The position numbers and the translations under genes were made by a program. A stretch of DNA of 64,000 nucleotides from Endosaccharibacter trunci (lineage in GTDB: Bacteria; Pseudomonadota; Alphaproteobacteria; Acetobacterales; Acetobacteraceae), in contig JAMSKV010000004.1 of NCBI GenBank assembly GCA_024515975.1, forward strand, positions 124,001 to 188,000, in the 5' to 3' direction. Under the pieces are notes generated by a model. That model did not search any database, was not told the origin of the DNA, and saw nothing but the letters and a program-made list of their open reading frames with translations. Each line of letters opens with the position of its first letter. The first letter of the stretch is position 1. Of this stretch, positions 1-64,000 are shown in pieces.

Positions 1-1166
1 ATCTCGGCCATGCCTCGGGAGATGCGTTGCTGAAAACGGTCGCAGCGCGCTTGCGGGAACATCTTCAGCCGAGCGAAGTCGCCGCCAGGATCGGTGGCGA
101 CGAGTTCGCCGTGTTGATCCGGGTGCAGGATCAGCCTTCTGCCGCCGCGCGGGCCGCAAGCCTCTGTGTTGCGCTTCAGATCGAAGGGGGCGCCCCCAAC
201 TCAAGTCTACCCACCAGCGCCAGTATTGGCGTGGCGATTTCGCCGACGCATGGCACGAGACTTGATCAGCTTATGCGCCGGGCAGATTTCGCGCTGTACG
301 AGGCCAAGAACCAGGGCAAAGGCGCTCCATGCTTTTTTGAGATGCGGATGGAAAACGCTTTCCTGAGCCGGCAGCGCCTGCTGAGCGAACTGGCCACGGC
401 GTTGGATCAGGGTCAGATTTTCGCCGAATACCAACCCATCGCCGATGTCAGCAGCGGCCAGATCGTCTCCGCCGAAGCTCTGGTGCGCTGGGCACACCCC
501 ACGCGCGGCAAGCTCGCGGCAGGCAGCTTCGTGCTGGCCGCCGAAGGCAGCGACCTGATCGAACCCCTCGGCGCGCGCATGCTGAAGCTGGCCTGCCGCG
601 CCGCAGGGACCTGGCAGACACGCATCCCCGTCTCGGTGAACCTGTCGCCCCGGCAATTGCGATCCGGCCGCTTCGTCCCGATCCTTACCGAATGTCTGGC
701 CGAGACCGGCCTGCCGCCGCATCGGCTGATCCTCGAAGTCACCGAAACCGTCTTCCTGGACACGCCCAGCCGCATCATCCAACAGCTGGACCTGATCAGG
801 GCGATGGGTGTGCGCCTGGTGCTGGACGATTTCGGCACCGGCTACTCGTCGCTCACCTATCTGCGGCGTTTCGATGTGGACGGCATCAAGATCGACGCCT
901 CGTTCGTGCGCGACCTGCCGCACTCGCGCAAGGTCGGCGCCATCGTCCGCACGATCGGACGTCTCGCCTCCGACATGAACATCTACGTCACCGCCGAAGG
1001 CGTCGAGACCGAGGAGCAGCTTCGTTGGCTGCGCGGCAACGGCATCGCCTTCGCGCAGGGTTTTCTGCTCGGCCGGCCGGCCGACGACCCGTTCGTGGCC
1101 ATGACAAGCGCCGCGCGCGAACGCCGTCAGGCGCCGGCGCGGCCGCTGGAACACGGTCCGGCCTGA
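1..1166 (+). CDS. GGDEF-EAL domain c-di-GMP signalling protein (5' truncated by window)
   Basis: The reading frame is open from the left edge (Leu-Gly-His-Ala-Ser-Gly-Asp, a normal GGDEF-domain segment), so the true start lies outside the window. A GGDEF domain with intact GGDEF signature comes first, then an EAL phosphodiesterase domain. The EAL part keeps AEALVRW, NLSPRQ, EVTE, LDDFGTGYSS, the KIDASFV lysine and EGVET, so it looks catalytically competent. The family makes and breaks cyclic di-GMP. No RxxD inhibitory site is seen five residues before GGDEF. Which activity dominates cannot be told, and any N-terminal sensor domain is not visible. Confidence 0.93.
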   Translation, partial: LGHASGDALLKTVAARLREHLQPSEVAARIGGDEFAVLIRVQDQPSAAARAASLCVALQIEGGAPNSSLPTSASIGVAISPTHGTRLDQLMRRADFALYEAKNQGKGAPCFFEMRMENAFLSRQRLLSELATALDQGQIFAEYQPIADVSSGQIVSAEALVRWAHPTRGKLAAGSFVLAAEGSDLIEPLGARMLKLACRAAGTWQTRIPVSVNLSPRQLRSGRFVPILTECLAETGLPPHRLILEVTETVFLDTPSRIIQQLDLIRAMGVRLVLDDFGTGYSSLTYLRRFDVDGIKIDASFVRDLPHSRKVGAIVRTIGRLASDMNIYVTAEGVETEEQLRWLRGNGIAFAQGFLLGRPADDPFVAMTSAARERRQAPARPLEHGPA

Positions 1167-1189
1167 CGGGCCGCCTTCAACCCGCTTAC

Positions 1190-1219
1190 AAAAAAAAGCC
1201 GTTCCACGACGGGAACGGC
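1190..1219 (-). terminator. Rho-independent terminator after rplT
   Basis: Read on the minus strand, an 8-bp perfect stem (GCCGTTCC/GGAACGGC) with a 6-nt loop is followed directly by eight T residues. It lies 27 bases past the rplT stop codon and ends the rpmI-rplT transcript. Confidence 0.9.
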
Positions 1220-1246
1220 CTTCTCATGATCCGAAGGGCAGGTCGA

Positions 1247-1606
1247 TCAGGCGGCGATCGCCTGCTTCACCTTGCCGACGATCTCGCCGAACGCCGCCGG
1301 ATCGTCATACGCGATCGCCGAAAGCACCTTGCGGTCGATCTCGATCCCGGCCGTGTTCAGCCCGGCAATGAAGCGGCTGTAGGTCAGGCCATGCTCGCGC
1401 ACCGCAGCGTTGATACGCTGGATCCACAGGGCGCGGAACTCGCGCTTCTTGTTGCGGCGGTCGCGATACGCATACTGGAGCGACTTCTCCAGACGCTCGA
1501 GCGCGATGCGGTAGTTGGTCGACGACCGGCCGACGAAGCCCTTGCTCTGGGCCAGAACCTTCTTGTGACGGGCGTGCGTGGTAACGCCCCGCTTGACGCG
1601 TGCCAT
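1247..1606 (-). CDS. rplT: 50S ribosomal protein L20
   Basis: A 119-residue protein with the typical L20 start ([16 protein letters not shown]) and the conserved [19 protein letters not shown] block that contacts 23S rRNA. L20 is needed for early assembly of the large ribosomal subunit. The length is normal for the family. It follows rpmI by 13 bases on the same strand, and a strong terminator follows it. In many bacteria infC precedes and pheS follows this pair; neither is present here. Confidence 0.98.
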
Positions 1607-1619
1607 ATCTCAGCGCTCC

Positions 1620-1823
1620 TCAGGCCAGCCCGTACGGGGCCCATTGCTTGACGGTCTTGCCGTCCATCTCGGTCAGCGTCTGGCTGCCCCGGTTGGTCCG
1701 CTTCATCTTCTGCGGCCGGTTGATCAGCCCGTGGCGCTTGTTGCCGGGACCTGCGAGCACCTTGCCGGTCGCGGTGATCTTGAACCGCTTCTTGACCGAC
1801 GACTTGGTCTTCATCTTGGGCAT
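1620..1823 (-). CDS. rpmI: 50S ribosomal protein L35
   Basis: A 67-residue basic protein beginning [15 protein letters not shown] with the [15 protein letters not shown] motif, both diagnostic of bacterial L35. A good ribosome binding site (GAGGAGATC) precedes the ATG. It is co-transcribed with rplT. The roughly 200 bases upstream, up to the end of the antiporter operon, probably hold the promoter; no infC is found there. Confidence 0.98.
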
Positions 1824-2026
1824 TTCGATCTCCTCGACTGGAGCCGTCTCTCACCCCGAAAGGCCGGTCCGCCATCGGACCCCGAAACAGCCGTCGCGGC
1901 CGGGCATGCCCATTCCAGGCCCGGACGCGCGAACAAGCGCGGACGTTTAGGGCCAAGCGCCCCCCGAAGCAAGCACGAACGCGGGCCAGGCGCAGGATTC
2001 GATGCCCGGAGGCCCCTGCCTATCCG

Positions 2027-3814
2027 TCAACCGAACGAGGCAGCCACCCCGAACAGCGCCAGCCCTGCGGTCAGCCACGCCACATAATCCGCCACCCTGC
2101 CGCTTTGCAGCGCCGACAGCCCCCTCAGCGCCGGTGCCGCGAAGCGATCGAATCCGTGCGCCAGCGGGCAGGGCAGCCGGTGCCAGAACAGTTGCAGCGC
2201 CGCCACGAGAATCGCCGCCGCGGTGGCGATCCAGGGCAGCACCGAATGCGGCGCAACCCGCCAGGGCGGCGGCACGATCGCATGCAACCGCCCCATCCCC
2301 AGGATCGCGTTCGTCTGCGGCGCCATCAGCGCCTGCGCGGCCAGCCAGCCGATCCGGTCGGCGTCGTGGCGCAGCGGCACTGCCAGCACCAGCAGCGCCG
2401 CGACGGGCAACAGCATCAGCCAGAGCGGCCGGTCGGCATCCTCGCGCTCGTCTTCGGTCGGAGAGCGCTCCTCCTCGCCCGGCACCGGCCCCAGCCCGGC
2501 GAAGACGCGCCCCGTCACCCGCAACACCGCCGCCCCGGTGCAGACCAGCCCGGCGCAGATCGCGATCTCCGCCGGCCAGCAGCCGGCAAGGCGGGCCGCA
2601 TCCCAGATCCGCTCCAGCCCGGCATCCATCACGCCGAGCGGCAATCCCGCCAGAAGCAGCCCGCCGGCGCCGATCGCCACCCCGGCCGGCCAGATCTGCC
2701 GCCCGGCGCCGCGCAGACCGATCTCGTCCGCCCCGCCGAGGCGCGCCAGCAGGATGCCCGCGCCCATGAACAAGGAGCCCTTCACCAGACCGTGCCCGAC
2801 CAGATAGACCAGCGCACCGGATACGCCCTGCCGATCCAGCAGCGCGAAGCCGATCAGCATGATGCCGGCATGGGAGATGGTGGAAAACGCCAGCAGCCTT
2901 TTGACGTGCCGCTGCAGCAACGCCATCACCCCGCCCAGCGCGGCGCTTGCCGTTCCCATGCCCAGCAGGAGCCCGTGCATCAGCGCATGCACCACCGGCG
3001 CCGATGCGAACACGGCCCAGTAGAGCTCGGCGATACCGAACAGCGCGATCGCCACCATCGCGCCGGAAAAGATCACCGATACCGGGCTGTGCGCCACCGA
3101 ATGCGCGTCCGGAAGCCAGAACTGGAACGGCACCTGCGCGCCCTTGATCAGCAGCCCGGTCGACAGAAGGCAGAAGGACGCTACCACGACCGGATCGCCG
3201 GGCGAGGCCGACACGCCCCGGGCGATGCCTGCGAAATCCAGCGCCCCCGTTCGGCTATAGGCCAAGCCGATTCCGGCCAGGATCAGATACGCGCCGATCG
3301 TGTTCACCACGGTGAAGTTCAGTGCGCCAGACAGAGCCGAGGAGCGCAGCGCGTAGCCGGTCAGCGCGAACGCCGCCACGCTCATCAGCTCGAACCACAC
3401 GAACAGGTTGAACAGATCGTGGGTCAGGCAGAACCCGATCTGTCCGGCCATGAACAACAGCATCAGCAGATGGAAATGCGCCGAGGTCTTCTCGAAAAAT
3501 CCCCAGGAGAAAACCAGTGTCGCCGCGAACAGGGCGGCGATGAAGGCGGCGATCCATCCGCCCGCCGGGGTCACCACGAAGGCGATGCCGATCGGCTGGC
3601 CGCCGCGCGGGGTCCAGCCACCGAACCAGGTCACGATCGGACCGGCCGCGCTCCTGTCGGCCAGAAACCCGCACAATCCAGCGCAGCACAGGGCGATCAG
3701 GATCGCCAGCACGTCCGGCATGCGCCGCGGCAGGATCGGCGCCGTGGCCAGGATCAGCGCCGCGGAGAGCAGCGGAATCGCCACCGGCAGCACGGCCATC
3801 TGCTGCAAGGTCAT
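2027..3814 (-). CDS. Mrp/Mbh-type antiporter subunit D (proton-translocating NuoL/M/N-like)
   Basis: A 595-residue polytopic membrane protein of the NADH-quinone oxidoreductase/Mrp antiporter family. The conserved WFELMSVAAFALTGYALR region carries the membrane Glu typical of these ion channels. It is longer than a usual MrpD (about 500 residues). After an acidic linker (EEERSPTEDERED) there are extra C-terminal membrane segments from about residue 464, including RGLSALQSGRVADYVAWL, which recalls the NuoL/MbhH C-terminus. It is the last gene of the seven-gene operon and the only full antiporter-like subunit in it, so it is expected to carry the proton path. Cation specificity cannot be inferred. 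Confidence 0.9.
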   Translation of the reverse strand: MTLQQMAVLPVAIPLLSAALILATAPILPRRMPDVLAILIALCCAGLCGFLADRSAAGPIVTWFGGWTPRGGQPIGIAFVVTPAGGWIAAFIAALFAATLVFSWGFFEKTSAHFHLLMLLFMAGQIGFCLTHDLFNLFVWFELMSVAAFALTGYALRSSALSGALNFTVVNTIGAYLILAGIGLAYSRTGALDFAGIARGVSASPGDPVVVASFCLLSTGLLIKGAQVPFQFWLPDAHSVAHSPVSVIFSGAMVAIALFGIAELYWAVFASAPVVHALMHGLLLGMGTASAALGGVMALLQRHVKRLLAFSTISHAGIMLIGFALLDRQGVSGALVYLVGHGLVKGSLFMGAGILLARLGGADEIGLRGAGRQIWPAGVAIGAGGLLLAGLPLGVMDAGLERIWDAARLAGCWPAEIAICAGLVCTGAAVLRVTGRVFAGLGPVPGEEERSPTEDEREDADRPLWLMLLPVAALLVLAVPLRHDADRIGWLAAQALMAPQTNAILGMGRLHAIVPPPWRVAPHSVLPWIATAAAILVAALQLFWHRLPCPLAHGFDRFAAPALRGLSALQSGRVADYVAWLTAGLALFGVAASFG

Positions 3815-3853
3815 GGCCGCCCCATCATCGCCGTCCCCGTCATCGCTGCATTT

Positions 3854-4222
3854 TCACGGCTGCATCGGGCGCACGCGTTCCGGATCGAGCGTGCCCTTCC
3901 GCTTGTGCAGTTGCAGCACCAGCGCCAGAAGCAGCGCGGTCACCGTCACGCCGATCACGATATCGGTCAGCACAAGCGCCTGGACCACGGGATCCACCGC
4001 GCGCCCGGGCGGATGCGAATAGAAGATCGGCGCCGTCGCGTTCCAGCGATATCCCACCGCCAGCAGCAGCACATAGGTCGAGGCCTGCACCACGCCGAGA
4101 CAGCCGATCAGGTGCACATAATGCCGGCTGGTGACGATGCCGTAGAGGCCGATGCCGAACAGCCACGCCGCCACCAGCCAGGGCAGAAGCGTGACAGGCG
4201 GCGCATGCAAGACGGCACTCAT
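3854..4222 (-). CDS. mnhC: Mrp antiporter subunit C (NuoK-like)
   Basis: A 122-residue protein with three predicted membrane helices and the NuoK/MnhC pattern (GLYGIVTSRHYVHLIGCLGVVQAS, then DPVVQALVLTDIVIG, where the intramembrane acid is expected). It sits in the Mrp complex next to subunit D. Its ATG overlaps the stop codon of the upstream subunit B gene (ATGA), which indicates translational coupling. Subunit D starts 39 bases downstream. Confidence 0.92.
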   Translation of the reverse strand: MSAVLHAPPVTLLPWLVAAWLFGIGLYGIVTSRHYVHLIGCLGVVQASTYVLLLAVGYRWNATAPIFYSHPPGRAVDPVVQALVLTDIVIGVTVTALLLALVLQLHKRKGTLDPERVRPMQP

Positions 4223-4992
4223 GGGTCGTCGCCCTCCTCATCGCCGTCCGGAACCGGCTCGCGCGTTTCTTCCAGGAACTCGATCAGCAGAATCACGAAC
4301 CCGCCGGTCACCGCCGCCCCGACCCCGGCATTCTCGAACTGCATCAGACCGCCGGAGAACAGGTCGCCCTTCTGTCCGAACGGCAGCATGTTCTGGAGAA
4401 ACGGCAGCCCCATGACCAGGGAAGCGAACCCGCACAGGGCATAGAGCGCCGCGCCACCGCCCTCCAGAGCGTCGAACAGCTCAGAGGGCGCGACCCGCCG
4501 CCAGCCCGGATACCCCTCGCCCAGGAACACGCATAACAGGCCGGAGGCGATGATCGCGCCGCCCTGGAAACCGCCGCCAGGCGTGGTCATGGCGTGCAGC
4601 ACCACATACAGGCCGAACAGAATGACCACCGCGCCGAACAGGCGGCTCGCCAGGACGGTGCTGTCCGCCCGCGCGATGATCGGCCGGCCGGGCACGCGCT
4701 GCGGCTCGCTTTCCGTTTCCCCACGGCTGCCGCGCAACAACACGGTGGCGCCGCCCACGGCACAGAGCAGCATCATCTCCTCGCCCAGCGTGTCGAAGCC
4801 GCGATAATCGAAATTGATCGCGCTGACCATGTTGGTGGTGTGCCGCTCGGCCAGCGCCACGGCATTGATGAGATCGCCATACGGCATCGAGTGATCGCCG
4901 AAACGCGGCATATGCGCGGCGACATGCAGCACCGCCGGCAGGACCAGCGCGCAGCAGGCCAGGAACAACAGGCGACGCAGGCGGGGGCTCAC
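4219..4992 (-). CDS. mnhB: Mrp antiporter subunit B with MbhE-like N-terminal region
   Basis: A 257-residue membrane protein. Residues 1 to about 95 resemble the last segment of MrpA (MbhE-like, with the INFDYRGFDTLGEEMMLL block). Residues from about 105 are a canonical MnhB domain (HAMTTPGGGFQGGAIIASG). The start is a GTG that overlaps the stop of the upstream DUF4040 gene (GTGA). Because the gene order is E-F-G-DUF4040-B-C-D, MrpA's C-terminal parts are present as separate or fused pieces, while its NuoL-like body is not. Confidence 0.9.
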   Translation of the reverse strand: MSPRLRRLLFLACCALVLPAVLHVAAHMPRFGDHSMPYGDLINAVALAERHTTNMVSAINFDYRGFDTLGEEMMLLCAVGGATVLLRGSRGETESEPQRVPGRPIIARADSTVLASRLFGAVVILFGLYVVLHAMTTPGGGFQGGAIIASGLLCVFLGEGYPGWRRVAPSELFDALEGGGAALYALCGFASLVMGLPFLQNMLPFGQKGDLFSGGLMQFENAGVGAAVTGGFVILLIEFLEETREPVPDGDEEGDDP

Positions 4993-5270
4993 GAGGCCGC
5001 ATCCTCCTCGCCGTCCGGACGCTCGACGCGTTCCGTGGTCAGATCGGTGCGCACGCTGGCCAGGACCACCAGAAACAACAACGGCGTCACCGCGCTGCCA
5101 GCGGCCAGTTCCGCGAACGCCACATCGGGCGCCTGGAACGCCATGAACAGAAGCGACAGGGCGATGCCATTGGCGGCGATCGCCACGACCTGGCGGCGCG
5201 GGACGCGGGAGAACACGATGGCGGTGCCGGTGATCGCCACCAGCAGGAGGAGCGGCAGAAGCAGGCTCAT
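4989..5270 (-). CDS. DUF4040/MbhD-like antiporter subunit (stand-alone MrpA C-terminal module)
   Basis: A 93-residue protein with about three membrane segments. NGIALSLLFMAFQAPDVAFAE and AVTPLLFLVVLAS match the DUF4040 module that is the C-terminal part of MrpA in canonical systems and is MbhD in membrane-bound hydrogenases. The ATG overlaps the stop of mrpG (ATGA), and its own stop overlaps the GTG of mrpB. It is an independent gene here rather than part of a large MrpA. Confidence 0.88.
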   Translation of the reverse strand: MSLLLPLLLLVAITGTAIVFSRVPRRQVVAIAANGIALSLLFMAFQAPDVAFAELAAGSAVTPLLFLVVLASVRTDLTTERVERPDGEEDAAS

Positions 5271-5614
5271 CCAAGTCTCTCGTCGCCACGACGCGGATCG
5301 GACGGCTCGGACAGAGCCGCGGACGGCAGCGCCTCCGGGACATGGCCGCGCGCCACCATCGCCCGGCCCAGGACGTGCGACGTGGCGGCACTCCCCAAAA
5401 GCGTGAACAGCGTGATCAGCGCCATCTTGATCGCGCGCCCGGACGCGCCGTCGGACAGGAACGCTGCCAGTGTCAGCGAGAATCCGACACCGGTCGTCAC
5501 GAACACGGCGCAATGCATCCGATCCAGCGTATCGCGCAGACGCAGGAAACCGAGCGTGCCGATCGCGGCGCAGATCACCGCCAGACACAGCAGAACGGCG
5601 ATCGCGCCGGCCAT
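5267..5614 (-). CDS. mnhG: Mrp antiporter subunit G
   Basis: A 115-residue protein with three membrane helices and the MnhG hallmark GTLGFLRLRDTLDRMH followed by VTTGVGFSLTLAAFL. The ATG chosen overlaps the mrpF stop codon by one base (TGATG), so a longer in-frame N-terminus is unlikely. MnhG is a small accessory subunit required for assembly or activity of Mrp complexes. Confidence 0.92.
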   Translation of the reverse strand: MAGAIAVLLCLAVICAAIGTLGFLRLRDTLDRMHCAVFVTTGVGFSLTLAAFLSDGASGRAIKMALITLFTLLGSAATSHVLGRAMVARGHVPEALPSAALSEPSDPRRGDERLG

Positions 5615-5865
5615 CACAACCACCGTTCCCAGAACATTGCGAACACGAAGTTCGCCGGCACCGACAGCAAGATCAGGGCCAGTGAGAGATCCATGAAGCT
5701 CGGCTGCTCGAACGCGAAACACATCAGCGCCAGCACCATTGCCGACAGCGACGTCGCGAGTTGCAGCGCCGCCAGCCGCGCGAAACCGCTGCCACGCCCG
5801 ACGCAGACCAGCGCCACCATGGCGGGAACCAGCACGCCCAGCGTTGCCAGGAGCCAGATCGTCAT
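5614..5865 (-). CDS. mnhF: Mrp antiporter subunit F
   Basis: An 83-residue hydrophobic protein with three membrane segments. RGSGFARLAALQLATSLSA is followed by SFMDLSLALILLSVPANFVF, the MnhF/PhaF pattern in which an acidic residue lies in the last helices. It overlaps mrpE by four bases (ATGA) and mrpG by one base. Confidence 0.9.
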   Translation of the reverse strand: MTIWLLATLGVLVPAMVALVCVGRGSGFARLAALQLATSLSAMVLALMCFAFEQPSFMDLSLALILLSVPANFVFAMFWERWL

Positions 5866-6335
5866 ACCGGCCACCTCGGGTCGGCGGGATCGCGCGACGG
5901 CGCGAGCTTGTGCATCACCAGCGTATCCCGCCCGCGCGGCGCGGCCAGAACAAAGCCGTTCGGCGCCAGGGACGCACCCAGAACCACCAGCGCCCGGCGC
6001 CCGGCCGCCTGCGGATCGTCGCCGCCATGCCGGAACGCCACCGTCTCGATCGTCCCCGCGCGCCCGTCGGGGCGGCGCAGGATCGCGGCGCACAGAACCC
6101 GCCCGACGCGCAGCGTATCGATCAGAAGAGCGCGGCTGACACGCAACAGAACGCGCGGCGGAGGACGCAGAACCAGGAGACGTGGCTCGCCACGATGGAT
6201 CGTCGAAACGAGGACGCAAAGCAGCACCGCACAGCCGACTCCGGCGAGGATTTCATGGAAGCCGAGGCTTCCGGTCAGGGCGGCGTAAAGCAGGAAAAGG
6301 GCGCAGAACAGCAGAACCGGACGGATCAATCCCAC
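5862..6335 (-). CDS. mnhE: Mrp antiporter subunit E (first gene of the operon)
   Basis: A 157-residue MnhE-family protein with two N-terminal membrane segments and a cytoplasmic domain (SRALLIDTLRVGRVLCAAILRR, LGASLAPNGFVLA). The start is a GTG with GGAG seven bases upstream. It opens the antiporter operon, whose promoter should lie in the 125 bases up to position 6460. That gap also holds a GGAGCCT/AGGCTCC stem at 6393-6418 without a T-run. Confidence 0.88.
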   Translation of the reverse strand: MGLIRPVLLFCALFLLYAALTGSLGFHEILAGVGCAVLLCVLVSTIHRGEPRLLVLRPPPRVLLRVSRALLIDTLRVGRVLCAAILRRPDGRAGTIETVAFRHGGDDPQAAGRRALVVLGASLAPNGFVLAAPRGRDTLVMHKLAPSRDPADPRWPV

Positions 6336-6460
6336 CGCGACGCTCCGCCACCGCCGGACGCGCGGGAGATCCGCGGTCCCAGACGCGAAACGGAGCCTAG
6401 GGGCTTTCCCAGGCTCCGTCCAGCAACCGTACCCCGTTTATGGGGACAGTTTTTACTTGC

Positions 6461-7366
6461 TCAGGCGAGACCGGTGCCGCCGGTCGCGCCGTAGGTTTCG
6501 CCGGTTACGTAGCTGGCCTCCTGCGACGCCAGGAAGACGTAGATCGGGGCGATCTCCACCGGCTGGCCCGGGCGCCCCAGCGGCACGGAGGAGCCGAACT
6601 TTTCGACGGCGTCCTGCGGCTGGCCGCCGGAGGGCTGCAAAGCGGTCCAGAACGGGCCGGGCGCCACGGCGTTCACACGAATGCCTTTCTCGATCAGCTG
6701 CTTGGCCAGCACCTTGGTGAAGGTGATGATACCGGCCTTTGTGGTCGAGTAATCCAGCAGGATTTCCGGCGCCTTGTAGGCCACCACGGAGGCGGTGTTG
6801 ATGATCGACGAGCCCGGCTTCAAAAGCGGCGTCGCGGCCTTGCAGATCCAGAACATCGCATAGAGATTGGTCTTCAACGTCCGGTCGAATTGTTCTTCCG
6901 AGACGTCGTCAATGCTATCCTGGTTCGTCTGCTTGCCGGCATTGTTGACCAGGATGTCGAGACCGCCCAGCGCGGTCGCGGCGTCCTGCACCAGCGTCTT
7001 GCAGAAAGCCGGGTCGGTGATGTCGCCCGGCAGCAGGATCGCCTTTCGTCCTTCCGCCTCGATCAGCGCTGCGATCTTGTGCGCATCCCGCGCTTCTTCC
7101 GGCAGAAAGCTCATGGCCACATCGGCGCCTTCCCGCGCGAAAGCCAGGGCGGCGGCGCTGCCAATTCCGGAATCCGCCCCCGTCACCAGCGCCTTTCGGC
7201 CGGCAAGACGGTTATGGCCGACATAGGAGGATTCGCCATGATCCGGTTTCGGGTCCATCTCCGCATCCAGGCCCGGCGCGCTCTGCGGCTGACGCGGAAA
7301 CGGCGGCCGCGGATACTGGAAACGCGGATCCTGCATGGTGACGCGGTCGGTCTTGCTGTCGCTCAT
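6461..7366 (-). CDS. SDR family oxidoreductase (YghA/GSP39-like)
   Basis: A 301-residue classical short-chain dehydrogenase. It has the cofactor motif TGADSGIGSA, the NNAG motif (VNNAGKQ) and the catalytic YSTTK. The long N-terminal tail rich in Pro and Gln (PRFQYPRPPFPRQPQSAPG) is typical of the subgroup of NADP-dependent aldehyde or general-stress reductases such as YghA. The start chosen is the ATG at 7366. It follows the GH15 gene by 114 bases on the same strand, so the two may be co-expressed. The substrate is unknown. Confidence 0.88.
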   Translation of the reverse strand: MSDSKTDRVTMQDPRFQYPRPPFPRQPQSAPGLDAEMDPKPDHGESSYVGHNRLAGRKALVTGADSGIGSAAALAFAREGADVAMSFLPEEARDAHKIAALIEAEGRKAILLPGDITDPAFCKTLVQDAATALGGLDILVNNAGKQTNQDSIDDVSEEQFDRTLKTNLYAMFWICKAATPLLKPGSSIINTASVVAYKAPEILLDYSTTKAGIITFTKVLAKQLIEKGIRVNAVAPGPFWTALQPSGGQPQDAVEKFGSSVPLGRPGQPVEIAPIYVFLASQEASYVTGETYGATGGTGLA

Positions 7367-7480
7367 GGGAAAACTCGATTCGAGAGGTTGCGGCGCCTCT
7401 AAGGCCGAACCGCGCGAGCGGTTGCAGCCGATCCTGAAACCGTCACCCACGATTGCGCGAGGATGACGCGGCCGGAACGA

Positions 7481-9301
7481 TCAACCGGCGCGATCTTCTC
7501 CTGCCAGGGTGCAGGCCGCATGCACGAGCGCCAGATGGCTCAGTCCCTGCGGCGTGTTGCCGATCTGGTCTCCGGTTTTCGGATCGATCATCTCCGACAG
7601 CGTGCCCGTGTTCGGCTTGATGGCGGCGGTGATCTCGTCGAACAACGTCGAAGCCTCGTCGCGCAGGTCGAGCATCGCCAGCGCTTCCACCATCCAGAAC
7701 GAGCAAGCCAGAAACAGGCCTTCCTCCTGCTCGGCACCGGAATAGCGAAACAGGAACGGTCCGTGCCCAAGCTCGCGACGGATGGCGTGCATCGTCGACA
7801 CCCAGCGCTGCCTTCCATCGAAGCCGAACCGCACCGCCAGAGTCAGGGACGCATCGAGCCTGTCGCTGCCTGGATAGAACAGATACGCGCCCTTCTCCTC
7901 CGACCAGCAATGATCGTTGATCCACGCTTCCACGCGGTCGCGTTCGCGCGTCCAGCGCGGCAGGCAATCGGCCGGGATGTGTCCGTCCTTCGCCAGCTCG
8001 CAGGCATGCGCCAGGGCCTGCCAGCAGGAGATCTTGCTCATGGTGTAATGGCGCAGCTCGGTCAGCTCCCACATGCCGGCATCCTTCTGCCGCCAGCGAT
8101 CGGCGCACTGATCGGCCAGTTCCGCCAGGAGGCGGGCGCTTTTCTGATCGAGAACATGCCCGTAACGCACGAAGGAATGCGCCGTCTCGAAGATGTCGCC
8201 GTAGATCCCGTGCTGGTGCTGATGCGTCGCCCGGTTCCCGACCAGCACCGGTCGTGAACCGCGATACCCTTCCACCTCGTCCAGTTCGAGCTGGTCTTCG
8301 ACGATGTCGCCCGACAAGGAATACAGAACCCTCGGCCCATGATCGCCAAGACGCTTCATCAGCCAGGTGAACGCCGCCTTGGTTTCCGGCACCGCGCCGA
8401 GACGCAGGAACGCGTTCGCGGTATAGGCGGCGTCGCGTATCCAGGCGAACCGATAATCCCAGTTCTTGTCGCCGCCGATCCGCTCGGGCAGCGAGGTGGT
8501 CGCCGCCGCGACGATCGCCCCGCTGGGCGAATACAGCAGCAGTTTGAGCGCCAGTGCCGATCGCCGGACCAGATCGCGATACGGCCCCTTGTAGTGGAGG
8601 CTGTCCGCCCATTCGCGCCAGGCGGCGTCGCTGGTGTCGATGCGCCCATCGATCTCGCCGACCGAGGGCACACCGAGCGGCTCGTCGTCGCCGGCCAGGA
8701 TGGCGATGGTCGCGCGCTCGCCTTCCCCCACCTCCAGGACCCCCTCGACGAGCTCGTCCTCCTCGCGGAGGATGCGGACGTTCTCCGTCGTGCGCAGCAT
8801 TCCCAGAAGGGTGCCGACATGGAAGATGCAGCCATTCGGGGTCGGCTGGAGCCAGGGCGAGGCGGTGCCGCAGAACGTCCCCATCCGGACCAGAAACCGG
8901 AACGACACCCGTCCGCTAACCCCCGCGATGCGGCGGGCGAACTCCGTCCAGGGCAGACGGCCGGCGAACGAGCTGTTCAGCGATTCCGTGATCCGCGCCT
9001 CGCCGCCTTCCGTCCGCACCACCGTCCGCAGCACGTTGCTGTCCGGCAGATAGTCCCGCTCGCAGGTGAACGCTTCGGTCGGACGAAGCTGGAAGAATCC
9101 CCCCTTCCGGTCGAGCAGGCGGTCGAACACCGGCGGCGAGTCGAGATTCGGCACGCCCCACCAGTCCACCGACCCGTCCGGCGCCACCAGCGCCACCGAA
9201 CGCCCGTCGCCCAGAGCAGCGTAATCGGCGATCGGCCAGAACCCGTCATGCGGCCCCGATGGCCGGCTGTCGCCCTCGCTGGCGTGCATCTCGTAACCCA
9301 T
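7481..9301 (-). CDS. Glycoside hydrolase family 15 protein (glucoamylase/trehalase-like)
   Basis: A 606-residue intracellular GH15 protein. The N-terminal beta-sandwich domain begins GFWPIADYAALGDGRSVAL and contains SVDWWGVPNLDSPPVF, found in bacterial GH15 enzymes including mycobacterial-type trehalases. The (alpha/alpha)6 catalytic domain contains WDYRFAWIRDAAYTANAF and later ELTE. No signal peptide is seen. The ATG at 9301 is chosen because GAGGG lies upstream; a longer in-frame N-terminus to 9355 is possible. It probably releases glucose from an alpha-glucan or from trehalose; the sequence does not decide which. Confidence 0.9.
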   Translation of the reverse strand: MGYEMHASEGDSRPSGPHDGFWPIADYAALGDGRSVALVAPDGSVDWWGVPNLDSPPVFDRLLDRKGGFFQLRPTEAFTCERDYLPDSNVLRTVVRTEGGEARITESLNSSFAGRLPWTEFARRIAGVSGRVSFRFLVRMGTFCGTASPWLQPTPNGCIFHVGTLLGMLRTTENVRILREEDELVEGVLEVGEGERATIAILAGDDEPLGVPSVGEIDGRIDTSDAAWREWADSLHYKGPYRDLVRRSALALKLLLYSPSGAIVAAATTSLPERIGGDKNWDYRFAWIRDAAYTANAFLRLGAVPETKAAFTWLMKRLGDHGPRVLYSLSGDIVEDQLELDEVEGYRGSRPVLVGNRATHQHQHGIYGDIFETAHSFVRYGHVLDQKSARLLAELADQCADRWRQKDAGMWELTELRHYTMSKISCWQALAHACELAKDGHIPADCLPRWTRERDRVEAWINDHCWSEEKGAYLFYPGSDRLDASLTLAVRFGFDGRQRWVSTMHAIRRELGHGPFLFRYSGAEQEEGLFLACSFWMVEALAMLDLRDEASTLFDEITAAIKPNTGTLSEMIDPKTGDQIGNTPQGLSHLALVHAACTLAGEDRAG

Positions 9302-9497
9302 CTGGCGGTCTGCCCTCGTCGTCCGAACGGGCCAACCCCGCGCTGCACTGCGCAACGTCGATGCCGCAGGAGCGGTTCGCAGGACGGGAATTTGTTGCCG
9401 CTATGGCAATGAACCCGCTTCTACGGCATACCGGCCATGCGCCGAAGCCAGAAAAAGCGACAAAGGGCGCGGCCCATCGTCAGGAGTATCGCGCCCC

Positions 9498-11081
9498 ATG
9501 CCTCCATCCCTGAAACGTTCGGTCGGCGGCTGGTCGCTGTTGTTTACCGGGATCGGCTCGATCATCGGTTCGGGCTGGCTGTTCGGCGCCGAACGGGCCG
9601 CCTCCATCGCCGGTCCGGCCGCGATCCTGGCCTGGCTGATCGGCGCCGCCGTGGTGCTGATCCTGGCGATCGTGGCCTCCGAGCTGGGCGGCATGTTTCC
9701 CGTCTCCGGCGGCATGGTGCGCTTCTCGCACGCGACGCACGGCCCCCTGGTCGGCTTCCTGGCCGGCTTCGCCAACTGGATCGCCATCGTCAGCGCCATT
9801 CCGGTGGAGGCCGAAGCCTCGGTCCAGTACATGAGCTCCTGGCCCTATGGCTGGGCGCACGCGCTCTATGACGGCTCCAGCCTCACCACGCCGGGCCTGC
9901 TGATCGCCGGCGTGCTCGTCGTGATCTACATGCTGCTGAACTACTGGAGCGTGCAGATCTTCGCCAAGTCGAATCTGGCCATCACCCTCTTCAAGCTGGT
10001 GGTGCCGGCGCTCACCGGCATCGCGCTGTTCTGTTCCGAATTCCATGCCGGCAACGTGGCCGGCACCACGCCGGGCAGCGGCGGCTTCATGCCGTTCGGC
10101 GCCGCGGGGGTGCTCACCGCGGTCGCCACCTCAGGCATCGTGTTCGCCTATAACGGCTTCCAGAGCCCGCTGAACCTGGCAGGCGAAGCGCGCAATCCGG
10201 ACCGCTCGATCCCGTTCGCCGTGGTCGGCTCCGTCGCCATCGCCGCCGTGATCTACGTGCTGCTGCAGGTCTCCTATCTCGGCGCGATCAATCCGGCGCA
10301 GCTCCTGTCCGCGGGCGGCTGGGCACACATCAACTTCTCCTCGCCCTTCGCCCAGCTGGCCCTGGCGTTCCAGCTCAACTGGCTGGCCTTCCTGCTGTAT
10401 TTCGACGCCTTCCTGTCGCCCAGCGGCACCGGCTCGGCCTATATGGCCTCCACCTCGCGCATGATCGTCGGCATGGAGCGCAACGGCACCGCGCCGGAAG
10501 CGTTCGGCCGCATCCATCCGCTCTACGGCGCGCCGCGCAACGCGCTGTGGTTCAACCTCGCGATCTCCTTCATCTTTCTCTACTTCTTCCGCGGCTGGGG
10601 CGCGCTCGCCGCCGTGGTATCGGTCGCCACCGTGATCTCCTATCTGATGATCCCGATCGCCGCCCTCACCCTGCGACGCACCGCCCCCGCCCTGCGCCGT
10701 CCGGTGCGCACGCCTGCCCTGGGCGTGCTGGGTCCGGTCGCCTTCGTGGTCGCCTCCGAACTGCTCTACTGGGCACGCTGGCCGCTCACTGCCGAGATCA
10801 TCCTGCTGCTGGCCGCGGCCGTGCCGATCTATGGCTTCTATCGCCGCAATGCCGGCGCCGCCGCGCTGATGGCCGAGTTCCGCGCCTCGATCTGGCTGCT
10901 CTGCTTCCTGCCGGCCCTGGCCTTCCTGAGCTGGATCGGCAGCCGCGAGTTCGGCGGGCTCGGCATCCTTCCCTATGGCTGGGACATGCTGATCGTGGCG
11001 CTGGTCTCGCTCGGCTTCTGCTTCTGGGGCGTGCGCAGCGGCATCGCGGAACCGGCGGTGGCCGATCTGATCGAAGCCTGA
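9498..11081 (+). CDS. APC family amino-acid permease
   Basis: A 527-residue transporter with about 12 to 14 membrane segments. It starts with the APC signature GIGSIIGSGWLFGAERAA and contains the NLAGEARNPDRSIPFA motif of the amino acid-polyamine-organocation superfamily. It is divergent from the GH15 gene, and about 196 bases between them hold both promoters. A clear terminator follows it. The substrate cannot be assigned. Confidence 0.9.
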   Translation: MPPSLKRSVGGWSLLFTGIGSIIGSGWLFGAERAASIAGPAAILAWLIGAAVVLILAIVASELGGMFPVSGGMVRFSHATHGPLVGFLAGFANWIAIVSAIPVEAEASVQYMSSWPYGWAHALYDGSSLTTPGLLIAGVLVVIYMLLNYWSVQIFAKSNLAITLFKLVVPALTGIALFCSEFHAGNVAGTTPGSGGFMPFGAAGVLTAVATSGIVFAYNGFQSPLNLAGEARNPDRSIPFAVVGSVAIAAVIYVLLQVSYLGAINPAQLLSAGGWAHINFSSPFAQLALAFQLNWLAFLLYFDAFLSPSGTGSAYMASTSRMIVGMERNGTAPEAFGRIHPLYGAPRNALWFNLAISFIFLYFFRGWGALAAVVSVATVISYLMIPIAALTLRRTAPALRRPVRTPALGVLGPVAFVVASELLYWARWPLTAEIILLLAAAVPIYGFYRRNAGAAALMAEFRASIWLLCFLPALAFLSWIGSREFGGLGILPYGWDMLIVALVSLGFCFWGVRSGIAEPAVADLIEA

Positions 11082-11097
11082 CCGGTTCACGTCTGTT

Positions 11098-11145
11098 GGG
11101 GCCGGAACAGCGTGGCTTGCCGCGCGGTTCCGGCCCTTTTCCGTT
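11098..11145 (+). terminator. Rho-independent terminator after the APC permease
   Basis: A GGGCCGGAAC/GTTCCGGCCC stem of 10 bp encloses a GC-rich loop and is followed by TTTTCCGTTTT. It starts 17 bases after the permease stop codon. Confidence 0.88.
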
Positions 11146-11192
11146 TTCCAGCACCCAGCCAAACTCTGCCCTTGCCATTCTTCGATCGAAAG

Positions 11193-11210
11193 ACATATCG
11201 TAAGATATGT
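11193..11210. promoter_or_regulatory. Inverted-repeat operator overlapping the PadR start codon
   Basis: A perfect 7-bp inverted repeat, ACATATC-GTAA-GATATGT, overlaps the first ATG of the PadR gene. A third half-site (GATATG) follows at 11216-11221. A possible -35 (TTGCCA, 11172-11177) would put the -10 inside the repeat. The position is what is expected for autorepression by the PadR regulator. Assignment to that protein is inference. Confidence 0.65.
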
Positions 11211-11851
11211 TTGAAGATATGAATTTCCCCTTCGCCCATCCCTTCCACGCCGGGCGCGGTCCCGGCCACGGCCGTCATGGCGGCCCAGGGGGCGGCCCAG
11301 GCGGCGGCCGTCATGGCGGCCGCGGCTTCTGGGGCGGCGGCGACGGCATGCCGGGCGGACGCCGCTTCACCTCCGCCGACCTGCAGCTCCTGCTTCTGGC
11401 GCTGCTCGAGGAACGCCCGGCGCACGGCTACGAGCTGATCCGCTCCCTGGAGGAACGCTCCGGCGGTTTCTACGCGCCCAGCCCCGGCATGGTGTATCCG
11501 GCCCTCACCTTCCTGGACGAGATCGGCCACGCCGCCGTGTCCCAGGACGGCAACCGCAAGCTCTACACCCTCACCGAAGAAGGCCGCGCCCATCTGAACG
11601 GCAAGCGTGCGGACGCCACCGCCATGCTCGACATGCTGCTGCGCATCGCCGCCCGCATGGAGGGGGTCCGCGAGGCCTATGCCGGGCTGGGCGACATCGA
11701 TCCGGATGCCTCCGACGCGCTGTTCCGCGCCCGGCACGGGCTGAAAGCGGCCTTGGCCCGCGCGCGCGGCGCCTCGCCGGACGAGCTGCGTCGCATCGCC
11801 GGCATCCTCGAACGCGCGGCTGCCGAAATCGCGGCGGGCCGGCCGTCATGA
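11207..11851 (+). CDS. PadR family regulator with His/Gly-rich N-terminal tail (YqjI-like)
   Basis: A 214-residue protein. Residues about 10-50 are rich in His and Gly (for example GRHGGPGGGPGGGRHGGRG), then a PadR winged helix begins (LQLLLLALLEERPAHGYELIRSLEER, GMVYPALTFLDEIG). E. coli YqjI has the same architecture: a metal-responsive PadR repressor with a His-rich extension that controls the ferric-siderophore reductase YqjH. Here the regulator is followed, with a 4-base overlap, by a YqjH-like gene. The operator spans the first ATG; a second ATG at 11219 is an alternative start, and neither has a strong ribosome binding site. Confidence 0.9.
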   Translation: MFEDMNFPFAHPFHAGRGPGHGRHGGPGGGPGGGRHGGRGFWGGGDGMPGGRRFTSADLQLLLLALLEERPAHGYELIRSLEERSGGFYAPSPGMVYPALTFLDEIGHAAVSQDGNRKLYTLTEEGRAHLNGKRADATAMLDMLLRIAARMEGVREAYAGLGDIDPDASDALFRARHGLKAALARARGASPDELRRIAGILERAAAEIAAGRPS

Positions 11852-12606
11852 TCGGCACCCGGGTTTCGCACGAGTTGCGACGCCGCCTCGTGCGCGTGGT
11901 CAGAGCCGAGCGGATCTCGCCGCGCATGCGCCGCATCGTGGTCGGCGGCGAACAACTCGCCGGCTTCACGTCGCTCGGCCCGGACGACCATGTGAAGCTG
12001 TTCTTTCCCGAACGCGGCGTCACCGATCCGGACGCCGTGTTCGCATCGCCGCGCCGCGACTACACGCCGCAGCGCTTCGATCCAGAGCGGCTGGAACTGA
12101 CGCTGGATTTCGTGCTGCACGGGGCCGGTCCGGCCTCGTCCTGGGCCGCGGAGGCAGAACCCGGCGAGCTGCTCGGCCTGGGTGGGCCGCGCGCCTCCCT
12201 GGTGCCGCCGGACGATGCGACGCCGTGGGTTCTGGCCGGCGACGAAACCGCCCTGCCCGCCATCGGCCGCGCCTTGGCCGAGCTGAATCCGGGCCAGGCC
12301 TGCCTTGCTCTGATCGAGGTGGCGGATGTGGAGGAGGAACGCTACCTGCCCTCGCCCGGCAATGCGCAAATCCGCTTCCTGCACCGCAATGGCGTGGACG
12401 CCGGACGCTCCGACCTACTCGACCAGGCGCTCCGAGAGGCCAGTTTGCCGGCAGGCGCCGCATTCCGCATCGCCGCCGAGATCGAGACGGCGCGACGGCT
12501 GCGCGACTGGTTGATCGCCGAGCGCGGCATCGACCGCGACCGCATACGCGCAGCCGGCTATTGGCGGCTGGGCGCTGCGGATGGCGGCAGCCGGATCGAC
12601 TCCTGA
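11848..12606 (+). CDS. Siderophore-interacting protein (YqjH/ViuB-like ferric-siderophore reductase)
   Basis: A 252-residue flavoprotein of the siderophore-interacting protein family. RVVRAERISPRMRRIVVGG and the FAD-binding RRDYTPQRFDPERLELTLDFVLHG block come first, followed by an NAD(P)-binding half (WVLAGDETALPAIGRALAEL, then GYWRLGAADG at the end). These enzymes reduce Fe(III) in ferric siderophores to release iron in the cytoplasm. The ATG overlaps the PadR stop codon (ATGA), so both are made from one transcript. Confidence 0.92.
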   Translation: MIGTRVSHELRRRLVRVVRAERISPRMRRIVVGGEQLAGFTSLGPDDHVKLFFPERGVTDPDAVFASPRRDYTPQRFDPERLELTLDFVLHGAGPASSWAAEAEPGELLGLGGPRASLVPPDDATPWVLAGDETALPAIGRALAELNPGQACLALIEVADVEEERYLPSPGNAQIRFLHRNGVDAGRSDLLDQALREASLPAGAAFRIAAEIETARRLRDWLIAERGIDRDRIRAAGYWRLGAADGGSRIDS

Positions 12607-12684
12607 CAGACCGGCGCGGCGCAGAAGGAGCGTATCGCCGCCCGGCCGCAACGCCGCGACCGCCGCACCGCCGTGCGGCAAGGG

Positions 12685-15048
12685 TCAGAAACCGACCTTG
12701 ACCGTGGCGATCGCGGCGAAGCCCTCGCCGACATTGTAGGTCGGTGCGGTGCCGTCGATGACGGAACCGAACCGGCCCACGGTGTTGAGCGCGTTGGTGG
12801 AGATCGAGTTGATCCCGCTCAGGAAATGGTTGTCGGTCAGGTTCACCAGATTGAGCTGGATCGTCGGCGACTTGGCGCGGCCGATATCGGGCAGACGGAC
12901 GCCGACCGTTCCGCCCATCTCGTAATAGGCCGGGATCTCCTCATCGTTCATGAAGGTGGAATACTGCTTGCCGATATAGCGCATGTTCCAGTTCCAGAAG
13001 AACTGGCCGTTATCCCAGTCGATCCCGACCGAGCCGACGAAATGCGGCGAGCGGACCGCATCCTTGCCCTTGGTCGGCAGATAGTCGCCGCCTGCATCGA
13101 TGTCGTTGTCGATGCTGGTATGGAGGTACTGGCCGGCGACGTAGGGCCGGAAGTGATGGAACGGCCGCGTGCCGAGCTCGACGTTGATGCCGTCCGAAGT
13201 CTGACCGCCGGCATTGATGCTGGTGGTGACCGAGCCATTGGTGCCGGCGACGGCCGTCGCGATCTGCCGGTTTGTGAAGTTGTAGTGGAAGTATGAAACG
13301 GATGCGACCAGCTCAGAACCCGTGTAGCGATAGCCGAGCTCTTCCGAGATCGAGTATTCGTCCTTCACGTTGCTCGAGCCGATATTCGCCACCGACCCGT
13401 CGAGATAGGAATAGGTGTTGTAGAGCGTCGTGTTCACCGGCGACCGGAAATTGGTCGAGACGCTGGCGAAGATCTGGTTCCTCGGATCGAACTGGTAGTG
13501 GGCCGAGATCGCCGGCAACGGCTGCGAATCGTTCAGCACCGCCTTGTATTGCGGGCCAGGCAGATAATTGGTCCCGTCACGATTGATGATGGCTTCCTTG
13601 AAGCCGGCATCGAGTTTCAGCTTGTCGCCCAACAGGGAAAGCTGATCGCCGATATAGAGCGCATGGATCGTGGTCTTGGTGTCGTCGTTCCGGCCCAGGA
13701 ACGGCGTTCCGTCCGTGGTGCGCAGGATGCCGAGATCGCCCCACACGCTCGCCGGCTCGCCGTTCTGGCCGACGGGGCTGTAGGTATAGTAGTCGTGGTC
13801 GTTGGAATAATCGAACCACCAACCCGCATACACCGTGTTGATGCCGGAGCGGTATTTCAGCGTGCTGTTGAAGCCGGAGCGGTACTGGTCATCGATGAAG
13901 GCATAGAGGAACGGCGCGCCGTCTTCTGAATCCCCGCCCGGAACTGACAGGTTAACCGGCTGGGCACCCAGGAAATTGACCCCGTTGAAGACATCGAGCC
14001 CGATCGTGCCGTTTCCGTAGCCATGCCACATATAGGGCGTGAAATCCGCGGTCAGGCCCCGGCCGAGATTGAAGTGCGACGGCGCCGACATCTCGAAATT
14101 GCGGTACGGGTTCCGGTTCAGCTTCCAGTAATTGGTGTCGTTGTAGGTATAGGTTCCATCATAGTTGAAGGAGCGCCCGAACTGACCCCACTGCGCCAAG
14201 GTCGGGTTGGTGTAGCTGTTCTGGATCGCATCCTGATAGGCGCCGACCAACGACACACGGTTGCCGTTGCCCCATTCCTTCAGGAATTTCCAGTCCATAT
14301 GAACCTTGTTGTCCACGCCCGAGCCGCGCCAGGCGCGATCGTGCTGGTAGGATGCCGACACGAAGGCACGAATACCGGTATTGCCGATCTCGCCCGTGTC
14401 GAAACGGCCGAACTCGCGATTGTATTTGTACGATCCGTAACCGTAATCGAACAGGCCGCCCATGTGCTCGGACGGATCGCGATCCTGGAAAGTGAACAGA
14501 CCGCCGGAGCCGTTGATGGTCGGGGTGTCGATGTTCGACGAGCCCTGCTGCAGGGTCAGCTCGCTCATGTTCTCGCCGTCGGCGAATTCCGACGGGTAGG
14601 TCGTGTAGACGCCGACATCCGAGATCGGCATGCCTTCCCAGATGAAGGCCATCTCGGTCTGGTCGAGACCGCGGAGCGCGATGCCGCCGCCGCTCAGGCC
14701 CCACGGATCGACTTCCGACACCACGGCGCCGGGCAGGAGTTGCACCAGCATGAACGGGCTGGTCGCCGGCGCCTGCTTCTGGATGTAGTCGTTGCTCACC
14801 GTACTGATCGATTTCGGCGCAGTCTGCATCTTGATCAGGCCGCCGCCCGGCTGCAGCCCGGTCACGCCGTCTGCGCTGCGATGTCCGGCCGTCCCGGTCA
14901 CCCGCACTTCCTCGGTGCCGTTCTTGTCCAGCTTGCTGGACGTGGCTTGCGAATCCGCCGTTTGCGCAAGAGCCGTTGCGGCCAGGAAGCCCTGCGAACT
15001 CAGGGCGGTTCCGGCGAGAAGCACGAGAATCGGGAGGCGCACGGTCAT
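12685..15048 (-). CDS. TonB-dependent outer-membrane receptor
   Basis: A 787-residue protein with an N-terminal signal peptide (hydrophobic VRLPILVLLAG, Ala-rich cleavage region near ALAQT). A plug domain follows (SISTVSNDYIQKQAPATS, GIALRGLDQTEMAFIWEGMPI), then a long beta-barrel ending in Phe (VGEGFAAIATVKVGF), as outer-membrane beta-barrels do. The ATG at 15048 is preferred because GGGGACC lies upstream; an in-frame start at 15078 is less likely. It is convergent with the siderophore reductase gene, so an iron-chelate substrate is plausible but not shown. Confidence 0.92.
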   Translation of the reverse strand: MTVRLPILVLLAGTALSSQGFLAATALAQTADSQATSSKLDKNGTEEVRVTGTAGHRSADGVTGLQPGGGLIKMQTAPKSISTVSNDYIQKQAPATSPFMLVQLLPGAVVSEVDPWGLSGGGIALRGLDQTEMAFIWEGMPISDVGVYTTYPSEFADGENMSELTLQQGSSNIDTPTINGSGGLFTFQDRDPSEHMGGLFDYGYGSYKYNREFGRFDTGEIGNTGIRAFVSASYQHDRAWRGSGVDNKVHMDWKFLKEWGNGNRVSLVGAYQDAIQNSYTNPTLAQWGQFGRSFNYDGTYTYNDTNYWKLNRNPYRNFEMSAPSHFNLGRGLTADFTPYMWHGYGNGTIGLDVFNGVNFLGAQPVNLSVPGGDSEDGAPFLYAFIDDQYRSGFNSTLKYRSGINTVYAGWWFDYSNDHDYYTYSPVGQNGEPASVWGDLGILRTTDGTPFLGRNDDTKTTIHALYIGDQLSLLGDKLKLDAGFKEAIINRDGTNYLPGPQYKAVLNDSQPLPAISAHYQFDPRNQIFASVSTNFRSPVNTTLYNTYSYLDGSVANIGSSNVKDEYSISEELGYRYTGSELVASVSYFHYNFTNRQIATAVAGTNGSVTTSINAGGQTSDGINVELGTRPFHHFRPYVAGQYLHTSIDNDIDAGGDYLPTKGKDAVRSPHFVGSVGIDWDNGQFFWNWNMRYIGKQYSTFMNDEEIPAYYEMGGTVGVRLPDIGRAKSPTIQLNLVNLTDNHFLSGINSISTNALNTVGRFGSVIDGTAPTYNVGEGFAAIATVKVGF

Positions 15049-15118
15049 GATTGGTCCCCACGAGAGAAGCAACCGCATCCCGGTCGGAACGGTCTCATGA
15101 CAAAACGATGCAAGCGAG

Positions 15119-15604
15119 GTGCCAATTTCGTCGGTGTGTCGCGCGAGACGAGACGATGCCGCGTCCTTGTGCTCTGCGCGCCACTATTGGCGTGCGCCCG
15201 CCACGCCCGGACGCGTCGCGCTCCGCCAGCGCGCCTGCGCCGCTGCACGACCGGTTTGCCGGCGAGAACCGGTGCCGGGAAGTACGCATCCGTGCCCAAC
15301 CGGGACAGGAAACAACGCTCAGCCGCTGGTTCTCGCCGCGCGCGGATTGCAGCGTGCAGACCTCTTCAGGGTGGAAACGGTGTGGGCACCTACGCACGGG
15401 CACGCCGAGATCCGCACCGGGCGCTTCAGACCGGACTACCCTTCCGACACGTATCGCGCCCGTTGCAACGATCCGCCCCGGGACGGCATCGCGGCCTTCT
15501 ACCGGCCCGCGCCCGGCTGGCGGGGTGACGATACCGTGACGCTGCGCTTCGAGGAGCCTTCGGGCAAGCACTGGATGGCCGACTTCGTGATCACCACAGG
15601 CTGA
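15119..15604 (+). CDS. Hypothetical protein, N-terminus uncertain
   Basis: The C-terminal 75 residues (from about VETVWAPTHGHAEIRTG) look like a genuine compact beta domain with conserved-looking Cys, Pro-Asp-Tyr and Phe-Tyr-Arg-Pro-Ala-Pro-Gly segments. The first half is Arg/Ala-rich and unconvincing. A hydrophobic, signal-peptide-like stretch (RVLVLCAPLLACARHA) is present upstream in another reading frame. The gene may therefore start later, or its 5' part may be frameshifted. No function is assigned. Confidence 0.5.
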   Translation: MPISSVCRARRDDAASLCSARHYWRAPATPGRVALRQRACAAARPVCRREPVPGSTHPCPTGTGNNAQPLVLAARGLQRADLFRVETVWAPTHGHAEIRTGRFRPDYPSDTYRARCNDPPRDGIAAFYRPAPGWRGDDTVTLRFEEPSGKHWMADFVITTG

Positions 15605-15617
15605 ACCGGCGCGGCGC

Positions 15618-17252
15618 TCAGCCGCGCTTGTTCTTCTTGTTGCGCTTCTCCCTGGCCGCCGCCTGCGATGGCGCCGAGGTGCCGCCCCGCGCACGCTCGA
15701 TCACGAAGCGCGCGTAATCGTCCATGTCGCCGTCGAACGGTACCACGGTGTTGTCCGCGGCCAGCCACAACCGATCGGCCACCAGCTCCATCAGCGAGCG
15801 ATCATGGGTGATCAGGATCACCGCGCCTTCGTACTCGTTCAGCGCGTCCAGAAGCGCGCGACGGCTGTCGATGTCGAGATGGTTGGTGGGCTCGTCGAGG
15901 ATCAGCAGATGCGGCGCCGCCATCGCCACGAGATTGAGCAGCAGACGCGCGCGTTCGCCGCCGCTCAGGTTGAACACGGTCGTCCCCTGCTTCTCGAAGG
16001 CGATGCCGAACTGCGCCAGACGCGAGCGATGCGACTGGTCGCTGTCCTGCGGGCGGGCCTCGCGCATGATGTCGAGCGGCGTCTGGTCGGGATCGAGCGC
16101 CTCGATCTGGTGCTGATGGAACCAGCCCACCTCCATCCGCGCCGAACGCGTCACCCGTCCCGAACGCGCCTGCAACGCGCCCGCCGCCATCTTGGCGAAG
16201 GTGGACTTGCCCGCGCCGTTCACACCGAGCAGTCCGATTCGGTCGTCGATGTCGAGGCGCAGATCGAGCCCGCGCAGCACCGCCGGATCGTCGCCATAGC
16301 CGATCTCGACATTCTCCAGACGCATCAGTGGCGGCGCCAGCGGGCGTGGCGGCGAGGGCAGGATGAACGGCGCCACGCGCTCCTCGATGGTGGCGGCGAT
16401 CGGCTCCATCTTCGCCAGGCGCTTCACGCGGCTCTGCGCCTGTGCGGCCTTGGCGGCGGACGCCTTGAAGCGATCGACGAAGGATTGCAGATGCGCGCGC
16501 TCGGCTTCCTGCTTGGCGCGGGCCGCGCTCTGCAGACGGAGCTTCTCGGCGCGCTGCTTCTCGAAACTGTCGTAGCCGCCAGTATAGAGCTCGAGCTTGC
16601 GCTCGCTGACATGCAGAATGAAATCGACCGAATTGTTCAGCAATTCGCGGTCATGCGAGATGATGATCGCCGAATGCGGATAGCGCGCCAGACGCGCTTC
16701 CAGCCACAGCGCGCCTTCCAGATCGAGATAGTTGGTCGGCTCGTCGAGCAGCAGAAGATCGGGCTGCGAGAAGAGTGCGGCAGCGAGCGCCACGCGCATG
16801 CGCCAGCCGCCGGAGAACTCGGCCATCGGCCGGTCCAGATCGGCGGTGGAGAAACCAAGCCCGTTCAGGATCTCCGCCGCGCGCGCCGGCGCCGTGTCGG
16901 CGTCGATCTCCATCAGCCGCGCCCAGATATCGCCCATGTCTTCCGGCTCGGCGGTCTCCAGCGACGCCATCAGGCTCGCACGCTCGGTGTCTGCGGCCAG
17001 GATGGTGTCGATCAGCGACACGGGCGTTGCCGGATGCTCCTGGTCCACCGTCGCCATGCGGGCGGATTTGGGAATGCCGATCTCGCCGCTATCGGGCTGA
17101 AGCTCGCCCTTGATCAGCTTGAACAGGGTCGATTTGCCGACGCCGTTGCGCCCGACCAGCCCGACCTTGCTCGGATTGGGCAGGCTGGCGGAGGCGCGGT
17201 CGAAGAATCGCCGACCCCAGGCGTTCAGGGTGATGCTGTCGATCTGGAGCAT
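15618..17252 (-). CDS. ABC-F family ATP-binding protein
   Basis: A 544-residue soluble protein with two ABC ATPase domains and no membrane segments. The first has GRNGVGKST, FSGGWRMRVALAAALF and LLLLDEPTNYLD; the second has GVNGAGKST, LSGGERARLLL and LLILDEPTNHLD. The linker between them is the ABC-F interdomain helical arm. The C-terminus is short and strongly basic (AREKRNKKNKRG). The family acts on ribosomes (Uup, EttA and resistance-type members). The sequence best fits a housekeeping Uup/YheS-like member; antibiotic protection cannot be inferred. Confidence 0.92.
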   Translation of the reverse strand: MLQIDSITLNAWGRRFFDRASASLPNPSKVGLVGRNGVGKSTLFKLIKGELQPDSGEIGIPKSARMATVDQEHPATPVSLIDTILAADTERASLMASLETAEPEDMGDIWARLMEIDADTAPARAAEILNGLGFSTADLDRPMAEFSGGWRMRVALAAALFSQPDLLLLDEPTNYLDLEGALWLEARLARYPHSAIIISHDRELLNNSVDFILHVSERKLELYTGGYDSFEKQRAEKLRLQSAARAKQEAERAHLQSFVDRFKASAAKAAQAQSRVKRLAKMEPIAATIEERVAPFILPSPPRPLAPPLMRLENVEIGYGDDPAVLRGLDLRLDIDDRIGLLGVNGAGKSTFAKMAAGALQARSGRVTRSARMEVGWFHQHQIEALDPDQTPLDIMREARPQDSDQSHRSRLAQFGIAFEKQGTTVFNLSGGERARLLLNLVAMAAPHLLILDEPTNHLDIDSRRALLDALNEYEGAVILITHDRSLMELVADRLWLAADNTVVPFDGDMDDYARFVIERARGGTSAPSQAAAREKRNKKNKRG

Positions 17253-17452
17253 GCGCGGCTTCTAGGGCATCGGTGCCGCGCTGCAAACAAGCCCGGCGCG
17301 ACGAAGACGTCAGGAACTCCGCCTAGGCACCGCTCCGGCACGTAACCCAGGCCCGATCCGCCCCTGAGGGCCGTCACGGGCTTTTGGCGAATGCGCGCCT
17401 CTTATCTCGTGAAGCGGCGTGCTTCCGCGTTCCGGCGCACGCACAAGCCGCG

Positions 17453-18913
17453 TCAGAACGAGACCCGCGTGCGGACGCCGAGCACGACGGCGTTGGGAAT
17501 CCGTCGCTCCGCATTCGGATTGATGATGTATTGCACGTCCGGCGCGACGCTCAGCCCGGTGCAGACACGCATGTCGTAGAACGCCTCGAAGATCGTCTCC
17601 GCGGTCTGCACGCCGGTCGCGCCGTTCGACAGGCGCTTCCCGCGCGCGGCCTGGAGGCGCTGCGTCTCGGTCAGCACCTCGCTCGCCGAGACGGTGGCAT
17701 ACAGCAGGCCGAGCGTGTCCGCCGGGCGGCTCCGCCAGAAGCCCCGGTCCACCAGGCCGAGATAGCGCTCGTCGCCGTAGCTGTTCACGTCGGGCTGGTT
17801 GTGCACGTAGCCGCCCACCACGATCAGCCCGTTATCGATCCCGGCCCCGTGACGGACCAGCATCTGATCGAACAGCACCCATTCCTTGTTGCGGTTGCTG
17901 GCATTGCGAGCAGGACGGCCGGTGACGCCGAGAGGGCCGCCATTCACGTCGGTGCCGATCTCGCTGAGGGGCCCGTGCTCGTGCGCGATGCCCACCTTGT
18001 AGTGGCCGATCAGCCCGCTTTGCCCCAGGCTCGGGATATACCCGACCTCACCGACGCTGGTCGTGCCCTTGATCCGGGCGGAATCGAACTGCCAGCCGGT
18101 ATGGTCGAACGTGGCGCCGGCATCGGCGCCGGTGTCGAACGCGAACAGCCCGGCCTGGACGTAGAGATTGCGCAGCGGATAGGCGATGAGCCGCCCGGCC
18201 CAGGTGGAATTGGGATACACGCTGAAACCGGGATCGCGTCCGGTGAGCGCCTTGGGATTGCCGCAGATGGCGTTCGACATGAAGGCGCAGTTCAGCGGCG
18301 AGGCGGCGAAATCGAGCGCCACCGGCTCGCGTCCGAGCTGCAGGGCGAGCCGTCCATGCGCGATCTTCTCTTCCGCATAGGCATAGACCAGATGGGCCAC
18401 GGCCCCGCCGCTCGACGAGCGCAAGATGTCCTGGCTGCGTACGAAGGCGTCGCCATAGCCGCCGCTGACGGAGGCGCCGGTGCGGTTCACCACCACCATG
18501 GACGTCGAAAAGCCGGGAATATGCGCCAGCCGGTTCCAGTCGATATCGGCCTCCAGGCCGATCTGATTGACCATCGCCGAGGTGCGCTGCGTACCGCCCG
18601 TCAGGTTGCCGCCCAGCTCGTTGCGCATATCCGCCAGAATATCCACGCCCCGGTCGCGCAACCCATTCCGCAACCCGAACGGATCGCCGTAGAGCGGATG
18701 CACGGTCGGCAGGACGGTGTCCGGAAAGAACGGCAGGTTGGCCTGGAGCGGGGTGGCGAGATTGAGGCTGGGGCTGATCGACAACCCGCCATTGATCGCC
18801 TGCGCCCTGGCCGGACCGGCCAAGGCGGCCGCCAGCAATCCGGCGGCGAGACAAACGGTAGCCGGCAGCGACCGCGATGGCGCGCTCGATGCCATGCGAG
18901 ACGATACTCTCAT
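17453..18913 (-). CDS. OprB family carbohydrate-selective porin
   Basis: A 486-residue protein with a signal peptide (VCLAAGLLAAALAGPARAQA) and OprB-family landmarks: LRDRGVDILADMRNELGGNLTGG, AGRLIAYPLRNLYVQAGLFAF and a barrel-closing C-terminal Phe (GVRTRVSF). OprB porins allow sugar diffusion across the outer membrane. It lies upstream of the transport genes on the same strand, with no obvious operon partner. Confidence 0.93.
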   Translation of the reverse strand: MRVSSRMASSAPSRSLPATVCLAAGLLAAALAGPARAQAINGGLSISPSLNLATPLQANLPFFPDTVLPTVHPLYGDPFGLRNGLRDRGVDILADMRNELGGNLTGGTQRTSAMVNQIGLEADIDWNRLAHIPGFSTSMVVVNRTGASVSGGYGDAFVRSQDILRSSSGGAVAHLVYAYAEEKIAHGRLALQLGREPVALDFAASPLNCAFMSNAICGNPKALTGRDPGFSVYPNSTWAGRLIAYPLRNLYVQAGLFAFDTGADAGATFDHTGWQFDSARIKGTTSVGEVGYIPSLGQSGLIGHYKVGIAHEHGPLSEIGTDVNGGPLGVTGRPARNASNRNKEWVLFDQMLVRHGAGIDNGLIVVGGYVHNQPDVNSYGDERYLGLVDRGFWRSRPADTLGLLYATVSASEVLTETQRLQAARGKRLSNGATGVQTAETIFEAFYDMRVCTGLSVAPDVQYIINPNAERRIPNAVVLGVRTRVSF

Positions 18914-18980
18914 GGTTTCTTGCTCATTCTTTGAGAGACGATCGAATAGACGGAAGCGCCCTGTGGCGACCTCGGCTCGT

Positions 18981-20276
18981 TCAGTCCGCGAGCGGTTTGC
19001 GGACCGTCAGCACGGCGCCGAGACTGAGCGCCGCCGCCGCCATCAGCCACACCGCTGGGATCGCCCCGTCGCCCGTGCCCTGGATCAGAAGCTGGCACAC
19101 CGCCGGGGTGAAGCCGCCGACGCAGGTGGTGAGGCTGTAGGCGACCGAGAAGCCTGCGGTGCGCACCGGGCGGGGAACGTATTCGGTTAGGAACACGATC
19201 ATCGCGCCGTTATAGGAGGCATACAGGAACGACAGCCACAACAGCACCGCGAGCAGCCGTCCCACCGACGGCGCGGCGACCAGCCAGGACAAGGCGGGAT
19301 ACGCGGTCAGGATGGCGATGGAAGCGGCCGCGATCATGATCGGCTTGCGGCCGATCCGGTCCGACAGGGCGCCTGCCAGCGGCAACCAGAACAGGTTGGA
19401 CGCGCCGACGCAGAAGGTGACGATCAGCGCGGCGCGGGTGGAGAGGTGCAGCTCGCGCACGCCGTAGGTCGGGGTGTAGGCGGTGATCAGGTAGAACGAC
19501 ACCGTGGTCATGAAGACCATCAGGCTGCCGGCCAGCACCACGCGCCAATGCGCCAGCAGATCGCGCAGGAGAACCGATAACGGTTCGTGGGGGCGGGCCT
19601 GGGATCCGTCCTCGCCCAGCGTCCGGCGCAGAACGAACAGCAGCGGCACGATGGCGCAGCCGATCAGCAGCGGGATCCGCCAGCCCCAGGACGCCATCTG
19701 CGCCGGGGTCAGCAGGGTCGTCATCACAAGCCCGAGCGAAGCGGCGAACATCACCGCGACCTGCTGCGACGCGGACTGGAACGAGACGAAGAACCCGCGA
19801 CGCCCCGGCGGGGCGATCATGTTGAGGTAGATCGAGGTGGTGCCGAGCTCGACGCCGGCGGAGAAGCCCTGCAGCAGGCGCGCGAGCAGCACCAGGATCG
19901 GCGCCAGCAGCCCGATCGTCTCGTAGCCCGGCATCAGCGCCAGGACCAGCGTGCCCACCGCCATCAGGGACAGGGTGACCATCAGGCCCCGACGCACGCC
20001 GATCCGGTCGACATAGCTGCCGAGAAAAATCGCGCCGAGCGGGCGCATCAGGAATCCGGCGCCGAAGGTCGCGAACGCGAGCAGAAGCGACAGCGTGGCG
20101 CCGCCGCCGGCTGGAAAGAACGCCCGGCCGATGGCGCCGGCGTAATAGCCGAACACCATGAAATCGTACATCTCGAGGAAATTGCCCGACGCGGCACCGA
20201 ACGCGTTGGCAACGGCGCCTTGCCGCGCCTTCGCGTCGCGGGTCGCGGTCGGCTGCGCGGTCGCGACCTCGCTCAT
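18981..20276 (-). CDS. MFS transporter, metabolite:H+ symporter type (citrate/tricarballylate-like)
   Basis: A 431-residue 12-helix transporter with MHS-type landmarks: GNFLEMYDFMVFGYYAGAIG in the first segment, FLMRPLGAIFLGSYVDRIG(V)RRG between helices 2 and 3, and LQGFSAGVELGTTSIYL. This subgroup carries di- and tricarboxylates such as citrate, tricarballylate and aconitate. The ATG overlaps the stop of the upstream ModA-like gene (ATGA). Together with the divergent LysR gene it forms a compact tricarboxylate-use unit. Confidence 0.9.
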   Translation of the reverse strand: MSEVATAQPTATRDAKARQGAVANAFGAASGNFLEMYDFMVFGYYAGAIGRAFFPAGGGATLSLLLAFATFGAGFLMRPLGAIFLGSYVDRIGVRRGLMVTLSLMAVGTLVLALMPGYETIGLLAPILVLLARLLQGFSAGVELGTTSIYLNMIAPPGRRGFFVSFQSASQQVAVMFAASLGLVMTTLLTPAQMASWGWRIPLLIGCAIVPLLFVLRRTLGEDGSQARPHEPLSVLLRDLLAHWRVVLAGSLMVFMTTVSFYLITAYTPTYGVRELHLSTRAALIVTFCVGASNLFWLPLAGALSDRIGRKPIMIAAASIAILTAYPALSWLVAAPSVGRLLAVLLWLSFLYASYNGAMIVFLTEYVPRPVRTAGFSVAYSLTTCVGGFTPAVCQLLIQGTGDGAIPAVWLMAAAALSLGAVLTVRKPLAD

Positions 20277-21055
20277 GGCGTCGCCCGCCCCACAGGATCG
20301 AGCCCGCTGGACCGCATCGCCTCTCGCGCCGTCCCGGATGACAGGAAGCGGATGAAGGCGCGGCCGCCGGCGGGGTCGGGCGCGTCGCGACACGGCGCCA
20401 CCGCGAACGGCGTCAGCTTCTGCAGGCTTTGCGGGATCGGGCCGACCAGCTCGGCACCCTTCACCGGCAGGATCTCGCTGATCTGCTGGAAACCGATCGC
20501 GGCGCCGCCGCCGGCCACGATCTGCGCCACAGGCGTTTCCGGGATCATGCGCGCCTTGTCCCGCATCTGATCCTCGATGCCCAGACGGCGAAACAGATCG
20601 TGCGACACATAGACGCCGCTGGCGCTGTCCGAAAACGCGACCGACGGTGCATCGAGCAGCGTGCGGCGCAGGGCATCCGGCGTGCCGATCGCCGGATGCG
20701 GCGCACCGGCCCTCACCACGACGCCGATGGGCGACATCGCCATCACGGTGCCGGCTCCCACCAGCCCCTTGGCGTGCAGCCCGTCGAGAGCGCCGCCCAC
20801 CATCGCCACCACATCGCACCGTTCGCCCCGCGCCAGACGCGCCGGGATCGCGTCCGATGTAGCGCCCATGGACGGGCCGCGCACCAGAACCAAGTGGTCG
20901 CCGCTCCGGGCGAAATCGGGCGCCAGCGCCCGCAGCGACGCCGCCATGCCGCCGGACGCCATCACCACCACATCCGCGGCGCGTGCCGCAGGGACGCACG
21001 GCAGGGCGGACAGGATTGCCGCGGCCAACAGGGCCGGGGCTGCATGCCTGATCAT
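20273..21055 (-). CDS. Periplasmic ModA-like protein, candidate aconitate isomerase
   Basis: A 260-residue exported protein: signal peptide MIRHAAPALLAAAILSALP ending near ARAA, then a periplasmic binding fold of the molybdate-binding/extracellular-solute type (MASGGMAASLRALAPDFARS, then AFSDSASGVYVSHDLFRRLGI and IVAGGGAAIGFQQISEI). No ModB/ModC permease or ATPase is nearby. Bacterial aconitate isomerase, which interconverts trans- and cis-aconitate, belongs to this fold and is linked to a citrate-type symporter and a LysR gene, as here. The specific assignment is inference from context; a simple solute receptor is the alternative. Confidence 0.75.
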   Translation of the reverse strand: MIRHAAPALLAAAILSALPCVPAARAADVVVMASGGMAASLRALAPDFARSGDHLVLVRGPSMGATSDAIPARLARGERCDVVAMVGGALDGLHAKGLVGAGTVMAMSPIGVVVRAGAPHPAIGTPDALRRTLLDAPSVAFSDSASGVYVSHDLFRRLGIEDQMRDKARMIPETPVAQIVAGGGAAIGFQQISEILPVKGAELVGPIPQSLQKLTPFAVAPCRDAPDPAGGRAFIRFLSSGTAREAMRSSGLDPVGRATP

Positions 21056-21175
21056 GATCTGCGTTTCCTCGCATAACCGGGTGCACGGTCTGCGCCGCCT
21101 ACCCTTGGTCGAGAGTTGGCATATCCATCCATACATGTCTTTGCCATCTTCCATACCGGGCGGGTATGACAGGCC
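21056..21175. promoter_or_regulatory. Divergent LysR / ModA-like intergenic promoter region
   Basis: This 120-base gap separates a LysR-type regulator gene from the operon it most likely controls, and it is less GC-rich than the flanks around CATATCCATCCATACATG. LysR regulators normally bind in such a gap. I could not single out a convincing T-N11-A box. Confidence 0.5.
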
Positions 21176-22099
21176 ATGCCCGAACTCCGTCTCCTGCGAA
21201 GCTTCGTGATGGTCGCGCGCGAAGGCGGCGTGACCCGCGCGGCCGAACGTCTCGGCATGGCGCAGCCGCCTTTGACCCGGCAGATCGCGGCGCTGGAAGC
21301 CGAGCTGGGCACGCGGCTGTTCGACCGCACGACGCGCGGCATGCGGCTCACAGAGACCGGCGAAGCCCTGCTGGAGGAAGCGGACGCGCTGATCGACCGG
21401 CACGAGGCAATGCTGCGCCGAATCCGGCGCAACGCGCGCGGACAGCTCGGGCGGCTCTGCGTCGGTCTCACCAGCTCCGCCCTGTGCCATCCGGACGCGG
21501 CGTCGGTGCTGCGCCGGTTCGGCGAGGCCTGGCCGGATGTGGAGCTGATCATCCGCGACGCCAATACCGGCCCGCTTCTGCGCGAGTTGAGCGAGGGCGA
21601 TGTCGATGTGGCACTTCTGCGCACGCCGAACGAACAGCCCGAAGGCATCGCGCTGGAACGTTTGACCGAGGAGCCGATGGTCGTGGCGGTGCCGCGCGGG
21701 CACGCGCTGGCGGCGCGCTCCGCCGACACGCCGATCGCGCTCGCGGAACTGCGCGACGCGCCGTTCGTGTCCTATCGCACACCGGACAATCCCGGCTTCC
21801 ACGCCGCGATCCTGCAGGCTTGCGCACTGCTCGGCTTCGTGCCGAACGAAGCGCAGATCGTGCCGCGGATGCTGTCTGCCCTGACCCTGATCGAAACCGG
21901 GCTCGGCGTGTCGCTGTTTCCGGCGTCGATGGAGCGGTTCGCCGGCGGCGACGTGGCGATCCGCCCGCTGGCGCCGGGCACGGCGCTGTGCGCCCCCTTG
22001 TTCCTCGCCTTCGCACGGCTGCCGATGAGCGCCAGCAAGCGCAACTTCATCTCCACCTGCCGCAAGCATCTGCGCCGCCCGGAGGCACAGGAAGGATGA
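21176..22099 (+). CDS. LysR family transcriptional regulator
   Basis: A 307-residue LysR protein. The N-terminal winged helix is clear (SFVMVAREGGVTRAAERLGMAQPPLTRQIAALEAELGTRLFDR), followed by the type 2 periplasmic-like effector domain. It is transcribed divergently from the ModA-like/MHS operon, the usual arrangement for regulating a neighbouring catabolic or transport operon. Its effector is plausibly a tricarboxylate such as aconitate, by context only. Confidence 0.93.
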   Translation: MPELRLLRSFVMVAREGGVTRAAERLGMAQPPLTRQIAALEAELGTRLFDRTTRGMRLTETGEALLEEADALIDRHEAMLRRIRRNARGQLGRLCVGLTSSALCHPDAASVLRRFGEAWPDVELIIRDANTGPLLRELSEGDVDVALLRTPNEQPEGIALERLTEEPMVVAVPRGHALAARSADTPIALAELRDAPFVSYRTPDNPGFHAAILQACALLGFVPNEAQIVPRMLSALTLIETGLGVSLFPASMERFAGGDVAIRPLAPGTALCAPLFLAFARLPMSASKRNFISTCRKHLRRPEAQEG

Positions 22100-22286
22100 C
22101 GCGTTTCAGGATGGCTCAGAACAAGGGGATGAACCGGAAACCCGGCCGGCAGCGCGAGGCGAAGGAGGAGCCAGGATCGAACACGGCTCGGTCCCCGAGA
22201 GGACGTTCCGGGCGCGCGCCATGACGGGGCACCCGGCAGGACGGTCCAGATTGAACCGCCCGCCCCCCGAAGCTACCGTTTGCGCC

Positions 22287-22715
22287 ATGCCATCCGACAG
22301 CACCGACGGGCAGCTCCTCGCGCTGCTCACCGAGAACGCACGCCTGCCCGCCGCCGCCATCGGGCGCCGGCTCGGCCTGTCGCGCACCACGGTGCAGAGC
22401 CGGATCGAACGCCTGGAGCGCAACGGCACGATCCTCGGCTATACGCTGCGCACCGTGCCGCGCGGCGGTGCCGAGGTCCGGGCGCATGTGCACATCACCC
22501 TGTCGGCACGGCAGACGGCGTCGGTGGAAAGCGTGCTGCGCGGCCTGCCGCAGGTGCGCGAGCTGCACGCCGTCGGCGGCACGGTGGATCTGATCGCGGT
22601 TCTGGCCGCTTCCGACACCGCGGAGCTGGACCGCGTGATCGACCGCATCGCGGCGCTGGACGGGGTGAGCCGGACGCACTCGATGGTGCTGCTGAGCACG
22701 CGCATCCAGCGCTGA
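22287..22715 (+). CDS. Lrp/AsnC family transcriptional regulator
   Basis: A 142-residue protein with an AsnC-type helix-turn-helix (DGQLLALLTENARLPAAAIGRRLGLSRTTVQSRIERLERNGTI) and a C-terminal RAM/ligand-binding half (ALDGVSRTHSMVLLSTRI). The ATG at 22287 gives the usual family length; in-frame sequence upstream adds a Pro/Arg-rich tail that is unlikely to be real. It has no clear target operon next to it. Confidence 0.88.
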   Translation: MPSDSTDGQLLALLTENARLPAAAIGRRLGLSRTTVQSRIERLERNGTILGYTLRTVPRGGAEVRAHVHITLSARQTASVESVLRGLPQVRELHAVGGTVDLIAVLAASDTAELDRVIDRIAALDGVSRTHSMVLLSTRIQR

Positions 22716-22772
22716 GGCGTTAAGCCCGGATTCATCTTTGACCGGTAGGCTCCCGAAGAAAGGGGGCGTTCC

Positions 22773-23342
22773 ATGGGTTCGGTCCGAGACGCGGCATCGG
22801 TGACGGCGGCGAGCGGAACCGGTGCGGTGGCCGACGCGACGCCATCGGGCAAAGGCGGGCTGAGTTTCCGGGCTTTCCTGTCGGACATCAACCCGCTGCA
22901 ATACATTCCTGTGGTGGGCGCGGTGTATCGCGCCGTCACCGGCGACGAGGGCAACAGCACGATGCGCTTCGTGGCCTCGCTCGGAACCTCGTTCGCGCTG
23001 GGCGGCCCGCTCGGCGTGGGCATCACCGTCGCGGAGAAGATCACCGGCATCGATCCGGAACGCATCGCCCGTTCGATGCTGCATCGCCTGCTGCACCCCG
23101 ACGACGCGGCGAAGACGGGCACCGCGCCGTCCGGCTCCGCCGCGAGCGCCCCAGCCAGCACCTCCTCTGCCAACCCTGCCGACACCGATCCTGCCAACCG
23201 TCCCTGGACGGCAGCCGAACTCTCCGCCTACGCCGCCGCCAGCGGCAACACGATCGGCGGTGCGGGCGGAGCCGGCGGCCCGGTCACGGCGGACATGCTG
23301 AATGCCATGGAGCTGAAACGCGTCTCCACGCTCTACGCGTAG
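22773..23342 (+). CDS. Conserved hypothetical protein (INPLQYIPVVGAVYRAVTGD motif)
   Basis: A 189-residue protein with a strong ribosome binding site (AAAGGGGGC). A conserved-looking core, residues about 30-90, contains INPLQYIPVVGAVYRAVTGD and ASLGTSFALGGPLGVGITVAEKITGIDP. An Ala/Ser/Pro-rich low-complexity linker follows, then a Gly-rich stretch. The core may contact or span a membrane. I recall similar proteins of unknown function in alphaproteobacteria but cannot name a role. Confidence 0.7.
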   Translation: MGSVRDAASVTAASGTGAVADATPSGKGGLSFRAFLSDINPLQYIPVVGAVYRAVTGDEGNSTMRFVASLGTSFALGGPLGVGITVAEKITGIDPERIARSMLHRLLHPDDAAKTGTAPSGSAASAPASTSSANPADTDPANRPWTAAELSAYAAASGNTIGGAGGAGGPVTADMLNAMELKRVSTLYA

Positions 23343-23389
23343 GATTCCACCCGTTCCGGAACGGCCGCCGACCTCCTATCTGCTGCTGC

Positions 23390-26300
23390 ATGCCGCCCCG
23401 CAGATCAGCCCAGACCGTGCCGCCTTCGCTCGACGCCGCGGCGCGAACCGAGGGGACCATCGGGACGGACGCGGCGGCCGCACCGGAAGACCGGCCCGGC
23501 GAACCGCCGGAAGCGGCTGCATCCGTGGCCGCGAGCGCCGGATCGGCAGACTCCATCGGCACAAACGACGCGGCGCGGCCAACCCGTATCCCGGGTGGGA
23601 AACGGAAATCGCCAGCCGGCAAAGGCGCCGCGGCCGACCGGCCCCGGGCTCGTGTCACGCACAAGGCGGAGCCGGGCAGCATCGAAGCCACGCCTTCGTC
23701 CCGCCGGACGCCCGTTTCGCGTCCCGCGTCGAAGGACCGTGCAGCCTCGGGCAAAACGAAGGCGGTGCCCCGGAAACCGGAGAACGCGGCCGGAACGGGC
23801 GACCGCGCGCCGCCCTCCGGCGTGCTTCTCCCGCCCCGGTTCGCGTCCTGGTTCGCCGGTCGCGGCTGGCGTCCGCGCCCGCATCAGCTTTCGGTGCTGG
23901 AAACCGCGCAATCCGGCGCCGACGTGCTGCTGGTGGCGCCGACCGGCGGCGGCAAGACGCTGGCCGGCTTCCTGCCGAGCCTGGTGGAGCTGGCCGAGAC
24001 CGGCGAGCGCGGCCGGCTGCACACGCTCTATGTCAGCCCGCTCAAGGCGCTCGCCACCGACATCGCCCGCAACCTGCTCGATCCGGTCGGCGAGATGGCG
24101 TTGGGCCTGCGGGTGGAAACCCGCACCGGCGACACCCCCGCCGATCGCCGGGCGCGACAGCGCGCGCATCCGCCGGAGATCCTGCTCACCACACCGGAAA
24201 GCCTGCTGCTGCTGCTGTCCCGTCCCGATGCCGCGGAGGCTTTCGCCGGGCTGAGCCGCATCGTCATCGACGAGGTGCATGCGCTCGCCGGAATCAAGCG
24301 CGGCGACCAGTTATCTTTGTGTCTGGCGCGTCTGCGTCTGCTGGCGCCGGAGGCCAGACGCATCGGCCTGTCCGCCACCGTGGCCTGGCCGGATTCGCTG
24401 CGCGCCTTCGTCGGGACGCCGGAGCAGCCCGCGACGCTGATCGAGGCGCCGCGCGGCACGCCGCCCGCTCTGTCCATGATGCTGCCCGAAGCGCATGTGC
24501 CGTGGTCCGGACGCATGGGGCTCGCCGGCGCGTCGGTAATCCTGCGCCGCATCGAGCAGGCCGACACCACCATCGTGTTCGTCAACACCCGCGCCCAGTC
24601 CGAGCTTCTGTTCGCGGCGCTTTGGCGGATCAACGAGAACACGCTGCCGATCGCCCTGCATCACGGCAGCCTCGACATCGAGCAGCGCCGGCGGGTGGAG
24701 GCGGCGATGGCCCGTGGCACGCGCGGCGAGGGGCGGGACCGCTTGCGCGCGGTGATCGCCACCTCCTCGCTCGATCTGGGCATCGATTGGGGTGGCGTCG
24801 ACCAGGTGATCCAGGTCGGCGCGCCCAAGGGCGTGTCGCGCCTGCTGCAGCGCATCGGCCGCGCCAATCACCGCATGGACGAAGCTTCCAACGCGGTCCT
24901 GGTGCCGGCGAACCGGTTCGAGGTGCTGGAATGCCAGGCGGCGATCGCCGGCGTGGAGGCGATGGAGCTGGATGGCGAGCATCCGCGTCCCGGCGGGCTC
25001 GACGTGCTGGCGCAGCATATCCTGCTCATGGCCGCGAGCGCGCCGTTCACCGCCGATGCGCTGTTCGACGAGGTGCGTCTGGCCGCGCCCTACGCTGCGC
25101 TGAGCCGGCGCGATTTCGACGACACGCTGGGCTTCGTCGAGGATGGCGGCTACGCGCTGCATGCCTATGAGCGCTATCGCAAGCTGTTCCGAGACAGCGC
25201 GGGGCTGATCCAGATCCGCGGCGAGCGCGTCGCGCGCCAGGCACGGATGAATGCCGGCACCATCGTGGAGGCGCCGGTTCTGAAAGTGCGAATGGGGGGG
25301 CCGCGTGGCTTCACCCTGGGCGAGATCGAGGAGAGCTTCGCCAATGCGCTGCGTCCTGGCGACGCGTTCCTGTTCGCCGGACGCAAGCTCTGCTTCCAGC
25401 GCCTGCGCGAGACCGTAGTGGAGGTGAGCGAGGGCGGTCCCGGCGATCCTGTGGTGCCGACCTATGCCGGCTCCAAATATCCGCTCACCTCCGGCCTCGC
25501 CGCACGCGTGCGCCGGATGCTGCACGACCCGTCGGCCTGGAGCGCCTATCCCGAACCGGTGCGGGAATGGCTGGAGCTGCAACGCGAGCGGTCCCTGCTG
25601 CCCGGGCCGGACGATCTGCTGGTGGAAGTGTTCCCCCGCCACGGCCGGTTCTTTCTGGTGGCGTACTGCTTCGAGGGTCGCAACGCGCACCAGACGCTGG
25701 GCATGCTGCTGACCCGGCGTCTGTCACGCGACGGTGCCGCCCCGCTCGGCTTTGTCGCCACCGACTATGCGCTGGCCCTCTGGTGCGCCAACCCGCCAGG
25801 CGATATTCCTCTTTTGTTCGCGCCGGACATGCTGGGCGACGATCTGGAGGACTGGATGGCGGAAAGTTCGATGCTGCGACGGACGTTCCGCAACGTGGCG
25901 GTGATCGCCGGGCTGATCGAGCGCCAGCATCCTGGCCAGACCGGCACCAGGCGCCAGGTCACCATCAACAGCGACTTGATCTACGACGTGCTGCGACGCC
26001 ACCAGCCGGACCATGTGCTGCTGCGCGCCACCCGCGCCGAGGCCTCCGGTGGGCTGACCGACGTGGATCGCCTGGCCGACATGCTGGTGCGGGTGCAGGA
26101 CCACATCCGTGTCGCGCGCCTGTCGCGCGTATCGCCCCTGGCGATCCCGGTGATGCTGGATATCGGCCGCGAGTTCGTCCGCAACGAGGCGGACGAGGAT
26201 GCGCTGCTGGCGGAAACCGAGGCGCTTCTGGCCGAAGCCAAGGGCGAGGCGGAGCCCTCGACCGAGGAGCTGGTGCTCGCACCCGGCCATGCGCAGGAGT

Positions 26301-26407
26301 TGCGGCGCCTGACCCGGACGCCGGGCGGCCGCGAGCGCGGGCGGGACAGGGCGCGCGAGCGGCGCCGGCGCACGATCCCCGGCGGCGGACGCGGCCTGCC
26401 AGCGTGA
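23390..26407 (+). CDS. Ligase-associated DEXH-box helicase (Lhr-like) with disordered N-terminal extension
   Basis: A 1005-residue superfamily 2 helicase. Walker A is APTGGGKT at 183-190, followed by TTPESLLLLLS, IVIDEVHALAG (near 293), GLSATVAW, FVNTRAQSELLF and QRIGRANHRMDEAS, the Lhr family pattern. Residues 1 to about 145 are low complexity (Ala, Arg, Pro, Ser); the conserved part starts at LLPPRFASWFAGRGW, so the true start may be later. The gene overlaps pdeM (GTGA). In the ligase-associated DNA damage response set this helicase is partnered with PdeM, an exonuclease and an ATP-dependent ligase; the last two are not in this window. Confidence 0.92.
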   Translation: MPPRRSAQTVPPSLDAAARTEGTIGTDAAAAPEDRPGEPPEAAASVAASAGSADSIGTNDAARPTRIPGGKRKSPAGKGAAADRPRARVTHKAEPGSIEATPSSRRTPVSRPASKDRAASGKTKAVPRKPENAAGTGDRAPPSGVLLPPRFASWFAGRGWRPRPHQLSVLETAQSGADVLLVAPTGGGKTLAGFLPSLVELAETGERGRLHTLYVSPLKALATDIARNLLDPVGEMALGLRVETRTGDTPADRRARQRAHPPEILLTTPESLLLLLSRPDAAEAFAGLSRIVIDEVHALAGIKRGDQLSLCLARLRLLAPEARRIGLSATVAWPDSLRAFVGTPEQPATLIEAPRGTPPALSMMLPEAHVPWSGRMGLAGASVILRRIEQADTTIVFVNTRAQSELLFAALWRINENTLPIALHHGSLDIEQRRRVEAAMARGTRGEGRDRLRAVIATSSLDLGIDWGGVDQVIQVGAPKGVSRLLQRIGRANHRMDEASNAVLVPANRFEVLECQAAIAGVEAMELDGEHPRPGGLDVLAQHILLMAASAPFTADALFDEVRLAAPYAALSRRDFDDTLGFVEDGGYALHAYERYRKLFRDSAGLIQIRGERVARQARMNAGTIVEAPVLKVRMGGPRGFTLGEIEESFANALRPGDAFLFAGRKLCFQRLRETVVEVSEGGPGDPVVPTYAGSKYPLTSGLAARVRRMLHDPSAWSAYPEPVREWLELQRERSLLPGPDDLLVEVFPRHGRFFLVAYCFEGRNAHQTLGMLLTRRLSRDGAAPLGFVATDYALALWCANPPGDIPLLFAPDMLGDDLEDWMAESSMLRRTFRNVAVIAGLIERQHPGQTGTRRQVTINSDLIYDVLRRHQPDHVLLRATRAEASGGLTDVDRLADMLVRVQDHIRVARLSRVSPLAIPVMLDIGREFVRNEADEDALLAETEALLAEAKGEAEPSTEELVLAPGHAQELRRLTRTPGGRERGRDRARERRRRTIPGGGRGLPA

Positions 26408-27105
26408 CGCCGGCGCCATTCCATCTGGCCGGCGAGCGGGTCATGCTCGACCCGTCCGGCATCCTGTTCTGGCCTGAAGCGGGCCTCATGGCCGTGGCCG
26501 ACCTGCATCTGGAGAAAGGCAGCGCCGCCGCGAAGCGGGGCGGCCTGGTGCCGCCCTGGGACAGCCGCCTTACCCTCGACCGCCTCCTGCCCCGTATCCG
26601 GGCGTTCCAGCCGAAGACCCTGGTCGCGCTGGGCGACAGTTTCCACGACCGGGGCGGCCCGGCGCGTCTCCCCGCTGCCGAAGCCGATCGCCTGCGTCGG
26701 ATCGCCGCGCAGATGCGGCTGATCTGGGTGCTCGGCAATCACGATCCGGTGCCCCCGGAGGGTCTGCCCGGCGAGGCCATGCAGGAGCTGCACATGGGTC
26801 CGCTTTCGTTCCGGCATGAATCCCGCGGCCGCACCCCGCCGCGTTCGGGCGAAGCGGCGGAGATCTGCGGCCATCATCATCCCAAGGCCCGGATCGCCAC
26901 CCGCGGCGGCACCGTATCACGGCCCTGTTTCATCGGCACGGAGCAGCGCCTGATCCTGCCGGCCTTCGGCTGCTACACAGGCGGGCTCGACGTGCTGCAT
27001 CCGGCGATCGCCGCGCTGTTCCCGCGCGGCGGCCGGGCTTTCCTGCTCGGCGCCGACCGGTTGTTCTCGTTCGCGCTCGCGGAGATACGCCGCCAGGCCG
27101 CCTGA
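26404..27105 (+). CDS. pdeM: Ligase-associated DNA damage response endonuclease PdeM
   Basis: A 233-residue calcineurin-type metallophosphoesterase. The metal motifs are in order: ADLHLEKG, GDSFHD, GNHDP, and CGHHHPK. This pattern and the direct coupling to the Lhr-like helicase identify PdeM. The GTG start overlaps the helicase stop codon (GTGA). It is likely a Mn-dependent phosphodiesterase or nuclease acting in DNA repair. Confidence 0.92.
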   Translation: MTPAPFHLAGERVMLDPSGILFWPEAGLMAVADLHLEKGSAAAKRGGLVPPWDSRLTLDRLLPRIRAFQPKTLVALGDSFHDRGGPARLPAAEADRLRRIAAQMRLIWVLGNHDPVPPEGLPGEAMQELHMGPLSFRHESRGRTPPRSGEAAEICGHHHPKARIATRGGTVSRPCFIGTEQRLILPAFGCYTGGLDVLHPAIAALFPRGGRAFLLGADRLFSFALAEIRRQAA

Positions 27106-27269
27106 AACGACACACGTGCCGGAGGGGGCCAAAGGGCTGCAGGAAACGCCTCCGGCGGGAGGTCTGCGGCGGCCGCACCAGTGATCGACCGCGGCCTCGC
27201 CAGTCTTTTAAGACGGGAGTAACGATAGGCTCGTTAAGTTGCTCTGCATTTTCGACCGGATACGCGGGC

Positions 27270-28592
27270 ATGCCGACTCATGGGACCCTCCTGACGCTTT
27301 ATTGTCTGGTGATCGGCACGCTCCTGACCGGCGCTGCCATGACGCTCTTGGAGCGCCATGGCCGGCCCCGTCACGGCGATCCGCTGCTTTTCTGGTCGGC
27401 CGGCTACGGGTTGCTGGCTTCGGGCTGCGCTCTGGCCGCTCTCCGGCTGACGATATCCGTGCCCCGGCTGCCGGCTGCTTCTCTCGCCGTGGCAGCCAAC
27501 ACGCTCATCCTGGCCGGCTACCTGGCTGTGCTGCTCGGCATCGCCCGGCTGGACCGGCGTCGCCGGCTCGGTTTCTCCTCGGTGGTGTTGGGCATCAATA
27601 CGCTCGCCTGGCTGTTCTGGGGCCTCGACCATGTCGCGGCGATGTGGGCGTTCGGCTGCGGCGCCCAGATTGCCCTGGTCTGCGCCCTGGCCGCCTTCGA
27701 CATAAGCCGCAACCGGAATTTCGGCGGCATGCGCTCGGTCCCGGCGGTGGTGACGATCTGCTCCGTCCATGCCGCGATCTATCTGGCGCGGTCCACGGCG
27801 CTGCCCCTGCTGGCGCCGCTGCTGAGCCCGAAACAGATGGGGCTGGTGGCGGTGGTCACGATGTACGAGGGCGTGGTGTTCTCCGTGGCGCTGCCGACCT
27901 CGCTTCTGCTGCTGTTGCGCGAGGAATCTCAGGGACGGCTCAACACGGCGCTGCTGACGGATTATCTGACCGGACTCGGCAACCGGCAGCGATTATGCGA
28001 AGCCCTGCCGGGCATGGTCGCCTCCGCCGACGGACGCAGAGTGGCGCTGCTTTTGTTCGATCTCGACCGTTTCAAGCAGATCAACGACCGTCACGGACAC
28101 GCGGCGGGCGACCTGGTGCTGCGCTGCTTTGCCGGAACAGGCAGCGGCGTGCTGGGGCCGGATGCCGTGTTCGTCCGTCTGGGCGGGGAGGAATTCGTGG
28201 CCATCCTGCCGGTCGCCGACATCACCGAGGCGGCCCTGACGGCGGAAACGGTCCTGAAACGCTTCGCCGCCTTGCCGACCATCGTGGCCGGTCTCTCCAT
28301 TCCTGCGACCGCGAGCGCGGGGGTGACACTGATCGATCCGGATTGCCGCAGCCCAGACGAGCCGCTGCACCTGGCCGACAACGCGCTCTACGAGGCCAAG
28401 GAACGCGGACGCAACCGCGTGGTCGTCGCCCATCCCACACCCTCCGCCGAAGCCTCCGCGATTTCGGCGGAGACCGATCTCCGGCCGCCGCCCGGCCCCG
28501 GGAAGGCCGATCTTTCCGGGCAAGGCAGCACGCCGACCCATCTGTGGCGAAACCTTGGGCAGGGCTCGATTGTTCTCCGAATCCTTTCATAG
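27270..28592 (+). CDS. Membrane-bound diguanylate cyclase (GGEEF)
   Basis: A 440-residue protein. Residues 1 to about 220 form roughly six or seven membrane helices. A GGDEF domain follows (DYLTGLGNRQRL, FDLDRFKQINDRHGHAAGD, RLGGEEFVAIL), with the active GGEEF form and no RxxD inhibitory site. The C-terminal about 45 residues are low complexity. It should make cyclic di-GMP in response to an unknown membrane-sensed cue. Only 14 bases separate it from the photolyase gene. Confidence 0.92.
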   Translation: MPTHGTLLTLYCLVIGTLLTGAAMTLLERHGRPRHGDPLLFWSAGYGLLASGCALAALRLTISVPRLPAASLAVAANTLILAGYLAVLLGIARLDRRRRLGFSSVVLGINTLAWLFWGLDHVAAMWAFGCGAQIALVCALAAFDISRNRNFGGMRSVPAVVTICSVHAAIYLARSTALPLLAPLLSPKQMGLVAVVTMYEGVVFSVALPTSLLLLLREESQGRLNTALLTDYLTGLGNRQRLCEALPGMVASADGRRVALLLFDLDRFKQINDRHGHAAGDLVLRCFAGTGSGVLGPDAVFVRLGGEEFVAILPVADITEAALTAETVLKRFAALPTIVAGLSIPATASAGVTLIDPDCRSPDEPLHLADNALYEAKERGRNRVVVAHPTPSAEASAISAETDLRPPPGPGKADLSGQGSTPTHLWRNLGQGSIVLRILS

Positions 28593-28606
28593 GGAGAACA
28601 CTCGGG

Positions 28607-30091
28607 ATGGCCCGCAAGACGTCCAGAAGCGGGCTGCCCGGCAGCGTGGCGATCCTGTGGCTGCGTCACGATCTGCGCCTGTCCGACCATCGCGCTCTCG
28701 CAGCCGCGCTCGACGAATTCGGGCTCATCGTCCCGGTCTTCGTGCTGGACGAGTCGGACGAGAATCGCTGGGCTCTGGGCGGAGCGTCCCGCTGGTGGCT
28801 GCATCATAGCCTTGCCGCACTCGGCGCGGCCTTGCGCAAGCGCCAATCGGAACTGGTGCTCCGTCGGGGCGACAGCGTCTCGATCCTGCGCGATCTCGTG
28901 CGCGAAACCGGCGCCGCGGCGCTGTTCTGCGGAGAGACGCACGAACCCTGGCTGCGATCACTGACCGATGCGGTGGAGAAGGCGGTCGGCGTGCCGGTGC
29001 ATCGCCGACGCGTCTCCACCTTGTTCGACGCGGAGGCGATCCGCACCAAGAGCGGCGGCCAATACAGCGTCTACGGCCCCTTCGCACGCGCCTGCCGCGC
29101 CCAGCCGGAGCCGGAAGACCCGCTGCCCGCGCCCCAATCGATCCCATCGCCGAAGCGCATGCCGCGTTCAGACGCGCTGGACGATTGGGGCCTGCTGCCC
29201 AAGAAACCGGACTGGTCGGGCGGGTTCGACACGATGTGGACGCCCGGCGAGGCCGGCGCGGACAAGAAGCTGAAGAGCTTCCTCAAGGACCGGCTCGATG
29301 GTTACGGCGCGTCGCGCAACGTGCCGGGGGACCCGCAGGGCACGTCGATGTTGTCGCCGCATCTGCACTGGGGCGAGATCTCGCCCAACCAGGTCTGGCA
29401 CGCGGCGAAACAGGCGGCCGACCGGAAGAAGGCGAAAAGCGGCTGGGACAGTTTTTCCGGCGAGCTGCTGTGGCACGATTTCTCGGCCTATCTGCTGCGA
29501 TACAATCCCGAGATGCCCGAGAAGCCGCTGCGCGCGGCGTATGCGAAGCTGCCCTGGCGCCGCGACAAGGCCGGGATGCGTGCCTGGCAGCAGGGACGAA
29601 CCGGCATTCCGATCGTCGATGCCGGCATGCGCCAGCTCTGGCGGCATGGCTGGATGCATAATCGTGTGCGCATGATCACGGCGTCGTTTCTGGTGAAACA
29701 TATGCTGGTGTCATGGCAGGATGGCGAGGCCTGGTTTTTCGACACGTTGGTGGATGCCGATCTGGCGACCAACGCGGCCTCCTGGCAATGGATCGGCGGC
29801 TGCGGCACCGACTCTCAACCCTTCTTCCGGGTCTTCAATCCCGTCACGCAGGGCAAGACGCACGATCCGGACGGGCGCTACGTGCGGCACTATGTGCCCG
29901 AGCTGAAGGCGCTGCCGGATCGCTGGCTGCATTGCCCATGGCAGGCCCCGCAATCGGTGCTCGGCAAGGCCGGGCTGGTGCTCGGGCGCGATTATCCGAA
30001 GCCGATCCTCGATCTCGACCGAGGCCGCGACCGCGCGCTCGACGCCTACAGGAAGCATGTCCGCGGCGCGAAGAAGGGCGCCGACGCATGA
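28607..30091 (+). CDS. phrB: Deoxyribodipyrimidine photo-lyase
   Basis: A 494-residue class I CPD photolyase/cryptochrome-family protein. The N-terminal antenna domain begins VAILWLRHDLRLSDH. The FAD domain holds HWGEISPNQVW, WHDFSAYLLRYNPE, GIPIVDAGMRQLWRHGWMHNRVRMI and DADLATNAASWQWIGGCGTDSQPFFRVFNP. It repairs UV-induced cyclobutane dimers using light. The ATG at 28607 follows the diguanylate cyclase gene closely, and the stop overlaps the next gene (ATGA). Confidence 0.95.
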   Translation: MARKTSRSGLPGSVAILWLRHDLRLSDHRALAAALDEFGLIVPVFVLDESDENRWALGGASRWWLHHSLAALGAALRKRQSELVLRRGDSVSILRDLVRETGAAALFCGETHEPWLRSLTDAVEKAVGVPVHRRRVSTLFDAEAIRTKSGGQYSVYGPFARACRAQPEPEDPLPAPQSIPSPKRMPRSDALDDWGLLPKKPDWSGGFDTMWTPGEAGADKKLKSFLKDRLDGYGASRNVPGDPQGTSMLSPHLHWGEISPNQVWHAAKQAADRKKAKSGWDSFSGELLWHDFSAYLLRYNPEMPEKPLRAAYAKLPWRRDKAGMRAWQQGRTGIPIVDAGMRQLWRHGWMHNRVRMITASFLVKHMLVSWQDGEAWFFDTLVDADLATNAASWQWIGGCGTDSQPFFRVFNPVTQGKTHDPDGRYVRHYVPELKALPDRWLHCPWQAPQSVLGKAGLVLGRDYPKPILDLDRGRDRALDAYRKHVRGAKKGADA

Positions 30092-30822
30092 CGGCGACCG
30101 GGGAACGCGCGCTGATTCCACCCGGCCGGCCGGTTCGCGTGGTGGGAGACGTGCATGGCGACGCAACCGCGTTCCGTCACGCCGTCGCCACCGACCGCTT
30201 CGTGATCCAGCTCGGCGATCTGGTGGATCATGGCCCCGACAGCGCGGCTGTGCTGCGCATCATGTTCGACCTGATCGACGAGGGGCGCGGGCTGTTCCTG
30301 CTTGGCAACCACGATCGCAAGCTCGGCAGGGCGCTGGCCGGGCGAAAGATGCGCCCCGACCCGCCTCTGGAAGCGACGCTTCGGCAGCTGCAGCGCGATT
30401 CCGCGCTCGCCGAACGCGCGTTCGACGAGATCGCCCGCGCGCCGGCCTGGATCGTGCGCGGACGCACCGGCTTCGTGCATGGCGGCTTCCACACCGGCAT
30501 GCTGCATCAATTGCCTCCGCCCGGGCTGGACCGGGTGACGCATCTTCTCTCCCGCGCCTTGTTCGGCGAAACCACCGGCCGCATGCAGGAGGATGGATTT
30601 CCCGAACGCCGGCTAAGCTGGATCGACCACATCCCGGCCGGCTTCACCGTGTATTGCGGCCACGACCAGCGCTCCACCGACGGGCGCCCCTGGCGCAAGC
30701 GCGGCCGCGCCGGCGGGCTGGCGGTGTTCACCGATACCGGCGCCGGCAAAGGCGGCCACCTTGCCTGGATCGACCTGCCGGCCGACGCGGAAGCGGACGA
30801 AGCCGGGGCGGATGCCGGCTGA
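30088..30822 (+). CDS. Calcineurin-like metallophosphoesterase
   Basis: A 244-residue protein phosphatase-like enzyme. Motifs in order are GDVHGD, GDLVDHGPDS, GNHDRK and later VYCGHDQR. This is the Ser/Thr phosphatase or Ap4A hydrolase-like branch of the family. The ATG overlaps the photolyase stop codon, so it is translationally coupled to DNA repair. The natural substrate is unknown. Confidence 0.88.
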   Translation: MTATGERALIPPGRPVRVVGDVHGDATAFRHAVATDRFVIQLGDLVDHGPDSAAVLRIMFDLIDEGRGLFLLGNHDRKLGRALAGRKMRPDPPLEATLRQLQRDSALAERAFDEIARAPAWIVRGRTGFVHGGFHTGMLHQLPPPGLDRVTHLLSRALFGETTGRMQEDGFPERRLSWIDHIPAGFTVYCGHDQRSTDGRPWRKRGRAGGLAVFTDTGAGKGGHLAWIDLPADAEADEAGADAG

Positions 30823-31234
30823 CCGGACGGCGACGCCCGGCTGCGCGCCACCTGTCTCGATCCGCCGCGTTCGGGAGGACGACGGCGAGGCGCTGATCGC
30901 CGCCAACCAGCGCAGCCTGGCCGCTCTGAGACCCCGGGGTTTCGCCGTTCCTGACCCGGGCCGCGTTCGAAGCTGGTTCGACGCCCAGACGCAAGCCGAT
31001 GCGGCGTCTTTTCTCGTTCTGCAGGACGGCACCGACGGGATCGCCGGACTCCTGGATGCGTCGCGGATCGCGCTCGGGAACTTCCGGAGCGCCTATCTCG
31101 GGTATTGGGGTTTCGAGGGGTTCGGTGGGCGCGGCCTGATGACGGCGGGCCTCCGGCGCCTCGCGACCATGAGCGCTGGGCTCTTCTGGCGGACTGACCG
31201 GCGCCTCGCGACCGCATCCCCGCACGCCCCTTGA
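30812..31234 (+). pseudogene. Truncated GNAT acetyltransferase (RimJ-like)
   Basis: A 140-residue frame that starts like a ribosomal-protein N-acetyltransferase: SIRRVREDDGEALIAANQRSL, then NFRSAYLGYWGFEGFGGRGLM, which is the acetyl-CoA-binding region. The family would continue with the HRLEANIQPGN-like segment and a final strand. Here the sequence turns into an unrelated Arg-rich tail and stops about 35 residues early. A 16-bp direct repeat (31153-31168 and 31198-31213) lies at the break. Its start overlaps the end of the phosphoesterase gene. It is probably inactive. Confidence 0.6.
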
Positions 31235-31277
31235 TGGAACGGCAGAAGGCGTGCAGGGATCGAGACCGGAGGTGAGC

Positions 31278-31619
31278 GTGACGCCCGACTTGTTGCCAGA
31301 ACAGGAAGACGACCCGGTTTCGACGCTGGAAGCGCTGCGCGGCAGCATCGACAACATCGACGCCGCCCTGATCCATATGCTGGCAGAGCGTTTCCGCTGC
31401 ACCCAGGCCGTGGGGCGGCTGAAGGCGCGGCACGGCATGCCGCCTGCCGACCCGAACCGTGAAAGCCGGCAGGTGGCGCGCCTGCGCGAGCTGGCCCGCG
31501 AGGCGAGGCTGGACCCGGATTTCGCCGAGAAGTTCCTGTCCTTCGTGATCCGCGAGGTGATCCGCCATCACGAGGCGATCGCGCGCTCGGACGAGCAGCA
31601 GGCCGGGCGCAAAGAATGA
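31278..31619 (+). CDS. Chorismate mutase, AroQ class
   Basis: A 113-residue all-helical protein with the AroQ pattern: [34 protein letters not shown], then [25 protein letters not shown]. It converts chorismate to prephenate for phenylalanine and tyrosine synthesis, as a stand-alone mutase without a fused dehydratase. The GTG at 31278 is chosen because GGAGG lies five bases upstream. Its stop overlaps the next ATG (ATGA). Confidence 0.92.
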
Positions 31620-32137
31620 GCTCCACCCCTCCCCTGCGCCAGCTTCTGCTGCTGCGCCATGCGAAGGCCACCGCCAGCGATCCGGGTCCTGCCGGCGACA
31701 ACAACGACCATGCGCGCGACCTGGCCGAGCGCGGGCGCCACGACGCGTCCTCCATGGGCCGGATCCTGCGCCGCCAGTCGCTGCGTCCCGACATGGCGCT
31801 GGTCAGCAGTTCCAGGCGCACCGTACGGACATGGGAGATGCTGGGCCGGTTCGACGACCCGCAACCGGCCGTTCTGGTGAGCGATCGGCTGTATCTTGCC
31901 GAGCCGCCGGAGCTGCTGTCGGCAATCCGGGACGTTCCGGACACGGTGCAAACCCTGCTCGTGATCGGACACAACCCTGGTCTGCACCAGCTGGCATTGC
32001 AGCTTGCCGGCGAAGCCGCACCCTCCTCGCTCCGCGCAGGTCTGAGCACCTCCACCATGGTCCGTTTGGCGGTCGAAAGCGGCTGGGCGGCATTGGGCGA
32101 GGCTACACTCGCGGTTTTGGAACAGATTCGGCCCTGA
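31616..32137 (+). CDS. SixA-type histidine phosphatase
   Basis: A 173-residue histidine phosphatase of the SixA branch. The catalytic LLLLRHAKA motif is near residue 10, and [10 protein letters not shown] carries the second catalytic His. Such enzymes remove phosphate from phosphohistidine or small phosphoesters; the real target is unknown. It is translationally coupled to chorismate mutase and precedes citrate synthase by about 150 bases. Confidence 0.9.
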
Positions 32138-32289
32138 TCGCGTCGCCCGCGGCCGGACCGGAACGAAACAAGCGGGAAGGACCGGGGTGTTGCGTCACAA
32201 AAATCAACGCTTCATCCTGCCGTGCGAACTGCCAAGCCAGCCCGACAGGCGCGGAAACGCCGCCTGTCCATAAACCACGGGGTAACGCC

Positions 32290-33591
32290 ATGAGCGCGAC
32301 AGCAACGCCCACCGCCACCATCAGCCTCGACGGCAAGACGGCCAGCTTGCCTGTCCTGAAGGGGACGCTTGGCCCGGCGGTTGCTGATATCCGCAAGCTC
32401 CAGGCCGAGCTCGGCGTGTTCACCTACGATCCGGCCTACGGCACCACGGCGGCTTGCGACAGCAAGATTACGTTCATCGACGGCGACGAGGGCGTTCTCC
32501 TCCATCGCGGCTACCCGATCGATCAGCTCGCTACCAACGCCACCTTCCCCGAGGTGGCGTTTTTGTTGCTGAACGGCGAAATGCCGACAAAGGCCGAGGA
32601 CGCAGCGTTCAACGCGACGCTGCGCCAGCACACCATGCTGCATGAGCAGCTGCGCCATTTCTTCAACGGCTTCCGCCGCGACGCGCATCCCATGGCGATG
32701 CTGTGCGGCACGGTCGGCGCGCTGGCCGCCTTCTATCACGACCATCTCGACATCAACGATCCGAAGCAGCGCGAGATCTGCGCCATGCGGCTGATCGCCA
32801 AGGTGCCGACGCTGGCCGCCTGGGCCTACAAATACACCCAGGGCTTCCCGTTCGTGTATCCGCGCAACGACCTGAGCTACGCGGAGAATTTCCTCTACAT
32901 GATGTTCGCGATGCCGTCCGAGAAGTACGAGGTGAGCCCCGTGCTCGCCCGTGCCATGGACCGCATCCTGATCCTGCACGCCGATCACGAACAGAACGCG
33001 TCCACCTCCACGGTGCGCCTGGCCGGCTCCACCGGCGCCAATCCGTTCGCCTGCATCGCCGCCGGCATCGCGGCGCTGTGGGGTCCCGCCCATGGCGGCG
33101 CCAACGAGGCGGTGCTGAAGATGCTGGCCGAGATCGGCAGCAAGGAGAACATCCCCGACTTCGTGGCGAAGGTGAAGGACAAGAACTCCGGCGTGAAGCT
33201 GATGGGCTTCGGCCACCGGGTGTACAAGAACTTCGATCCGCGCGCCAAGATCATGCAGCAGACCTGCCACGAGGTGCTGGCCGAGCTCGGGATCACCGAC
33301 GAGCCGATGCTCGATCTCGCGGTCGAGCTGGAGCGGATCGCGCTCGAGGATCCGTATTTCGTGCAGCGCAAGCTGTATCCGAACGTCGATTTTTATTCGG
33401 GCATCATCCTGAAGGCGATGGGCATCCCGACGTCGATGTTCACCGTGCTGTTCGCGGTGGCGCGCACGGTCGGCTGGATCAGCCAGTGGAAGGAGATGAT
33501 CGAGGAGCCGGGCCAGCGCATCGGCCGTCCCCGCCAGCTCTATACCGGCGCACCCCGGCGCGATCTGGTTCCGCTCGCCCAGCGCGGATGA
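32290..33591 (+). CDS. gltA: Citrate synthase (type II, hexameric)
   Basis: A 433-residue citrate synthase. Landmarks are [24 protein letters not shown] near the start, [26 protein letters not shown] with an active-site His, [17 protein letters not shown] with the second His, and [15 protein letters not shown] with the catalytic Asp region. The enzyme makes citrate from acetyl-CoA and oxaloacetate; in acetic acid bacteria this step also supports acetate tolerance. GGGGTAACGCC precedes the ATG. It has its own upstream gap and a hairpin after the stop. Confidence 0.96.
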
Positions 33592-33597
33592 TGCGAA

Positions 33598-33620
33598 AGC
33601 CGGGGTATCCCACCCCGGCT
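33598..33620 (+). terminator. Hairpin after gltA
   Basis: An 8-bp perfect stem (AGCCGGGG/CCCCGGCT) with a 7-base loop starts six bases after the gltA stop codon. There is no T-run, so termination strength is uncertain. Confidence 0.6.
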
Positions 33621-33734
33621 CGAGTCGAAAGGCGGAACAGGCGTATCCGCCCGGGGACGGTTGTCTTGCTGGCTTGAGCATGGGCCGCTCTGCTTGGCCT
33701 CGTGGTGAACAGAGCGGATGAGGTTGCCCCAGTG

Positions 33735-34376
33735 GCAGCCACTCAGGCAGCTTCGATGCAGAGGACTGAGATCGTCAGCGATCGGCGCCGCGCCGATGGA
33801 TGATCCAACGTTCCGGGCACGCGTGGTGGCGGAGTTCCTACGTGCAGGCACGCAGGTGCGCGAGCGTGCAATGCGACATGGGATCTGCACGAGCCTGGTC
33901 TAACGGTGGCGGCGCGAGCGAGTAGCCGCAGCAGGGACTGGATCCGCCCTGCGACCTGTTTCCGTGCGTGCGGTCGAGGAGAAGCCCTTGGCCAAGAGAC
34001 AGCAGCAGCCCCGGCCAGCACCGTTGCCGAGAACGGCAGCGAAACCTGTGTCGATGGAGATCGAGTTCCCTGGCAGCGTGCGGGTGCGGGTCGTCGGCGA
34101 CCGTGGCTACACCAGCCACGCTTTTCGCGACGACATCAGAACCATGGGCGCAACGCCTGCCATCCCCACCCCTGCGGCACGAACCACCCGTCGCCTGCCG
34201 GTCCTGGATCTACCAGAACCGCAACCGCGTCCAACGGCTGTAGGCGAGGCTCAGAGAATGACGCGCCGGGGCCGCCCGCTACGCGAAAACCGCCCGCTCG
34301 TTCACAAGCATCCTCTGCCTCACCAACATCTTGAATTGGACTAAGAACTAACAAAGCCCAGCTAGCCTCTCACCTC
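33735..34376 (+). mobile_element. Degenerate IS66-like and IS5-like transposase remnants
   Basis: No intact gene is present. From about 33755 the plus strand encodes pieces of an IS66 accessory protein: RTEIVSDRRR, then in another frame FRARVVAEFLRAGTQVRERAMRHGICTSLV, then MEIEFPGSVRVRV near 34054-34092. At that point the frame runs straight into an IS5-type DDE transposase fragment (VGDRGYTSHAFRDDIRTMGATPAIP), followed by IYQNRNRVQRL and ARYAKTARSF with internal stops, ending near 34354. This looks like one element inserted into, or recombined with, another and then decayed. No terminal inverted repeats were identified. Confidence 0.7.
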
Positions 34377-35510
34377 TCAAACCCCTCTGCTGCGTGCAAA
34401 CGCATCAAGCTGCCTTATCTGCCTGTCGCGAACTGGATCGGAGGTCCACGCGCCCATAATGCTGTTGCGCGACAGAGCGATCAGATCCGCCTTCGTCAGA
34501 TGCGCATCACCGACCGCCTGCATCGTACTGCCGATCGTATAGTTGTTGTGCATGTACGCCGGGTCGTCCGAGTTGATAGACGCCTTCAAACCGGCGTCGA
34601 TCATCCCGCGCACGACGCTGACCGGCTGCGCATGCTCCTTGCGCAACCAGCCGCTGGCCACTGGACACACGGTGAACGTCAGATCGTGCGCCCTGGCGCG
34701 CCGTACCAGGTCCGGCCGCTCCAGCACGTTCCCGCCATGGTCGATCCGATCCACCTTGATCACGTCGATCGCCTGGCGGATATGCTCGTGCGTGTCGAGC
34801 TGGTCGATGTCGCAATGCATCGTCAGCCGGAAGCCCTCCGCACGCGCCTTGCGGAACACGTCCTGGAACTTGATCGGCGGGTTGTTGGTCTCGTTCGAAT
34901 CCAGGCCGACGCCGATAATCCTGTTGCGGAACGGTAGAGCCGCGTGCAGCATCTCCATGGCCGACTGCTCGCTGCGTTCGCGCTCAAAGCACATGATCAA
35001 AGCGGACTCGATGCCGAAGTCACGCCGCGCATCATCCTGGGCGCGGCCGAGACCATTCACCACATCAGCGAATGCGACACCCCGCGCAACATGTGCCTGG
35101 GGATCGAACGACATTTCGACGTAGACGACGTTCTCCCGCGACGCCCTTTGCAGATAGGCATAGCAGAGATCATAGAAGTCCTGACGCTGCCTGAGTACGT
35201 CCTGGCCCGCGTAGAATATCGTCAGGAAGCTCTGCAGGTCATGGATCGCTCCATAGCTTTTATAGATCGCCTCGACATCCGGCTCAGGTAAAGTGATGTT
35301 GTTCCTTTTCGCCAAACGGAACTTCATCTCCGGCTCCAGCGTCCCCTCGATATGCAAATGCAACTCCAGCTTCGGCATGTCCTTCACGAAGCTGGCGAGA
35401 TCAGGATCGGCCGTTGCCGATGCTTCGCCAACGAACGCGCTCGCCGTCAGCAGTCCCCCGCAGGCAGAGGCGAGGAACGCACGCCGGCCCAGGCGACAAG
35501 TGCATATCAT
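34377..35510 (-). CDS. Exported adenosine/adenine deaminase family protein
   Basis: A 377-residue metal-dependent deaminase of the Add/adenine deaminase family with a Tat-like leader (LGRRAFLASACGGLLTASA, twin Arg at 9-10). The metal-binding KLELHLHIEGTLEP begins at residue 47, VDRIDHGGNVLE follows, and SINSDDPAYMHNN carries the metal Asp. The usual HAGE motif with catalytic Glu reads HCDID here, which suggests a divergent subgroup, perhaps acting on N6-substituted or other purines. The ATG at 35510 follows GGGGAAG; in-frame sequence to 35570 would hide the leader. It is flanked by IS scars and is less GC-rich than its neighbours. Confidence 0.82.
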   Translation of the reverse strand: MICTCRLGRRAFLASACGGLLTASAFVGEASATADPDLASFVKDMPKLELHLHIEGTLEPEMKFRLAKRNNITLPEPDVEAIYKSYGAIHDLQSFLTIFYAGQDVLRQRQDFYDLCYAYLQRASRENVVYVEMSFDPQAHVARGVAFADVVNGLGRAQDDARRDFGIESALIMCFERERSEQSAMEMLHAALPFRNRIIGVGLDSNETNNPPIKFQDVFRKARAEGFRLTMHCDIDQLDTHEHIRQAIDVIKVDRIDHGGNVLERPDLVRRARAHDLTFTVCPVASGWLRKEHAQPVSVVRGMIDAGLKASINSDDPAYMHNNYTIGSTMQAVGDAHLTKADLIALSRNSIMGAWTSDPVRDRQIRQLDAFARSRGV

Positions 35511-36060
35511 ACAAATGCTTCCCCAGCGGGAGAGGATTCCCCGCGTCGGCAGACAGTTAGCAAGCGGCATGCCATCGACAACCCGCCTATCGTGTAGCCG
35601 CTTGTTGCGGCTGCATTGGCGGGGATGGAGCTGCCCCCAAGGATTGGGGAAGCATTCCTGGGTCCTACACGATGCTGGAGACCTGGGCTGATCCCGGATA
35701 CCCGAACCACGCCGAAGTCCGCGAATACCTCAATGGTTGGGAGCCTAAGAAATCGACGATATCCCGCTCACCATCGCGCTTGAACGCATCGCCAATCGCC
35801 GCAACCCCGCCAGAACCAGGACTGTCAGAAAAGCGAGCTGACCAGCGTCGCTACCAGATCTGGTCAACCTCCATGGTGCTCACCGGACGGATACGAACGG
35901 GCTCCGGTCGCGAGACCGGGGCCCGTTTCCATTCCGGTGTCGAACCGTTCCGACGCTTGCCTCGCATCGGTGAGCGGTCGTCGAGGCGCCGCCGGGCCGG
36001 CATCGCTCCGCCCCGATCCGGGGCGGCGCCACCCACGCGCCGCTTTCATCCCCCGAACGC
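35511..36060. other. Intergenic scar without an intact gene
   Basis: About 550 bases with no convincing complete gene. A fragment at 35690-35830 reads DPGYPNHAEVREYLNGWEPK and, after a one-base frame change, EIDDIPLTIALERIANRRN, suggesting a decayed protein of unknown identity. A long imperfect hairpin at 35897-35926 (ACGGGCTCCGGTC-GCGA-GACCGGGGCCCGT, then TTTCC) resembles the GGGCCCCGG terminators after both S53 genes. Confidence 0.5.
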
Positions 36061-36089
36061 GAAACGGGCCCCGGCTCATGCCGGGGCCC
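36061..36089 (-). terminator. Terminator hairpin after the first S53 peptidase gene
   Basis: A 10-bp perfect stem GGGCCCCGGC/GCCGGGGCCC with a TCAT loop (36066-36089). On the minus strand it is followed by GTTTC. It lies about 35 bases beyond the peptidase stop codon. Confidence 0.72.
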
Positions 36090-36123
36090 ACTCGCGTCAG
36101 ACCGTGAACAGGCGTCGGTCCGA

Positions 36124-38148
36124 TCAGTGGCCGAACAGAATGTTGGCGAGCGCCACCGCGCCGGCGCCGTTCGGGACGCCGCGTCCGGTGGTGTAGTCGT
36201 AACCCGTCTCGGTGGTGAGCGAGGTGTCGGTGTTGAAGCTCAGCACCGCATAGTTCTTCGACGACGGGCTGTGACGCAGCACGGTGAGCGCACCGCTGTT
36301 GCCGGTGATGCCCAGCGCGCTGAAGCCGTCATAGGTCGTGGTGGTCGGTGTGCCGTTGCTGGTGGTGGTGATGGAGACAGCCACCTGCGAGGGCGGGGTG
36401 AGCGGCAGCGCGTCGGTCAGCAGATAGGACTGGAACGTCTTGAGCTGCGGACCCGGCACGCCGAAGGAGGAACCCGGGGTGATCTGGCCGGCGGCCGCGT
36501 TCCAGCCGGAGGATTCGTTGACCAGGGCCCACATGCCGGCGAATACCGGCGAAGCGAGGCTGGTGCCGCCGATCGTGGTGAAGACGGAGGGGCCGCTGCT
36601 CTGCGGCTCGACGATGATCGCCCCGGTATACGGATCGGCGATCACGCCGAGATCCGGCTGCAGGCGATAATTGCCGGGCAGGTCGCTCTGCCAGTACGGC
36701 TTGGCGATGACGGTGCTCGCGCCGCCGCCGCCGCCGAACAGGAAGCCGATTTCGCTCGGCGCGGCGAGCGGCGTGTTCGCACTGCTCAGGTTGGAATAGT
36801 AGCCGCCCCAGCCGGTTTCGGCGAAGCCGTTGCCGCTCGGGATATCGATCGAGGTGCCGCCCACCGCGGTAGCCCACGAGGAATCGGACGGCGAGGACAC
36901 GCTCTTGGCACCCTCGCTCACGGAATAGTCGCCATCGTCGCCGGTGGAGAAGAGCAGCGAGATGCCCTGCAGCGCGGCTTCCTGGCTCAGCTGGTCCCAG
37001 GCGGCCATGGTCGGCGCGTCGCTGTCGTTCTCGCTCTCGCCGTAGGAGTTCGAGACGACGTTACCGACATGGTTGTCGATCACGTACTGCACGGTGGCCT
37101 GCAGATCGGTATCGTAGTTGGTGGGCGAAACGGCGAGAACGATCTTGGCGCCCGGCGCGATGGCGTGGGCGAGCTCGATATCGAGCGCGGTCTCGCCGGC
37201 CCAGCCGTAGTTCACCGATGTCGGCTGGCCCGCCGGGTAGATGATCTGGAAATTGTCGTCTGTGAAAGGCGCGATGCCGACGGCACTGAAGAAGGTGTTG
37301 GCGTCGGCCTTGGCGGTGGGCGAGCCGTAGGCGTCCACGATCACGATGGTCTGGCCGCGTCCGTCGATCCCGTAGCCGTATGCCTGGTCGAGACCGTAAT
37401 GCTTGGCGATCTGCTGCGGGGTGTAGCCGCAGATCTTGCCGTTGAACTGGAAGGCCACGCCGCTATAGGTCGCCGAGGTCGAGCCGGACGACAGGTTGAC
37501 GGTGGTGTTGCCGTTGCCGAAGCACTGGTTGGAGAACGAATCCAGCGGGTTCGTGGCGTTGCTGCCGGCAGCCGGAACCGGAATGCCCGCGACCACGCTG
37601 CCGTCGGGGTTACGCTGATGGGCCAGCATCGGCTGCATCCTGCCGCGCACGAGGCCGGACACGCCGGAGATGCGACCGGCCAGCGCACCTTGAGGATGGA
37701 ACCCGCCGGCAGCGGCGAAGGATCGCACGCCGTTGCGGCTCATGGTGTGGATCGACGTGCCGAAGGCGCGCTGCATGGCGGCGGCCGTGCCGCTCACGCT
37801 CACCGTGCCGGTCTTGCTGGTGCCGGTCACGACCAGGCCGGCCTTGGCCAGGGCGGCTTTCACAGCCGCGACATCGGCGCTCTTCGGGCCCAGCGCCGAA
37901 ACCTCGGCAGACGACATCCAGTGGTGGAACAGCGGGTTGCCGTAGGTGTAGCGCGCCTTGAGCGCCTCGTTCACCGCCGCCTGGTTGGCGAACGGCAGCG
38001 TGACGCGGGCGCTCAGGACGGTGCCGCCCGGGGCCGTGCCCAGATCCATCGCCGTCGCGGCATGCGCCGCCGGAACCGAAGCCGTGCCCGCCAGAAGCAG
38101 GGCCGCACCGGTCAGGGCACGAACGGGTTTCAGTAGAACCTTCATCAT
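36124..38148 (-). CDS. S53 family serine-carboxyl peptidase (sedolisin-like), copy 1
   Basis: A 674-residue secreted protease. Signal peptide about 1-30 (ALTGAALLLAGTASVPAAHA); pro-domain (Pro-kumamolisin type) about 31-170; catalytic domain from about 245. Catalytic residues by family pattern are Glu319 and Asp323 (GETALDIE), the oxyanion Asp near 404 (STGDDGD) and Ser530 (GGTSLASP). The calcium site near the end is GYDYTTGRGVPNGAG. Sedolisins work at acidic pH and need autocatalytic removal of the pro-domain. It is a tandem paralogue of the gene at 38618-40642 with its own terminator. Confidence 0.94.
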   Translation of the reverse strand: MMKVLLKPVRALTGAALLLAGTASVPAAHAATAMDLGTAPGGTVLSARVTLPFANQAAVNEALKARYTYGNPLFHHWMSSAEVSALGPKSADVAAVKAALAKAGLVVTGTSKTGTVSVSGTAAAMQRAFGTSIHTMSRNGVRSFAAAGGFHPQGALAGRISGVSGLVRGRMQPMLAHQRNPDGSVVAGIPVPAAGSNATNPLDSFSNQCFGNGNTTVNLSSGSTSATYSGVAFQFNGKICGYTPQQIAKHYGLDQAYGYGIDGRGQTIVIVDAYGSPTAKADANTFFSAVGIAPFTDDNFQIIYPAGQPTSVNYGWAGETALDIELAHAIAPGAKIVLAVSPTNYDTDLQATVQYVIDNHVGNVVSNSYGESENDSDAPTMAAWDQLSQEAALQGISLLFSTGDDGDYSVSEGAKSVSSPSDSSWATAVGGTSIDIPSGNGFAETGWGGYYSNLSSANTPLAAPSEIGFLFGGGGGASTVIAKPYWQSDLPGNYRLQPDLGVIADPYTGAIIVEPQSSGPSVFTTIGGTSLASPVFAGMWALVNESSGWNAAAGQITPGSSFGVPGPQLKTFQSYLLTDALPLTPPSQVAVSITTTSNGTPTTTTYDGFSALGITGNSGALTVLRHSPSSKNYAVLSFNTDTSLTTETGYDYTTGRGVPNGAGAVALANILFGH

Positions 38149-38179
38149 GGAGGTGGTGTTTCCTTGCCGATGTCACCCG
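37727..38179 (-). repeat. Near-identical tract shared with 40221-40673 (copy 1)
   Basis: Direct comparison with 40221-40673 (constant offset 2494) shows four substitutions in 453 bases, all clustered at 37888-37912. The tract covers the last 31 bases before the start codon, the signal peptide and most of the pro-domain. Outside it the two genes differ far more often. Confidence 0.92.
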
Positions 38180-38617
38180 AGCGAGGGACCAGATGCGCAG
38201 ACACGTTGCTTCAGCCGTCGAGACGGTTATCCCTGCGTATTCTGCAACCCTGCTCCGAGTTGATAACAGCCTAGCGAGGACATTACGGGCCAGCAATCCG
38301 TTCCGAAGGCAGATCGGTCGAATTGGTTAAAAAAGATTACCGAAGCAACAAAATGTAATCACGTGCTGCGTAGGCTTTTATGAACGCAGGGTACCTTCGG
38401 CAGGCGTGACGGCGACGGTGTGCGTTCTGCGCCTGGTCGCAGGTCGCACCACCCCGGAGATTCGCTGAGTCCTGGAGTCGAGACGGGTTGCGGCGGCCGG
38501 ACCTGGGGACCGTTCTCGGAAACGTTTCCCGGCTTCCGGCCGGCCGATCCAGAGAACGGGCCCCGACTTGCACCGGGGCCCGCTCGCGTCGATCCGGAAA
38601 CCGATCGCGTGGTGCGA
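38149..38617. other. Intergenic region between the two S53 genes
   Basis: Contains the promoter region of copy 1, including an AT-rich stretch (TTGGTTAAAAAAGATTACC, 38324-38342), and the terminator of copy 2 near its right end. I see no gene. The homology with the region upstream of copy 2 stops at 38179, so the two genes probably have different promoters. Confidence 0.6.
38558..38581 (-). terminator. Terminator hairpin after the second S53 peptidase gene
   Basis: Stem GGGCCCCG/CGGGGCCC (8 bp) with an 8-base loop lies about 37 bases past the stop of the upstream S53 copy. It has the same core sequence as the hairpin after copy 1, so the terminator was duplicated together with the gene. Confidence 0.72.
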
Positions 38618-40642
38618 TCAGTGGCCGAACAGCATGGCCGCCAGCGCCACCGCACCCGCACCGTTCGGCACGCCGCGACCGGTGGTGTTGTCATAGCCGG
38701 TCGTGGTGGTCAGCGAGCTGTCGGTGTTGAAGCTCAGCACCGAGTAGCTCTTGGAGACCACGCTGCGGCGCAGAACAGTGATCGCGCCGGGGTTGCTGGC
38801 GATGCCAAGCGCGCTGAACCCGTCATAGGTGGTGGTGGTCGGCGTGCCGTTGCTGGTGGTCGTGATGGAGATCGCCACCGGGGACGGCGCGGTCAGCGGC
38901 AGCGCATCGGTCAGCAGATAGGACTGGAACGTCTTGAGCTGCGGACCCGGCACGCCGAAGGACGAGCCCGGAGTGATCTGGCCTGCAGCCGGGCTCCAGC
39001 CGGAGGCTTCGTTCACCATCGACCACATCGCCGCCAGCACGGGTGCCGCAAGGCTGGTGCCGCCGAGAACGGCGAACACGGACGGGCCGTTCGCCTGCGG
39101 CTCGACGATGATCGCGCCGGTGAACGGATCGCCGATCAGTCCGATATCCGGCTCGAGACGATAATTGCCGGGCAGGTCGCTCTGCCAGAAGGGCTTGGCG
39201 ATCACGGTGCTGACGCCACCGCCACCGCCGAACAGGAAGCCGGACGGTTTCGGCGCGGCCAACGGCGCGTTGGCCGAACTCAGCGCGGAGTAATCGTTGC
39301 CCCAGCCGGTTTCGGCGAAGCCGTTGCCGCTCGGAATGTCGATGGCGGTGCCGCCGACCGCGGTGGCCCAGGAAGAGTCGGACGGAGACGAGGTGGCGGT
39401 CGCACCGTATTCGGCGGCGTAATCGCCGCTGTCGCCGGTGGAGAACAGCAGGGAGATGCCCTGGAGCGCTGCTTCCTGGCTTAGCTTGTCCCATGCGGCC
39501 ATGGTTGGCGCGTCGCTGGTGCTTTCGGGCTGACCGTACGAGTTCGACACCACGTTGCCGACATGGTTGTCGATCACGTACTGCACCGTCGCCTGAAGGT
39601 CGGCATTGCTGCTGGTCGGCGAAACGGCGAGCACGATCTTGGCGCCCGGCGCGATGGCATGGGCCATCTCGATGTCGAGCTCGGTTTCGAGCGCCCAGTT
39701 GGCGCTGGTCGTTGTCGGCTGGGCCGCCGGATAGATGATCTGGAAGTTGTCGTCGGTGAACGGCGCGATGCCGACCGCATTGAAGAAGGTGGCGGCATCC
39801 GCCTCGGCGGTCGGCGAGCCATAGGCGTCGACGATCACGATGGTTTGGCCGCGACCGTCGATCCCGTAGCCATAGGCCTTGTCCAGACCGTAATGCTTGG
39901 CGATCTGCTGCGGCGTGTAGCCGCAGCTCTTGCCGTCCAGCTGGTAGCCGATGCCGCTATAGGTGGCGGAGGTCGAACCAGACGACAGGCTGACGGTGCT
40001 GTTGCCGTTGGTGAAGCACTTGTTCGTGTAAGAATCCAAAGGCGACGCGGCGTTGCTGCCGGCGGCCGGAACCGGAATGCCCGCCACGATGCTGCCGTCG
40101 GCGTTGCGCTGATGCGCCAGCATCGGCTGCATCTCGCCGACCGTCAGGCCCGAGATTCCGGATATGCGACCGGCCAGCGCGCCCTGCGGGTGGAACCCGC
40201 CCGCAGCGGCAAAGGAGCGGACGCCGTTGCGGCTCATGGTGTGGATCGACGTGCCGAAGGCGCGCTGCATGGCGGCGGCCGTGCCGCTCACGCTCACCGT
40301 GCCGGTCTTGCTGGTGCCGGTCACGACCAGGCCGGCCTTGGCCAGGGCGGCTTTCACAGCCGCGACATCGGCGCTCTTCGGACCCAGCGCCGAAATCTCG
40401 GCCGAGGACATCCAGTGGTGGAACAGCGGGTTGCCGTAGGTGTAGCGCGCCTTGAGCGCCTCGTTCACCGCCGCCTGGTTGGCGAACGGCAGCGTGACGC
40501 GGGCGCTCAGGACGGTGCCGCCCGGGGCCGTGCCCAGATCCATCGCCGTCGCGGCATGCGCCGCCGGAACCGAAGCCGTGCCCGCCAGAAGCAGGGCCGC
40601 ACCGGTCAGGGCACGAACGGGTTTCAGTAGAACCTTCATCAT
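38618..40642 (-). CDS. S53 family serine-carboxyl peptidase (sedolisin-like), copy 2
   Basis: A 674-residue secreted protease, the same length as copy 1 and with no visible indels. Signal peptide and pro-domain are almost identical to copy 1. The catalytic domain keeps Glu and Asp in ETELDIE, the oxyanion Asp in STGDSGD, Ser in GGTSLAAP and the C-terminal GYDNTTGRGVPNGAG calcium loop. Differences concentrate in surface-like stretches of the catalytic domain, such as SLSSGSTSATYSGIGYQLDGKS and AAQPTTTSANWAL. This fits a duplicated protease with divergent specificity but a shared secretion and activation leader. Confidence 0.94.
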   Translation of the reverse strand: MMKVLLKPVRALTGAALLLAGTASVPAAHAATAMDLGTAPGGTVLSARVTLPFANQAAVNEALKARYTYGNPLFHHWMSSAEISALGPKSADVAAVKAALAKAGLVVTGTSKTGTVSVSGTAAAMQRAFGTSIHTMSRNGVRSFAAAGGFHPQGALAGRISGISGLTVGEMQPMLAHQRNADGSIVAGIPVPAAGSNAASPLDSYTNKCFTNGNSTVSLSSGSTSATYSGIGYQLDGKSCGYTPQQIAKHYGLDKAYGYGIDGRGQTIVIVDAYGSPTAEADAATFFNAVGIAPFTDDNFQIIYPAAQPTTTSANWALETELDIEMAHAIAPGAKIVLAVSPTSSNADLQATVQYVIDNHVGNVVSNSYGQPESTSDAPTMAAWDKLSQEAALQGISLLFSTGDSGDYAAEYGATATSSPSDSSWATAVGGTAIDIPSGNGFAETGWGNDYSALSSANAPLAAPKPSGFLFGGGGGVSTVIAKPFWQSDLPGNYRLEPDIGLIGDPFTGAIIVEPQANGPSVFAVLGGTSLAAPVLAAMWSMVNEASGWSPAAGQITPGSSFGVPGPQLKTFQSYLLTDALPLTAPSPVAISITTTSNGTPTTTTYDGFSALGIASNPGAITVLRRSVVSKSYSVLSFNTDSSLTTTTGYDNTTGRGVPNGAGAVALAAMLFGH

Positions 40643-40673
40643 GGAGGTGGTGTTTCCTTGCCGATGTCACCCG
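40221..40673 (-). repeat. Near-identical tract shared with 37727-38179 (copy 2)
   Basis: Partner of the tract at 37727-38179; 449 of 453 bases are identical. It ends abruptly at GATGTCACCCG, 31 bases before the start codon of copy 2, after which the upstream regions are unrelated. Confidence 0.92.
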
Positions 40674-40852
40674 GTTCAGGTGCCGGCAGGCGGTCGCGCC
40701 TGACCAGGCGGACGTCGATCCATGCGTTTCACAACCCCGGCCCGGGTAGAAGGTATACTATCGACAGAATGACCGCCCTGCAATTCGTTCCGAAATCAAA
40801 TCGACCCCTTTCGAGAAATTTTCGGAAGGTCGATTGGCAGGAAGCGCGCAAT

Positions 40853-40883
40853 AAAAAGCCCGCCCCGGCGAAGCGGGCGGGCT
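40853..40883 (-). terminator. Rho-independent terminator after the small Cys protein gene
   Basis: Read on the minus strand, AGCCCGCC/GGCGGGCT forms an 8-bp stem with a short loop and is followed by TTTTTATT. It supports the reality of the small minus-strand gene that ends at 40929. Confidence 0.88.
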
Positions 40884-40928
40884 CTGAATGGTGGCGCCTC
40901 GATGACGAAGCGGACGGGGAACCCCCCG

Positions 40929-41168
40929 TCAGTCGCAATCGCAACCGGGCGTCTCACCGGTGGCTTCGCGCACGACGTGATGGTCGATCCATTCCGACAC
41001 GAGACGACGCGCCTCGCTGATGGACGCCTCCGGGTGATGGATGCGGTAGAGCGTCGTGCAGGCATGGAAGGCCTGCATGTCCATTGTTCCGCAGGCCCGC
41101 AATTCGCGATATGCGGTCACCACGGCGCGTTCGCAGTTGCGCGTGATCCCGGTCGGCTGATCGCTCAA
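40929..41168 (-). CDS. Small conserved-type hypothetical protein, Cys-rich
   Basis: A 79-residue soluble protein with core NCERAVVTAYRELRACGTMDMQAFHACTTLYRIHHP and a C-terminal GCDCD. I recall similar small proteins in related alphaproteobacteria, all of unknown function. The TTG at 41168 is preferred because GAAGGA lies eight bases upstream; an upstream in-frame TTG at 41204 would add 12 residues. A strong terminator follows. The Cys residues could bind a metal or be redox active. Confidence 0.72.
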   Translation of the reverse strand: MSDQPTGITRNCERAVVTAYRELRACGTMDMQAFHACTTLYRIHHPEASISEARRLVSEWIDHHVVREATGETPGCDCD

Positions 41169-41455
41169 TGGGGTGATCCTTCGAAAACACGGAACGAGTT
41201 GCAAATCGCTCGCAACTTGCAGCGAGCGCAGTATGCCTAGCTCACGCCTTCCAGTTCAAGGCTTCTGTGCAGCAAGGCTGCCGATCGCCAAAGGTTGGGT
41301 GCCCGGCACAACACGCCCCCGAAGATGGCGGCGGCGGCGAGTAGACCTGATCGGTTGCACGAGCCACCATGCCTGCGACGCTTCCGTGGAGGGGCGATAA
41401 CCGATACTGGGGCTGAGGACGCCGGGTCGAAACCCCGGAGCAAAGGAACCGAGAC

Positions 41456-42220
41456 ATGAGCGCAGACGCCTCCTTCCAGGCGGAACCCGGCCCGATGATC
41501 CGCACCGCCCCGACCGATTGGGACCGCGACGCGGCCCTCACCACCGCGCGCCTGCTGCTCGAGATCAAGGCGGTCAATTTCCGTCCCGAGGAGCCCTACA
41601 CCCTCACCTCCGGCTGGAAGTCGCCGGTCTATATCGATTGCCGCCGCATCATCTTCTTCCCTCGCGCGCGGGCGAAGATCATGGAACTGGCGGTGGAGAA
41701 GATCGGCCGCCACATCGGCTACGAGAGCATCGACGTGGTGGCGGGCGGCGAGACAGCGGGCATTCCGTTCGCGGCCTGGATCGCCGACCGCATGGCGGCG
41801 CCGATGGCTTATGTCCGCAAGAAGCCCAAGGGGTTCGGCCGCAACGCTCTGATCGAGGGCGACGTGCCGGAAGGCAAGCGCACCCTGCTGGTGGAGGACC
41901 TCACCACGGACGGCGCCTCCAAGATCGTGTTCGCCAAATCGCTGCGCGAGGCCGGCGCGGTGGTGGACCACACTTTCGTGGTGTTCTTCTACGGCGTGTT
42001 CCCCGGCGCGCATCGCACGCTGGCCGAGATGGGCGTGTCCTTGCACGCGCTCTGCACCTGGTGGGACGTGCTGGAAGCCTGCCGCGAGCGGCCGTATTTC
42101 TCCGACGCGGCCGCTGCCGAAGTGCGCCGCTTCCTGGAAGACCCCTGTGCCTGGTCCGCAAAGCATGGCGGCGTGGCGAGCGCCGAGGAGGCCCTGGCCC
42201 GAAAGACGGGGGAGAAGTGA
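41456..42220 (+). CDS. pyrE: Orotate phosphoribosyltransferase
   Basis: A 254-residue PyrE with SGWKSPVYIDCRRI near the N-terminus, VVAGGETAGIPFAAWIADRM, YVRKKPKGFGR (catalytic Lys region) and the PRPP-binding LLVEDLTTDGASK. It makes orotidine 5'-phosphate from orotate and PRPP in pyrimidine synthesis. AAAGGA precedes the ATG. The last bases overlap the murI GTG start. Confidence 0.95.
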   Translation: MSADASFQAEPGPMIRTAPTDWDRDAALTTARLLLEIKAVNFRPEEPYTLTSGWKSPVYIDCRRIIFFPRARAKIMELAVEKIGRHIGYESIDVVAGGETAGIPFAAWIADRMAAPMAYVRKKPKGFGRNALIEGDVPEGKRTLLVEDLTTDGASKIVFAKSLREAGAVVDHTFVVFFYGVFPGAHRTLAEMGVSLHALCTWWDVLEACRERPYFSDAAAAEVRRFLEDPCAWSAKHGGVASAEEALARKTGEK

Positions 42221-43092
42221 CCGAGGCCGCCGCCCCGGACGCAGAGACCACGACCGGGCGCGTGCTGGCGTTCGATTCCGGCATCGGCGGGCTGTCGATC
42301 GTCGGCGCGCTCCGGGCGCAGGCCCCGAACGTGCGGATCGACTATGTCGCCGACAATGCGGTGTTCCCCTACGGCGAACTCGCCGACGACGTGCTGATCG
42401 CCCGGGTCGAGGCGGTGCTGGAGGCGGCGATCGCGCGATCTCGGCCGGACGTGGTGGTGATCGCCTGCAACACCGCCAGCACCGTGGCCCTGGCCGCGAT
42501 GCGCGAACGCTTCGCCGTGCCGTTCGTCGGCTGCGTACCCCCGATCAAGTGGGCGGCCAGCCTCAGCCAGACACGCACCATCGGTTTGCTGGCGACGCGG
42601 GCCACGGTGCGGCGGCCCTATCTGCGCGACCTGCAAGAGCGTTTTGCCGCCGACTGCACCCTGCTGGCGCACGGTGCACGTGGCCTGGCCGACATCGCCG
42701 AGCGTGTGTTTCGCGGCCACGAGCCCGACGAGACGGCGATCAGGCACGAACTGGAGGGGCTGTTCGGACAGCCGGGCGGCGACCGCATCGACGTGGTGGG
42801 AATCGGCTGCACGCATTACAGCGTGCTGTTGCCGACACTCCAGGGCCTGTCGCCTCGAGCGATGACGTGGCTCGATCCGGCCGGAGCCGTGGCTAGGCAA
42901 ACCGCCAATCTCCTGAAAGGTGGCGATGTCCTGACCGATGCGGATCTCGCTGTCCCGGAGCGGGCCTGGGTCACGGCACTCCCGTCAGAGCCACATCTTC
43001 TGACGCGGAAGATTGCGGCCTATGGATATCCAGATACTACACTGATGCCTATAAAGCTGCATTCGGTGCAGGAACACCTTTGGATCACATGA
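42217..43092 (+). CDS. murI: Glutamate racemase
   Basis: A 291-residue MurI. Catalytic pair: Cys in VIACNTASTVAL and Cys in GIGCTHYSVLLP; the start of the fold is LAFDSGIGGLSIV. It supplies D-glutamate for peptidoglycan. The GTG start overlaps the pyrE stop codon (GTGA), with GGGGGAGAA upstream. The C-terminus extends about 20 residues past the usual family end. Confidence 0.94.
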   Translation: MTEAAAPDAETTTGRVLAFDSGIGGLSIVGALRAQAPNVRIDYVADNAVFPYGELADDVLIARVEAVLEAAIARSRPDVVVIACNTASTVALAAMRERFAVPFVGCVPPIKWAASLSQTRTIGLLATRATVRRPYLRDLQERFAADCTLLAHGARGLADIAERVFRGHEPDETAIRHELEGLFGQPGGDRIDVVGIGCTHYSVLLPTLQGLSPRAMTWLDPAGAVARQTANLLKGGDVLTDADLAVPERAWVTALPSEPHLLTRKIAAYGYPDTTLMPIKLHSVQEHLWIT

Positions 43093-43235
43093 GAACGCCC
43101 GCCGGCGTGTGCGTTCGGGGGCAAAGCTCCTGAGAGCATTGCTGCGCCAAGTGGAAAACCGGAAGATCGCGGCCGCAGACTGCATATCTGACTTCGTGAC
43201 TTAACGTTCACGCTGACTCTTCATCTGGAAACGTA

Positions 43236-44444
43236 ATGAAACTCGGAATCGCCATCTGTACCTACAACCGTGTCGAAACCCTCGTGCAAACGATCGCCAA
43301 GGTTCGCATGCATACGAAGGCGAACTACCAGCTCGTCGTCGTCGATGACGGCTCCACCGACGATACGATCGAGAGAGTCGAGCGCCTGGGCATCAAGGTC
43401 TTGAGTTCGAGGAACAGGGGCATAGCCTGGAACAAGAACAGAGCCCTTTACTACATGAAGGTCGTCGCGAAGACCGATGCGATCATTTTGCTTGAGGATG
43501 ACACGTTCCCGCTGGAAGACTACTGGGAGCAAGCGTGGATCAAAGCCATCGGACAGTGGGGACATATCAATCTTGCGGCCAGACATTGGGGAACCGCCCT
43601 TTTTCGCGACGGAAACGGCAGTCCCGAACAGCCCTATAAATCAGAGCATGTCTCAGCCCAGTGCGCCGGTTTTTCATCAGAATGCCTGGAAAACGTTGGC
43701 TACATGGACTCCCGTTTCCGAGGCTGGGGAATGGAGCATGTCGAGCACACGAACCGTCTGATTAGAGCCGGATATGGCGGGGAACCAATTACCCCCATCC
43801 ATCGTCCTGTTTATTATCTTATCGATTCGAATTTGGAGATATTACATCAAGACGAGAGCGTCGGCGTCAACGACAGCAGAAAGCAGGCCCTTATTGCTGA
43901 GAGCATAGAGGTTTGTATAGCAACCAGTCGGGATAAACTCAAACGCGACCCGTGGATCAATGATGAGGAGATGTCGGTCTTTATAAGCGAGATAAATTCC
44001 TCCAAAGACAATAAGATGTTCTTTTATTTGAGAACAGATGATAATATGTTTATAGCGATAAACAAGAACAACGGAAGAGTCGTCTTCGTTGGCGAGAGTT
44101 TGCTGTTTTCCGACGAGTGGCAGGGCGTGTTGTCCTTTTACGACGGGAAGTCGTTGCGCCTTTGTATAGAACGAGATGATGAGGTCTACTACCTCGTCAG
44201 AGACCGTCCAGGACTGAGTTTCTCCGCGATCCGTGATCCTGCTGCGAGTGATCGCTTTGATGTTGTCCTGGACAAGGTTTCGGGGATGTACCTGTATAAT
44301 CAAGGATACTACTTGTCTTGCGACAGGAGCAACGGAAACATAGCGACGATCGATCGCAGTGAAGCCAGCGACTGGGAAAGGTTTTTCTTTAGTCATTTCA
44401 GGGCTACAAAAAGCCCTCTTAGCCCAAACTTTTTCCCTGACTAG
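43236..44444 (+). CDS. Family 2 glycosyltransferase with C-terminal beta-trefoil-like domain
   Basis: A 402-residue protein. Residues 1 to about 210 are a GT-A fold GT2 domain: IAICTYNRVETLVQTI, VVVDDGSTDDT (36-43), LLEDDTFPLEDYW with the metal-binding acidic motif at 87-89, and FRGWGMEHVEHTNRL. After a helical linker (about 211-257), residues about 259-387 form repeating units (FFYLRTDDNMFIAINKNNGRV, GYYLSCDRSNGNIATIDRS, ASDWERFFF) that look like a fascin-type beta-trefoil. The gene is clearly AT-richer than its neighbours, uses many TTT/AAT/ATA codons and has no operon partner, all suggesting recent acquisition. The sugar donor and acceptor are unknown. Confidence 0.88.
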   Translation: MKLGIAICTYNRVETLVQTIAKVRMHTKANYQLVVVDDGSTDDTIERVERLGIKVLSSRNRGIAWNKNRALYYMKVVAKTDAIILLEDDTFPLEDYWEQAWIKAIGQWGHINLAARHWGTALFRDGNGSPEQPYKSEHVSAQCAGFSSECLENVGYMDSRFRGWGMEHVEHTNRLIRAGYGGEPITPIHRPVYYLIDSNLEILHQDESVGVNDSRKQALIAESIEVCIATSRDKLKRDPWINDEEMSVFISEINSSKDNKMFFYLRTDDNMFIAINKNNGRVVFVGESLLFSDEWQGVLSFYDGKSLRLCIERDDEVYYLVRDRPGLSFSAIRDPAASDRFDVVLDKVSGMYLYNQGYYLSCDRSNGNIATIDRSEASDWERFFFSHFRATKSPLSPNFFPD

Positions 44445-44606
44445 TCACGCAACGACTGAGCGGATTTGTGATCCGAAGGCTCGGCGGCGCGACATCCTCA
44501 CCAAAACAAACGATCAGCGCAGTGCTGGAGAATCGACGCCATGCGAACGTCGAATCGTGTCGGTCGGCTCAAACTCACCCAGTGCGGCCGATCCCGCTAT
44601 CCCCGA

Positions 44607-45665
44607 CTACCGCCCCCGACTCACCGTATAGGACGCCACCTCGTTCAACAGACGCCGCACCTCGCTCTCCGGGAAAATCCCCAGCGCCGCGCAGGCACGA
44701 TCGGCGTAGGCCGTGGCATGCTCGATCGTGGTGCGGATCGCCCCGGTCCGGTCGATCAGCGCCAGCGCATGGTCGAGATCGGCCTCGGTCTGCTCGCTCT
44801 GCTCGATCACGCGTCGCCAGAACACCCGGTCCTCGTCCGTGCCGGCATGGAACGCCGCCAGCACCGGCAGGGTGATCTTGCCCTCGCGGAAATCGTCGCC
44901 GACCGTCTTGCCCAAGGTGCGCTGGTCCGCGGCGTAGTCGAGTGCGTCGTCAACGAGCTGGAACGCCATGCCGAGATTGGTGCCGTAGGCGTCCAGCGCG
45001 TCGGTCTCGGCAGCGGGACGTCCGGCCACCACGCCGCCGACGCGGCATGCGGCGGCGAACAGGGCCGCGGTCTTGCCGTGGATCACCTCGAGGTATTTCT
45101 CCATCGAGGTGGAGAGATCGTTCTGGGTCGCCATCTGCAGCACCTCGCCCTCGGCGATGGTGGCGGCCGCGCGCGACAGGATCGCCATGACCTCGAGCGA
45201 ACCGTCCTCGGTCATCAGTTGGAACGACCGCGCGAACAGGAAATCGCCCACCAGCACCGAGGCCTTGTTGCCGAACACGGCGTTGGCACTGGCCAGGCCG
45301 CGACGGAGCGCGCTCTCGTCCACCACGTCGTCGTGCAGCAGTGTGGCGGTGTGGATGAACTCGACGCAGGCGGCGAGGCCGACATGGCGCGCCGCCTGGC
45401 CTGGTTCGGGCGCGTAGCCGCACAGCCGGGCGGCAGCCAGGGTCAGCAGCGGGCGCAGACGCTTGCCGCCGGCCGCGACCAGATGGGCGGCGAGCTGGGG
45501 GATCAACGGAACCGGGCTGTCCATGCGCGCGACGATGGCGCGGTTGCACGCCGCCATGTCGTCCGCCAGAAGCGCGGACAGGGCGGCCAACGCTTCCTCG
45601 CCTTGCGGCCTTGAGGTTTGGGGCGTTTCCGTCAGTTTGGCGTCGCGACTGTCGGCTAGGCCCAA
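44607..45665 (-). CDS. ispB: Octaprenyl diphosphate synthase-type polyprenyl synthetase
   Basis: A 352-residue trans-isoprenyl diphosphate synthase. Landmarks are GGKRLRPLLTLA, first Asp-rich motif LLHDDVVDES, HGKTAALFAAAC, and second Asp-rich motif FQLVDDALDY. It makes the long side chain of ubiquinone. The TTG at 45665 is chosen because GAGGAG lies nine bases upstream; an ATG at 45731 in the same frame would abut the start of the divergent methyltransferase gene and leave no promoter room. Confidence 0.92.
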   Translation of the reverse strand: MGLADSRDAKLTETPQTSRPQGEEALAALSALLADDMAACNRAIVARMDSPVPLIPQLAAHLVAAGGKRLRPLLTLAAARLCGYAPEPGQAARHVGLAACVEFIHTATLLHDDVVDESALRRGLASANAVFGNKASVLVGDFLFARSFQLMTEDGSLEVMAILSRAAATIAEGEVLQMATQNDLSTSMEKYLEVIHGKTAALFAAACRVGGVVAGRPAAETDALDAYGTNLGMAFQLVDDALDYAADQRTLGKTVGDDFREGKITLPVLAAFHAGTDEDRVFWRRVIEQSEQTEADLDHALALIDRTGAIRTTIEHATAYADRACAALGIFPESEVRRLLNEVASYTVSRGR

Positions 45666-45731
45666 AACGGAATGCTCCTCGAGGCGATGCTTTGCGGCGA
45701 CAGCGAGCGGCCCCACAAAGGCGAGGCACAT

Positions 45732-46514
45732 ATGAGCGGCGATCCGGGGTGGGTCAAGCAGGACACCGGTCCCGAGACCGATACGGGCGCGCCGGCCACC
45801 ACCGCCGGCACCCTGCTGGGCGGCCGCGTCGCCTACCAGCAATATCGAGGCGCCTATCGCACCGGGCTGGAACCTGTGCTGATGGCCGCCGCCGTGCCGG
45901 CGCGCGCCGGACAGCGCGTCCTCGAAGCCGGCTGCGGCGCCGGCGCCGGGCTGCTCTGCCTGGGCGCGCGGGTGGCCGGTCTGCACGGAACCGGCATCGA
46001 GCTCGATCCGGAGATGGCGGAACTGGCCCGGCGCAACCTGGGTGCGAACGGCCTGGACTGGCCGGTGCTACGGGCGGCCTTGCAGGACGCCGACCAGGCG
46101 GGACCATTCCATCATGCCTTCGCCAATCCTCCCTGGCACCGGGCCGCGGCGACCGCCTCCGCCGACCCTAAGCGCGATCTGGCCCGTCGCGCGCCGCCCG
46201 GGATGCTCGCCGAATGGATCGACGCCCTGGCCGCGCGTCTCCTGCACCGGGGAACGCTGACCCTGGCGCTTCCGGCCGGCCAGCATGCCGAGGCTGCATC
46301 CGCCCTGCTCCGCGCGGGCTTCGGCAGCCTGGTGCTGCATCCGTTCTGGCCGAAAGCGGGTCGCCCGGCCCGGATTCTCCTGCTGCAGGCCGTTCTGGGC
46401 GGGCGCGGCGACGGCGTCGTCCTGCCCGGGCTGACGCTGCATCGGCCGGATGGCGGCTTCACGGACGAGGCGGAAGCCGTTCTGCGACACGGCCAGGCGC
46501 TTCCCCTGCGCTGA
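45732..46514 (+). CDS. TrmN6/YfiC-like adenine-N6 methyltransferase
   Basis: A 260-residue class I methyltransferase. LEAGCGAGAGLLCL is the SAM-binding loop, TGIELDPEMAELARRN the second motif and FANPPWHR the NPPW catalytic motif of N6-adenine methyltransferases. Closest family by pattern is tRNA1(Val) A37 N6-methyltransferase. The ATG at 45732 follows GGCGAGG. It is transcribed divergently from ispB with about 66 bases between the starts. Confidence 0.87.
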   Translation: MSGDPGWVKQDTGPETDTGAPATTAGTLLGGRVAYQQYRGAYRTGLEPVLMAAAVPARAGQRVLEAGCGAGAGLLCLGARVAGLHGTGIELDPEMAELARRNLGANGLDWPVLRAALQDADQAGPFHHAFANPPWHRAAATASADPKRDLARRAPPGMLAEWIDALAARLLHRGTLTLALPAGQHAEAASALLRAGFGSLVLHPFWPKAGRPARILLLQAVLGGRGDGVVLPGLTLHRPDGGFTDEAEAVLRHGQALPLR

Positions 46515-46857
46515 CACCCGGCCCGGCGCGGCCAATCGGGCAACGCTGTCGAACGTCACCGGTCCAGCAACACCGTGCGGCAGTCCGGCGCCCAGACCTG
46601 GCGCGGCAGCGGATCTCCCGCAACGTGCACCGCAGGCGCCGCGATCCGGTTCAGCCTGTGCCGATAACCGCGCGACGACCCGCACCGGCCATGCATCCGG
46701 CTTCGCCCGCGCCGGTACGACCATCACGCGCGGCTCCCGGACCATCGAGAGCGGCAGCGCGTCGGGCACCGTGCGACGACGGACGGGCCGGCCCGGTCAG
46801 CGACGCCTTGTGCGGCGACCCCGCCGCGATCGGCCTGGCCGCGCTACGGTCATCGCG
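46515..46857. other. Non-assigned 343-base gap
   Basis: Between the methyltransferase and the TonB receptor gene, both of which end here. Several open frames exist on both strands, as expected in GC-rich DNA, but none has a plausible ribosome binding site plus protein-like composition. No terminator with a T-run is visible. Confidence 0.5.
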
Positions 46858-49122
46858 TCAGAGCGCATAACGCAGACTCAGGAACAGGGTACGTGGATCG
46901 GCGAAGGCGGCCGAATACAGCAGGGGAACGCCGTTCCTCTGCAGAAGCGACAGGCTTTGCGGATAGCGCCGGTCGCCGAGATTCCGTCCGGTCAAGGCCG
47001 CACTCCAGCGCCTGGACGGTGATACCCAGGATAGTTGCGCATTCAGATAGACTTGGTCGGGGAGACGCGTGAAACCGTTCTCCAGCGCATCTGTGAAGAC
47101 CGCGCTCTGGAAACTCGCATCGCCCCCGACGCGGAACTGTCCGGCGACGCGCGGAACGTCGAAGCTGTAGCTGGCGGAAAGATCGCCCTGGAAGCGCGGC
47201 GAGAACGGCAGGCGCTCCCCGTCATGCGGCGTGGCGTTGACCAGCAATCCGGTGGGATAAAGCGTGGAGACGGCATTTCCGTCGAACCGGTCCAGCTGAG
47301 CGAACAGATAGGAGCCGGTCGCCGCGACCTCCACACCCCGCAGCGGATGCAGCGTTCCCTCGATCTCCGCCCCCCAGGAATGGCCGTTGCCCGCGTTGTA
47401 GCGACGCGACAATCCGGTGGACGGGTCGCTGGTGGTGATCTGGATATCGTTGAAGTCGTTGTAGAACAGGGCGGTGTTGATCCAGAACCGGTTCGGGATC
47501 GGGTCGGTCTTGGCCCCGACCTCGTAGGTGGTGACGGTTTCGGGCCCGTAGGGCAGCACGGCCTGGCGCGGCACCGCCGGATTCTGGGCGCGATAATCGT
47601 AGCCGGCGGATTTCCCGCCCTGCGAGATCGTCGCATACAACATCACGTTCGGGCGCAACTGCCATTCGATCGACCCTTTCGGCAAAGCACGGAACCAGTG
47701 TCCGCGCGCCGAGACTGCCCAGTTCAGCGCCCCCGGCGGCGTATCGTAGAGGGCCGTGAGATCGCCGCCGACGCCGGTCACGAAACCGGGCACCGGCCCG
47801 AGCGAGCGCAACGTCTCCGAGTTCGAATGCCATTCCCCGTTCAAGCGAAGCCCCGCGGACAGGGTCACGGTGGGCAGGACTTTGTAATGCGCGATCCCGT
47901 AGAGCGCGGCGTTCCAGTTTTTCTGGTCGATCACCGCATTCACCGGCTGGAACTGCATCCGGTTCGGATCGTTGCTGAGCGCGCCGAACGTATTGTTGGC
48001 GCGGCGCGCGGTGTACCATTCCTCGAAGAAGCCGTATGCACCGGTGGTGATGCTGAGCCGGTTCCACTGCCCGTCCAGCCGGAACTCCTGCGAGTAGGCG
48101 CGGTCGCGGTAATAGAGCAGTTGCGAGGTGCGCGCATAAACATCGCCCGTATTGTCGTAGGCGCCGGTATCGTCGTAGCCGCGCACCGCGGTGATCGAGC
48201 GGAGATCGAGATGCGGGCCGAGCGTCTGGATCGCCGTTCCGGTGAAGCCGGCCTCGCTGTAGTTGTTCTTCGGGAACACGATCGAATAGGCGCCGTAGCG
48301 ATACCGGTTCAGCAGGTTCGCGTAGCCGCGATTGGTGCTGCCATCCACCGTGCCATCGAACGCCAGCGTGATGTCGAGCGTATCGTTGGGCGTGAAGCGC
48401 AGCTTGGCGCGCGCCTGGGTGTAATCGATCGTGTTGACATCCTTGTCCAGCGTATAATTGTGGTCCGTGCCGTCCCGGCCGTGATGCTCGAAGGCGAGGC
48501 TGGCATAGACCTTGTCCCGGATGAGAGGCCCGCTGGCGGCGAAACCGGTCTTCCATTCGTTGTAGCTGCCATAACCGGTTTCGGCGACGAAGCGCGTTTT
48601 GTCGCCGGGAACGACCGTGGTGATCCGCACTGCGCCGCCCTCGGCCTGATGCCCGGTGGTGAAGCCGACCGGTCCGCGATCGACCTGGATATCCTCGATA
48701 TCGAGCAGTTCCTGCATGGTGCCGATCGTGCGCGGCAGATAGACGCCGTCGATATAGGTGCCGACCGACGGCTCGCCTTGCGGATCGAGTTCGCCGATAC
48801 CGCGGATGAAGTAGTTCGAGTTGGAATAGCCGACCGTCGCGCGCGGCTGATACAGATTGGGCGTCAGATTGGTGATCTGTCGCGTGCTCGTCACGCCCAG
48901 CGCGGCAAGACGTTGCGCGGACAGCATGGAGGACGACGCCGCGCTGTGCTGCAGCGTCTTATGACGGCGCTCCAGTCTGGATTGCGACACCACGCGCACC
49001 GTCTCGGCCGGTGTGGTGCTCTGCGACGCGGCTTCCGCCCTGGCGCAACCCCCTCCCAGCCCGATCGGCATGGCCACGGCCAGGACGGTCGAGGCGAGAA
49101 GGCGTGAGACGAGGCTGGGCAT
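46858..49122 (-). CDS. TonB-dependent receptor beside the sulfur island
   Basis: A 754-residue outer-membrane receptor with a signal peptide (LLASTVLAVAMPIGLGGG), a plug domain (ITNLTPNLYQPRATVGYSNSNYFIRGIGELDPQGEPSVGTYIDGVYLPR) in the style of sugar or organic-compound receptors rather than classical siderophore receptors, and a barrel ending in LFLSLRYAL. The ATG at 49122 is preferred over a GTG at 49131. It is divergent from the sulfur-scavenging flavoprotein gene, suggesting import of an organosulfur compound across the outer membrane; this is inference from position. Confidence 0.92.
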   Translation of the reverse strand: MPSLVSRLLASTVLAVAMPIGLGGGCARAEAASQSTTPAETVRVVSQSRLERRHKTLQHSAASSSMLSAQRLAALGVTSTRQITNLTPNLYQPRATVGYSNSNYFIRGIGELDPQGEPSVGTYIDGVYLPRTIGTMQELLDIEDIQVDRGPVGFTTGHQAEGGAVRITTVVPGDKTRFVAETGYGSYNEWKTGFAASGPLIRDKVYASLAFEHHGRDGTDHNYTLDKDVNTIDYTQARAKLRFTPNDTLDITLAFDGTVDGSTNRGYANLLNRYRYGAYSIVFPKNNYSEAGFTGTAIQTLGPHLDLRSITAVRGYDDTGAYDNTGDVYARTSQLLYYRDRAYSQEFRLDGQWNRLSITTGAYGFFEEWYTARRANNTFGALSNDPNRMQFQPVNAVIDQKNWNAALYGIAHYKVLPTVTLSAGLRLNGEWHSNSETLRSLGPVPGFVTGVGGDLTALYDTPPGALNWAVSARGHWFRALPKGSIEWQLRPNVMLYATISQGGKSAGYDYRAQNPAVPRQAVLPYGPETVTTYEVGAKTDPIPNRFWINTALFYNDFNDIQITTSDPSTGLSRRYNAGNGHSWGAEIEGTLHPLRGVEVAATGSYLFAQLDRFDGNAVSTLYPTGLLVNATPHDGERLPFSPRFQGDLSASYSFDVPRVAGQFRVGGDASFQSAVFTDALENGFTRLPDQVYLNAQLSWVSPSRRWSAALTGRNLGDRRYPQSLSLLQRNGVPLLYSAAFADPRTLFLSLRYAL

Positions 49123-49290
49123 GACCTGCACGACGATCGGTATCCGCTGGCTGGAGGACTATCCACTGGATACGAGCGCATTTATCGATAACACCATAGA
49201 AAGATGTTTGAATAAGGAGTATGACGCTTATTAACGTCGCGTTGGCGGAGAGAGGCGCTACCATCCACCATGCAGAACAGGGGTTTCGCC

Positions 49291-50436
49291 ATGGACGGAT
49301 CGATCACACCTCAGTTTTCCCGGGACGCGGAGATCGACGCCGTCGCCGCGCTCTGGGCGCGCACCGCCGCGCAGCATGATCGCGACGCCACCTTGCCGCG
49401 CGAGGCCCTCGCCTTGGCGCACAGGCACGGGCTGCTGTCCCTCGCCATCCCGGCCGAGCAGGGCGGCTCGGGCACCGACCTCGCGACGCTGGCCGACATC
49501 GTCGGGCGCCTGGCGCAAGGCGATCCGGCCGCCACGCTGATCCTGGTGATGCACACGCTGATCCATGCCGGCATCGCCCGCGACGCGCGCTGGCCGGCGC
49601 GTCTGCGCGACGCCGTCGTGCGCGCGACGCTCGAGGAAGGCGCGCTGCTGAACGCCCTGCGCGTCGAGCCCGATCTCGGCACCCCGGCCCGGGGCGGCCT
49701 GCCGGACACGGTCGCCCGCAAGGATGGCGGACAGTGGCGCATCACAGGCCGCAAGATCTATTCCACCGGCGGCGCGCTGCTCCGATGGGGTTTGGTCTGG
49801 GTCAGGACGGATGATCCAGCGCCCCGGACCGGCTTCGTCCTCGTGCCGCTCGACGCCGAGGGCGTCTCGATCGAGGCCAGCTGGAACCATCTCGGTATGC
49901 GGGCCTCCGGCAGCCACACGGTGGTGTTCGACGATGTCGCCGTGCCGCTCGACCACGCCGTGGACGTGCGGTCGCCCGAGGAATGGGCCGCTCCCGATCC
50001 CGCGCATGCGCTCTGGGGGAACGTCCTGGTCGCGGCCCTGTATGACGGGGTCGCACGTTCGGCCCGGCACTGGCTCGGCACGTTCCTGCGCGAACGCACC
50101 CCGTCCAATCTCGGTCGCCCGCTCGCGACCCTGCCGCGCATCCAGGAACAGGTCGGGCAGATCGACGCGATCCTGCTCAGCAACCGCCTCGTCCTGGCCG
50201 GCGCGGCCGGCGGGAGGGTCGATGCAGCAGAAAGCGGTCTGGTCAAGACGCTGGTCTGCGAGAACGCCATACGCGCCGTGGACCTCGCTCTCGCCCTGAG
50301 CGGAAACCATGGCCTGTCCCGCGACAACCCGCTGGAACGGCACCACAGGGACGTCCTGTGCAGCCGCGTGCATACGCCGCAGCCCGATGCCGCCTTCGGC
50401 ATGGCCGGACGCGTCGCGCTGGAGTCCGGGTCTTGA
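49291..50436 (+). CDS. Acyl-CoA dehydrogenase-fold flavoprotein (SfnB/DszC-like)
   Basis: A 381-residue acyl-CoA dehydrogenase superfamily protein. Features: HGLLSLAIPAEQGGSGTDLATLADIVGRLAQGDPA, WRITGRKIYSTGG, LGMRASGSHTVVFDDVAVP, and a helical C-terminus ending in SLSGNHGLSRDNPLERHHRD-like sequence (here ALSGNHGL). These are typical of FMN/FAD-dependent monooxygenases such as DszC and SfnB, used in organosulfur breakdown. AGGGG lies eight bases before the ATG at 49291. The stop overlaps the next gene's TTG start, so it is coupled to the binding-protein genes. Confidence 0.88.
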   Translation: MDGSITPQFSRDAEIDAVAALWARTAAQHDRDATLPREALALAHRHGLLSLAIPAEQGGSGTDLATLADIVGRLAQGDPAATLILVMHTLIHAGIARDARWPARLRDAVVRATLEEGALLNALRVEPDLGTPARGGLPDTVARKDGGQWRITGRKIYSTGGALLRWGLVWVRTDDPAPRTGFVLVPLDAEGVSIEASWNHLGMRASGSHTVVFDDVAVPLDHAVDVRSPEEWAAPDPAHALWGNVLVAALYDGVARSARHWLGTFLRERTPSNLGRPLATLPRIQEQVGQIDAILLSNRLVLAGAAGGRVDAAESGLVKTLVCENAIRAVDLALALSGNHGLSRDNPLERHHRDVLCSRVHTPQPDAAFGMAGRVALESGS

Positions 50437-51416
50437 GCCGCGAGATGCGCCGCCGCGACATTCTGGCGGCGGCCGGCGCCGCCGCGCTCGCGGGCACATC
50501 GCGCATGCGGCCGGCCTTCGCGGCACCGCAACTGGACAGATCCCTGCGCGTCGGCGTGTATCGCGGCGGCGACCAGACCCTCCTGTCCGGCACCGGTCTC
50601 GATCATGCCGATTATGCCGTGCAGTACGGCGAGTTCACCGGCGGCAACCTGATCAACCAGGCGATCGACGCCGGCGCGCTCGATCTCGGCAGCTCCAGCG
50701 AGATTCCCCTGGTGTTCGCCGCCACCGCCAGAGCCCGGCTGCGCGCCGTGGCCACGCTGGAAGGGCCGACCGCGAACCAGGCGGTGATCGTGCCGAAAGA
50801 CTCTCCCGCCCGCTCCATCGCCGATCTGCGCGGCAAGCGCGTCGGCTATATTCGCGCCACCACCGCGCATTATTTTCTGATCCGCATGCTCCAGCAGCAC
50901 GGCATGAGCTTCGCCGACATCCAGCCGGTCGCCATCGGCATGAGCGCCGGTCTGTCGGCGATGACTTCGGGCGCGCTCGATGCCTGGGCTACCTACGGCT
51001 ACGTGATCCCGATGCTGCAGGTCCGGATCGGAACGCGTACCCTGCAAACGGCGACCGGCATCCTGTCCGGCAACTACATCTTCTCCGCCGCCACCGCCGA
51101 TCTGGACGATCCCGCCTTCCAGGCCGCAGCGCTCGACTACCTGTCGCGCCTGGACCGGGCCTACGCCATTCTCGACGCCGACAAGCCGCGCTGGGCCAGG
51201 CTGGTCTCGCCGGTGGTCGGCGTTCCCTATGACGTCGTCCTGGCCGATCTGCGCTCGTTCGAGCGACGCTTTCACGTGCGGGCCAGTCGGCCGTCCGATA
51301 TCGACAGCGCCCGCGCCGTCGCCGCCACCTTCGCCGGGGCGGGATTGCTGCCGAAGGACGTCGATGTCGCCAGCAGCTTTTCTGATAGTCTTTCTGGAGG
51401 ACTGCCCCGTGCGTGA
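50433..51416 (+). CDS. SsuA/TauA-like sulfonate substrate-binding protein (Tat leader)
   Basis: A 327-residue periplasmic binding protein of the aliphatic-sulfonate/NMT1 type. A twin-arginine leader (MRRRDILAAAGAAALAGTS) is followed by SLRVGVYRGGDQTLL, VQYGEFTGGNLINQAIDAGALDLGSSSEIP, and SIADLRGKRVGYIRATTAHYFL. The TTG at 50433 is chosen for its GGAG spacing and TTGA overlap with the preceding stop; the ATG at 50445 is an alternative. No ABC permease or ATPase accompanies it. Confidence 0.88.
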   Translation: MSREMRRRDILAAAGAAALAGTSRMRPAFAAPQLDRSLRVGVYRGGDQTLLSGTGLDHADYAVQYGEFTGGNLINQAIDAGALDLGSSSEIPLVFAATARARLRAVATLEGPTANQAVIVPKDSPARSIADLRGKRVGYIRATTAHYFLIRMLQQHGMSFADIQPVAIGMSAGLSAMTSGALDAWATYGYVIPMLQVRIGTRTLQTATGILSGNYIFSAATADLDDPAFQAAALDYLSRLDRAYAILDADKPRWARLVSPVVGVPYDVVLADLRSFERRFHVRASRPSDIDSARAVAATFAGAGLLPKDVDVASSFSDSLSGGLPRA

Positions 51417-52431
51417 TTCGGCACGACGCGGCGCCGCGTTCGAGGCGTGGCACCGCCACCGTGCCAGCCTGGCTCATTCGCGGCTGCGCGCGCGCCGTCG
51501 CATCGCCACGGCCGCGCTGCTCGCCGCCGCCCTGTTCGGCGGCTACGCGCGGGCCCGTGCGGCGGACGAAGCGTCCCTGCGCGTCGCGGACCAGAAAGGG
51601 CTGGTGCATGCGCTCCTGGACGCATCGCATGCCCTCGACGGCGCGCCCTATCACATCGACTGGAGCGAGTTCGAGAACGCGGCGCCGCTGCTACAGGCGA
51701 TCAACGCGGATGCTGTCGATACCGGCATCGCCGGGGACGGGCCGTTCCTGTTCGCCTTCGGGGCGGGACAGGATGTTCGCGCGACTCAGGCCGTCCTGCC
51801 GCGTGCGGGCGGCCGGGCCGTCGCGATCGTGGTGCCCTCAGGATCGCCGATCCGCACGCTCGCCGACCTCGCCGGACGACGGATCGCGACCACACGCGGT
51901 TCCATCGGCCACGAACTGCTGCTCGCCCTCGAACAGGACGGGCGGCTGCGATCCCCGGGACCGCTGGTGACGCTATCGCCTGCCCAGGCCGCCGCGGCGC
52001 TTCGCGCCGGCAGCGTCGCGGCCTGGTCGACCTGGGAGCCCTATGTCGCGCTGACAGAGGCGCAGGGCGGGCATCGAATTGCCGACGGCACCGGGGTGCT
52101 CGCGAACTACGCCTTTCAGGTCTCGAACCATCGCGCCATCGCCGAGAAGCACGCGCTGCTGCAGGATTTCTACCATCGTCTGGCGCTGGCCTACGCCTGG
52201 GGCAACGACCATCCCGACCAGTACGCGGCGATCTGGTCGCGTCAGGTGGGCATGCCGCTCGCCTTGTCGGTTCAGGTCGCCGACGAGATGCGCACCCATG
52301 CCGCCCCGATCGGCGACGACATCATCGCCGCGGAGCAGAAGGCTCTGGACAGCTACCGCGTCGCCGGCATCCTGCCGCCAGGAGCGGCCAGGCCTCTGTC
52401 AGAGGCGTTCGACCGCTCCTTCACGCCCTGA
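51409..52431 (+). CDS. Second SsuA/TauA-like substrate-binding protein
   Basis: A 340-residue periplasmic binding protein. A leader (RRRIATAALLAAALFGGYARA) sits behind a longer N-terminal segment than usual. The mature part has ASLRVADQKGLVHALLDAS, HIDWSEFENAAPLLQAINADAVDTGIAGDGPFLFAFGAG, and RTLADLAGRRIATTRGSIGHELLL. The GTG at 51409 has GGAGG eight bases upstream and overlaps the first binding-protein gene by eight bases. Two different receptors in tandem suggest two related sulfur ligands. Confidence 0.88.
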   Translation: MRDSARRGAAFEAWHRHRASLAHSRLRARRRIATAALLAAALFGGYARARAADEASLRVADQKGLVHALLDASHALDGAPYHIDWSEFENAAPLLQAINADAVDTGIAGDGPFLFAFGAGQDVRATQAVLPRAGGRAVAIVVPSGSPIRTLADLAGRRIATTRGSIGHELLLALEQDGRLRSPGPLVTLSPAQAAAALRAGSVAAWSTWEPYVALTEAQGGHRIADGTGVLANYAFQVSNHRAIAEKHALLQDFYHRLALAYAWGNDHPDQYAAIWSRQVGMPLALSVQVADEMRTHAAPIGDDIIAAEQKALDSYRVAGILPPGAARPLSEAFDRSFTP

Positions 52432-52447
52432 CCGCTTCCCGGGCGGC

Positions 52448-54052
52448 TCACGCCTCCAGCACGAAGAATCCGTGCGTGCCGTCACGCTCGAGCTGGGCCA
52501 CCAGACCGTATTCCCAGTCGAGATAGGCCTGCATGGCGTCATGGGCATTGTCGGTGCCCTCGTACGGACGCTTGTAGGTGTCGTCGGTGGAGGACAGCGC
52601 ATCCTCGGCGGAGAGGCCGCCAGAAACGGGGAAACCGGCCTTTCGCCAGGCAGCCGTGCCGCCCTGGAGCAGACGCGCCGGAATGCCGGCAGCGATCAGG
52701 TCGGAGGCCGCATGGCGCGCCAGCGCCCCGGTTCCGCAGGTCAGCACGATCGTGCGCTCCTCCCGCGCCAGCGCCGCCACAGGCAGGGCGGCACGGGTGC
52801 AGAAAAGTGCGCCGGGGATATGGCCGGTCCGGAACGCAACGCTGCGCGTCACGTCGATCACCAGCGCCCCGTCATGGTCCAGCAGGCGGGCCAGGGCGGC
52901 GGGGTCGATCGGCTCCGCCTGCCAGGCCGGCGCGACAACCTGCGCCGGCGCATCGCCTTCCTCGCGCGCGAGCCCGTGCCACCCTTCCAGCACATACACC
53001 TGGCGCCAGCCGAGCTGACGCAGCCAATGCGCCGCCATGTTGGCCCTGACCCCGTCATCGTCGAACAGCACCAGCGTGGCGTGGCGCACGCCGACCCATT
53101 CGTCCGTGGCCTGGACGAGCTGTCCGCCGGGCGCATTGGCGAAGCCCGCGGGATGGGCGGCGCGATACTCCTCGGGCTGACGCACATCCAGACGGAACAG
53201 CGTGCGCGTGCCGTCGTCGAGCGCCGCGAGCCCGGCCGCGTCGATCCGCTGCACGCCGGTCCGCTCCGCCAGCGCCGCCGCACGGGCGCGGGCCGCCTCG
53301 AGATGCGGCCCGCTCGCGGCGGGCGCCGTGCGGTCGGCCTCGTGCTCCAGCTCCAGCCCGGCGAGGGTCCAGCCGATCGTGCCGTTGCGCAGCGCGAAGA
53401 CCGGATTCGGGATCCCGGCATTGCGCAGACTCTGCGCGCCGATGATCGAACGCGTGCGCCCGGCGCAGTTCACCACCACGGTGGTGCGCGGGTCGGGCGC
53501 CGCATCCCGCGCACGCAGCGCGAGTTCGCCGCCCGGCACGCTGCGGCTGCCGGGGATGGTCATGGTCCGGTATTCCTCGAACCGACGCGCATCCAGCACC
53601 ACCAGATCGTCGCCCCCGTCCAGCCGGGCCCGCAGGGCCTCTGCCGGCAGGGACGGAGTCCGCGCCCGCGCTTCCACCAGCTCGCCGAACGCCTTTCCGG
53701 GCACATGGACATCCCGGAACAGCTCGCCGCCGCTCGTGCGCCAGCCCTCGAGGCCGCCCTCGAGCACCGACACCTCGCTGTAACCCAGCCGGGCGAACAC
53801 GCTCAGCGCCCGGCCCGCCAGATCGGTGCCCTCGACGGGATCGTCCTCGCCATATAACACGACCGGCGCCGCCCGGTTCGGCAGCAGCACAGGCGCCATC
53901 AGCTCGATGCGCCCGAGCGGAATGTTCACGGCGAACAGGGGATGGGCCCGCGAGAACGGCCCCTCCTCCCGAAGATCGATCAGGGCGATCTCCGCGCCAT
54001 CCCGGAGCCGCGCGCGAACCGCCTCCGCACGTGTTTCCCGGCGGCCGCTCAT
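52448..54052 (-). CDS. Four-domain rhodanese sulfurtransferase
   Basis: A 534-residue soluble protein built from four rhodanese-fold repeats. Repeats 2 and 4 keep an active-site Cys: Cys196 in VVVNCAGRTRS and Cys439 in IVLTCGTGALA. Repeats 1 and 3 lack it (VVLYGEDDPVEG near 65-75 and LVLFDDDGVRA near 328-337). The pattern inactive-active-inactive-active is that of two fused two-domain sulfurtransferases. It overlaps the thiol dioxygenase gene (ATGA). It probably carries persulfide sulfur released in the pathway; the donor and acceptor are unknown. Confidence 0.9.
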   Translation of the reverse strand: MSGRRETRAEAVRARLRDGAEIALIDLREEGPFSRAHPLFAVNIPLGRIELMAPVLLPNRAAPVVLYGEDDPVEGTDLAGRALSVFARLGYSEVSVLEGGLEGWRTSGGELFRDVHVPGKAFGELVEARARTPSLPAEALRARLDGGDDLVVLDARRFEEYRTMTIPGSRSVPGGELALRARDAAPDPRTTVVVNCAGRTRSIIGAQSLRNAGIPNPVFALRNGTIGWTLAGLELEHEADRTAPAASGPHLEAARARAAALAERTGVQRIDAAGLAALDDGTRTLFRLDVRQPEEYRAAHPAGFANAPGGQLVQATDEWVGVRHATLVLFDDDGVRANMAAHWLRQLGWRQVYVLEGWHGLAREEGDAPAQVVAPAWQAEPIDPAALARLLDHDGALVIDVTRSVAFRTGHIPGALFCTRAALPVAALAREERTIVLTCGTGALARHAASDLIAAGIPARLLQGGTAAWRKAGFPVSGGLSAEDALSSTDDTYKRPYEGTDNAHDAMQAYLDWEYGLVAQLERDGTHGFFVLEA

Positions 54053-54681
54053 GATGCGCGCACCGCAGCCGACCGATCCCAGAGATTCGGCAGCAGATCG
54101 GCGGCGTAGCCGGACACGAACGATTTCTCCACGCCGGTTTCCTCGTCGAAGGTGGCGCGTTTCACCGCACCGATATTGGCGCCATAGACATGGATCGATA
54201 GCGAGACCCGGTCCCCGAACAGGTTCGACACGCGATGCAGATCGCCTGCCTCCGGCGAGAGGGTGGCGATGGCGCCCGCGGGCAGCACGGCTTCCTCCGT
54301 TTCCCGCAGCCGGCCGTCGTCGCCGCGCTCGAACCGGGTTTCGCGTTCTCCGCCGCGCAGCACGCCGATCAGGCCCCAGACGCGATGATCGTGGATCGGC
54401 GTGCGCTGACCCGGTCCCCAGACGAAGCTGACGACGCTGAAGCGTTCGAGCGGATCGCAATGCAGCAGGAACTGCTGATAGAATTGCGGATGCGGCTGCG
54501 CGAAGCGCTCGTCCAGCCAGTCGTCCCGTTCGATCAGCGCGGCAAGCAGCGCGCCGCCCTCGCCCAGCACCGTCCCCTGGTCGGGGTCGCGTTCGATCAG
54601 CCGCGTGAAATCGGCGACGAAGCCGCGCAGGCGGCCTGGATCGGCTACGGCCGCAATGTCCTGTCTCGTCGCGGCGCTCAT
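54049..54681 (-). CDS. Cysteine dioxygenase family thiol dioxygenase
   Basis: A 210-residue cupin of the cysteine dioxygenase family. The 3-His iron site is His97 and His99 (RTPIHDHRVWGLIGVLRG) and His149 (GDLHRVSNLFGD). Known members oxidise cysteine, 3-mercaptopropionate or mercaptosuccinate to sulfinates. The ATG overlaps the stop of the class II aldolase gene, and its own stop overlaps the rhodanese start. Which thiol it uses is unknown; the company of a hydroxyacid dehydrogenase and aldolase makes a thiol-carboxylate plausible. Confidence 0.9.
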   Translation of the reverse strand: MSAATRQDIAAVADPGRLRGFVADFTRLIERDPDQGTVLGEGGALLAALIERDDWLDERFAQPHPQFYQQFLLHCDPLERFSVVSFVWGPGQRTPIHDHRVWGLIGVLRGGERETRFERGDDGRLRETEEAVLPAGAIATLSPEAGDLHRVSNLFGDRVSLSIHVYGANIGAVKRATFDEETGVEKSFVSGYAADLLPNLWDRSAAVRAS

Positions 54682-55475
54682 TGCAGCAGGTCCGGCTCGG
54701 CGGCGGTGATGAAGTCCCAGAGCGGCTGGAACGAGGCGGTGCCCCCGGCGTGCCGGCCGACCTGGCTTGCGGTCAGCCGCGCGATCTCCGGCGCGATCGG
54801 CCGGGTCTGCCCGGCGGCATCGGCCAGAAGCTGGGTATGGGCCGCATCGTCCATGGCAAGGAACCACCAGGCGGCGGCCTCCACCGTCGGCCCGACCGTC
54901 AGCAGGCCATGGTTCTGCAGGATCAGCGCCTTGCGGTCGCCGAGGGTGGCGGCGAGTCGCACCCCCTCATCCGGTTCCAGCACCACGCCGCTGAACGGGT
55001 CGAACACCGCATGGTCCTCATAGAAGGCACAGGAATCCTGCGTCAGCGGATCGAGCAGCTTGCCCAGGGACGAGAACGCCTTGCCATAGGTGCTGTGGGT
55101 ATGCGCGGCGGCGACCACGTCGGGCCGTGCGGCATGGATCGCGGAGTGGATCACGAAGCCCGCGGTGTTGATCGGGCGGTCGCCGATCAGGATGTTGCCG
55201 TGATGGTCCACCAGTTGAAGATCGGACACCTTGATCTGCCCGAAATGCTGGCCGAGCGGATTGATCCAGAAGTGATCCGGGTTTTCCGGATCGCGCGCGG
55301 TCACGTGGCCTGCCAGGCCCTGGTCGAAGCCGCGCCGGCTGAACAAGCGGAACGTGGCGGCCAGACGCTGCTTGCGATGCAGCCGCTCTTCTTCGAACGT
55401 GGCGGCCGGCGGCCGTTGCGGCAGGGCGAAACGGCGCGGCGGCGAAGCGATCTCGGTGAGGCCGTCCATGGACAT
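54678..55475 (-). CDS. Class II aldolase/adducin family protein
   Basis: A 265-residue zinc-dependent aldolase-fold protein. The metal site is AAAHTHSTYGKAF plus LILQNHGLLTVG; GLAGHVTARDPENPDHFWINPLG is the substrate-phosphate region equivalent. Members cleave sugar phosphates or decarboxylate related acids. It is the third gene of the five-gene minus-strand operon and starts 15 bases after the dehydrogenase stop. Confidence 0.9.
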   Translation of the reverse strand: MSMDGLTEIASPPRRFALPQRPPAATFEEERLHRKQRLAATFRLFSRRGFDQGLAGHVTARDPENPDHFWINPLGQHFGQIKVSDLQLVDHHGNILIGDRPINTAGFVIHSAIHAARPDVVAAAHTHSTYGKAFSSLGKLLDPLTQDSCAFYEDHAVFDPFSGVVLEPDEGVRLAATLGDRKALILQNHGLLTVGPTVEAAAWWFLAMDDAAHTQLLADAAGQTRPIAPEIARLTASQVGRHAGGTASFQPLWDFITAAEPDLLQ

Positions 55476-55490
55476 GCTCCTTGCTGTGTT

Positions 55491-56489
55491 TCAGTAGCCG
55501 CGCGCGGGATCGACCACGTCGCGAAGGCTGTCGCCCGCCAGAAAGGCGTCCAGATTGGCGTGGATCTGCTGCACCAGACGGGTTCGGTCCGGGTCCCCGC
55601 CCCAGGCGATATGCGGCGTCAGCCGGACCCGCTGGTGGCTGAAGAACGGATGGGCTTCGGGCAGCGGCTCCGGCTCGGTCACGTCGAGGGTGGCGAACCC
55701 CACCCGTCCTGAATCGAGCGCCGCCAGCAATGCCGCCTGATCGACCAGGGCGCCGCGGGCGATATTGATCAGATGCAGACCCGGCCGGGCCTGCGCCAGC
55801 ACGGCCGCATCGACGCAGTCGCGCGTGTGCTGCGTGAGCGGCAGCGCCAGCACCAGATGATCCACCGCGCCGGCCAGCGCCGAGAGGCTGTCCACCGGAA
55901 CCACCCCAGCCGCTTCGGCGGCGCCGGGCGCCCAGGGGCGGCGCTTCCAGGCCCGCACCTCCAGGCCGAACGCGCGCGCCCGGGACGCGACCTCGCGGCC
56001 GATGCTACCGAAACCGGCGAGGCCGAGCCGGCGGCCAAACACGCGTCGGCCGCCCCCGGCGCTCCCCATCCCCGCCAGCCAGGCTTCGCGGCTCCGCACG
56101 CTGCGTTGCGCGAGACCGAGATCGCGATCGAGCACGGCACCCAGCACGTATTCGGCGATCTGGCGCGCATGATGGCCGCGGCCGCAGGTCAGCACCGGGG
56201 TTCCGGTGCGTAGCCAGGGCGGCGTCCAGTCCACCCCGGTCGAACTGCTCTGCACCCAGCGCAGCCGGCCGGGCCAGCCCGGCGGCGCCAGGCTCGGGGC
56301 GTCGGCCCAGGCCGGATGCGGACCGCTGAGCAGGATCTCGGCATCGTCCAGCGCGGCAGGGCGGTCGTTCGCGGCCAGCCAGGGCGCAGGTCCCGGCGGG
56401 AGATCCAGCACCGCGGGCGCCGAGGCATGCGCTGCGACGGCGCGCCCCACGGCGGCGCCGAGCTGGTTGAGGATGGTCGGGCGCGACAC
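55491..56489 (-). CDS. D-2-hydroxyacid dehydrogenase family protein
   Basis: A 332-residue NAD(P)-dependent dehydrogenase. LGLAGFGSIGREVASRARAFGLEV is the dinucleotide-binding motif, LINIARGALVDQAALLAAL carries the Arg region, FATLDVTEPEPLPEAHPFF the Glu, and LTPHIAWGG the catalytic His. The GTG at 56489 is chosen from AGGGG spacing and lies 14 bases after the monooxygenase stop. It would interconvert a 2-hydroxyacid and a 2-oxoacid made in the sulfur pathway. Confidence 0.88.
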   Translation of the reverse strand: MSRPTILNQLGAAVGRAVAAHASAPAVLDLPPGPAPWLAANDRPAALDDAEILLSGPHPAWADAPSLAPPGWPGRLRWVQSSSTGVDWTPPWLRTGTPVLTCGRGHHARQIAEYVLGAVLDRDLGLAQRSVRSREAWLAGMGSAGGGRRVFGRRLGLAGFGSIGREVASRARAFGLEVRAWKRRPWAPGAAEAAGVVPVDSLSALAGAVDHLVLALPLTQHTRDCVDAAVLAQARPGLHLINIARGALVDQAALLAALDSGRVGFATLDVTEPEPLPEAHPFFSHQRVRLTPHIAWGGDPDRTRLVQQIHANLDAFLAGDSLRDVVDPARGY

Positions 56490-56503
56490 GGATTTGCCCC
56501 TGC

Positions 56504-57592
56504 TCAGGCCGCCGCGGCCTCGTCCGGCCGCTCCCGGGCCGCCAGCTCTCTGACAGCGGGGATCAGGTCGCGGCCGTAGAGATAGGCGTCGAGCAGCGGA
56601 TCGAAGCCCCGGATCAGGAAGGTGTCGATACCGATGCGGTGGTAGTCCAGCATCGCCTCGGCCACCTGCTCCGGCGTGCCGACCAGGGAGGTGGAGTTGC
56701 CCCTGGCGCCGGTCAGGGCGGCGATGCCGGTCCAGAGCCGCTTGTCCAGGCGGGAGCCGCGCGCCGCGGCATCCAGCAGACGACGCGATCCCTCGTTCGG
56801 CGGCGGCTCGGCTGGCCCCTGCCCGCTGGCCGCCCGCAGCGCCCTCGCTTCCTCGAGAATACGGTCCGCGCGGGCCCAGGCGGCCTCCTCGGTCTCCGCC
56901 ACGATGGGGCGCAGCGACAAGGAGAAACGCGGCCGACGTCCGAACGGGGCCGCCGCGGCGCGGACCCGGGACACGGTCTCTCGTACTTGCTCCAGCGTCT
57001 CGCCCCACAAGGCATAGACGTCGGCGTGCTTGCCGGCCACGGCGATCGCTTCCGGCGACGATCCGCCGAAATAGATCGGGATGCCCTCGGCTCGGAACGG
57101 GTGGATCGCCGAATGCGCCCCGCGCACGGAATAGAAGCGGCCTTCGTAATCGAACGGGGCCGTCTCGCTCCATTCCTTGCGCACGATGTCGAGATACTCG
57201 GCCGTGCGCGCATAGCGCTCCGCCTTGTGGGTGTGGTCGCCATCCGCCTGCAGCTCGATGTCGCTGCCCCCGGTGATCACGTGAACCGCAACACGGCCGC
57301 GCGAGATATGGTCCAGCGTCGCCAGCTGGCGCGCGAGGATGGTCGGCGCATTGAAGCCGGGTCGGTGCGCGATCATCAGCCCGAGGCGGCTTGTCACGCT
57401 GGCGGCATGCTGCGCGACCAGGATGCTTTCCGGCGAGGTGGAGTGGAAAGCGAACAGGACCCGGTCGAAGCCCGCGTTCTCATGCACGGCCGCCGCCGCC
57501 CGCACATGCGTCAGATCGAGCGGAGCACCCGTGGCAGCCACGGATTCCGACTGGTTGTGGTTGCCCACATATCCGATGAATTCGATCGTCAT
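56504..57592 (-). CDS. LLM class flavin-dependent monooxygenase (SsuD-like)
   Basis: A 362-residue bacterial luciferase-like FMNH2-dependent enzyme. FAFHSTSPESILVAQHAAS, GLMIAHRPGFNAPTILARQLATLDHISRGRVAVHVITGG, and GIPIYFGGSSPEAIAVAGKHADVYALWGE match alkanesulfonate monooxygenases such as SsuD. These release sulfite from organosulfonates and need an FMN reductase, which is not in the window. It is the first gene of the minus-strand sulfur operon and is divergent from a LysR gene. Confidence 0.9.
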   Translation of the reverse strand: MTIEFIGYVGNHNQSESVAATGAPLDLTHVRAAAAVHENAGFDRVLFAFHSTSPESILVAQHAASVTSRLGLMIAHRPGFNAPTILARQLATLDHISRGRVAVHVITGGSDIELQADGDHTHKAERYARTAEYLDIVRKEWSETAPFDYEGRFYSVRGAHSAIHPFRAEGIPIYFGGSSPEAIAVAGKHADVYALWGETLEQVRETVSRVRAAAAPFGRRPRFSLSLRPIVAETEEAAWARADRILEEARALRAASGQGPAEPPPNEGSRRLLDAAARGSRLDKRLWTGIAALTGARGNSTSLVGTPEQVAEAMLDYHRIGIDTFLIRGFDPLLDAYLYGRDLIPAVRELAARERPDEAAAA

Positions 57593-57724
57593 TCCCGCCT
57601 CCGGTCGCTGTTTCGTCCGCCGAGGGGCAATTCATCCTATGATCTGTCGTTGATCTCAATCAAGATGTCGTCATATGACGCATTCATGTCGTTGATTTCG
57701 TGGTCGTGAACGGATGCCCGTGGA
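57593..57724. promoter_or_regulatory. Divergent promoter and operator region of the sulfur operon
   Basis: This 132-base gap between the SsuD-like and LysR genes is AT-richer than its flanks. It holds TTGAT-CTCA-ATCAA (57650-57663) and a perfect 12-bp palindrome CGTCATATGACG (57669-57680). Both are candidate regulator-binding sites. Which protein binds is inferred from position only. Confidence 0.62.
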
Positions 57725-58690
57725 ATGAGATTCCCTCCCGCCCCCTCCGGGCCGGCCGCTCACCCGCCCGATGCCGTCCTGCCGCGCCGGCCGCAGCGTG
57801 CGGCAGTCAATCTGTCGATCGATCTGCTCCGGTCCTTCGTCGCCATCGTCGACATGGGCTCGATCTCGCAGGCCACAGACCGGATCTTCCTCACCCAGTC
57901 CGCTCTCAGCCTGCAGATGAAGCGCCTGGAGGACCAGCTTCGGCAGCGTCTGTTCGACCGGCAGGGCCGCGCCCTCAAGCTGACGCCGGCCGGAGAGGAG
58001 CTGGCAGCACAAGCCCGCCGGCTGCTCGCCCTGAACGACGACATCGTCGCGTCCCTTGGCATCGGCGGCGGGACGGCGCCGATCCGGTTCGGCATGGTGC
58101 AGGATTTCGCCGAGACAGTGCTTCCTGTGCTGCTGCCCGTGTTCCGGACCCGACAGCCGGAGGCCAGGCTGCAATTGAGGATCGGCGGATCGGCCGAGCT
58201 AGGGGAGCTGTTCGACCGGTCGCGCCTGGAAATGGCCCTGGTCTATGGCCGGCCGCCGATGCCCCGTCTGGGCAGCGTCACGCCGATGGGGGTGGAGTCG
58301 ATGAGCTGGATCGGCGATCCGGCGCTCGCACAGGAGGCCGTGCTGCCCTTGGTCGTGCTGGACGAACCCTGCGCTTTTCGGTCCGCCCTGCTCGACACGC
58401 TGGAGCGCTCGGAACGGGCCTATCGCATCGTCCTGGAAACCCCGCATCTCCCTGGGCTGACTGCCTCTTTGCGCGCCGGGTTTGGCCTCACCTGCAGAAC
58501 GACGGCCTACGCGGCGTTCCACGACCTTCCGGTCCCGCCCTGCGATCTGCCGTCGCTCCCGGTGATCGAACGCGCGCTGCTGTGTCGCGACCGTCTGCAG
58601 CCGGCGGCGGAAAGCCTGTCGGTCCTGCTGCGACAGCTTTCCCCGCAACCGTCAGGAAATCTCGTGGAGGATGGCGCGTTCGATAGCTGA
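57725..58690 (+). CDS. LysR family regulator of the sulfur operon
   Basis: A 321-residue LysR protein. The winged helix is LLRSFVAIVDMGSISQATDRIFLTQSALSLQMKRLEDQLRQRLFDRQGR, and a periplasmic-like effector domain follows. The divergent position suggests control of the adjacent five-gene operon, as CysB and Cbl do for sulfur-starvation genes. The start may be the ATG at 57725 or the GTG at 57806, which would remove a Pro-rich tail. Confidence 0.9.
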   Translation: MRFPPAPSGPAAHPPDAVLPRRPQRAAVNLSIDLLRSFVAIVDMGSISQATDRIFLTQSALSLQMKRLEDQLRQRLFDRQGRALKLTPAGEELAAQARRLLALNDDIVASLGIGGGTAPIRFGMVQDFAETVLPVLLPVFRTRQPEARLQLRIGGSAELGELFDRSRLEMALVYGRPPMPRLGSVTPMGVESMSWIGDPALAQEAVLPLVVLDEPCAFRSALLDTLERSERAYRIVLETPHLPGLTASLRAGFGLTCRTTAYAAFHDLPVPPCDLPSLPVIERALLCRDRLQPAAESLSVLLRQLSPQPSGNLVEDGAFDS

Positions 58691-58755
58691 TGCACCACTG
58701 AAATCAGCCGCTTCGGACGGGAGCATCTCCAGCGCCGAAAGTTCTGGCCTTCCGG

Positions 58756-58784
58756 GCGATGCCGGCGGGACGCGCCGGCATCGC
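58756..58784. terminator. 12-bp perfect hairpin between convergent genes
   Basis: GCGATGCCGGCG-GGACG-CGCCGGCATCGC forms a 12-bp perfect stem between the ends of the LysR and hibernation-factor genes. No T-run follows on either strand; it may act as a bidirectional terminator. Confidence 0.6.
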
Positions 58785-58797
58785 GCGAGTCCGACAA

Positions 58798-59160
58798 TCA
58801 GGCAACGCTCTGCTTGATGGTGTCGGTAGAGCGCTTCTGGCTCTTGAAGCTTTCCAGACGGCGCTCCGCCGCCTTGAACGCCTCCTTGGTAGCGCTGCGC
58901 ACATCGGGATGGGCGCGGCGCTCCTTCGCATGGTGCGGCTCGTGCGAGATCACGATGTCCTGGCCCGGCACGGAAAAGGTGATGTGCACCTCGTACGAGT
59001 TGCCGGTCTGATGCTGCTGGTGCAACGCCTCGACGGAAACGCGACAGCCGATCAATCGCCCGTAGCGCGCTTCCAGCTTCTCGACTTGCGCCCTGATCTC
59101 GGCTTCGAGCGACTCCGAGCGCTGCAGGTTGTGGAAGGCGATCTCGAGCGGACGGTCCAT
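58798..59160 (-). CDS. hpf: Ribosome hibernation promoting factor family protein (HPF/RaiA, short form)
   Basis: A 120-residue protein with the S30AE fold pattern: LEIAFHNLQRSESLEAEIRAQVEKLEARYGRLIGCRVSVEAL, then NSYEVHITFSVPGQDIVI. HPF-type proteins bind the 30S subunit and store ribosomes in an inactive state under stress. GAGGAG lies upstream of the ATG at 59160. Length excludes the long-form C-terminal dimerisation domain. Confidence 0.85.
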   Translation of the reverse strand: MDRPLEIAFHNLQRSESLEAEIRAQVEKLEARYGRLIGCRVSVEALHQQHQTGNSYEVHITFSVPGQDIVISHEPHHAKERRAHPDVRSATKEAFKAAERRLESFKSQKRSTDTIKQSVA

Positions 59161-59256
59161 GGCGTATCTCCTCTGACCGGGGCGACCAGATACCCCGGGC
59201 AGAAGATGGGAACGGCCGGATGGCAAGCCGGTTTCAGCGGCTTGCCATCGCCAGGA

Positions 59257-60288
59257 TCAGGCCGGAACCGAGGTTTCCTCATGCCAATCGGCACCGATGG
59301 AGGAGGAGAAGGCTTCCTCCCAGGTGCCGGAGGTGGAGGCGCGGCTGTATTCGGTGGAGCGGTTCTCGAAGAAGTTCGCGTGCTCCACCGCGTTCAGCAG
59401 GTCGTCCAGCCAGGGCAGCGGGTTGCTGGCGACGTTGTAGAGCGGCTCCAGCCCGAGCTGGATCAGGCGGCGATCGGCGATGAAGCGGATATACCGCTTC
59501 ACCTGCGCCGCATCGAGACCTTCCACCGGACCCAGCTCGAACGCGAGGTCGATGAACGCGTCCTCGTGATGGACGATGGTGGCGCAGATCTCGCTCAGCT
59601 CGGCGCGGAGCTGGTCGGTCCAGATTTCCGGGTTCTCCTGCACGAAGGTGCGGAACAGGCGGATCACGGACAGGCAATGCAGGGTCTCGTCGCGCACCGA
59701 CCAGGTCACGATCTGCCCCATGCCCTTGAGCTTGTTGAAACGCGGGAAGTTCAGCAGGATCGCGAAGGACGCGAAGAGCTGCAGTCCTTCGGTAAAGGCG
59801 CCGAACGCGGCGAGAGTCTTGGCGATCTCGTGCTTGCTGTCGACCGAGAAGCCCTGCATGTAATCGTACTTGTCCTTCATCTCCTTGTACTGGAGGAAGG
59901 CCGAGTATTCCTGCTCGGGCATGCCGATGGTGTCGAGCAGATGGCTGTAGGCGGCGATATGCACCGTCTCGATATTGGAGAAGGCGGACAGCATCATCAG
60001 CACTTCGGTCGGTTTGAACACCTGGCTGTAGTGCTTCATGTAGCAGTTGTTCACTTCCACGTCCGACTGCGTGAAGAAGCGAAAGATCTGCGTGACGAGA
60101 TTGCGCTCGCCGTCGGACAGGTTGCGGTGCCAGTCCTTGACGTCGTCGGCCAGCGGAACCTCTTCCGGCAGCCAATGCACGCGCTGTTGCGTATGCCAGG
60201 CCTCGTAGGCCCACGGATAGCGGAACGGCTTGTAGACCGGGTTCGCGGTCAGCAGGTCGAACCTCATTTCCCCGACGGCTTGGTCCAT
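59257..60288 (-). CDS. nrdB: Class Ia ribonucleotide reductase beta subunit
   Basis: A 343-residue NrdB of the diiron family. Ligand regions are ERNLVTQIFRFFTQSDVEVNNCY, FSNIETVHIAAYSHLLDTIG, EGLQLFASFAILLNF and ATIVHHEDAFIDLAF; the C-terminal tail is free for binding NrdA. It generates the radical used to make deoxyribonucleotides. GGAG lies nine bases before the ATG at 60288. nrdA is not adjacent. Confidence 0.94.
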   Translation of the reverse strand: MDQAVGEMRFDLLTANPVYKPFRYPWAYEAWHTQQRVHWLPEEVPLADDVKDWHRNLSDGERNLVTQIFRFFTQSDVEVNNCYMKHYSQVFKPTEVLMMLSAFSNIETVHIAAYSHLLDTIGMPEQEYSAFLQYKEMKDKYDYMQGFSVDSKHEIAKTLAAFGAFTEGLQLFASFAILLNFPRFNKLKGMGQIVTWSVRDETLHCLSVIRLFRTFVQENPEIWTDQLRAELSEICATIVHHEDAFIDLAFELGPVEGLDAAQVKRYIRFIADRRLIQLGLEPLYNVASNPLPWLDDLLNAVEHANFFENRSTEYSRASTSGTWEEAFSSSIGADWHEETSVPA

Positions 60289-60495
60289 GACGTGGCGCTC
60301 CAGAAGCAAAGGGCAGCGGTCGCCGGAACGGCGTCTCGCATGCGATCGGAAGGTGGAGCCCGGGGACTCGGAACGACGCCGGGCGCGTCCCGACTATGCC
60401 CCAGAGGGGCGGAGCGGGAAACCGGGCATCGCGGCGCTATCCACAAGATATTGTGCGAGCGGGTGCATGGAACCCCTACAGATCGCTCCCCGGAC

Positions 60496-61209
60496 TCAGG
60501 CCTGTGGCGGCTCCAGCTCGCGGATATCGTCCAGCGTCCTGGCGCCGAACGCCTCGGAATCGAGATATGCGACCAGACGCGCGGCAACGGAATCGGGGCT
60601 CGCAAGCCCGCCGGTTGCATGGGCGTCCTGGAAGCGCGACCGCGTCGGCGTGTCCACCGTCCGCACCACCTCCTGCATGGCGGTATCCACCAGACCGGGC
60701 GCCATGGACACCGCGCGCACGTCCGATTCGCTGGCCAGGGCGCGGATGAAACCATCGAGTCCCGCCTTGGCGGCGCAATAGGCGGACCAGTGCGGCACGC
60801 CGCGACGCCCCGCGCCGGACGAAATCCCCATCACCCGCCGATCGGCGCCCCAATCCTCCGTCGCGCGCAGGAACGCCGCCGTGCTCAGCATCGGCCCGGT
60901 CAGATTGAGGCGGAAATGGGTTTCCAGCGCATCGGCAGACAGGGCGGAAACGGGACCAAGCGGGTCGATCATGCCCGCATTCAGGATCAGCGAGGCGCGC
61001 GCGAACGGCGGCAGGCCAGATAGAGCCTCCTCGATCCAGCTGCCGGCCAGCGCGGGATCGGACAGATCCACCGAGCGCCAATGCAGGCGGGCATGGTCCA
61101 CGGGCGCGACGCCGCGCGCAGCGGCAACCACGGTGTCGCCGCGCGCCAGAAGCGCTTGCACGAAGGCGGCGCCCAGACCGCGAGACCCGCCCGTGATCAC
61201 GGCCAGCAT
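60496..61209 (-). CDS. SDR family NAD(P)-dependent oxidoreductase
   Basis: A 237-residue short-chain dehydrogenase. Cofactor motif TGGSRGLGAA, LILNAGM (NAG) and catalytic YCAAKAG. The length is short but complete. It begins two bases after the end of the fumarylacetoacetase-family gene, so they are co-transcribed, perhaps in breakdown of an aromatic or keto acid. The substrate is unknown. Confidence 0.9.
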   Translation of the reverse strand: MLAVITGGSRGLGAAFVQALLARGDTVVAAARGVAPVDHARLHWRSVDLSDPALAGSWIEEALSGLPPFARASLILNAGMIDPLGPVSALSADALETHFRLNLTGPMLSTAAFLRATEDWGADRRVMGISSGAGRRGVPHWSAYCAAKAGLDGFIRALASESDVRAVSMAPGLVDTAMQEVVRTVDTPTRSRFQDAHATGGLASPDSVAARLVAYLDSEAFGARTLDDIRELEPPQA

Positions 61210-61211
61210 GA

Positions 61212-61931
61212 TCAGTGCGCCTCGTATCGAACGACGATCTCGCCCAGATCGAATCCGTCGCCGGAACAGGCACCGACGACCCGCTCACCCGGCTTCACCG
61301 GCCCCACGCCCGCCGGCGTGCCGGTCAGGACGAGGTCGCCCGGCACGAGCGTCACGAAACGCGACAGGAAGGCGATCGCCTCGGCCACGCTCCAGATCAT
61401 GTCGGCCAGATCGCCGCTTTGCTTCACCACGCCGTCCACGCTGAGCGTGATCGCACCCTTCTGCGGATGGCCGATCTCGGACGCGGGCACGATCGGCGCG
61501 ATCGGACAGGATTGGTCGAACCCCTTGGCGAATGCCCAGGGCCGCCCGGCTGCCTTGGCCTCGGCCTGCAGGTCGCGACGGGTCATGTCCAGCGCCACCG
61601 CATAGCCGAACACGTGCGACAGCGCGTCTTCCGGCGCAATGTCGCTGCCGCCGACGCCGATCGCCGCGACCAGTTCGACCTCATGGTGGAGGTTTCCGGT
61701 CTGGCGCGGAAACGGCAGGTCGCCGCCGCCGGGCACCACGGCATCCGCAGGCTTGGAAAAGAAGAACGGGGGCGCCCGGTCGGGATTGCCACCCATTTCC
61801 CGGGCGTGATCGGCATAGTTCTGCCCGACACACCAGATGCGACGCACGGGAAAGGACGTTTCGCTGCCGCGCACCGGGACAACCGGCTGCGGCACCACGA
61901 TCTCCGCCACCGAATTCAGTCCGTCCACCAT
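61212..61931 (-). CDS. Fumarylacetoacetate hydrolase family protein
   Basis: A 239-residue FAH-fold enzyme. IWCVGQNYADHAREMG, PFFFSKPADAVVPGGG, LHHEVELVAAIG (metal Glu) and LVLTGTPAGVGPVKPGE are conserved. Members are 2-keto-4-pentenoate hydratases, acylpyruvases or oxaloacetate decarboxylases. The N-terminus overlaps the C-terminal end of the coiled-coil protein gene by 16 bases. Confidence 0.92.
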   Translation of the reverse strand: MVDGLNSVAEIVVPQPVVPVRGSETSFPVRRIWCVGQNYADHAREMGGNPDRAPPFFFSKPADAVVPGGGDLPFPRQTGNLHHEVELVAAIGVGGSDIAPEDALSHVFGYAVALDMTRRDLQAEAKAAGRPWAFAKGFDQSCPIAPIVPASEIGHPQKGAITLSVDGVVKQSGDLADMIWSVAEAIAFLSRFVTLVPGDLVLTGTPAGVGPVKPGERVVGACSGDGFDLGEIVVRYEAH

Positions 61932-62638
61932 TTCACGGGCTCAGGCTCGGCATCCGCTTCCACCGGAACCGGCACCCGGCGCGGACGGCCGCGGCCACGA
62001 CGCACAGGCGCCGGCCCGGCCGCATCGTCCTCGTCATTGGCGGCGGGGAGGCCCGCCACCACACGGGTTTCGGCAGCGTGCTGGGCGGCGGATTGGGCCA
62101 GTTCGATCATCGCCTGGCGCTGCGAGCGCGCTTCCTGGAGATCGATCTCCAGATGGGCGACGCGCGTGCGCAAGGTTTCGAACGCCTTGGTCTTCTCGGC
62201 CAGCGCGGCTTCCGCGGCCTGACGGGCCTGTCGTTCGCGCTCCAGCTCCCGCTCCAGGAAACCTGTGCGGTCCTCGGCCGGTTCGGCCATCTCGACGCGT
62301 CCCGCATCGAGGCGCAGCGGCTCGTGACCGCGCGCGGTCCGATCGCGCGACACGTATTCCACCGGCACGTGCTCGTTCTGGCTGAAGCGGCGACGGCGCG
62401 CATCGGGCGAGACGGCCTGTCCGGTCTCGGCCCCGCGACGGTTCCCGCCGGACTGGTATCCGTGCGGACGGTCATGCGCGCGCTCGGTCTGGCGCTCCGG
62501 CATCATTGTCGTCGCACTGACGCCGCGCGGCCGGCCGGAGCCCATGCGCAGCAAGGCCTGACGCACCGCATCGTCGGACGGCATGGAAACATCGTCCTGC
62601 GAATCCACGATCGGATTCAAGGTAAGCTTTTGGTTCAA
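61916..62638 (-). CDS. Coiled-coil protein with basic AT-hook-like C-terminus
   Basis: A 240-residue soluble protein of unknown function. The N-terminus starts NQKLTLNPIVDSQDDVSMPSDD; residues about 130-200 form a Glu/Ala/Arg-rich coiled coil (RELERERQARQAAEAALAE and onward); the C-terminus has RRGRGRPRRVPVP, an AT-hook-like GRGRPRR, and ends EPEPVKWWTD. A TTG start with AGGA six bases upstream is chosen; the ATG at 62584 is an alternative. It could bind DNA or act as a scaffold. Confidence 0.65.
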   Translation of the reverse strand: MNQKLTLNPIVDSQDDVSMPSDDAVRQALLRMGSGRPRGVSATTMMPERQTERAHDRPHGYQSGGNRRGAETGQAVSPDARRRRFSQNEHVPVEYVSRDRTARGHEPLRLDAGRVEMAEPAEDRTGFLERELERERQARQAAEAALAEKTKAFETLRTRVAHLEIDLQEARSQRQAMIELAQSAAQHAAETRVVAGLPAANDEDDAAGPAPVRRGRGRPRRVPVPVEADAEPEPVKWWTD

Positions 62639-62902
62639 AACACATCCTGTCGCAGGGGCGCGGCTGGCCTCGGGCCGGCGGCGCCGAGAAACCGGAGCCG
62701 CGCAAACGGTCTGCATGGAATGCCGTTGCTTCGCCCGGGCAAGATTACGGGAAGAATCACACGGCAGAACGCTTTATTAGCGCGGTTCCGCTTCTTTCGC
62801 AAATGAAGCTGTTGCAACAGTCGCAGGACGGTCGCCGGGCAACAGTATCGGCGCTTTGGCATCCATGCTGTATAGCGCGCCGAACCGCCGGAACTTTCGA
62901 TC

Positions 62903-63850
62903 ATGACCGACCAAGCACGCCCCGTTCTCGTCACGCATAGCGGCAAGTTCCATTGCGACGAGGTGTTCGCTTATGCGGTGCTGCGTCTGGCGCTCGGCCT
63001 GCGGGATCCGTCCCGGGACCATACGCTGCTCCGCACCAGGAAGCCGGCCGCGATCGAGGCCGGCGACATCGTGTTCGACGTCGGCGGCGTCCATGACGAG
63101 GCGACCGACCGGTTCGATCACCATCAGCGCGGCGCGCCGCTGCGCCCGGACGGCACGCCGTTCTCCTCTGCCGGGCTGGTATGGCGCCGGTTCGGCGAGC
63201 AGGCGGTCCGCGCCGTCCTGCCGGAAGCGGATGCCGGCAAGGCAGCGGCCATCGCCGCCGATCTGGACGAGAGCATGGTGCGCACCATCGACGAGATCGA
63301 TAACGGCGTCGGCCAGGATGGGCCCCGCCGCCGCGACTCTCTGGGCCTCGCCTCGTTGATCGGCGATTTCAACCCGAGCTGGGACGATCCGGCCGCCACC
63401 GGCGAGACCGCCGGGGATGCCGCGTTCATCGAGGCCTCTGCCCTGGCCGAAGCCGTGCTCCGACGCAAGATCGCGGCGATGCGCGCGCGCCTGGCGGCCG
63501 AGGCCGAGGTACTCGCGGCGCATGCGGCCGGCGACGATCCCCGCCTGCTGGTGCTGGAACGCGGCATGCCCTGGAAGAACGTCGTGCTGGCGCACGACCT
63601 GCCCGTGCTTCTGGCCGTTTCTCCGGCCTCCAATGGCAACTGGATGCTCGACACGGTGCCGCCGGAGCCCGGCTCGTTCGCCCAGAAGCTGCCATTGCCG
63701 GCGGAATGGGGCGGACTGCCGGAAGGCGAGCTGCGCGCGCTCACCGGCGTTCCGGATGCCGTGTTCGCCCATCTGCGCCGGTTCGTCGCCGCCGCGCGTA
63801 CCCGCCAGGGGGCGATTGCCATGGCGCGGCTGGCGCTGCGGAACGCCTGA
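62903..63850 (+). CDS. MYG1 family protein (DHH-type hydrolase)
   Basis: A 315-residue MYG1/UPF0160 protein. VLVTHSGKFHCDEVFAYAVLRLA starts it, DVGGVHDEATDRFDHHQ is the DHH-like metal motif, and DEIDNGVGQ and GDFNPSW follow. Eukaryotic MYG1 is a 3'-5' RNA exonuclease; the bacterial role is less clear. It is transcribed divergently from the coiled-coil protein gene, sharing a gap of about 260 bases. Confidence 0.93.
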   Translation: MTDQARPVLVTHSGKFHCDEVFAYAVLRLALGLRDPSRDHTLLRTRKPAAIEAGDIVFDVGGVHDEATDRFDHHQRGAPLRPDGTPFSSAGLVWRRFGEQAVRAVLPEADAGKAAAIAADLDESMVRTIDEIDNGVGQDGPRRRDSLGLASLIGDFNPSWDDPAATGETAGDAAFIEASALAEAVLRRKIAAMRARLAAEAEVLAAHAAGDDPRLLVLERGMPWKNVVLAHDLPVLLAVSPASNGNWMLDTVPPEPGSFAQKLPLPAEWGGLPEGELRALTGVPDAVFAHLRRFVAAARTRQGAIAMARLALRNA

Positions 63851-63876
63851 GGTTTCATCCCGCGCAACGGGACGCG

Positions 63877-64000
63877 CTAGGGAGAGAAACCGACCCTGCC
63901 GTTGCGGGCATCGAACGCCACCGCCTCGCTGCGGAACAGCAAGGCGCCGCTATTGGAGCGCGGGGTCGCTTTCGGTTTGATGAACATGCTGCGGTCGGTG
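63877..64000 (-). CDS. C-terminal end of an unidentified protein (cut by window)
   Basis: On the minus strand the last 41 codons read ...RSMFIKPKATPRSNSGALLF...AVAFDARNGRVGFSP and end in TAG at 63877-63879. Composition is protein-like and the frame is open to the window edge. The family cannot be named from the tail. Confidence 0.55.
   Translation of the reverse strand, partial: TDRSMFIKPKATPRSNSGALLFRSEAVAFDARNGRVGFSP

Follow-up and report, generated by a model that had tools for sequence, protein, structure and literature searches.

A candidate organosulfur island that joins a 3-mercaptopropionate-type thiol dioxygenase and a four-domain rhodanese to a putative iron oxygenase named as an aldolase

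The closest described systems each match a part of the locus considered here (gene labels as in Table 1). PA2602-PA2603 and 3mdo-tst of P. protegens CHA0, a unit described in PMC12947264, pair a 3-mercaptopropionate dioxygenase with a thiosulfate sulfurtransferase, which are the kinds and order of protein found in CDO-RHOD. The difference is that here the pair is joined to LLM, a putative iron oxygenase, DH, a flavoprotein and receptors. The Advenella cluster for 3,3'-dithiodipropionate and 3-mercaptopropionate (CoA-transferase, desulfinase Acd, Mdo) also has a 3-mercaptopropionate dioxygenase according to PMC5373536, but our block has no CoA-transferase, and its ACDH, at 96 bits, falls short of the 3SP-CoA desulfinase cut-off of 600. 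Like the msu/sfn and ssu clusters (SfnG, MsuC, MsuD, SsuEADCB), the block has SsuA-type receptors, a group C flavin monooxygenase and probably one of group D. Unlike them, the block adds a thiol dioxygenase, a putative iron oxygenase and a rhodanese, and its LLM is without the sulfonate-binding arginines. TqaM and NovR/CloR, the latter being non-haem iron oxygenases that help to make novobiocin and clorobiocin, share the class II aldolase fold and three metal-binding histidines with ALD, but ALD sits in an organosulfur gene set beside DH. Pyruvic oxime dioxygenase (POD) has this fold too and is described as an Fe(II) dioxygenase (PMC5216522, PMC11841055), at only 26-29% identity to ALD and Z 28-29.

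The window is the whole 64-kb stretch of DNA that was analysed, from a bacterium related to the acetic-acid bacteria, and the block within it is about 12 kb long. All nine genes listed by the earlier note are open frames at the positions in Table 1, and for every one Pfam bears out the family it had named, as a broad family. The two tightly packed units that it saw meeting tail to tail are there as well. Neighbouring genes inside each unit overlap by 4-8 bp or are spaced by 14-15 bp, and the gap between the converging units is 16 bp. Flank alignments show that the congener G452 has about 0.6 kb in place of the whole TonB-to-LysR block. We count the TonB receptor as a tenth member because it is missing together with the other genes at that site. 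No ABC permease or ATPase is found among the ten genes, and no tRNA lies at the block borders or elsewhere in the 64-kb window. A promoter scan found no promoter, and there are 7 terminator-like sites versus 4.6 in shuffles. For the residue counts given below, the alignments after a length filter kept 85 of 90 ALD, 38 of 40 LLM, 41 of 45 RHOD, 45 of 51 CDO, 24 of 30 ACDH and 22 of 23 DH homologues, each with the window protein added.

Table 1. Features of the block, with their positions in the window and the basis of each assignment
Feature	Position	Strand	Basis
TonB-dependent outer-membrane receptor	46858..49122	-	PF00593/PF07715
ACDH, acyl-CoA-dehydrogenase-fold flavoprotein, probably group D flavin monooxygenase	49291..50436	+	Pfam
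SsuA-type periplasmic binding protein 1	50430..51416	+	NMT1
SsuA-type periplasmic binding protein 2, GTG start	51409..52431	+	NMT1
RHOD, four-domain rhodanese of 1yt8 type	52448..54052	-	four PF00581 stretches
CDO, thiol dioxygenase of 3-mercaptopropionate-dioxygenase type	54049..54681	-	CDO_I; bit scores, motif residues
ALD, 'class II aldolase' closest to NovR/TqaM non-haem iron oxygenases	54678..55475	-	Aldolase_II; scores, Z
DH, D-2-hydroxyacid dehydrogenase, GTG start	55491..56489	-	PF02826
LLM, group C luciferase-like flavin monooxygenase, SsuD/MsuD relative	56504..57592	-	PF00296
LysR regulator, divergent	57725..58690	+	PF00126/PF03466
Block present here, missing from the corresponding site of congener G452	approx. 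46520..58800		flank alignments

CDO had been named as a member of the cysteine dioxygenase family. It is a thiol dioxygenase of the CDO_I family, but it groups by sequence with the 3-mercaptopropionate-type enzymes and not with the mammalian-type cysteine dioxygenase. It scores 217-239 bits against 4qma, 6xb9, 3uss and 4wvz, versus at most 31.4 bits against cysteine dioxygenase type 1 and 44.5 bits against mercaptosuccinate dioxygenase. It must be noted that the two best-matching solved structures, 4qma and 6xb9, bear the deposited name cysteine dioxygenase type I; the entries named 3-mercaptopropionate dioxygenase are 3uss/4tlf and 4wvz. We take the 4qma and 6xb9 proteins to act on 3-mercaptopropionate. 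Gln70, His164, Tyr166 and Arg175 are each kept in 46/46 sequences, Ser162 in 44/46, and His97, His99 and His149 in 44-46 of the 46. The sole Cys of CDO is C75, and there is no Cys partner for a Cys-Tyr crosslink. The Gln, the Ser-His-Tyr, the Arg and the lack of such a crosslink are what we assume to mark the 3MDO site. Of 8 loci with CDO outside the island, only 3 have annotated CDO neighbours, which are a CoA-transferase family III gene (L136, L137) and a peptidase M20 gene (L143). A dioxygenase with a CoA-transferase, as at L136 and L137, is what is described for the Advenella 3-mercaptopropionate pathway (PMC5373536).

By its sequence RHOD is a four-domain rhodanese like 1yt8, which it matches at 545.7 bits across residues 12-533, and 1yt8 is presumably PA2603. 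As in 1yt8, a loop Cys is found only in domains 2 (C196) and 4 (C439). CAGRTRS in domain 2 and Asp in domain 3 are kept in 42/42 sequences; domain 1 has Asp in 34 and Gly in 8, and domain 4 has Cys in 26, Ser in 15 and a gap in 1. Deletion of the rhodanese partner in P. protegens is reported not to affect 3-mercaptopropionate levels significantly (PMC12947264). PA2602 and PA2603 are not named in the main text of a paper on sulfur starvation in P. aeruginosa (PMC12581299), so that text lends no support to sulfur control of the pair.

LLM is SsuD-like by homology, as had been claimed, but it lacks the arginines with which SsuD binds sulfonate. It has the PF00296 fold (240.6 bits) and scores 187.6 bits against MsuD, and its 222.6 bits for NCBIfam TIGR03565 fall below the cut-off of 518.2. 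Trp196 (W195 in MsuD) is kept as W in 39/39. Arg226 (R225 in MsuD) is replaced by Ser in 39/39, with an Arg two residues on in 38/39, and the RGGA loop with Arg297 (R296 in MsuD) is lost (aligned column T 30, I 6, V 2, S 1; n=39). Section 7 of PMC8234197 gives Arg226/R225 as required for SsuD/MsuD activity, and R226 and the RGGA loop as binding sulfonate. Since both are gone in LLM, alkanesulfonate cleavage is not to be assumed. Because the loop has two extra residues, an Arg or Lys may have been displaced; a nearby position has R in 15, K in 13 and others in 11 of 39. A separate SsuD, 66% identical to E. coli SsuD and with WGEP, GIRLH and RGGA, is encoded next to an SsuA on this contig, at a distance of about 120 kb. 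Because of this enzyme with intact motifs we rate LLM low as the genome's alkanesulfonate monooxygenase.

The other flavoprotein, ACDH, had been called SfnB/DszC-like, but by the curated NCBIfam cut-offs it is neither (108.1 against 430.9 bits for SfnB, 45.8 against 850 for DszC). Among the matches listed, the nearest to its model is 5z8t, which is titled 'Flavin-containing monooxygenase' (Z 42.5, 30% identity). MsuC is not among the 50 structure matches listed, which does not speak against a likeness to it; a literature search for PDB entries 5z8t and 5gj7 gave no match. H-T-P-Q-x-D is conserved in ACDH at the position where, we assume, acyl-CoA dehydrogenases carry their catalytic Glu loop. 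By sequence ACDH is nearer to 5af7, a 3SP-CoA desulfinase (53.9 bits), than to MsuC (6u76, 31.5 bits); other acyl-CoA dehydrogenases match it better than both. For that reason a monooxygenase role is a guess, and our guess is group D. Deletion of msuC in Acinetobacter baylyi is reported to cause no significant growth defect (PMC13352529).

The bit scores of ALD are 250.7 for NovR and 172.9 for TqaM versus 47-48 for E. coli FucA. Structure comparison gives Z 35.4 for NovR (48% identity) and 33.7 for TqaM (36%), each over nearly the whole chain, versus about 22 for FucA; one TqaM entry holds D-3-phenyllactate. The second-closest structure, 4xxf (Z 34.5, 250 bits, 49% identity), is titled L-fuculose-1-phosphate aldolase, and ALD lies above the cut-off of the NCBI model 'class II aldolase/adducin family protein'. 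The three metal-binding His are kept in 86/86 and, in another alignment, 91/91 ALD sequences, versus 0/86 for each of the FucA catalytic residues Glu73 and Tyr113. The aldolase residues Ser71 and Ser72 are likewise absent. In POD, other residues are described as occupying these catalytic places in space, so ALD could have a substitute for Glu73 and Tyr113 (PMC11841055). Given the scores, the Z values and the missing residues we rate a true aldolase low, and argue that ALD looks like an oxygen-using iron enzyme mislabelled as an aldolase, the earlier note included. The reactions described for CloR/NovR and TqaM decarboxylate 2-hydroxy acids oxidatively (PMC13111500, PMC11880133). ALD probably decarboxylates D-2-hydroxy acids with O2, and this predicted reaction would fit the adjacent DH, which has Arg245, Glu274 and His293 in 23/23 aligned sequences.

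The earlier note named a lack of conservation of the gene set in other genomes as one outcome that would refute its organosulfur island. Gene-neighbourhood comparison finds the set conserved, in altered gene orders, in other Acetobacteraceae, Azospirillum and Burkholderiales, while Klebsiella has part of it (L113, with ALD absent from the stretch seen). The island is supported, with the thiol dioxygenase beside the four-domain rhodanese as a recurrent pair. Recurrence across genera and classes means more than chance, which rules out a chance neighbourhood. Among 80 loci drawn by ALD, 21 have CDO, and these have RHOD in 21/21 and LLM in 20/21; 46 of the 80 have no partner at the thresholds used. 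A TonB receptor of at least 50% identity is near the cluster in 7/80, and a LysR of at least 40% identity near ALD in 16/80. These locus counts are not independent since many of the loci are closely related. They exclude the window's own copy (L001), and L002-L022 omit a split copy (L023) as well as a second copy in G255. Of 150 genomes of the family, counting our own, 12 carry ALD, and in 10 of these LLM is found within 1.2 kb of it; CDO is present in 35 and adjoins RHOD in only 6. DH is accessory, being absent from several otherwise matching clusters (L043, L044, L046). A gene called malonic semialdehyde reductase lies inside the CDO-RHOD operon in two Azospirillum loci (the B510 copy has 248 bits versus a cut-off of 152) and was not seen in four other Azospirillum loci. 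ALD relatives recur in sulfur clusters. Clusters 10, 21 and 37 were dropped, as their position suggests antisense frames of ALD, LLM and RHOD, and the rhodanese 'partner' at L131 is probably a spurious frame. A literature search by title and abstract, mostly without subscription journals, found no paper on the combined gene set.

We propose a LysR-controlled sulfur-scavenging island acting on an organosulfur acid, a reading we hold with evenly divided confidence. The analysis establishes the families, the active-site residues, the linkage of the genes and their presence or absence as one block; we infer the substrates, step order, the link between the modules and regulation by sulfur supply. 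The TonB receptor and the two SsuA-type receptors would import the acid; the two binding proteins score 103.5 and 152.6 bits for SsuA_fam, both below the cut-off of 163.5. CDO would turn a C3 mercapto-acid into a sulfinate, and ACDH (group D) and LLM (group C) would oxygenate the sulfur or the adjacent carbon so that sulfite is released. MsuC and MsuD are described as precedent for sulfinate to sulfonate to sulfite (PMC8234197). The domain-2 cysteine of RHOD would trap sulfite or sulfane sulfur. DH and ALD would form a second module that takes a 2-oxo or D-2-hydroxy acid to an acid one carbon shorter plus CO2. If its substrate is a sulfur-containing C4 hydroxy acid (2-hydroxy-4-mercapto- or 4-methylthio-butanoate), the module may yield the C3 mercapto-acid. 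Reduced flavin for ACDH and LLM would be produced elsewhere in the genome, and a RutF-type flavin reductase is near the cluster in 10 mapped loci. A flavin reductase and SsuBC-like pair at C34:40-43 kb is not supported as lost cluster parts because SsuC and SsuB taken from clusters of Gluconobacter and Acetobacter match contig C39 better (67-72%). TATGACGC occurs twice in the window, once per divergent promoter region (49220, 57674). The window has 11 copies of the 7-mer TATGACG, which also stands upstream of LLM in 4 of 11 other loci (L031 and, similar to it, L038, L040 and L044). This hints weakly at a shared operator for the divergent promoters. The true start of LysR may lie further in than 57725.

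One can imagine that there is no joint pathway, only independently useful scavenging genes under one regulator, each for a different organosulfur compound. The modules do split, and their arrangement varies from taxon to taxon. TauD-family genes follow the CDO-RHOD pair in Azospirillum L112 and L149, with LLM absent from the stretch seen, L148 has both TauD-family genes and LLM after the pair, and the neighbours at L119 are ssu genes and a CysB-family regulator. However, the same six to eight genes meet in varied orders in Acetobacteraceae, Azospirillum and Burkholderiales. Chemical coupling explains this, but co-regulation alone could suffice, and we consider separate uses somewhat unlikely.

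Another scenario makes this a sulfonate route. DH and ALD would shorten sulfopyruvate or (R)-sulfolactate to sulfoacetate, LLM would convert sulfoacetate to glyoxylate and sulfite, and CDO-RHOD would be a separate thiol route in the same regulon. LLM and ALD stay paired where CDO is missing (L054, L117, Roseomonas L116 and Solirubrobacterales L045), SsuA-type receptors and SsuBC adjoin LLM/ALD in relatives, and the LLM-DH-ALD of Azospirillum B510 has its own transporter genes. We still regard it as quite unlikely, with R226 and the RGGA loop lost from LLM and none of the ten block genes indicating sulfolactate as such. The pathway first suggested, sulfonate or thiol cleavage by an SsuD-type enzyme and the thiol dioxygenase with DH and a true aldolase for the carbon skeleton, has the Pfam names and the title of 4xxf in its favour, but it is very improbable with the four aldolase residues and the SsuD motif missing and with oxygenases as ALD's closest relatives of described reaction.

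The preferred reading, the scavenging island, has a more specific form that we consider unlikely but worth stating. In one new oxygen-driven route, ALD would convert a D-2-hydroxy C4 sulfur acid (the homocysteine or methionine hydroxy analogue) to a 3-mercaptopropionate-type acid, from which CDO and the two flavin monooxygenases would make sulfite together with a C3 aldehyde acid, for example malonic semialdehyde. If this is true, the iron-oxygenase branch would have in ALD a member that metabolises sulfur compounds. ALD would also be a model for a step described as needed in the transamination route to DMSP, in which a sulfur 2-hydroxy acid is oxidatively decarboxylated (PMC10989797). Two kinds of bacterial thiol dioxygenase are now tied to the same four-domain rhodanese. 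If the enzymes of the ALD branch are iron oxygenases with D-2-hydroxy acids as substrates, the metabolism read from the name 'aldolase' changes, and the shared organosulfur gene set would be testable with a short list of substrates.

Two tight transcription units converge tail to tail in the window, with a 16-bp gap between them. The plus-strand unit carries a flavoprotein with the acyl-CoA-dehydrogenase fold and a pair of SsuA-type binding proteins. The minus-strand unit carries a luciferase-like monooxygenase (LLM), a D-2-hydroxyacid dehydrogenase (DH), an annotated class II aldolase (ALD), a CDO-family dioxygenase and a four-domain rhodanese (RHOD), with a LysR gene in the opposite orientation. 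Every gene of the two units is over its Pfam family cut-off, so the gene set and layout described in the earlier note are borne out. The sequence TATGACGC has only two copies in the window, and each of the island's two divergent promoter regions has one of them. Its core, TATGACG, is also found upstream of LLM in 4 of 11 other loci, a weak signal.

Coordinates of the features discussed (window-relative unless a locus around a homologue in another genome, L###, is named)
Feature	Position	Strand
674-aa protein, first	36127-38148	
674-aa protein, second	38621-40642	
Left flank	44611-46486	
TonB receptor	46858-49122	-
TATGACGC, first copy	49220	
Flavoprotein	49291-50436	+
RHOD	52448-54052	-
Thiol dioxygenase	54049-54681	-
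ALD	54678-55475	-
DH	55491-56489	-
LLM	56504-57592	-
TATGACGC, second copy	57674	
LysR	57725-58690	+
Right flank	58892-60290	
Mercaptosuccinate-type dioxygenase	L128:5662-6321	
Mercaptosuccinate-type dioxygenase	L130:5848-6438	
Mercaptosuccinate-type dioxygenase	L134, about 5523-6122	
Fumarate-reductase-like flavoprotein and ferredoxin	L111:1-1472	
Lyase	L137:4662-6041	
Divergent CDO-like protein	L075:9337-10008	

The block spans the TonB receptor to LysR and is present or missing as one unit. Two genomes assigned to the same genus (G452 and G526) have no match to the dioxygenase, ALD, LLM or RHOD at strict thresholds. In G452 the two flanks share one contig and lie about 0.6 kb apart, versus 12.4 kb in the window, and this gives the limits of the block. 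The flanks are split over two contigs in G526, so there the genes are seen to be missing while the site itself is not shown. The window has no tRNA. The GC content of the block is 69.0% against 66.9% for the rest of the window, and falls inside the range of equal-sized stretches to its left (63.7-69.7%). Elsewhere in the window lie two adjacent genes for proteins of 674 aa, both with a pro-kumamolisin activation domain. Their identical size suggests that a secreted protease gene was duplicated in tandem.

Family assignments, residues and linkage come from the analysis tools. Partners were sought within 10 kb of ALD in the best 80 of 567 confirmed relatives from named genomes. Among these 80 loci the dioxygenase, RHOD and DH are each found in 21, LLM in 28, the flavoprotein in 19, LysR in 16 and the TonB receptor in 7, while 46 have no partner at the thresholds applied. 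All 21 dioxygenase-bearing loci in this best 80 have RHOD, and 20 have LLM (the exception is L048). The order LysR-LLM-(DH)-ALD-dioxygenase-RHOD is found in Asaia, Gluconobacter, Acetobacter, Komagataeibacter and Gluconacetobacter; most island genes are present but rearranged in Undibacterium, Duganella, Burkholderia, Paraburkholderia, Variovorax and Azospirillum. We also surveyed 150 genomes of the family, including this one (thresholds: dioxygenase 1e-25, ALD 1e-70, LLM 1e-100, RHOD 1e-50), and found the dioxygenase in 35, ALD in 12, LLM in 41 and RHOD in 72. ALD and LLM are at most 1.2 kb apart in 10 of the 12 ALD-bearing genomes. ALD and the dioxygenase co-occur in 7 of the 150 (Fisher p = 0.007, kinship ignored) and adjoin in 6 of those 7. 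The same six are the only ones of the 35 where the dioxygenase adjoins RHOD. Across the phylum, RHOD is within the 3.6 kb covered in 16 of the 21 loci L002-L022, which lie in other genomes and whose dioxygenases are 49-62% identical to the window's. In three Azospirillum loci (L112, L148, L149) genes for a binding protein and a TauD-family dioxygenase come after the 3-mercaptopropionate-type dioxygenase (3MDO)-rhodanese pair, and in L148 an LLM comes next. A fumarate-reductase-like flavoprotein and a ferredoxin precede the Paraburkholderia cluster L111; presumably they resemble APS-reductase subunits.

We argue that ALD is probably an oxygenase. It scores 250.7 bits to NovR (9ryg) and 172.9 to TqaM, against 47-48 to E. 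coli FucA. The closest structures to its predicted model (32 sequences, pLDDT 84.3) include NovR (Z 35.4, rmsd 1.7, 248 aligned, 48% identity), 4xxf (Z 34.5, rmsd 1.6, 240 aligned, 49%), TqaM (Z 33.7, rmsd 1.8, 251 aligned, 36%), pyruvic oxime dioxygenase (Z 28.6, 26%) and FucA (about Z 22, 22%). The three metal histidines are invariant in the alignment of 86 sequences, and FucA Glu73 and Tyr113 are each found in 0 of 86. The earlier note's class II aldolase is not supported as it stands. Two points speak against the oxygenase reading: 4xxf bears the title of a fuculose-phosphate aldolase, and in pyruvic oxime dioxygenase the spatial positions of Glu73 and Tyr113 are occupied by other residues (PMC11841055). 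CloR and NovR are described as using O2 to decarboxylate first a 2-oxo acid and next a 2-hydroxy acid (PMC13111500), and TqaM as oxidatively decarboxylating a 2R-hydroxy acid (PMC11880133). One TqaM entry has D-3-phenyllactic acid bound. DH, whose catalytic residues are conserved in aligned homologues, would be a natural partner for ALD, but among the loci mapped it is missing in L043, L044, L046, L074, L111, L118, L119 and L121. In L075 and 10 other cyanobacterial loci, the gene directly upstream of ALD encodes a divergent CDO-like protein (34-38% against the dioxygenase of the window).

The thiol dioxygenase scores 217-239 bits to its nearest solved relatives and at most 31.4 to structures of the mammalian cysteine dioxygenase type. 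Among the former, 3uss/4tlf and 4wvz are deposited as 3-mercaptopropionate dioxygenase. The best two, 4qma and 6xb9, are deposited as cysteine dioxygenase type I, and we take them to belong to the 3-mercaptopropionate kind. Two relatives outside the cluster (L136, L137) adjoin a CoA-transferase family III gene and a third (L143) does not. The pairing resembles the Advenella 3-mercaptopropionate route (PMC5373536). The lyase adjoining the L137 pair passes purB (345.9, cut-off 326.2) but also reaches 480.7 bits against the model for the 3-sulfopropionylcysteine synthase XcbD, whose cut-off is 600.

RHOD matches 1yt8 over its full length. Active-site cysteines are found in domains 2 and 4 only, and are kept in 42/42 and 26/42 of the aligned sequences respectively. 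Of 8 family-genome loci examined where RHOD does not adjoin the 3MDO type, 3 have a mercaptosuccinate-type dioxygenase upstream of RHOD. The L130 protein scores 155.4 bits to 8vni and shares 65-68% identity with its counterparts in L128 and L134. RHOD is thus found beside thiol dioxygenases of two kinds. The known pathways of both release sulfite (PMC5373536), and we favour sulfite capture as the role of RHOD. A rhodanese deletion in P. protegens made no significant change in 3-mercaptopropionate (PMC12947264).

LLM was called SsuD-like. It is indeed an SsuD/MsuD relative, but R226 is replaced by Ser in 39/39 sequences and the RGGA loop is gone. Sulfonate turnover by MsuD requires the equivalents of both (PMC8234197). 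Another SsuD in this genome has the motifs that LLM has lost. The flavoprotein is under the SfnB, desulfinase and DszC cut-offs, and by these is neither SfnB nor DszC. Its model is nearest 5z8t, a 'Flavin-containing monooxygenase' (Z 42.5, rmsd 2.7, 371 aligned), and we read it as a putative group D monooxygenase. By sequence, however, MsuC is more distant from it than the desulfinase and many acyl-CoA dehydrogenases. Two PF01613 flavin reductases are found elsewhere in the genome, and relatives have a RutF-like flavin reductase on the far side of LysR in 10 mapped loci (L144 shares its contig with L047 and is left out). The SsuC and SsuB encoded on contig C39 of this genome are 67-72% identical to those adjoining the Gluconobacter and Acetobacter clusters, so the SsuA-type receptors of the island may use them.

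Substrate, order of steps and regulation by sulfur are what we infer for the island. A malonic semialdehyde reductase gene is inside two Azospirillum operons, a hint of a C3 product, and was not seen in four other Azospirillum loci examined. The dioxygenase-rhodanese pair is already published (PMC12947264), all protein families of the island are already known, and no description of the combined gene set was found in openly licensed literature. We file the island as a variant among known organosulfur-scavenging clusters. What is new, as far as that literature shows, is the reassigned aldolase and the presence or absence of the block as a whole.
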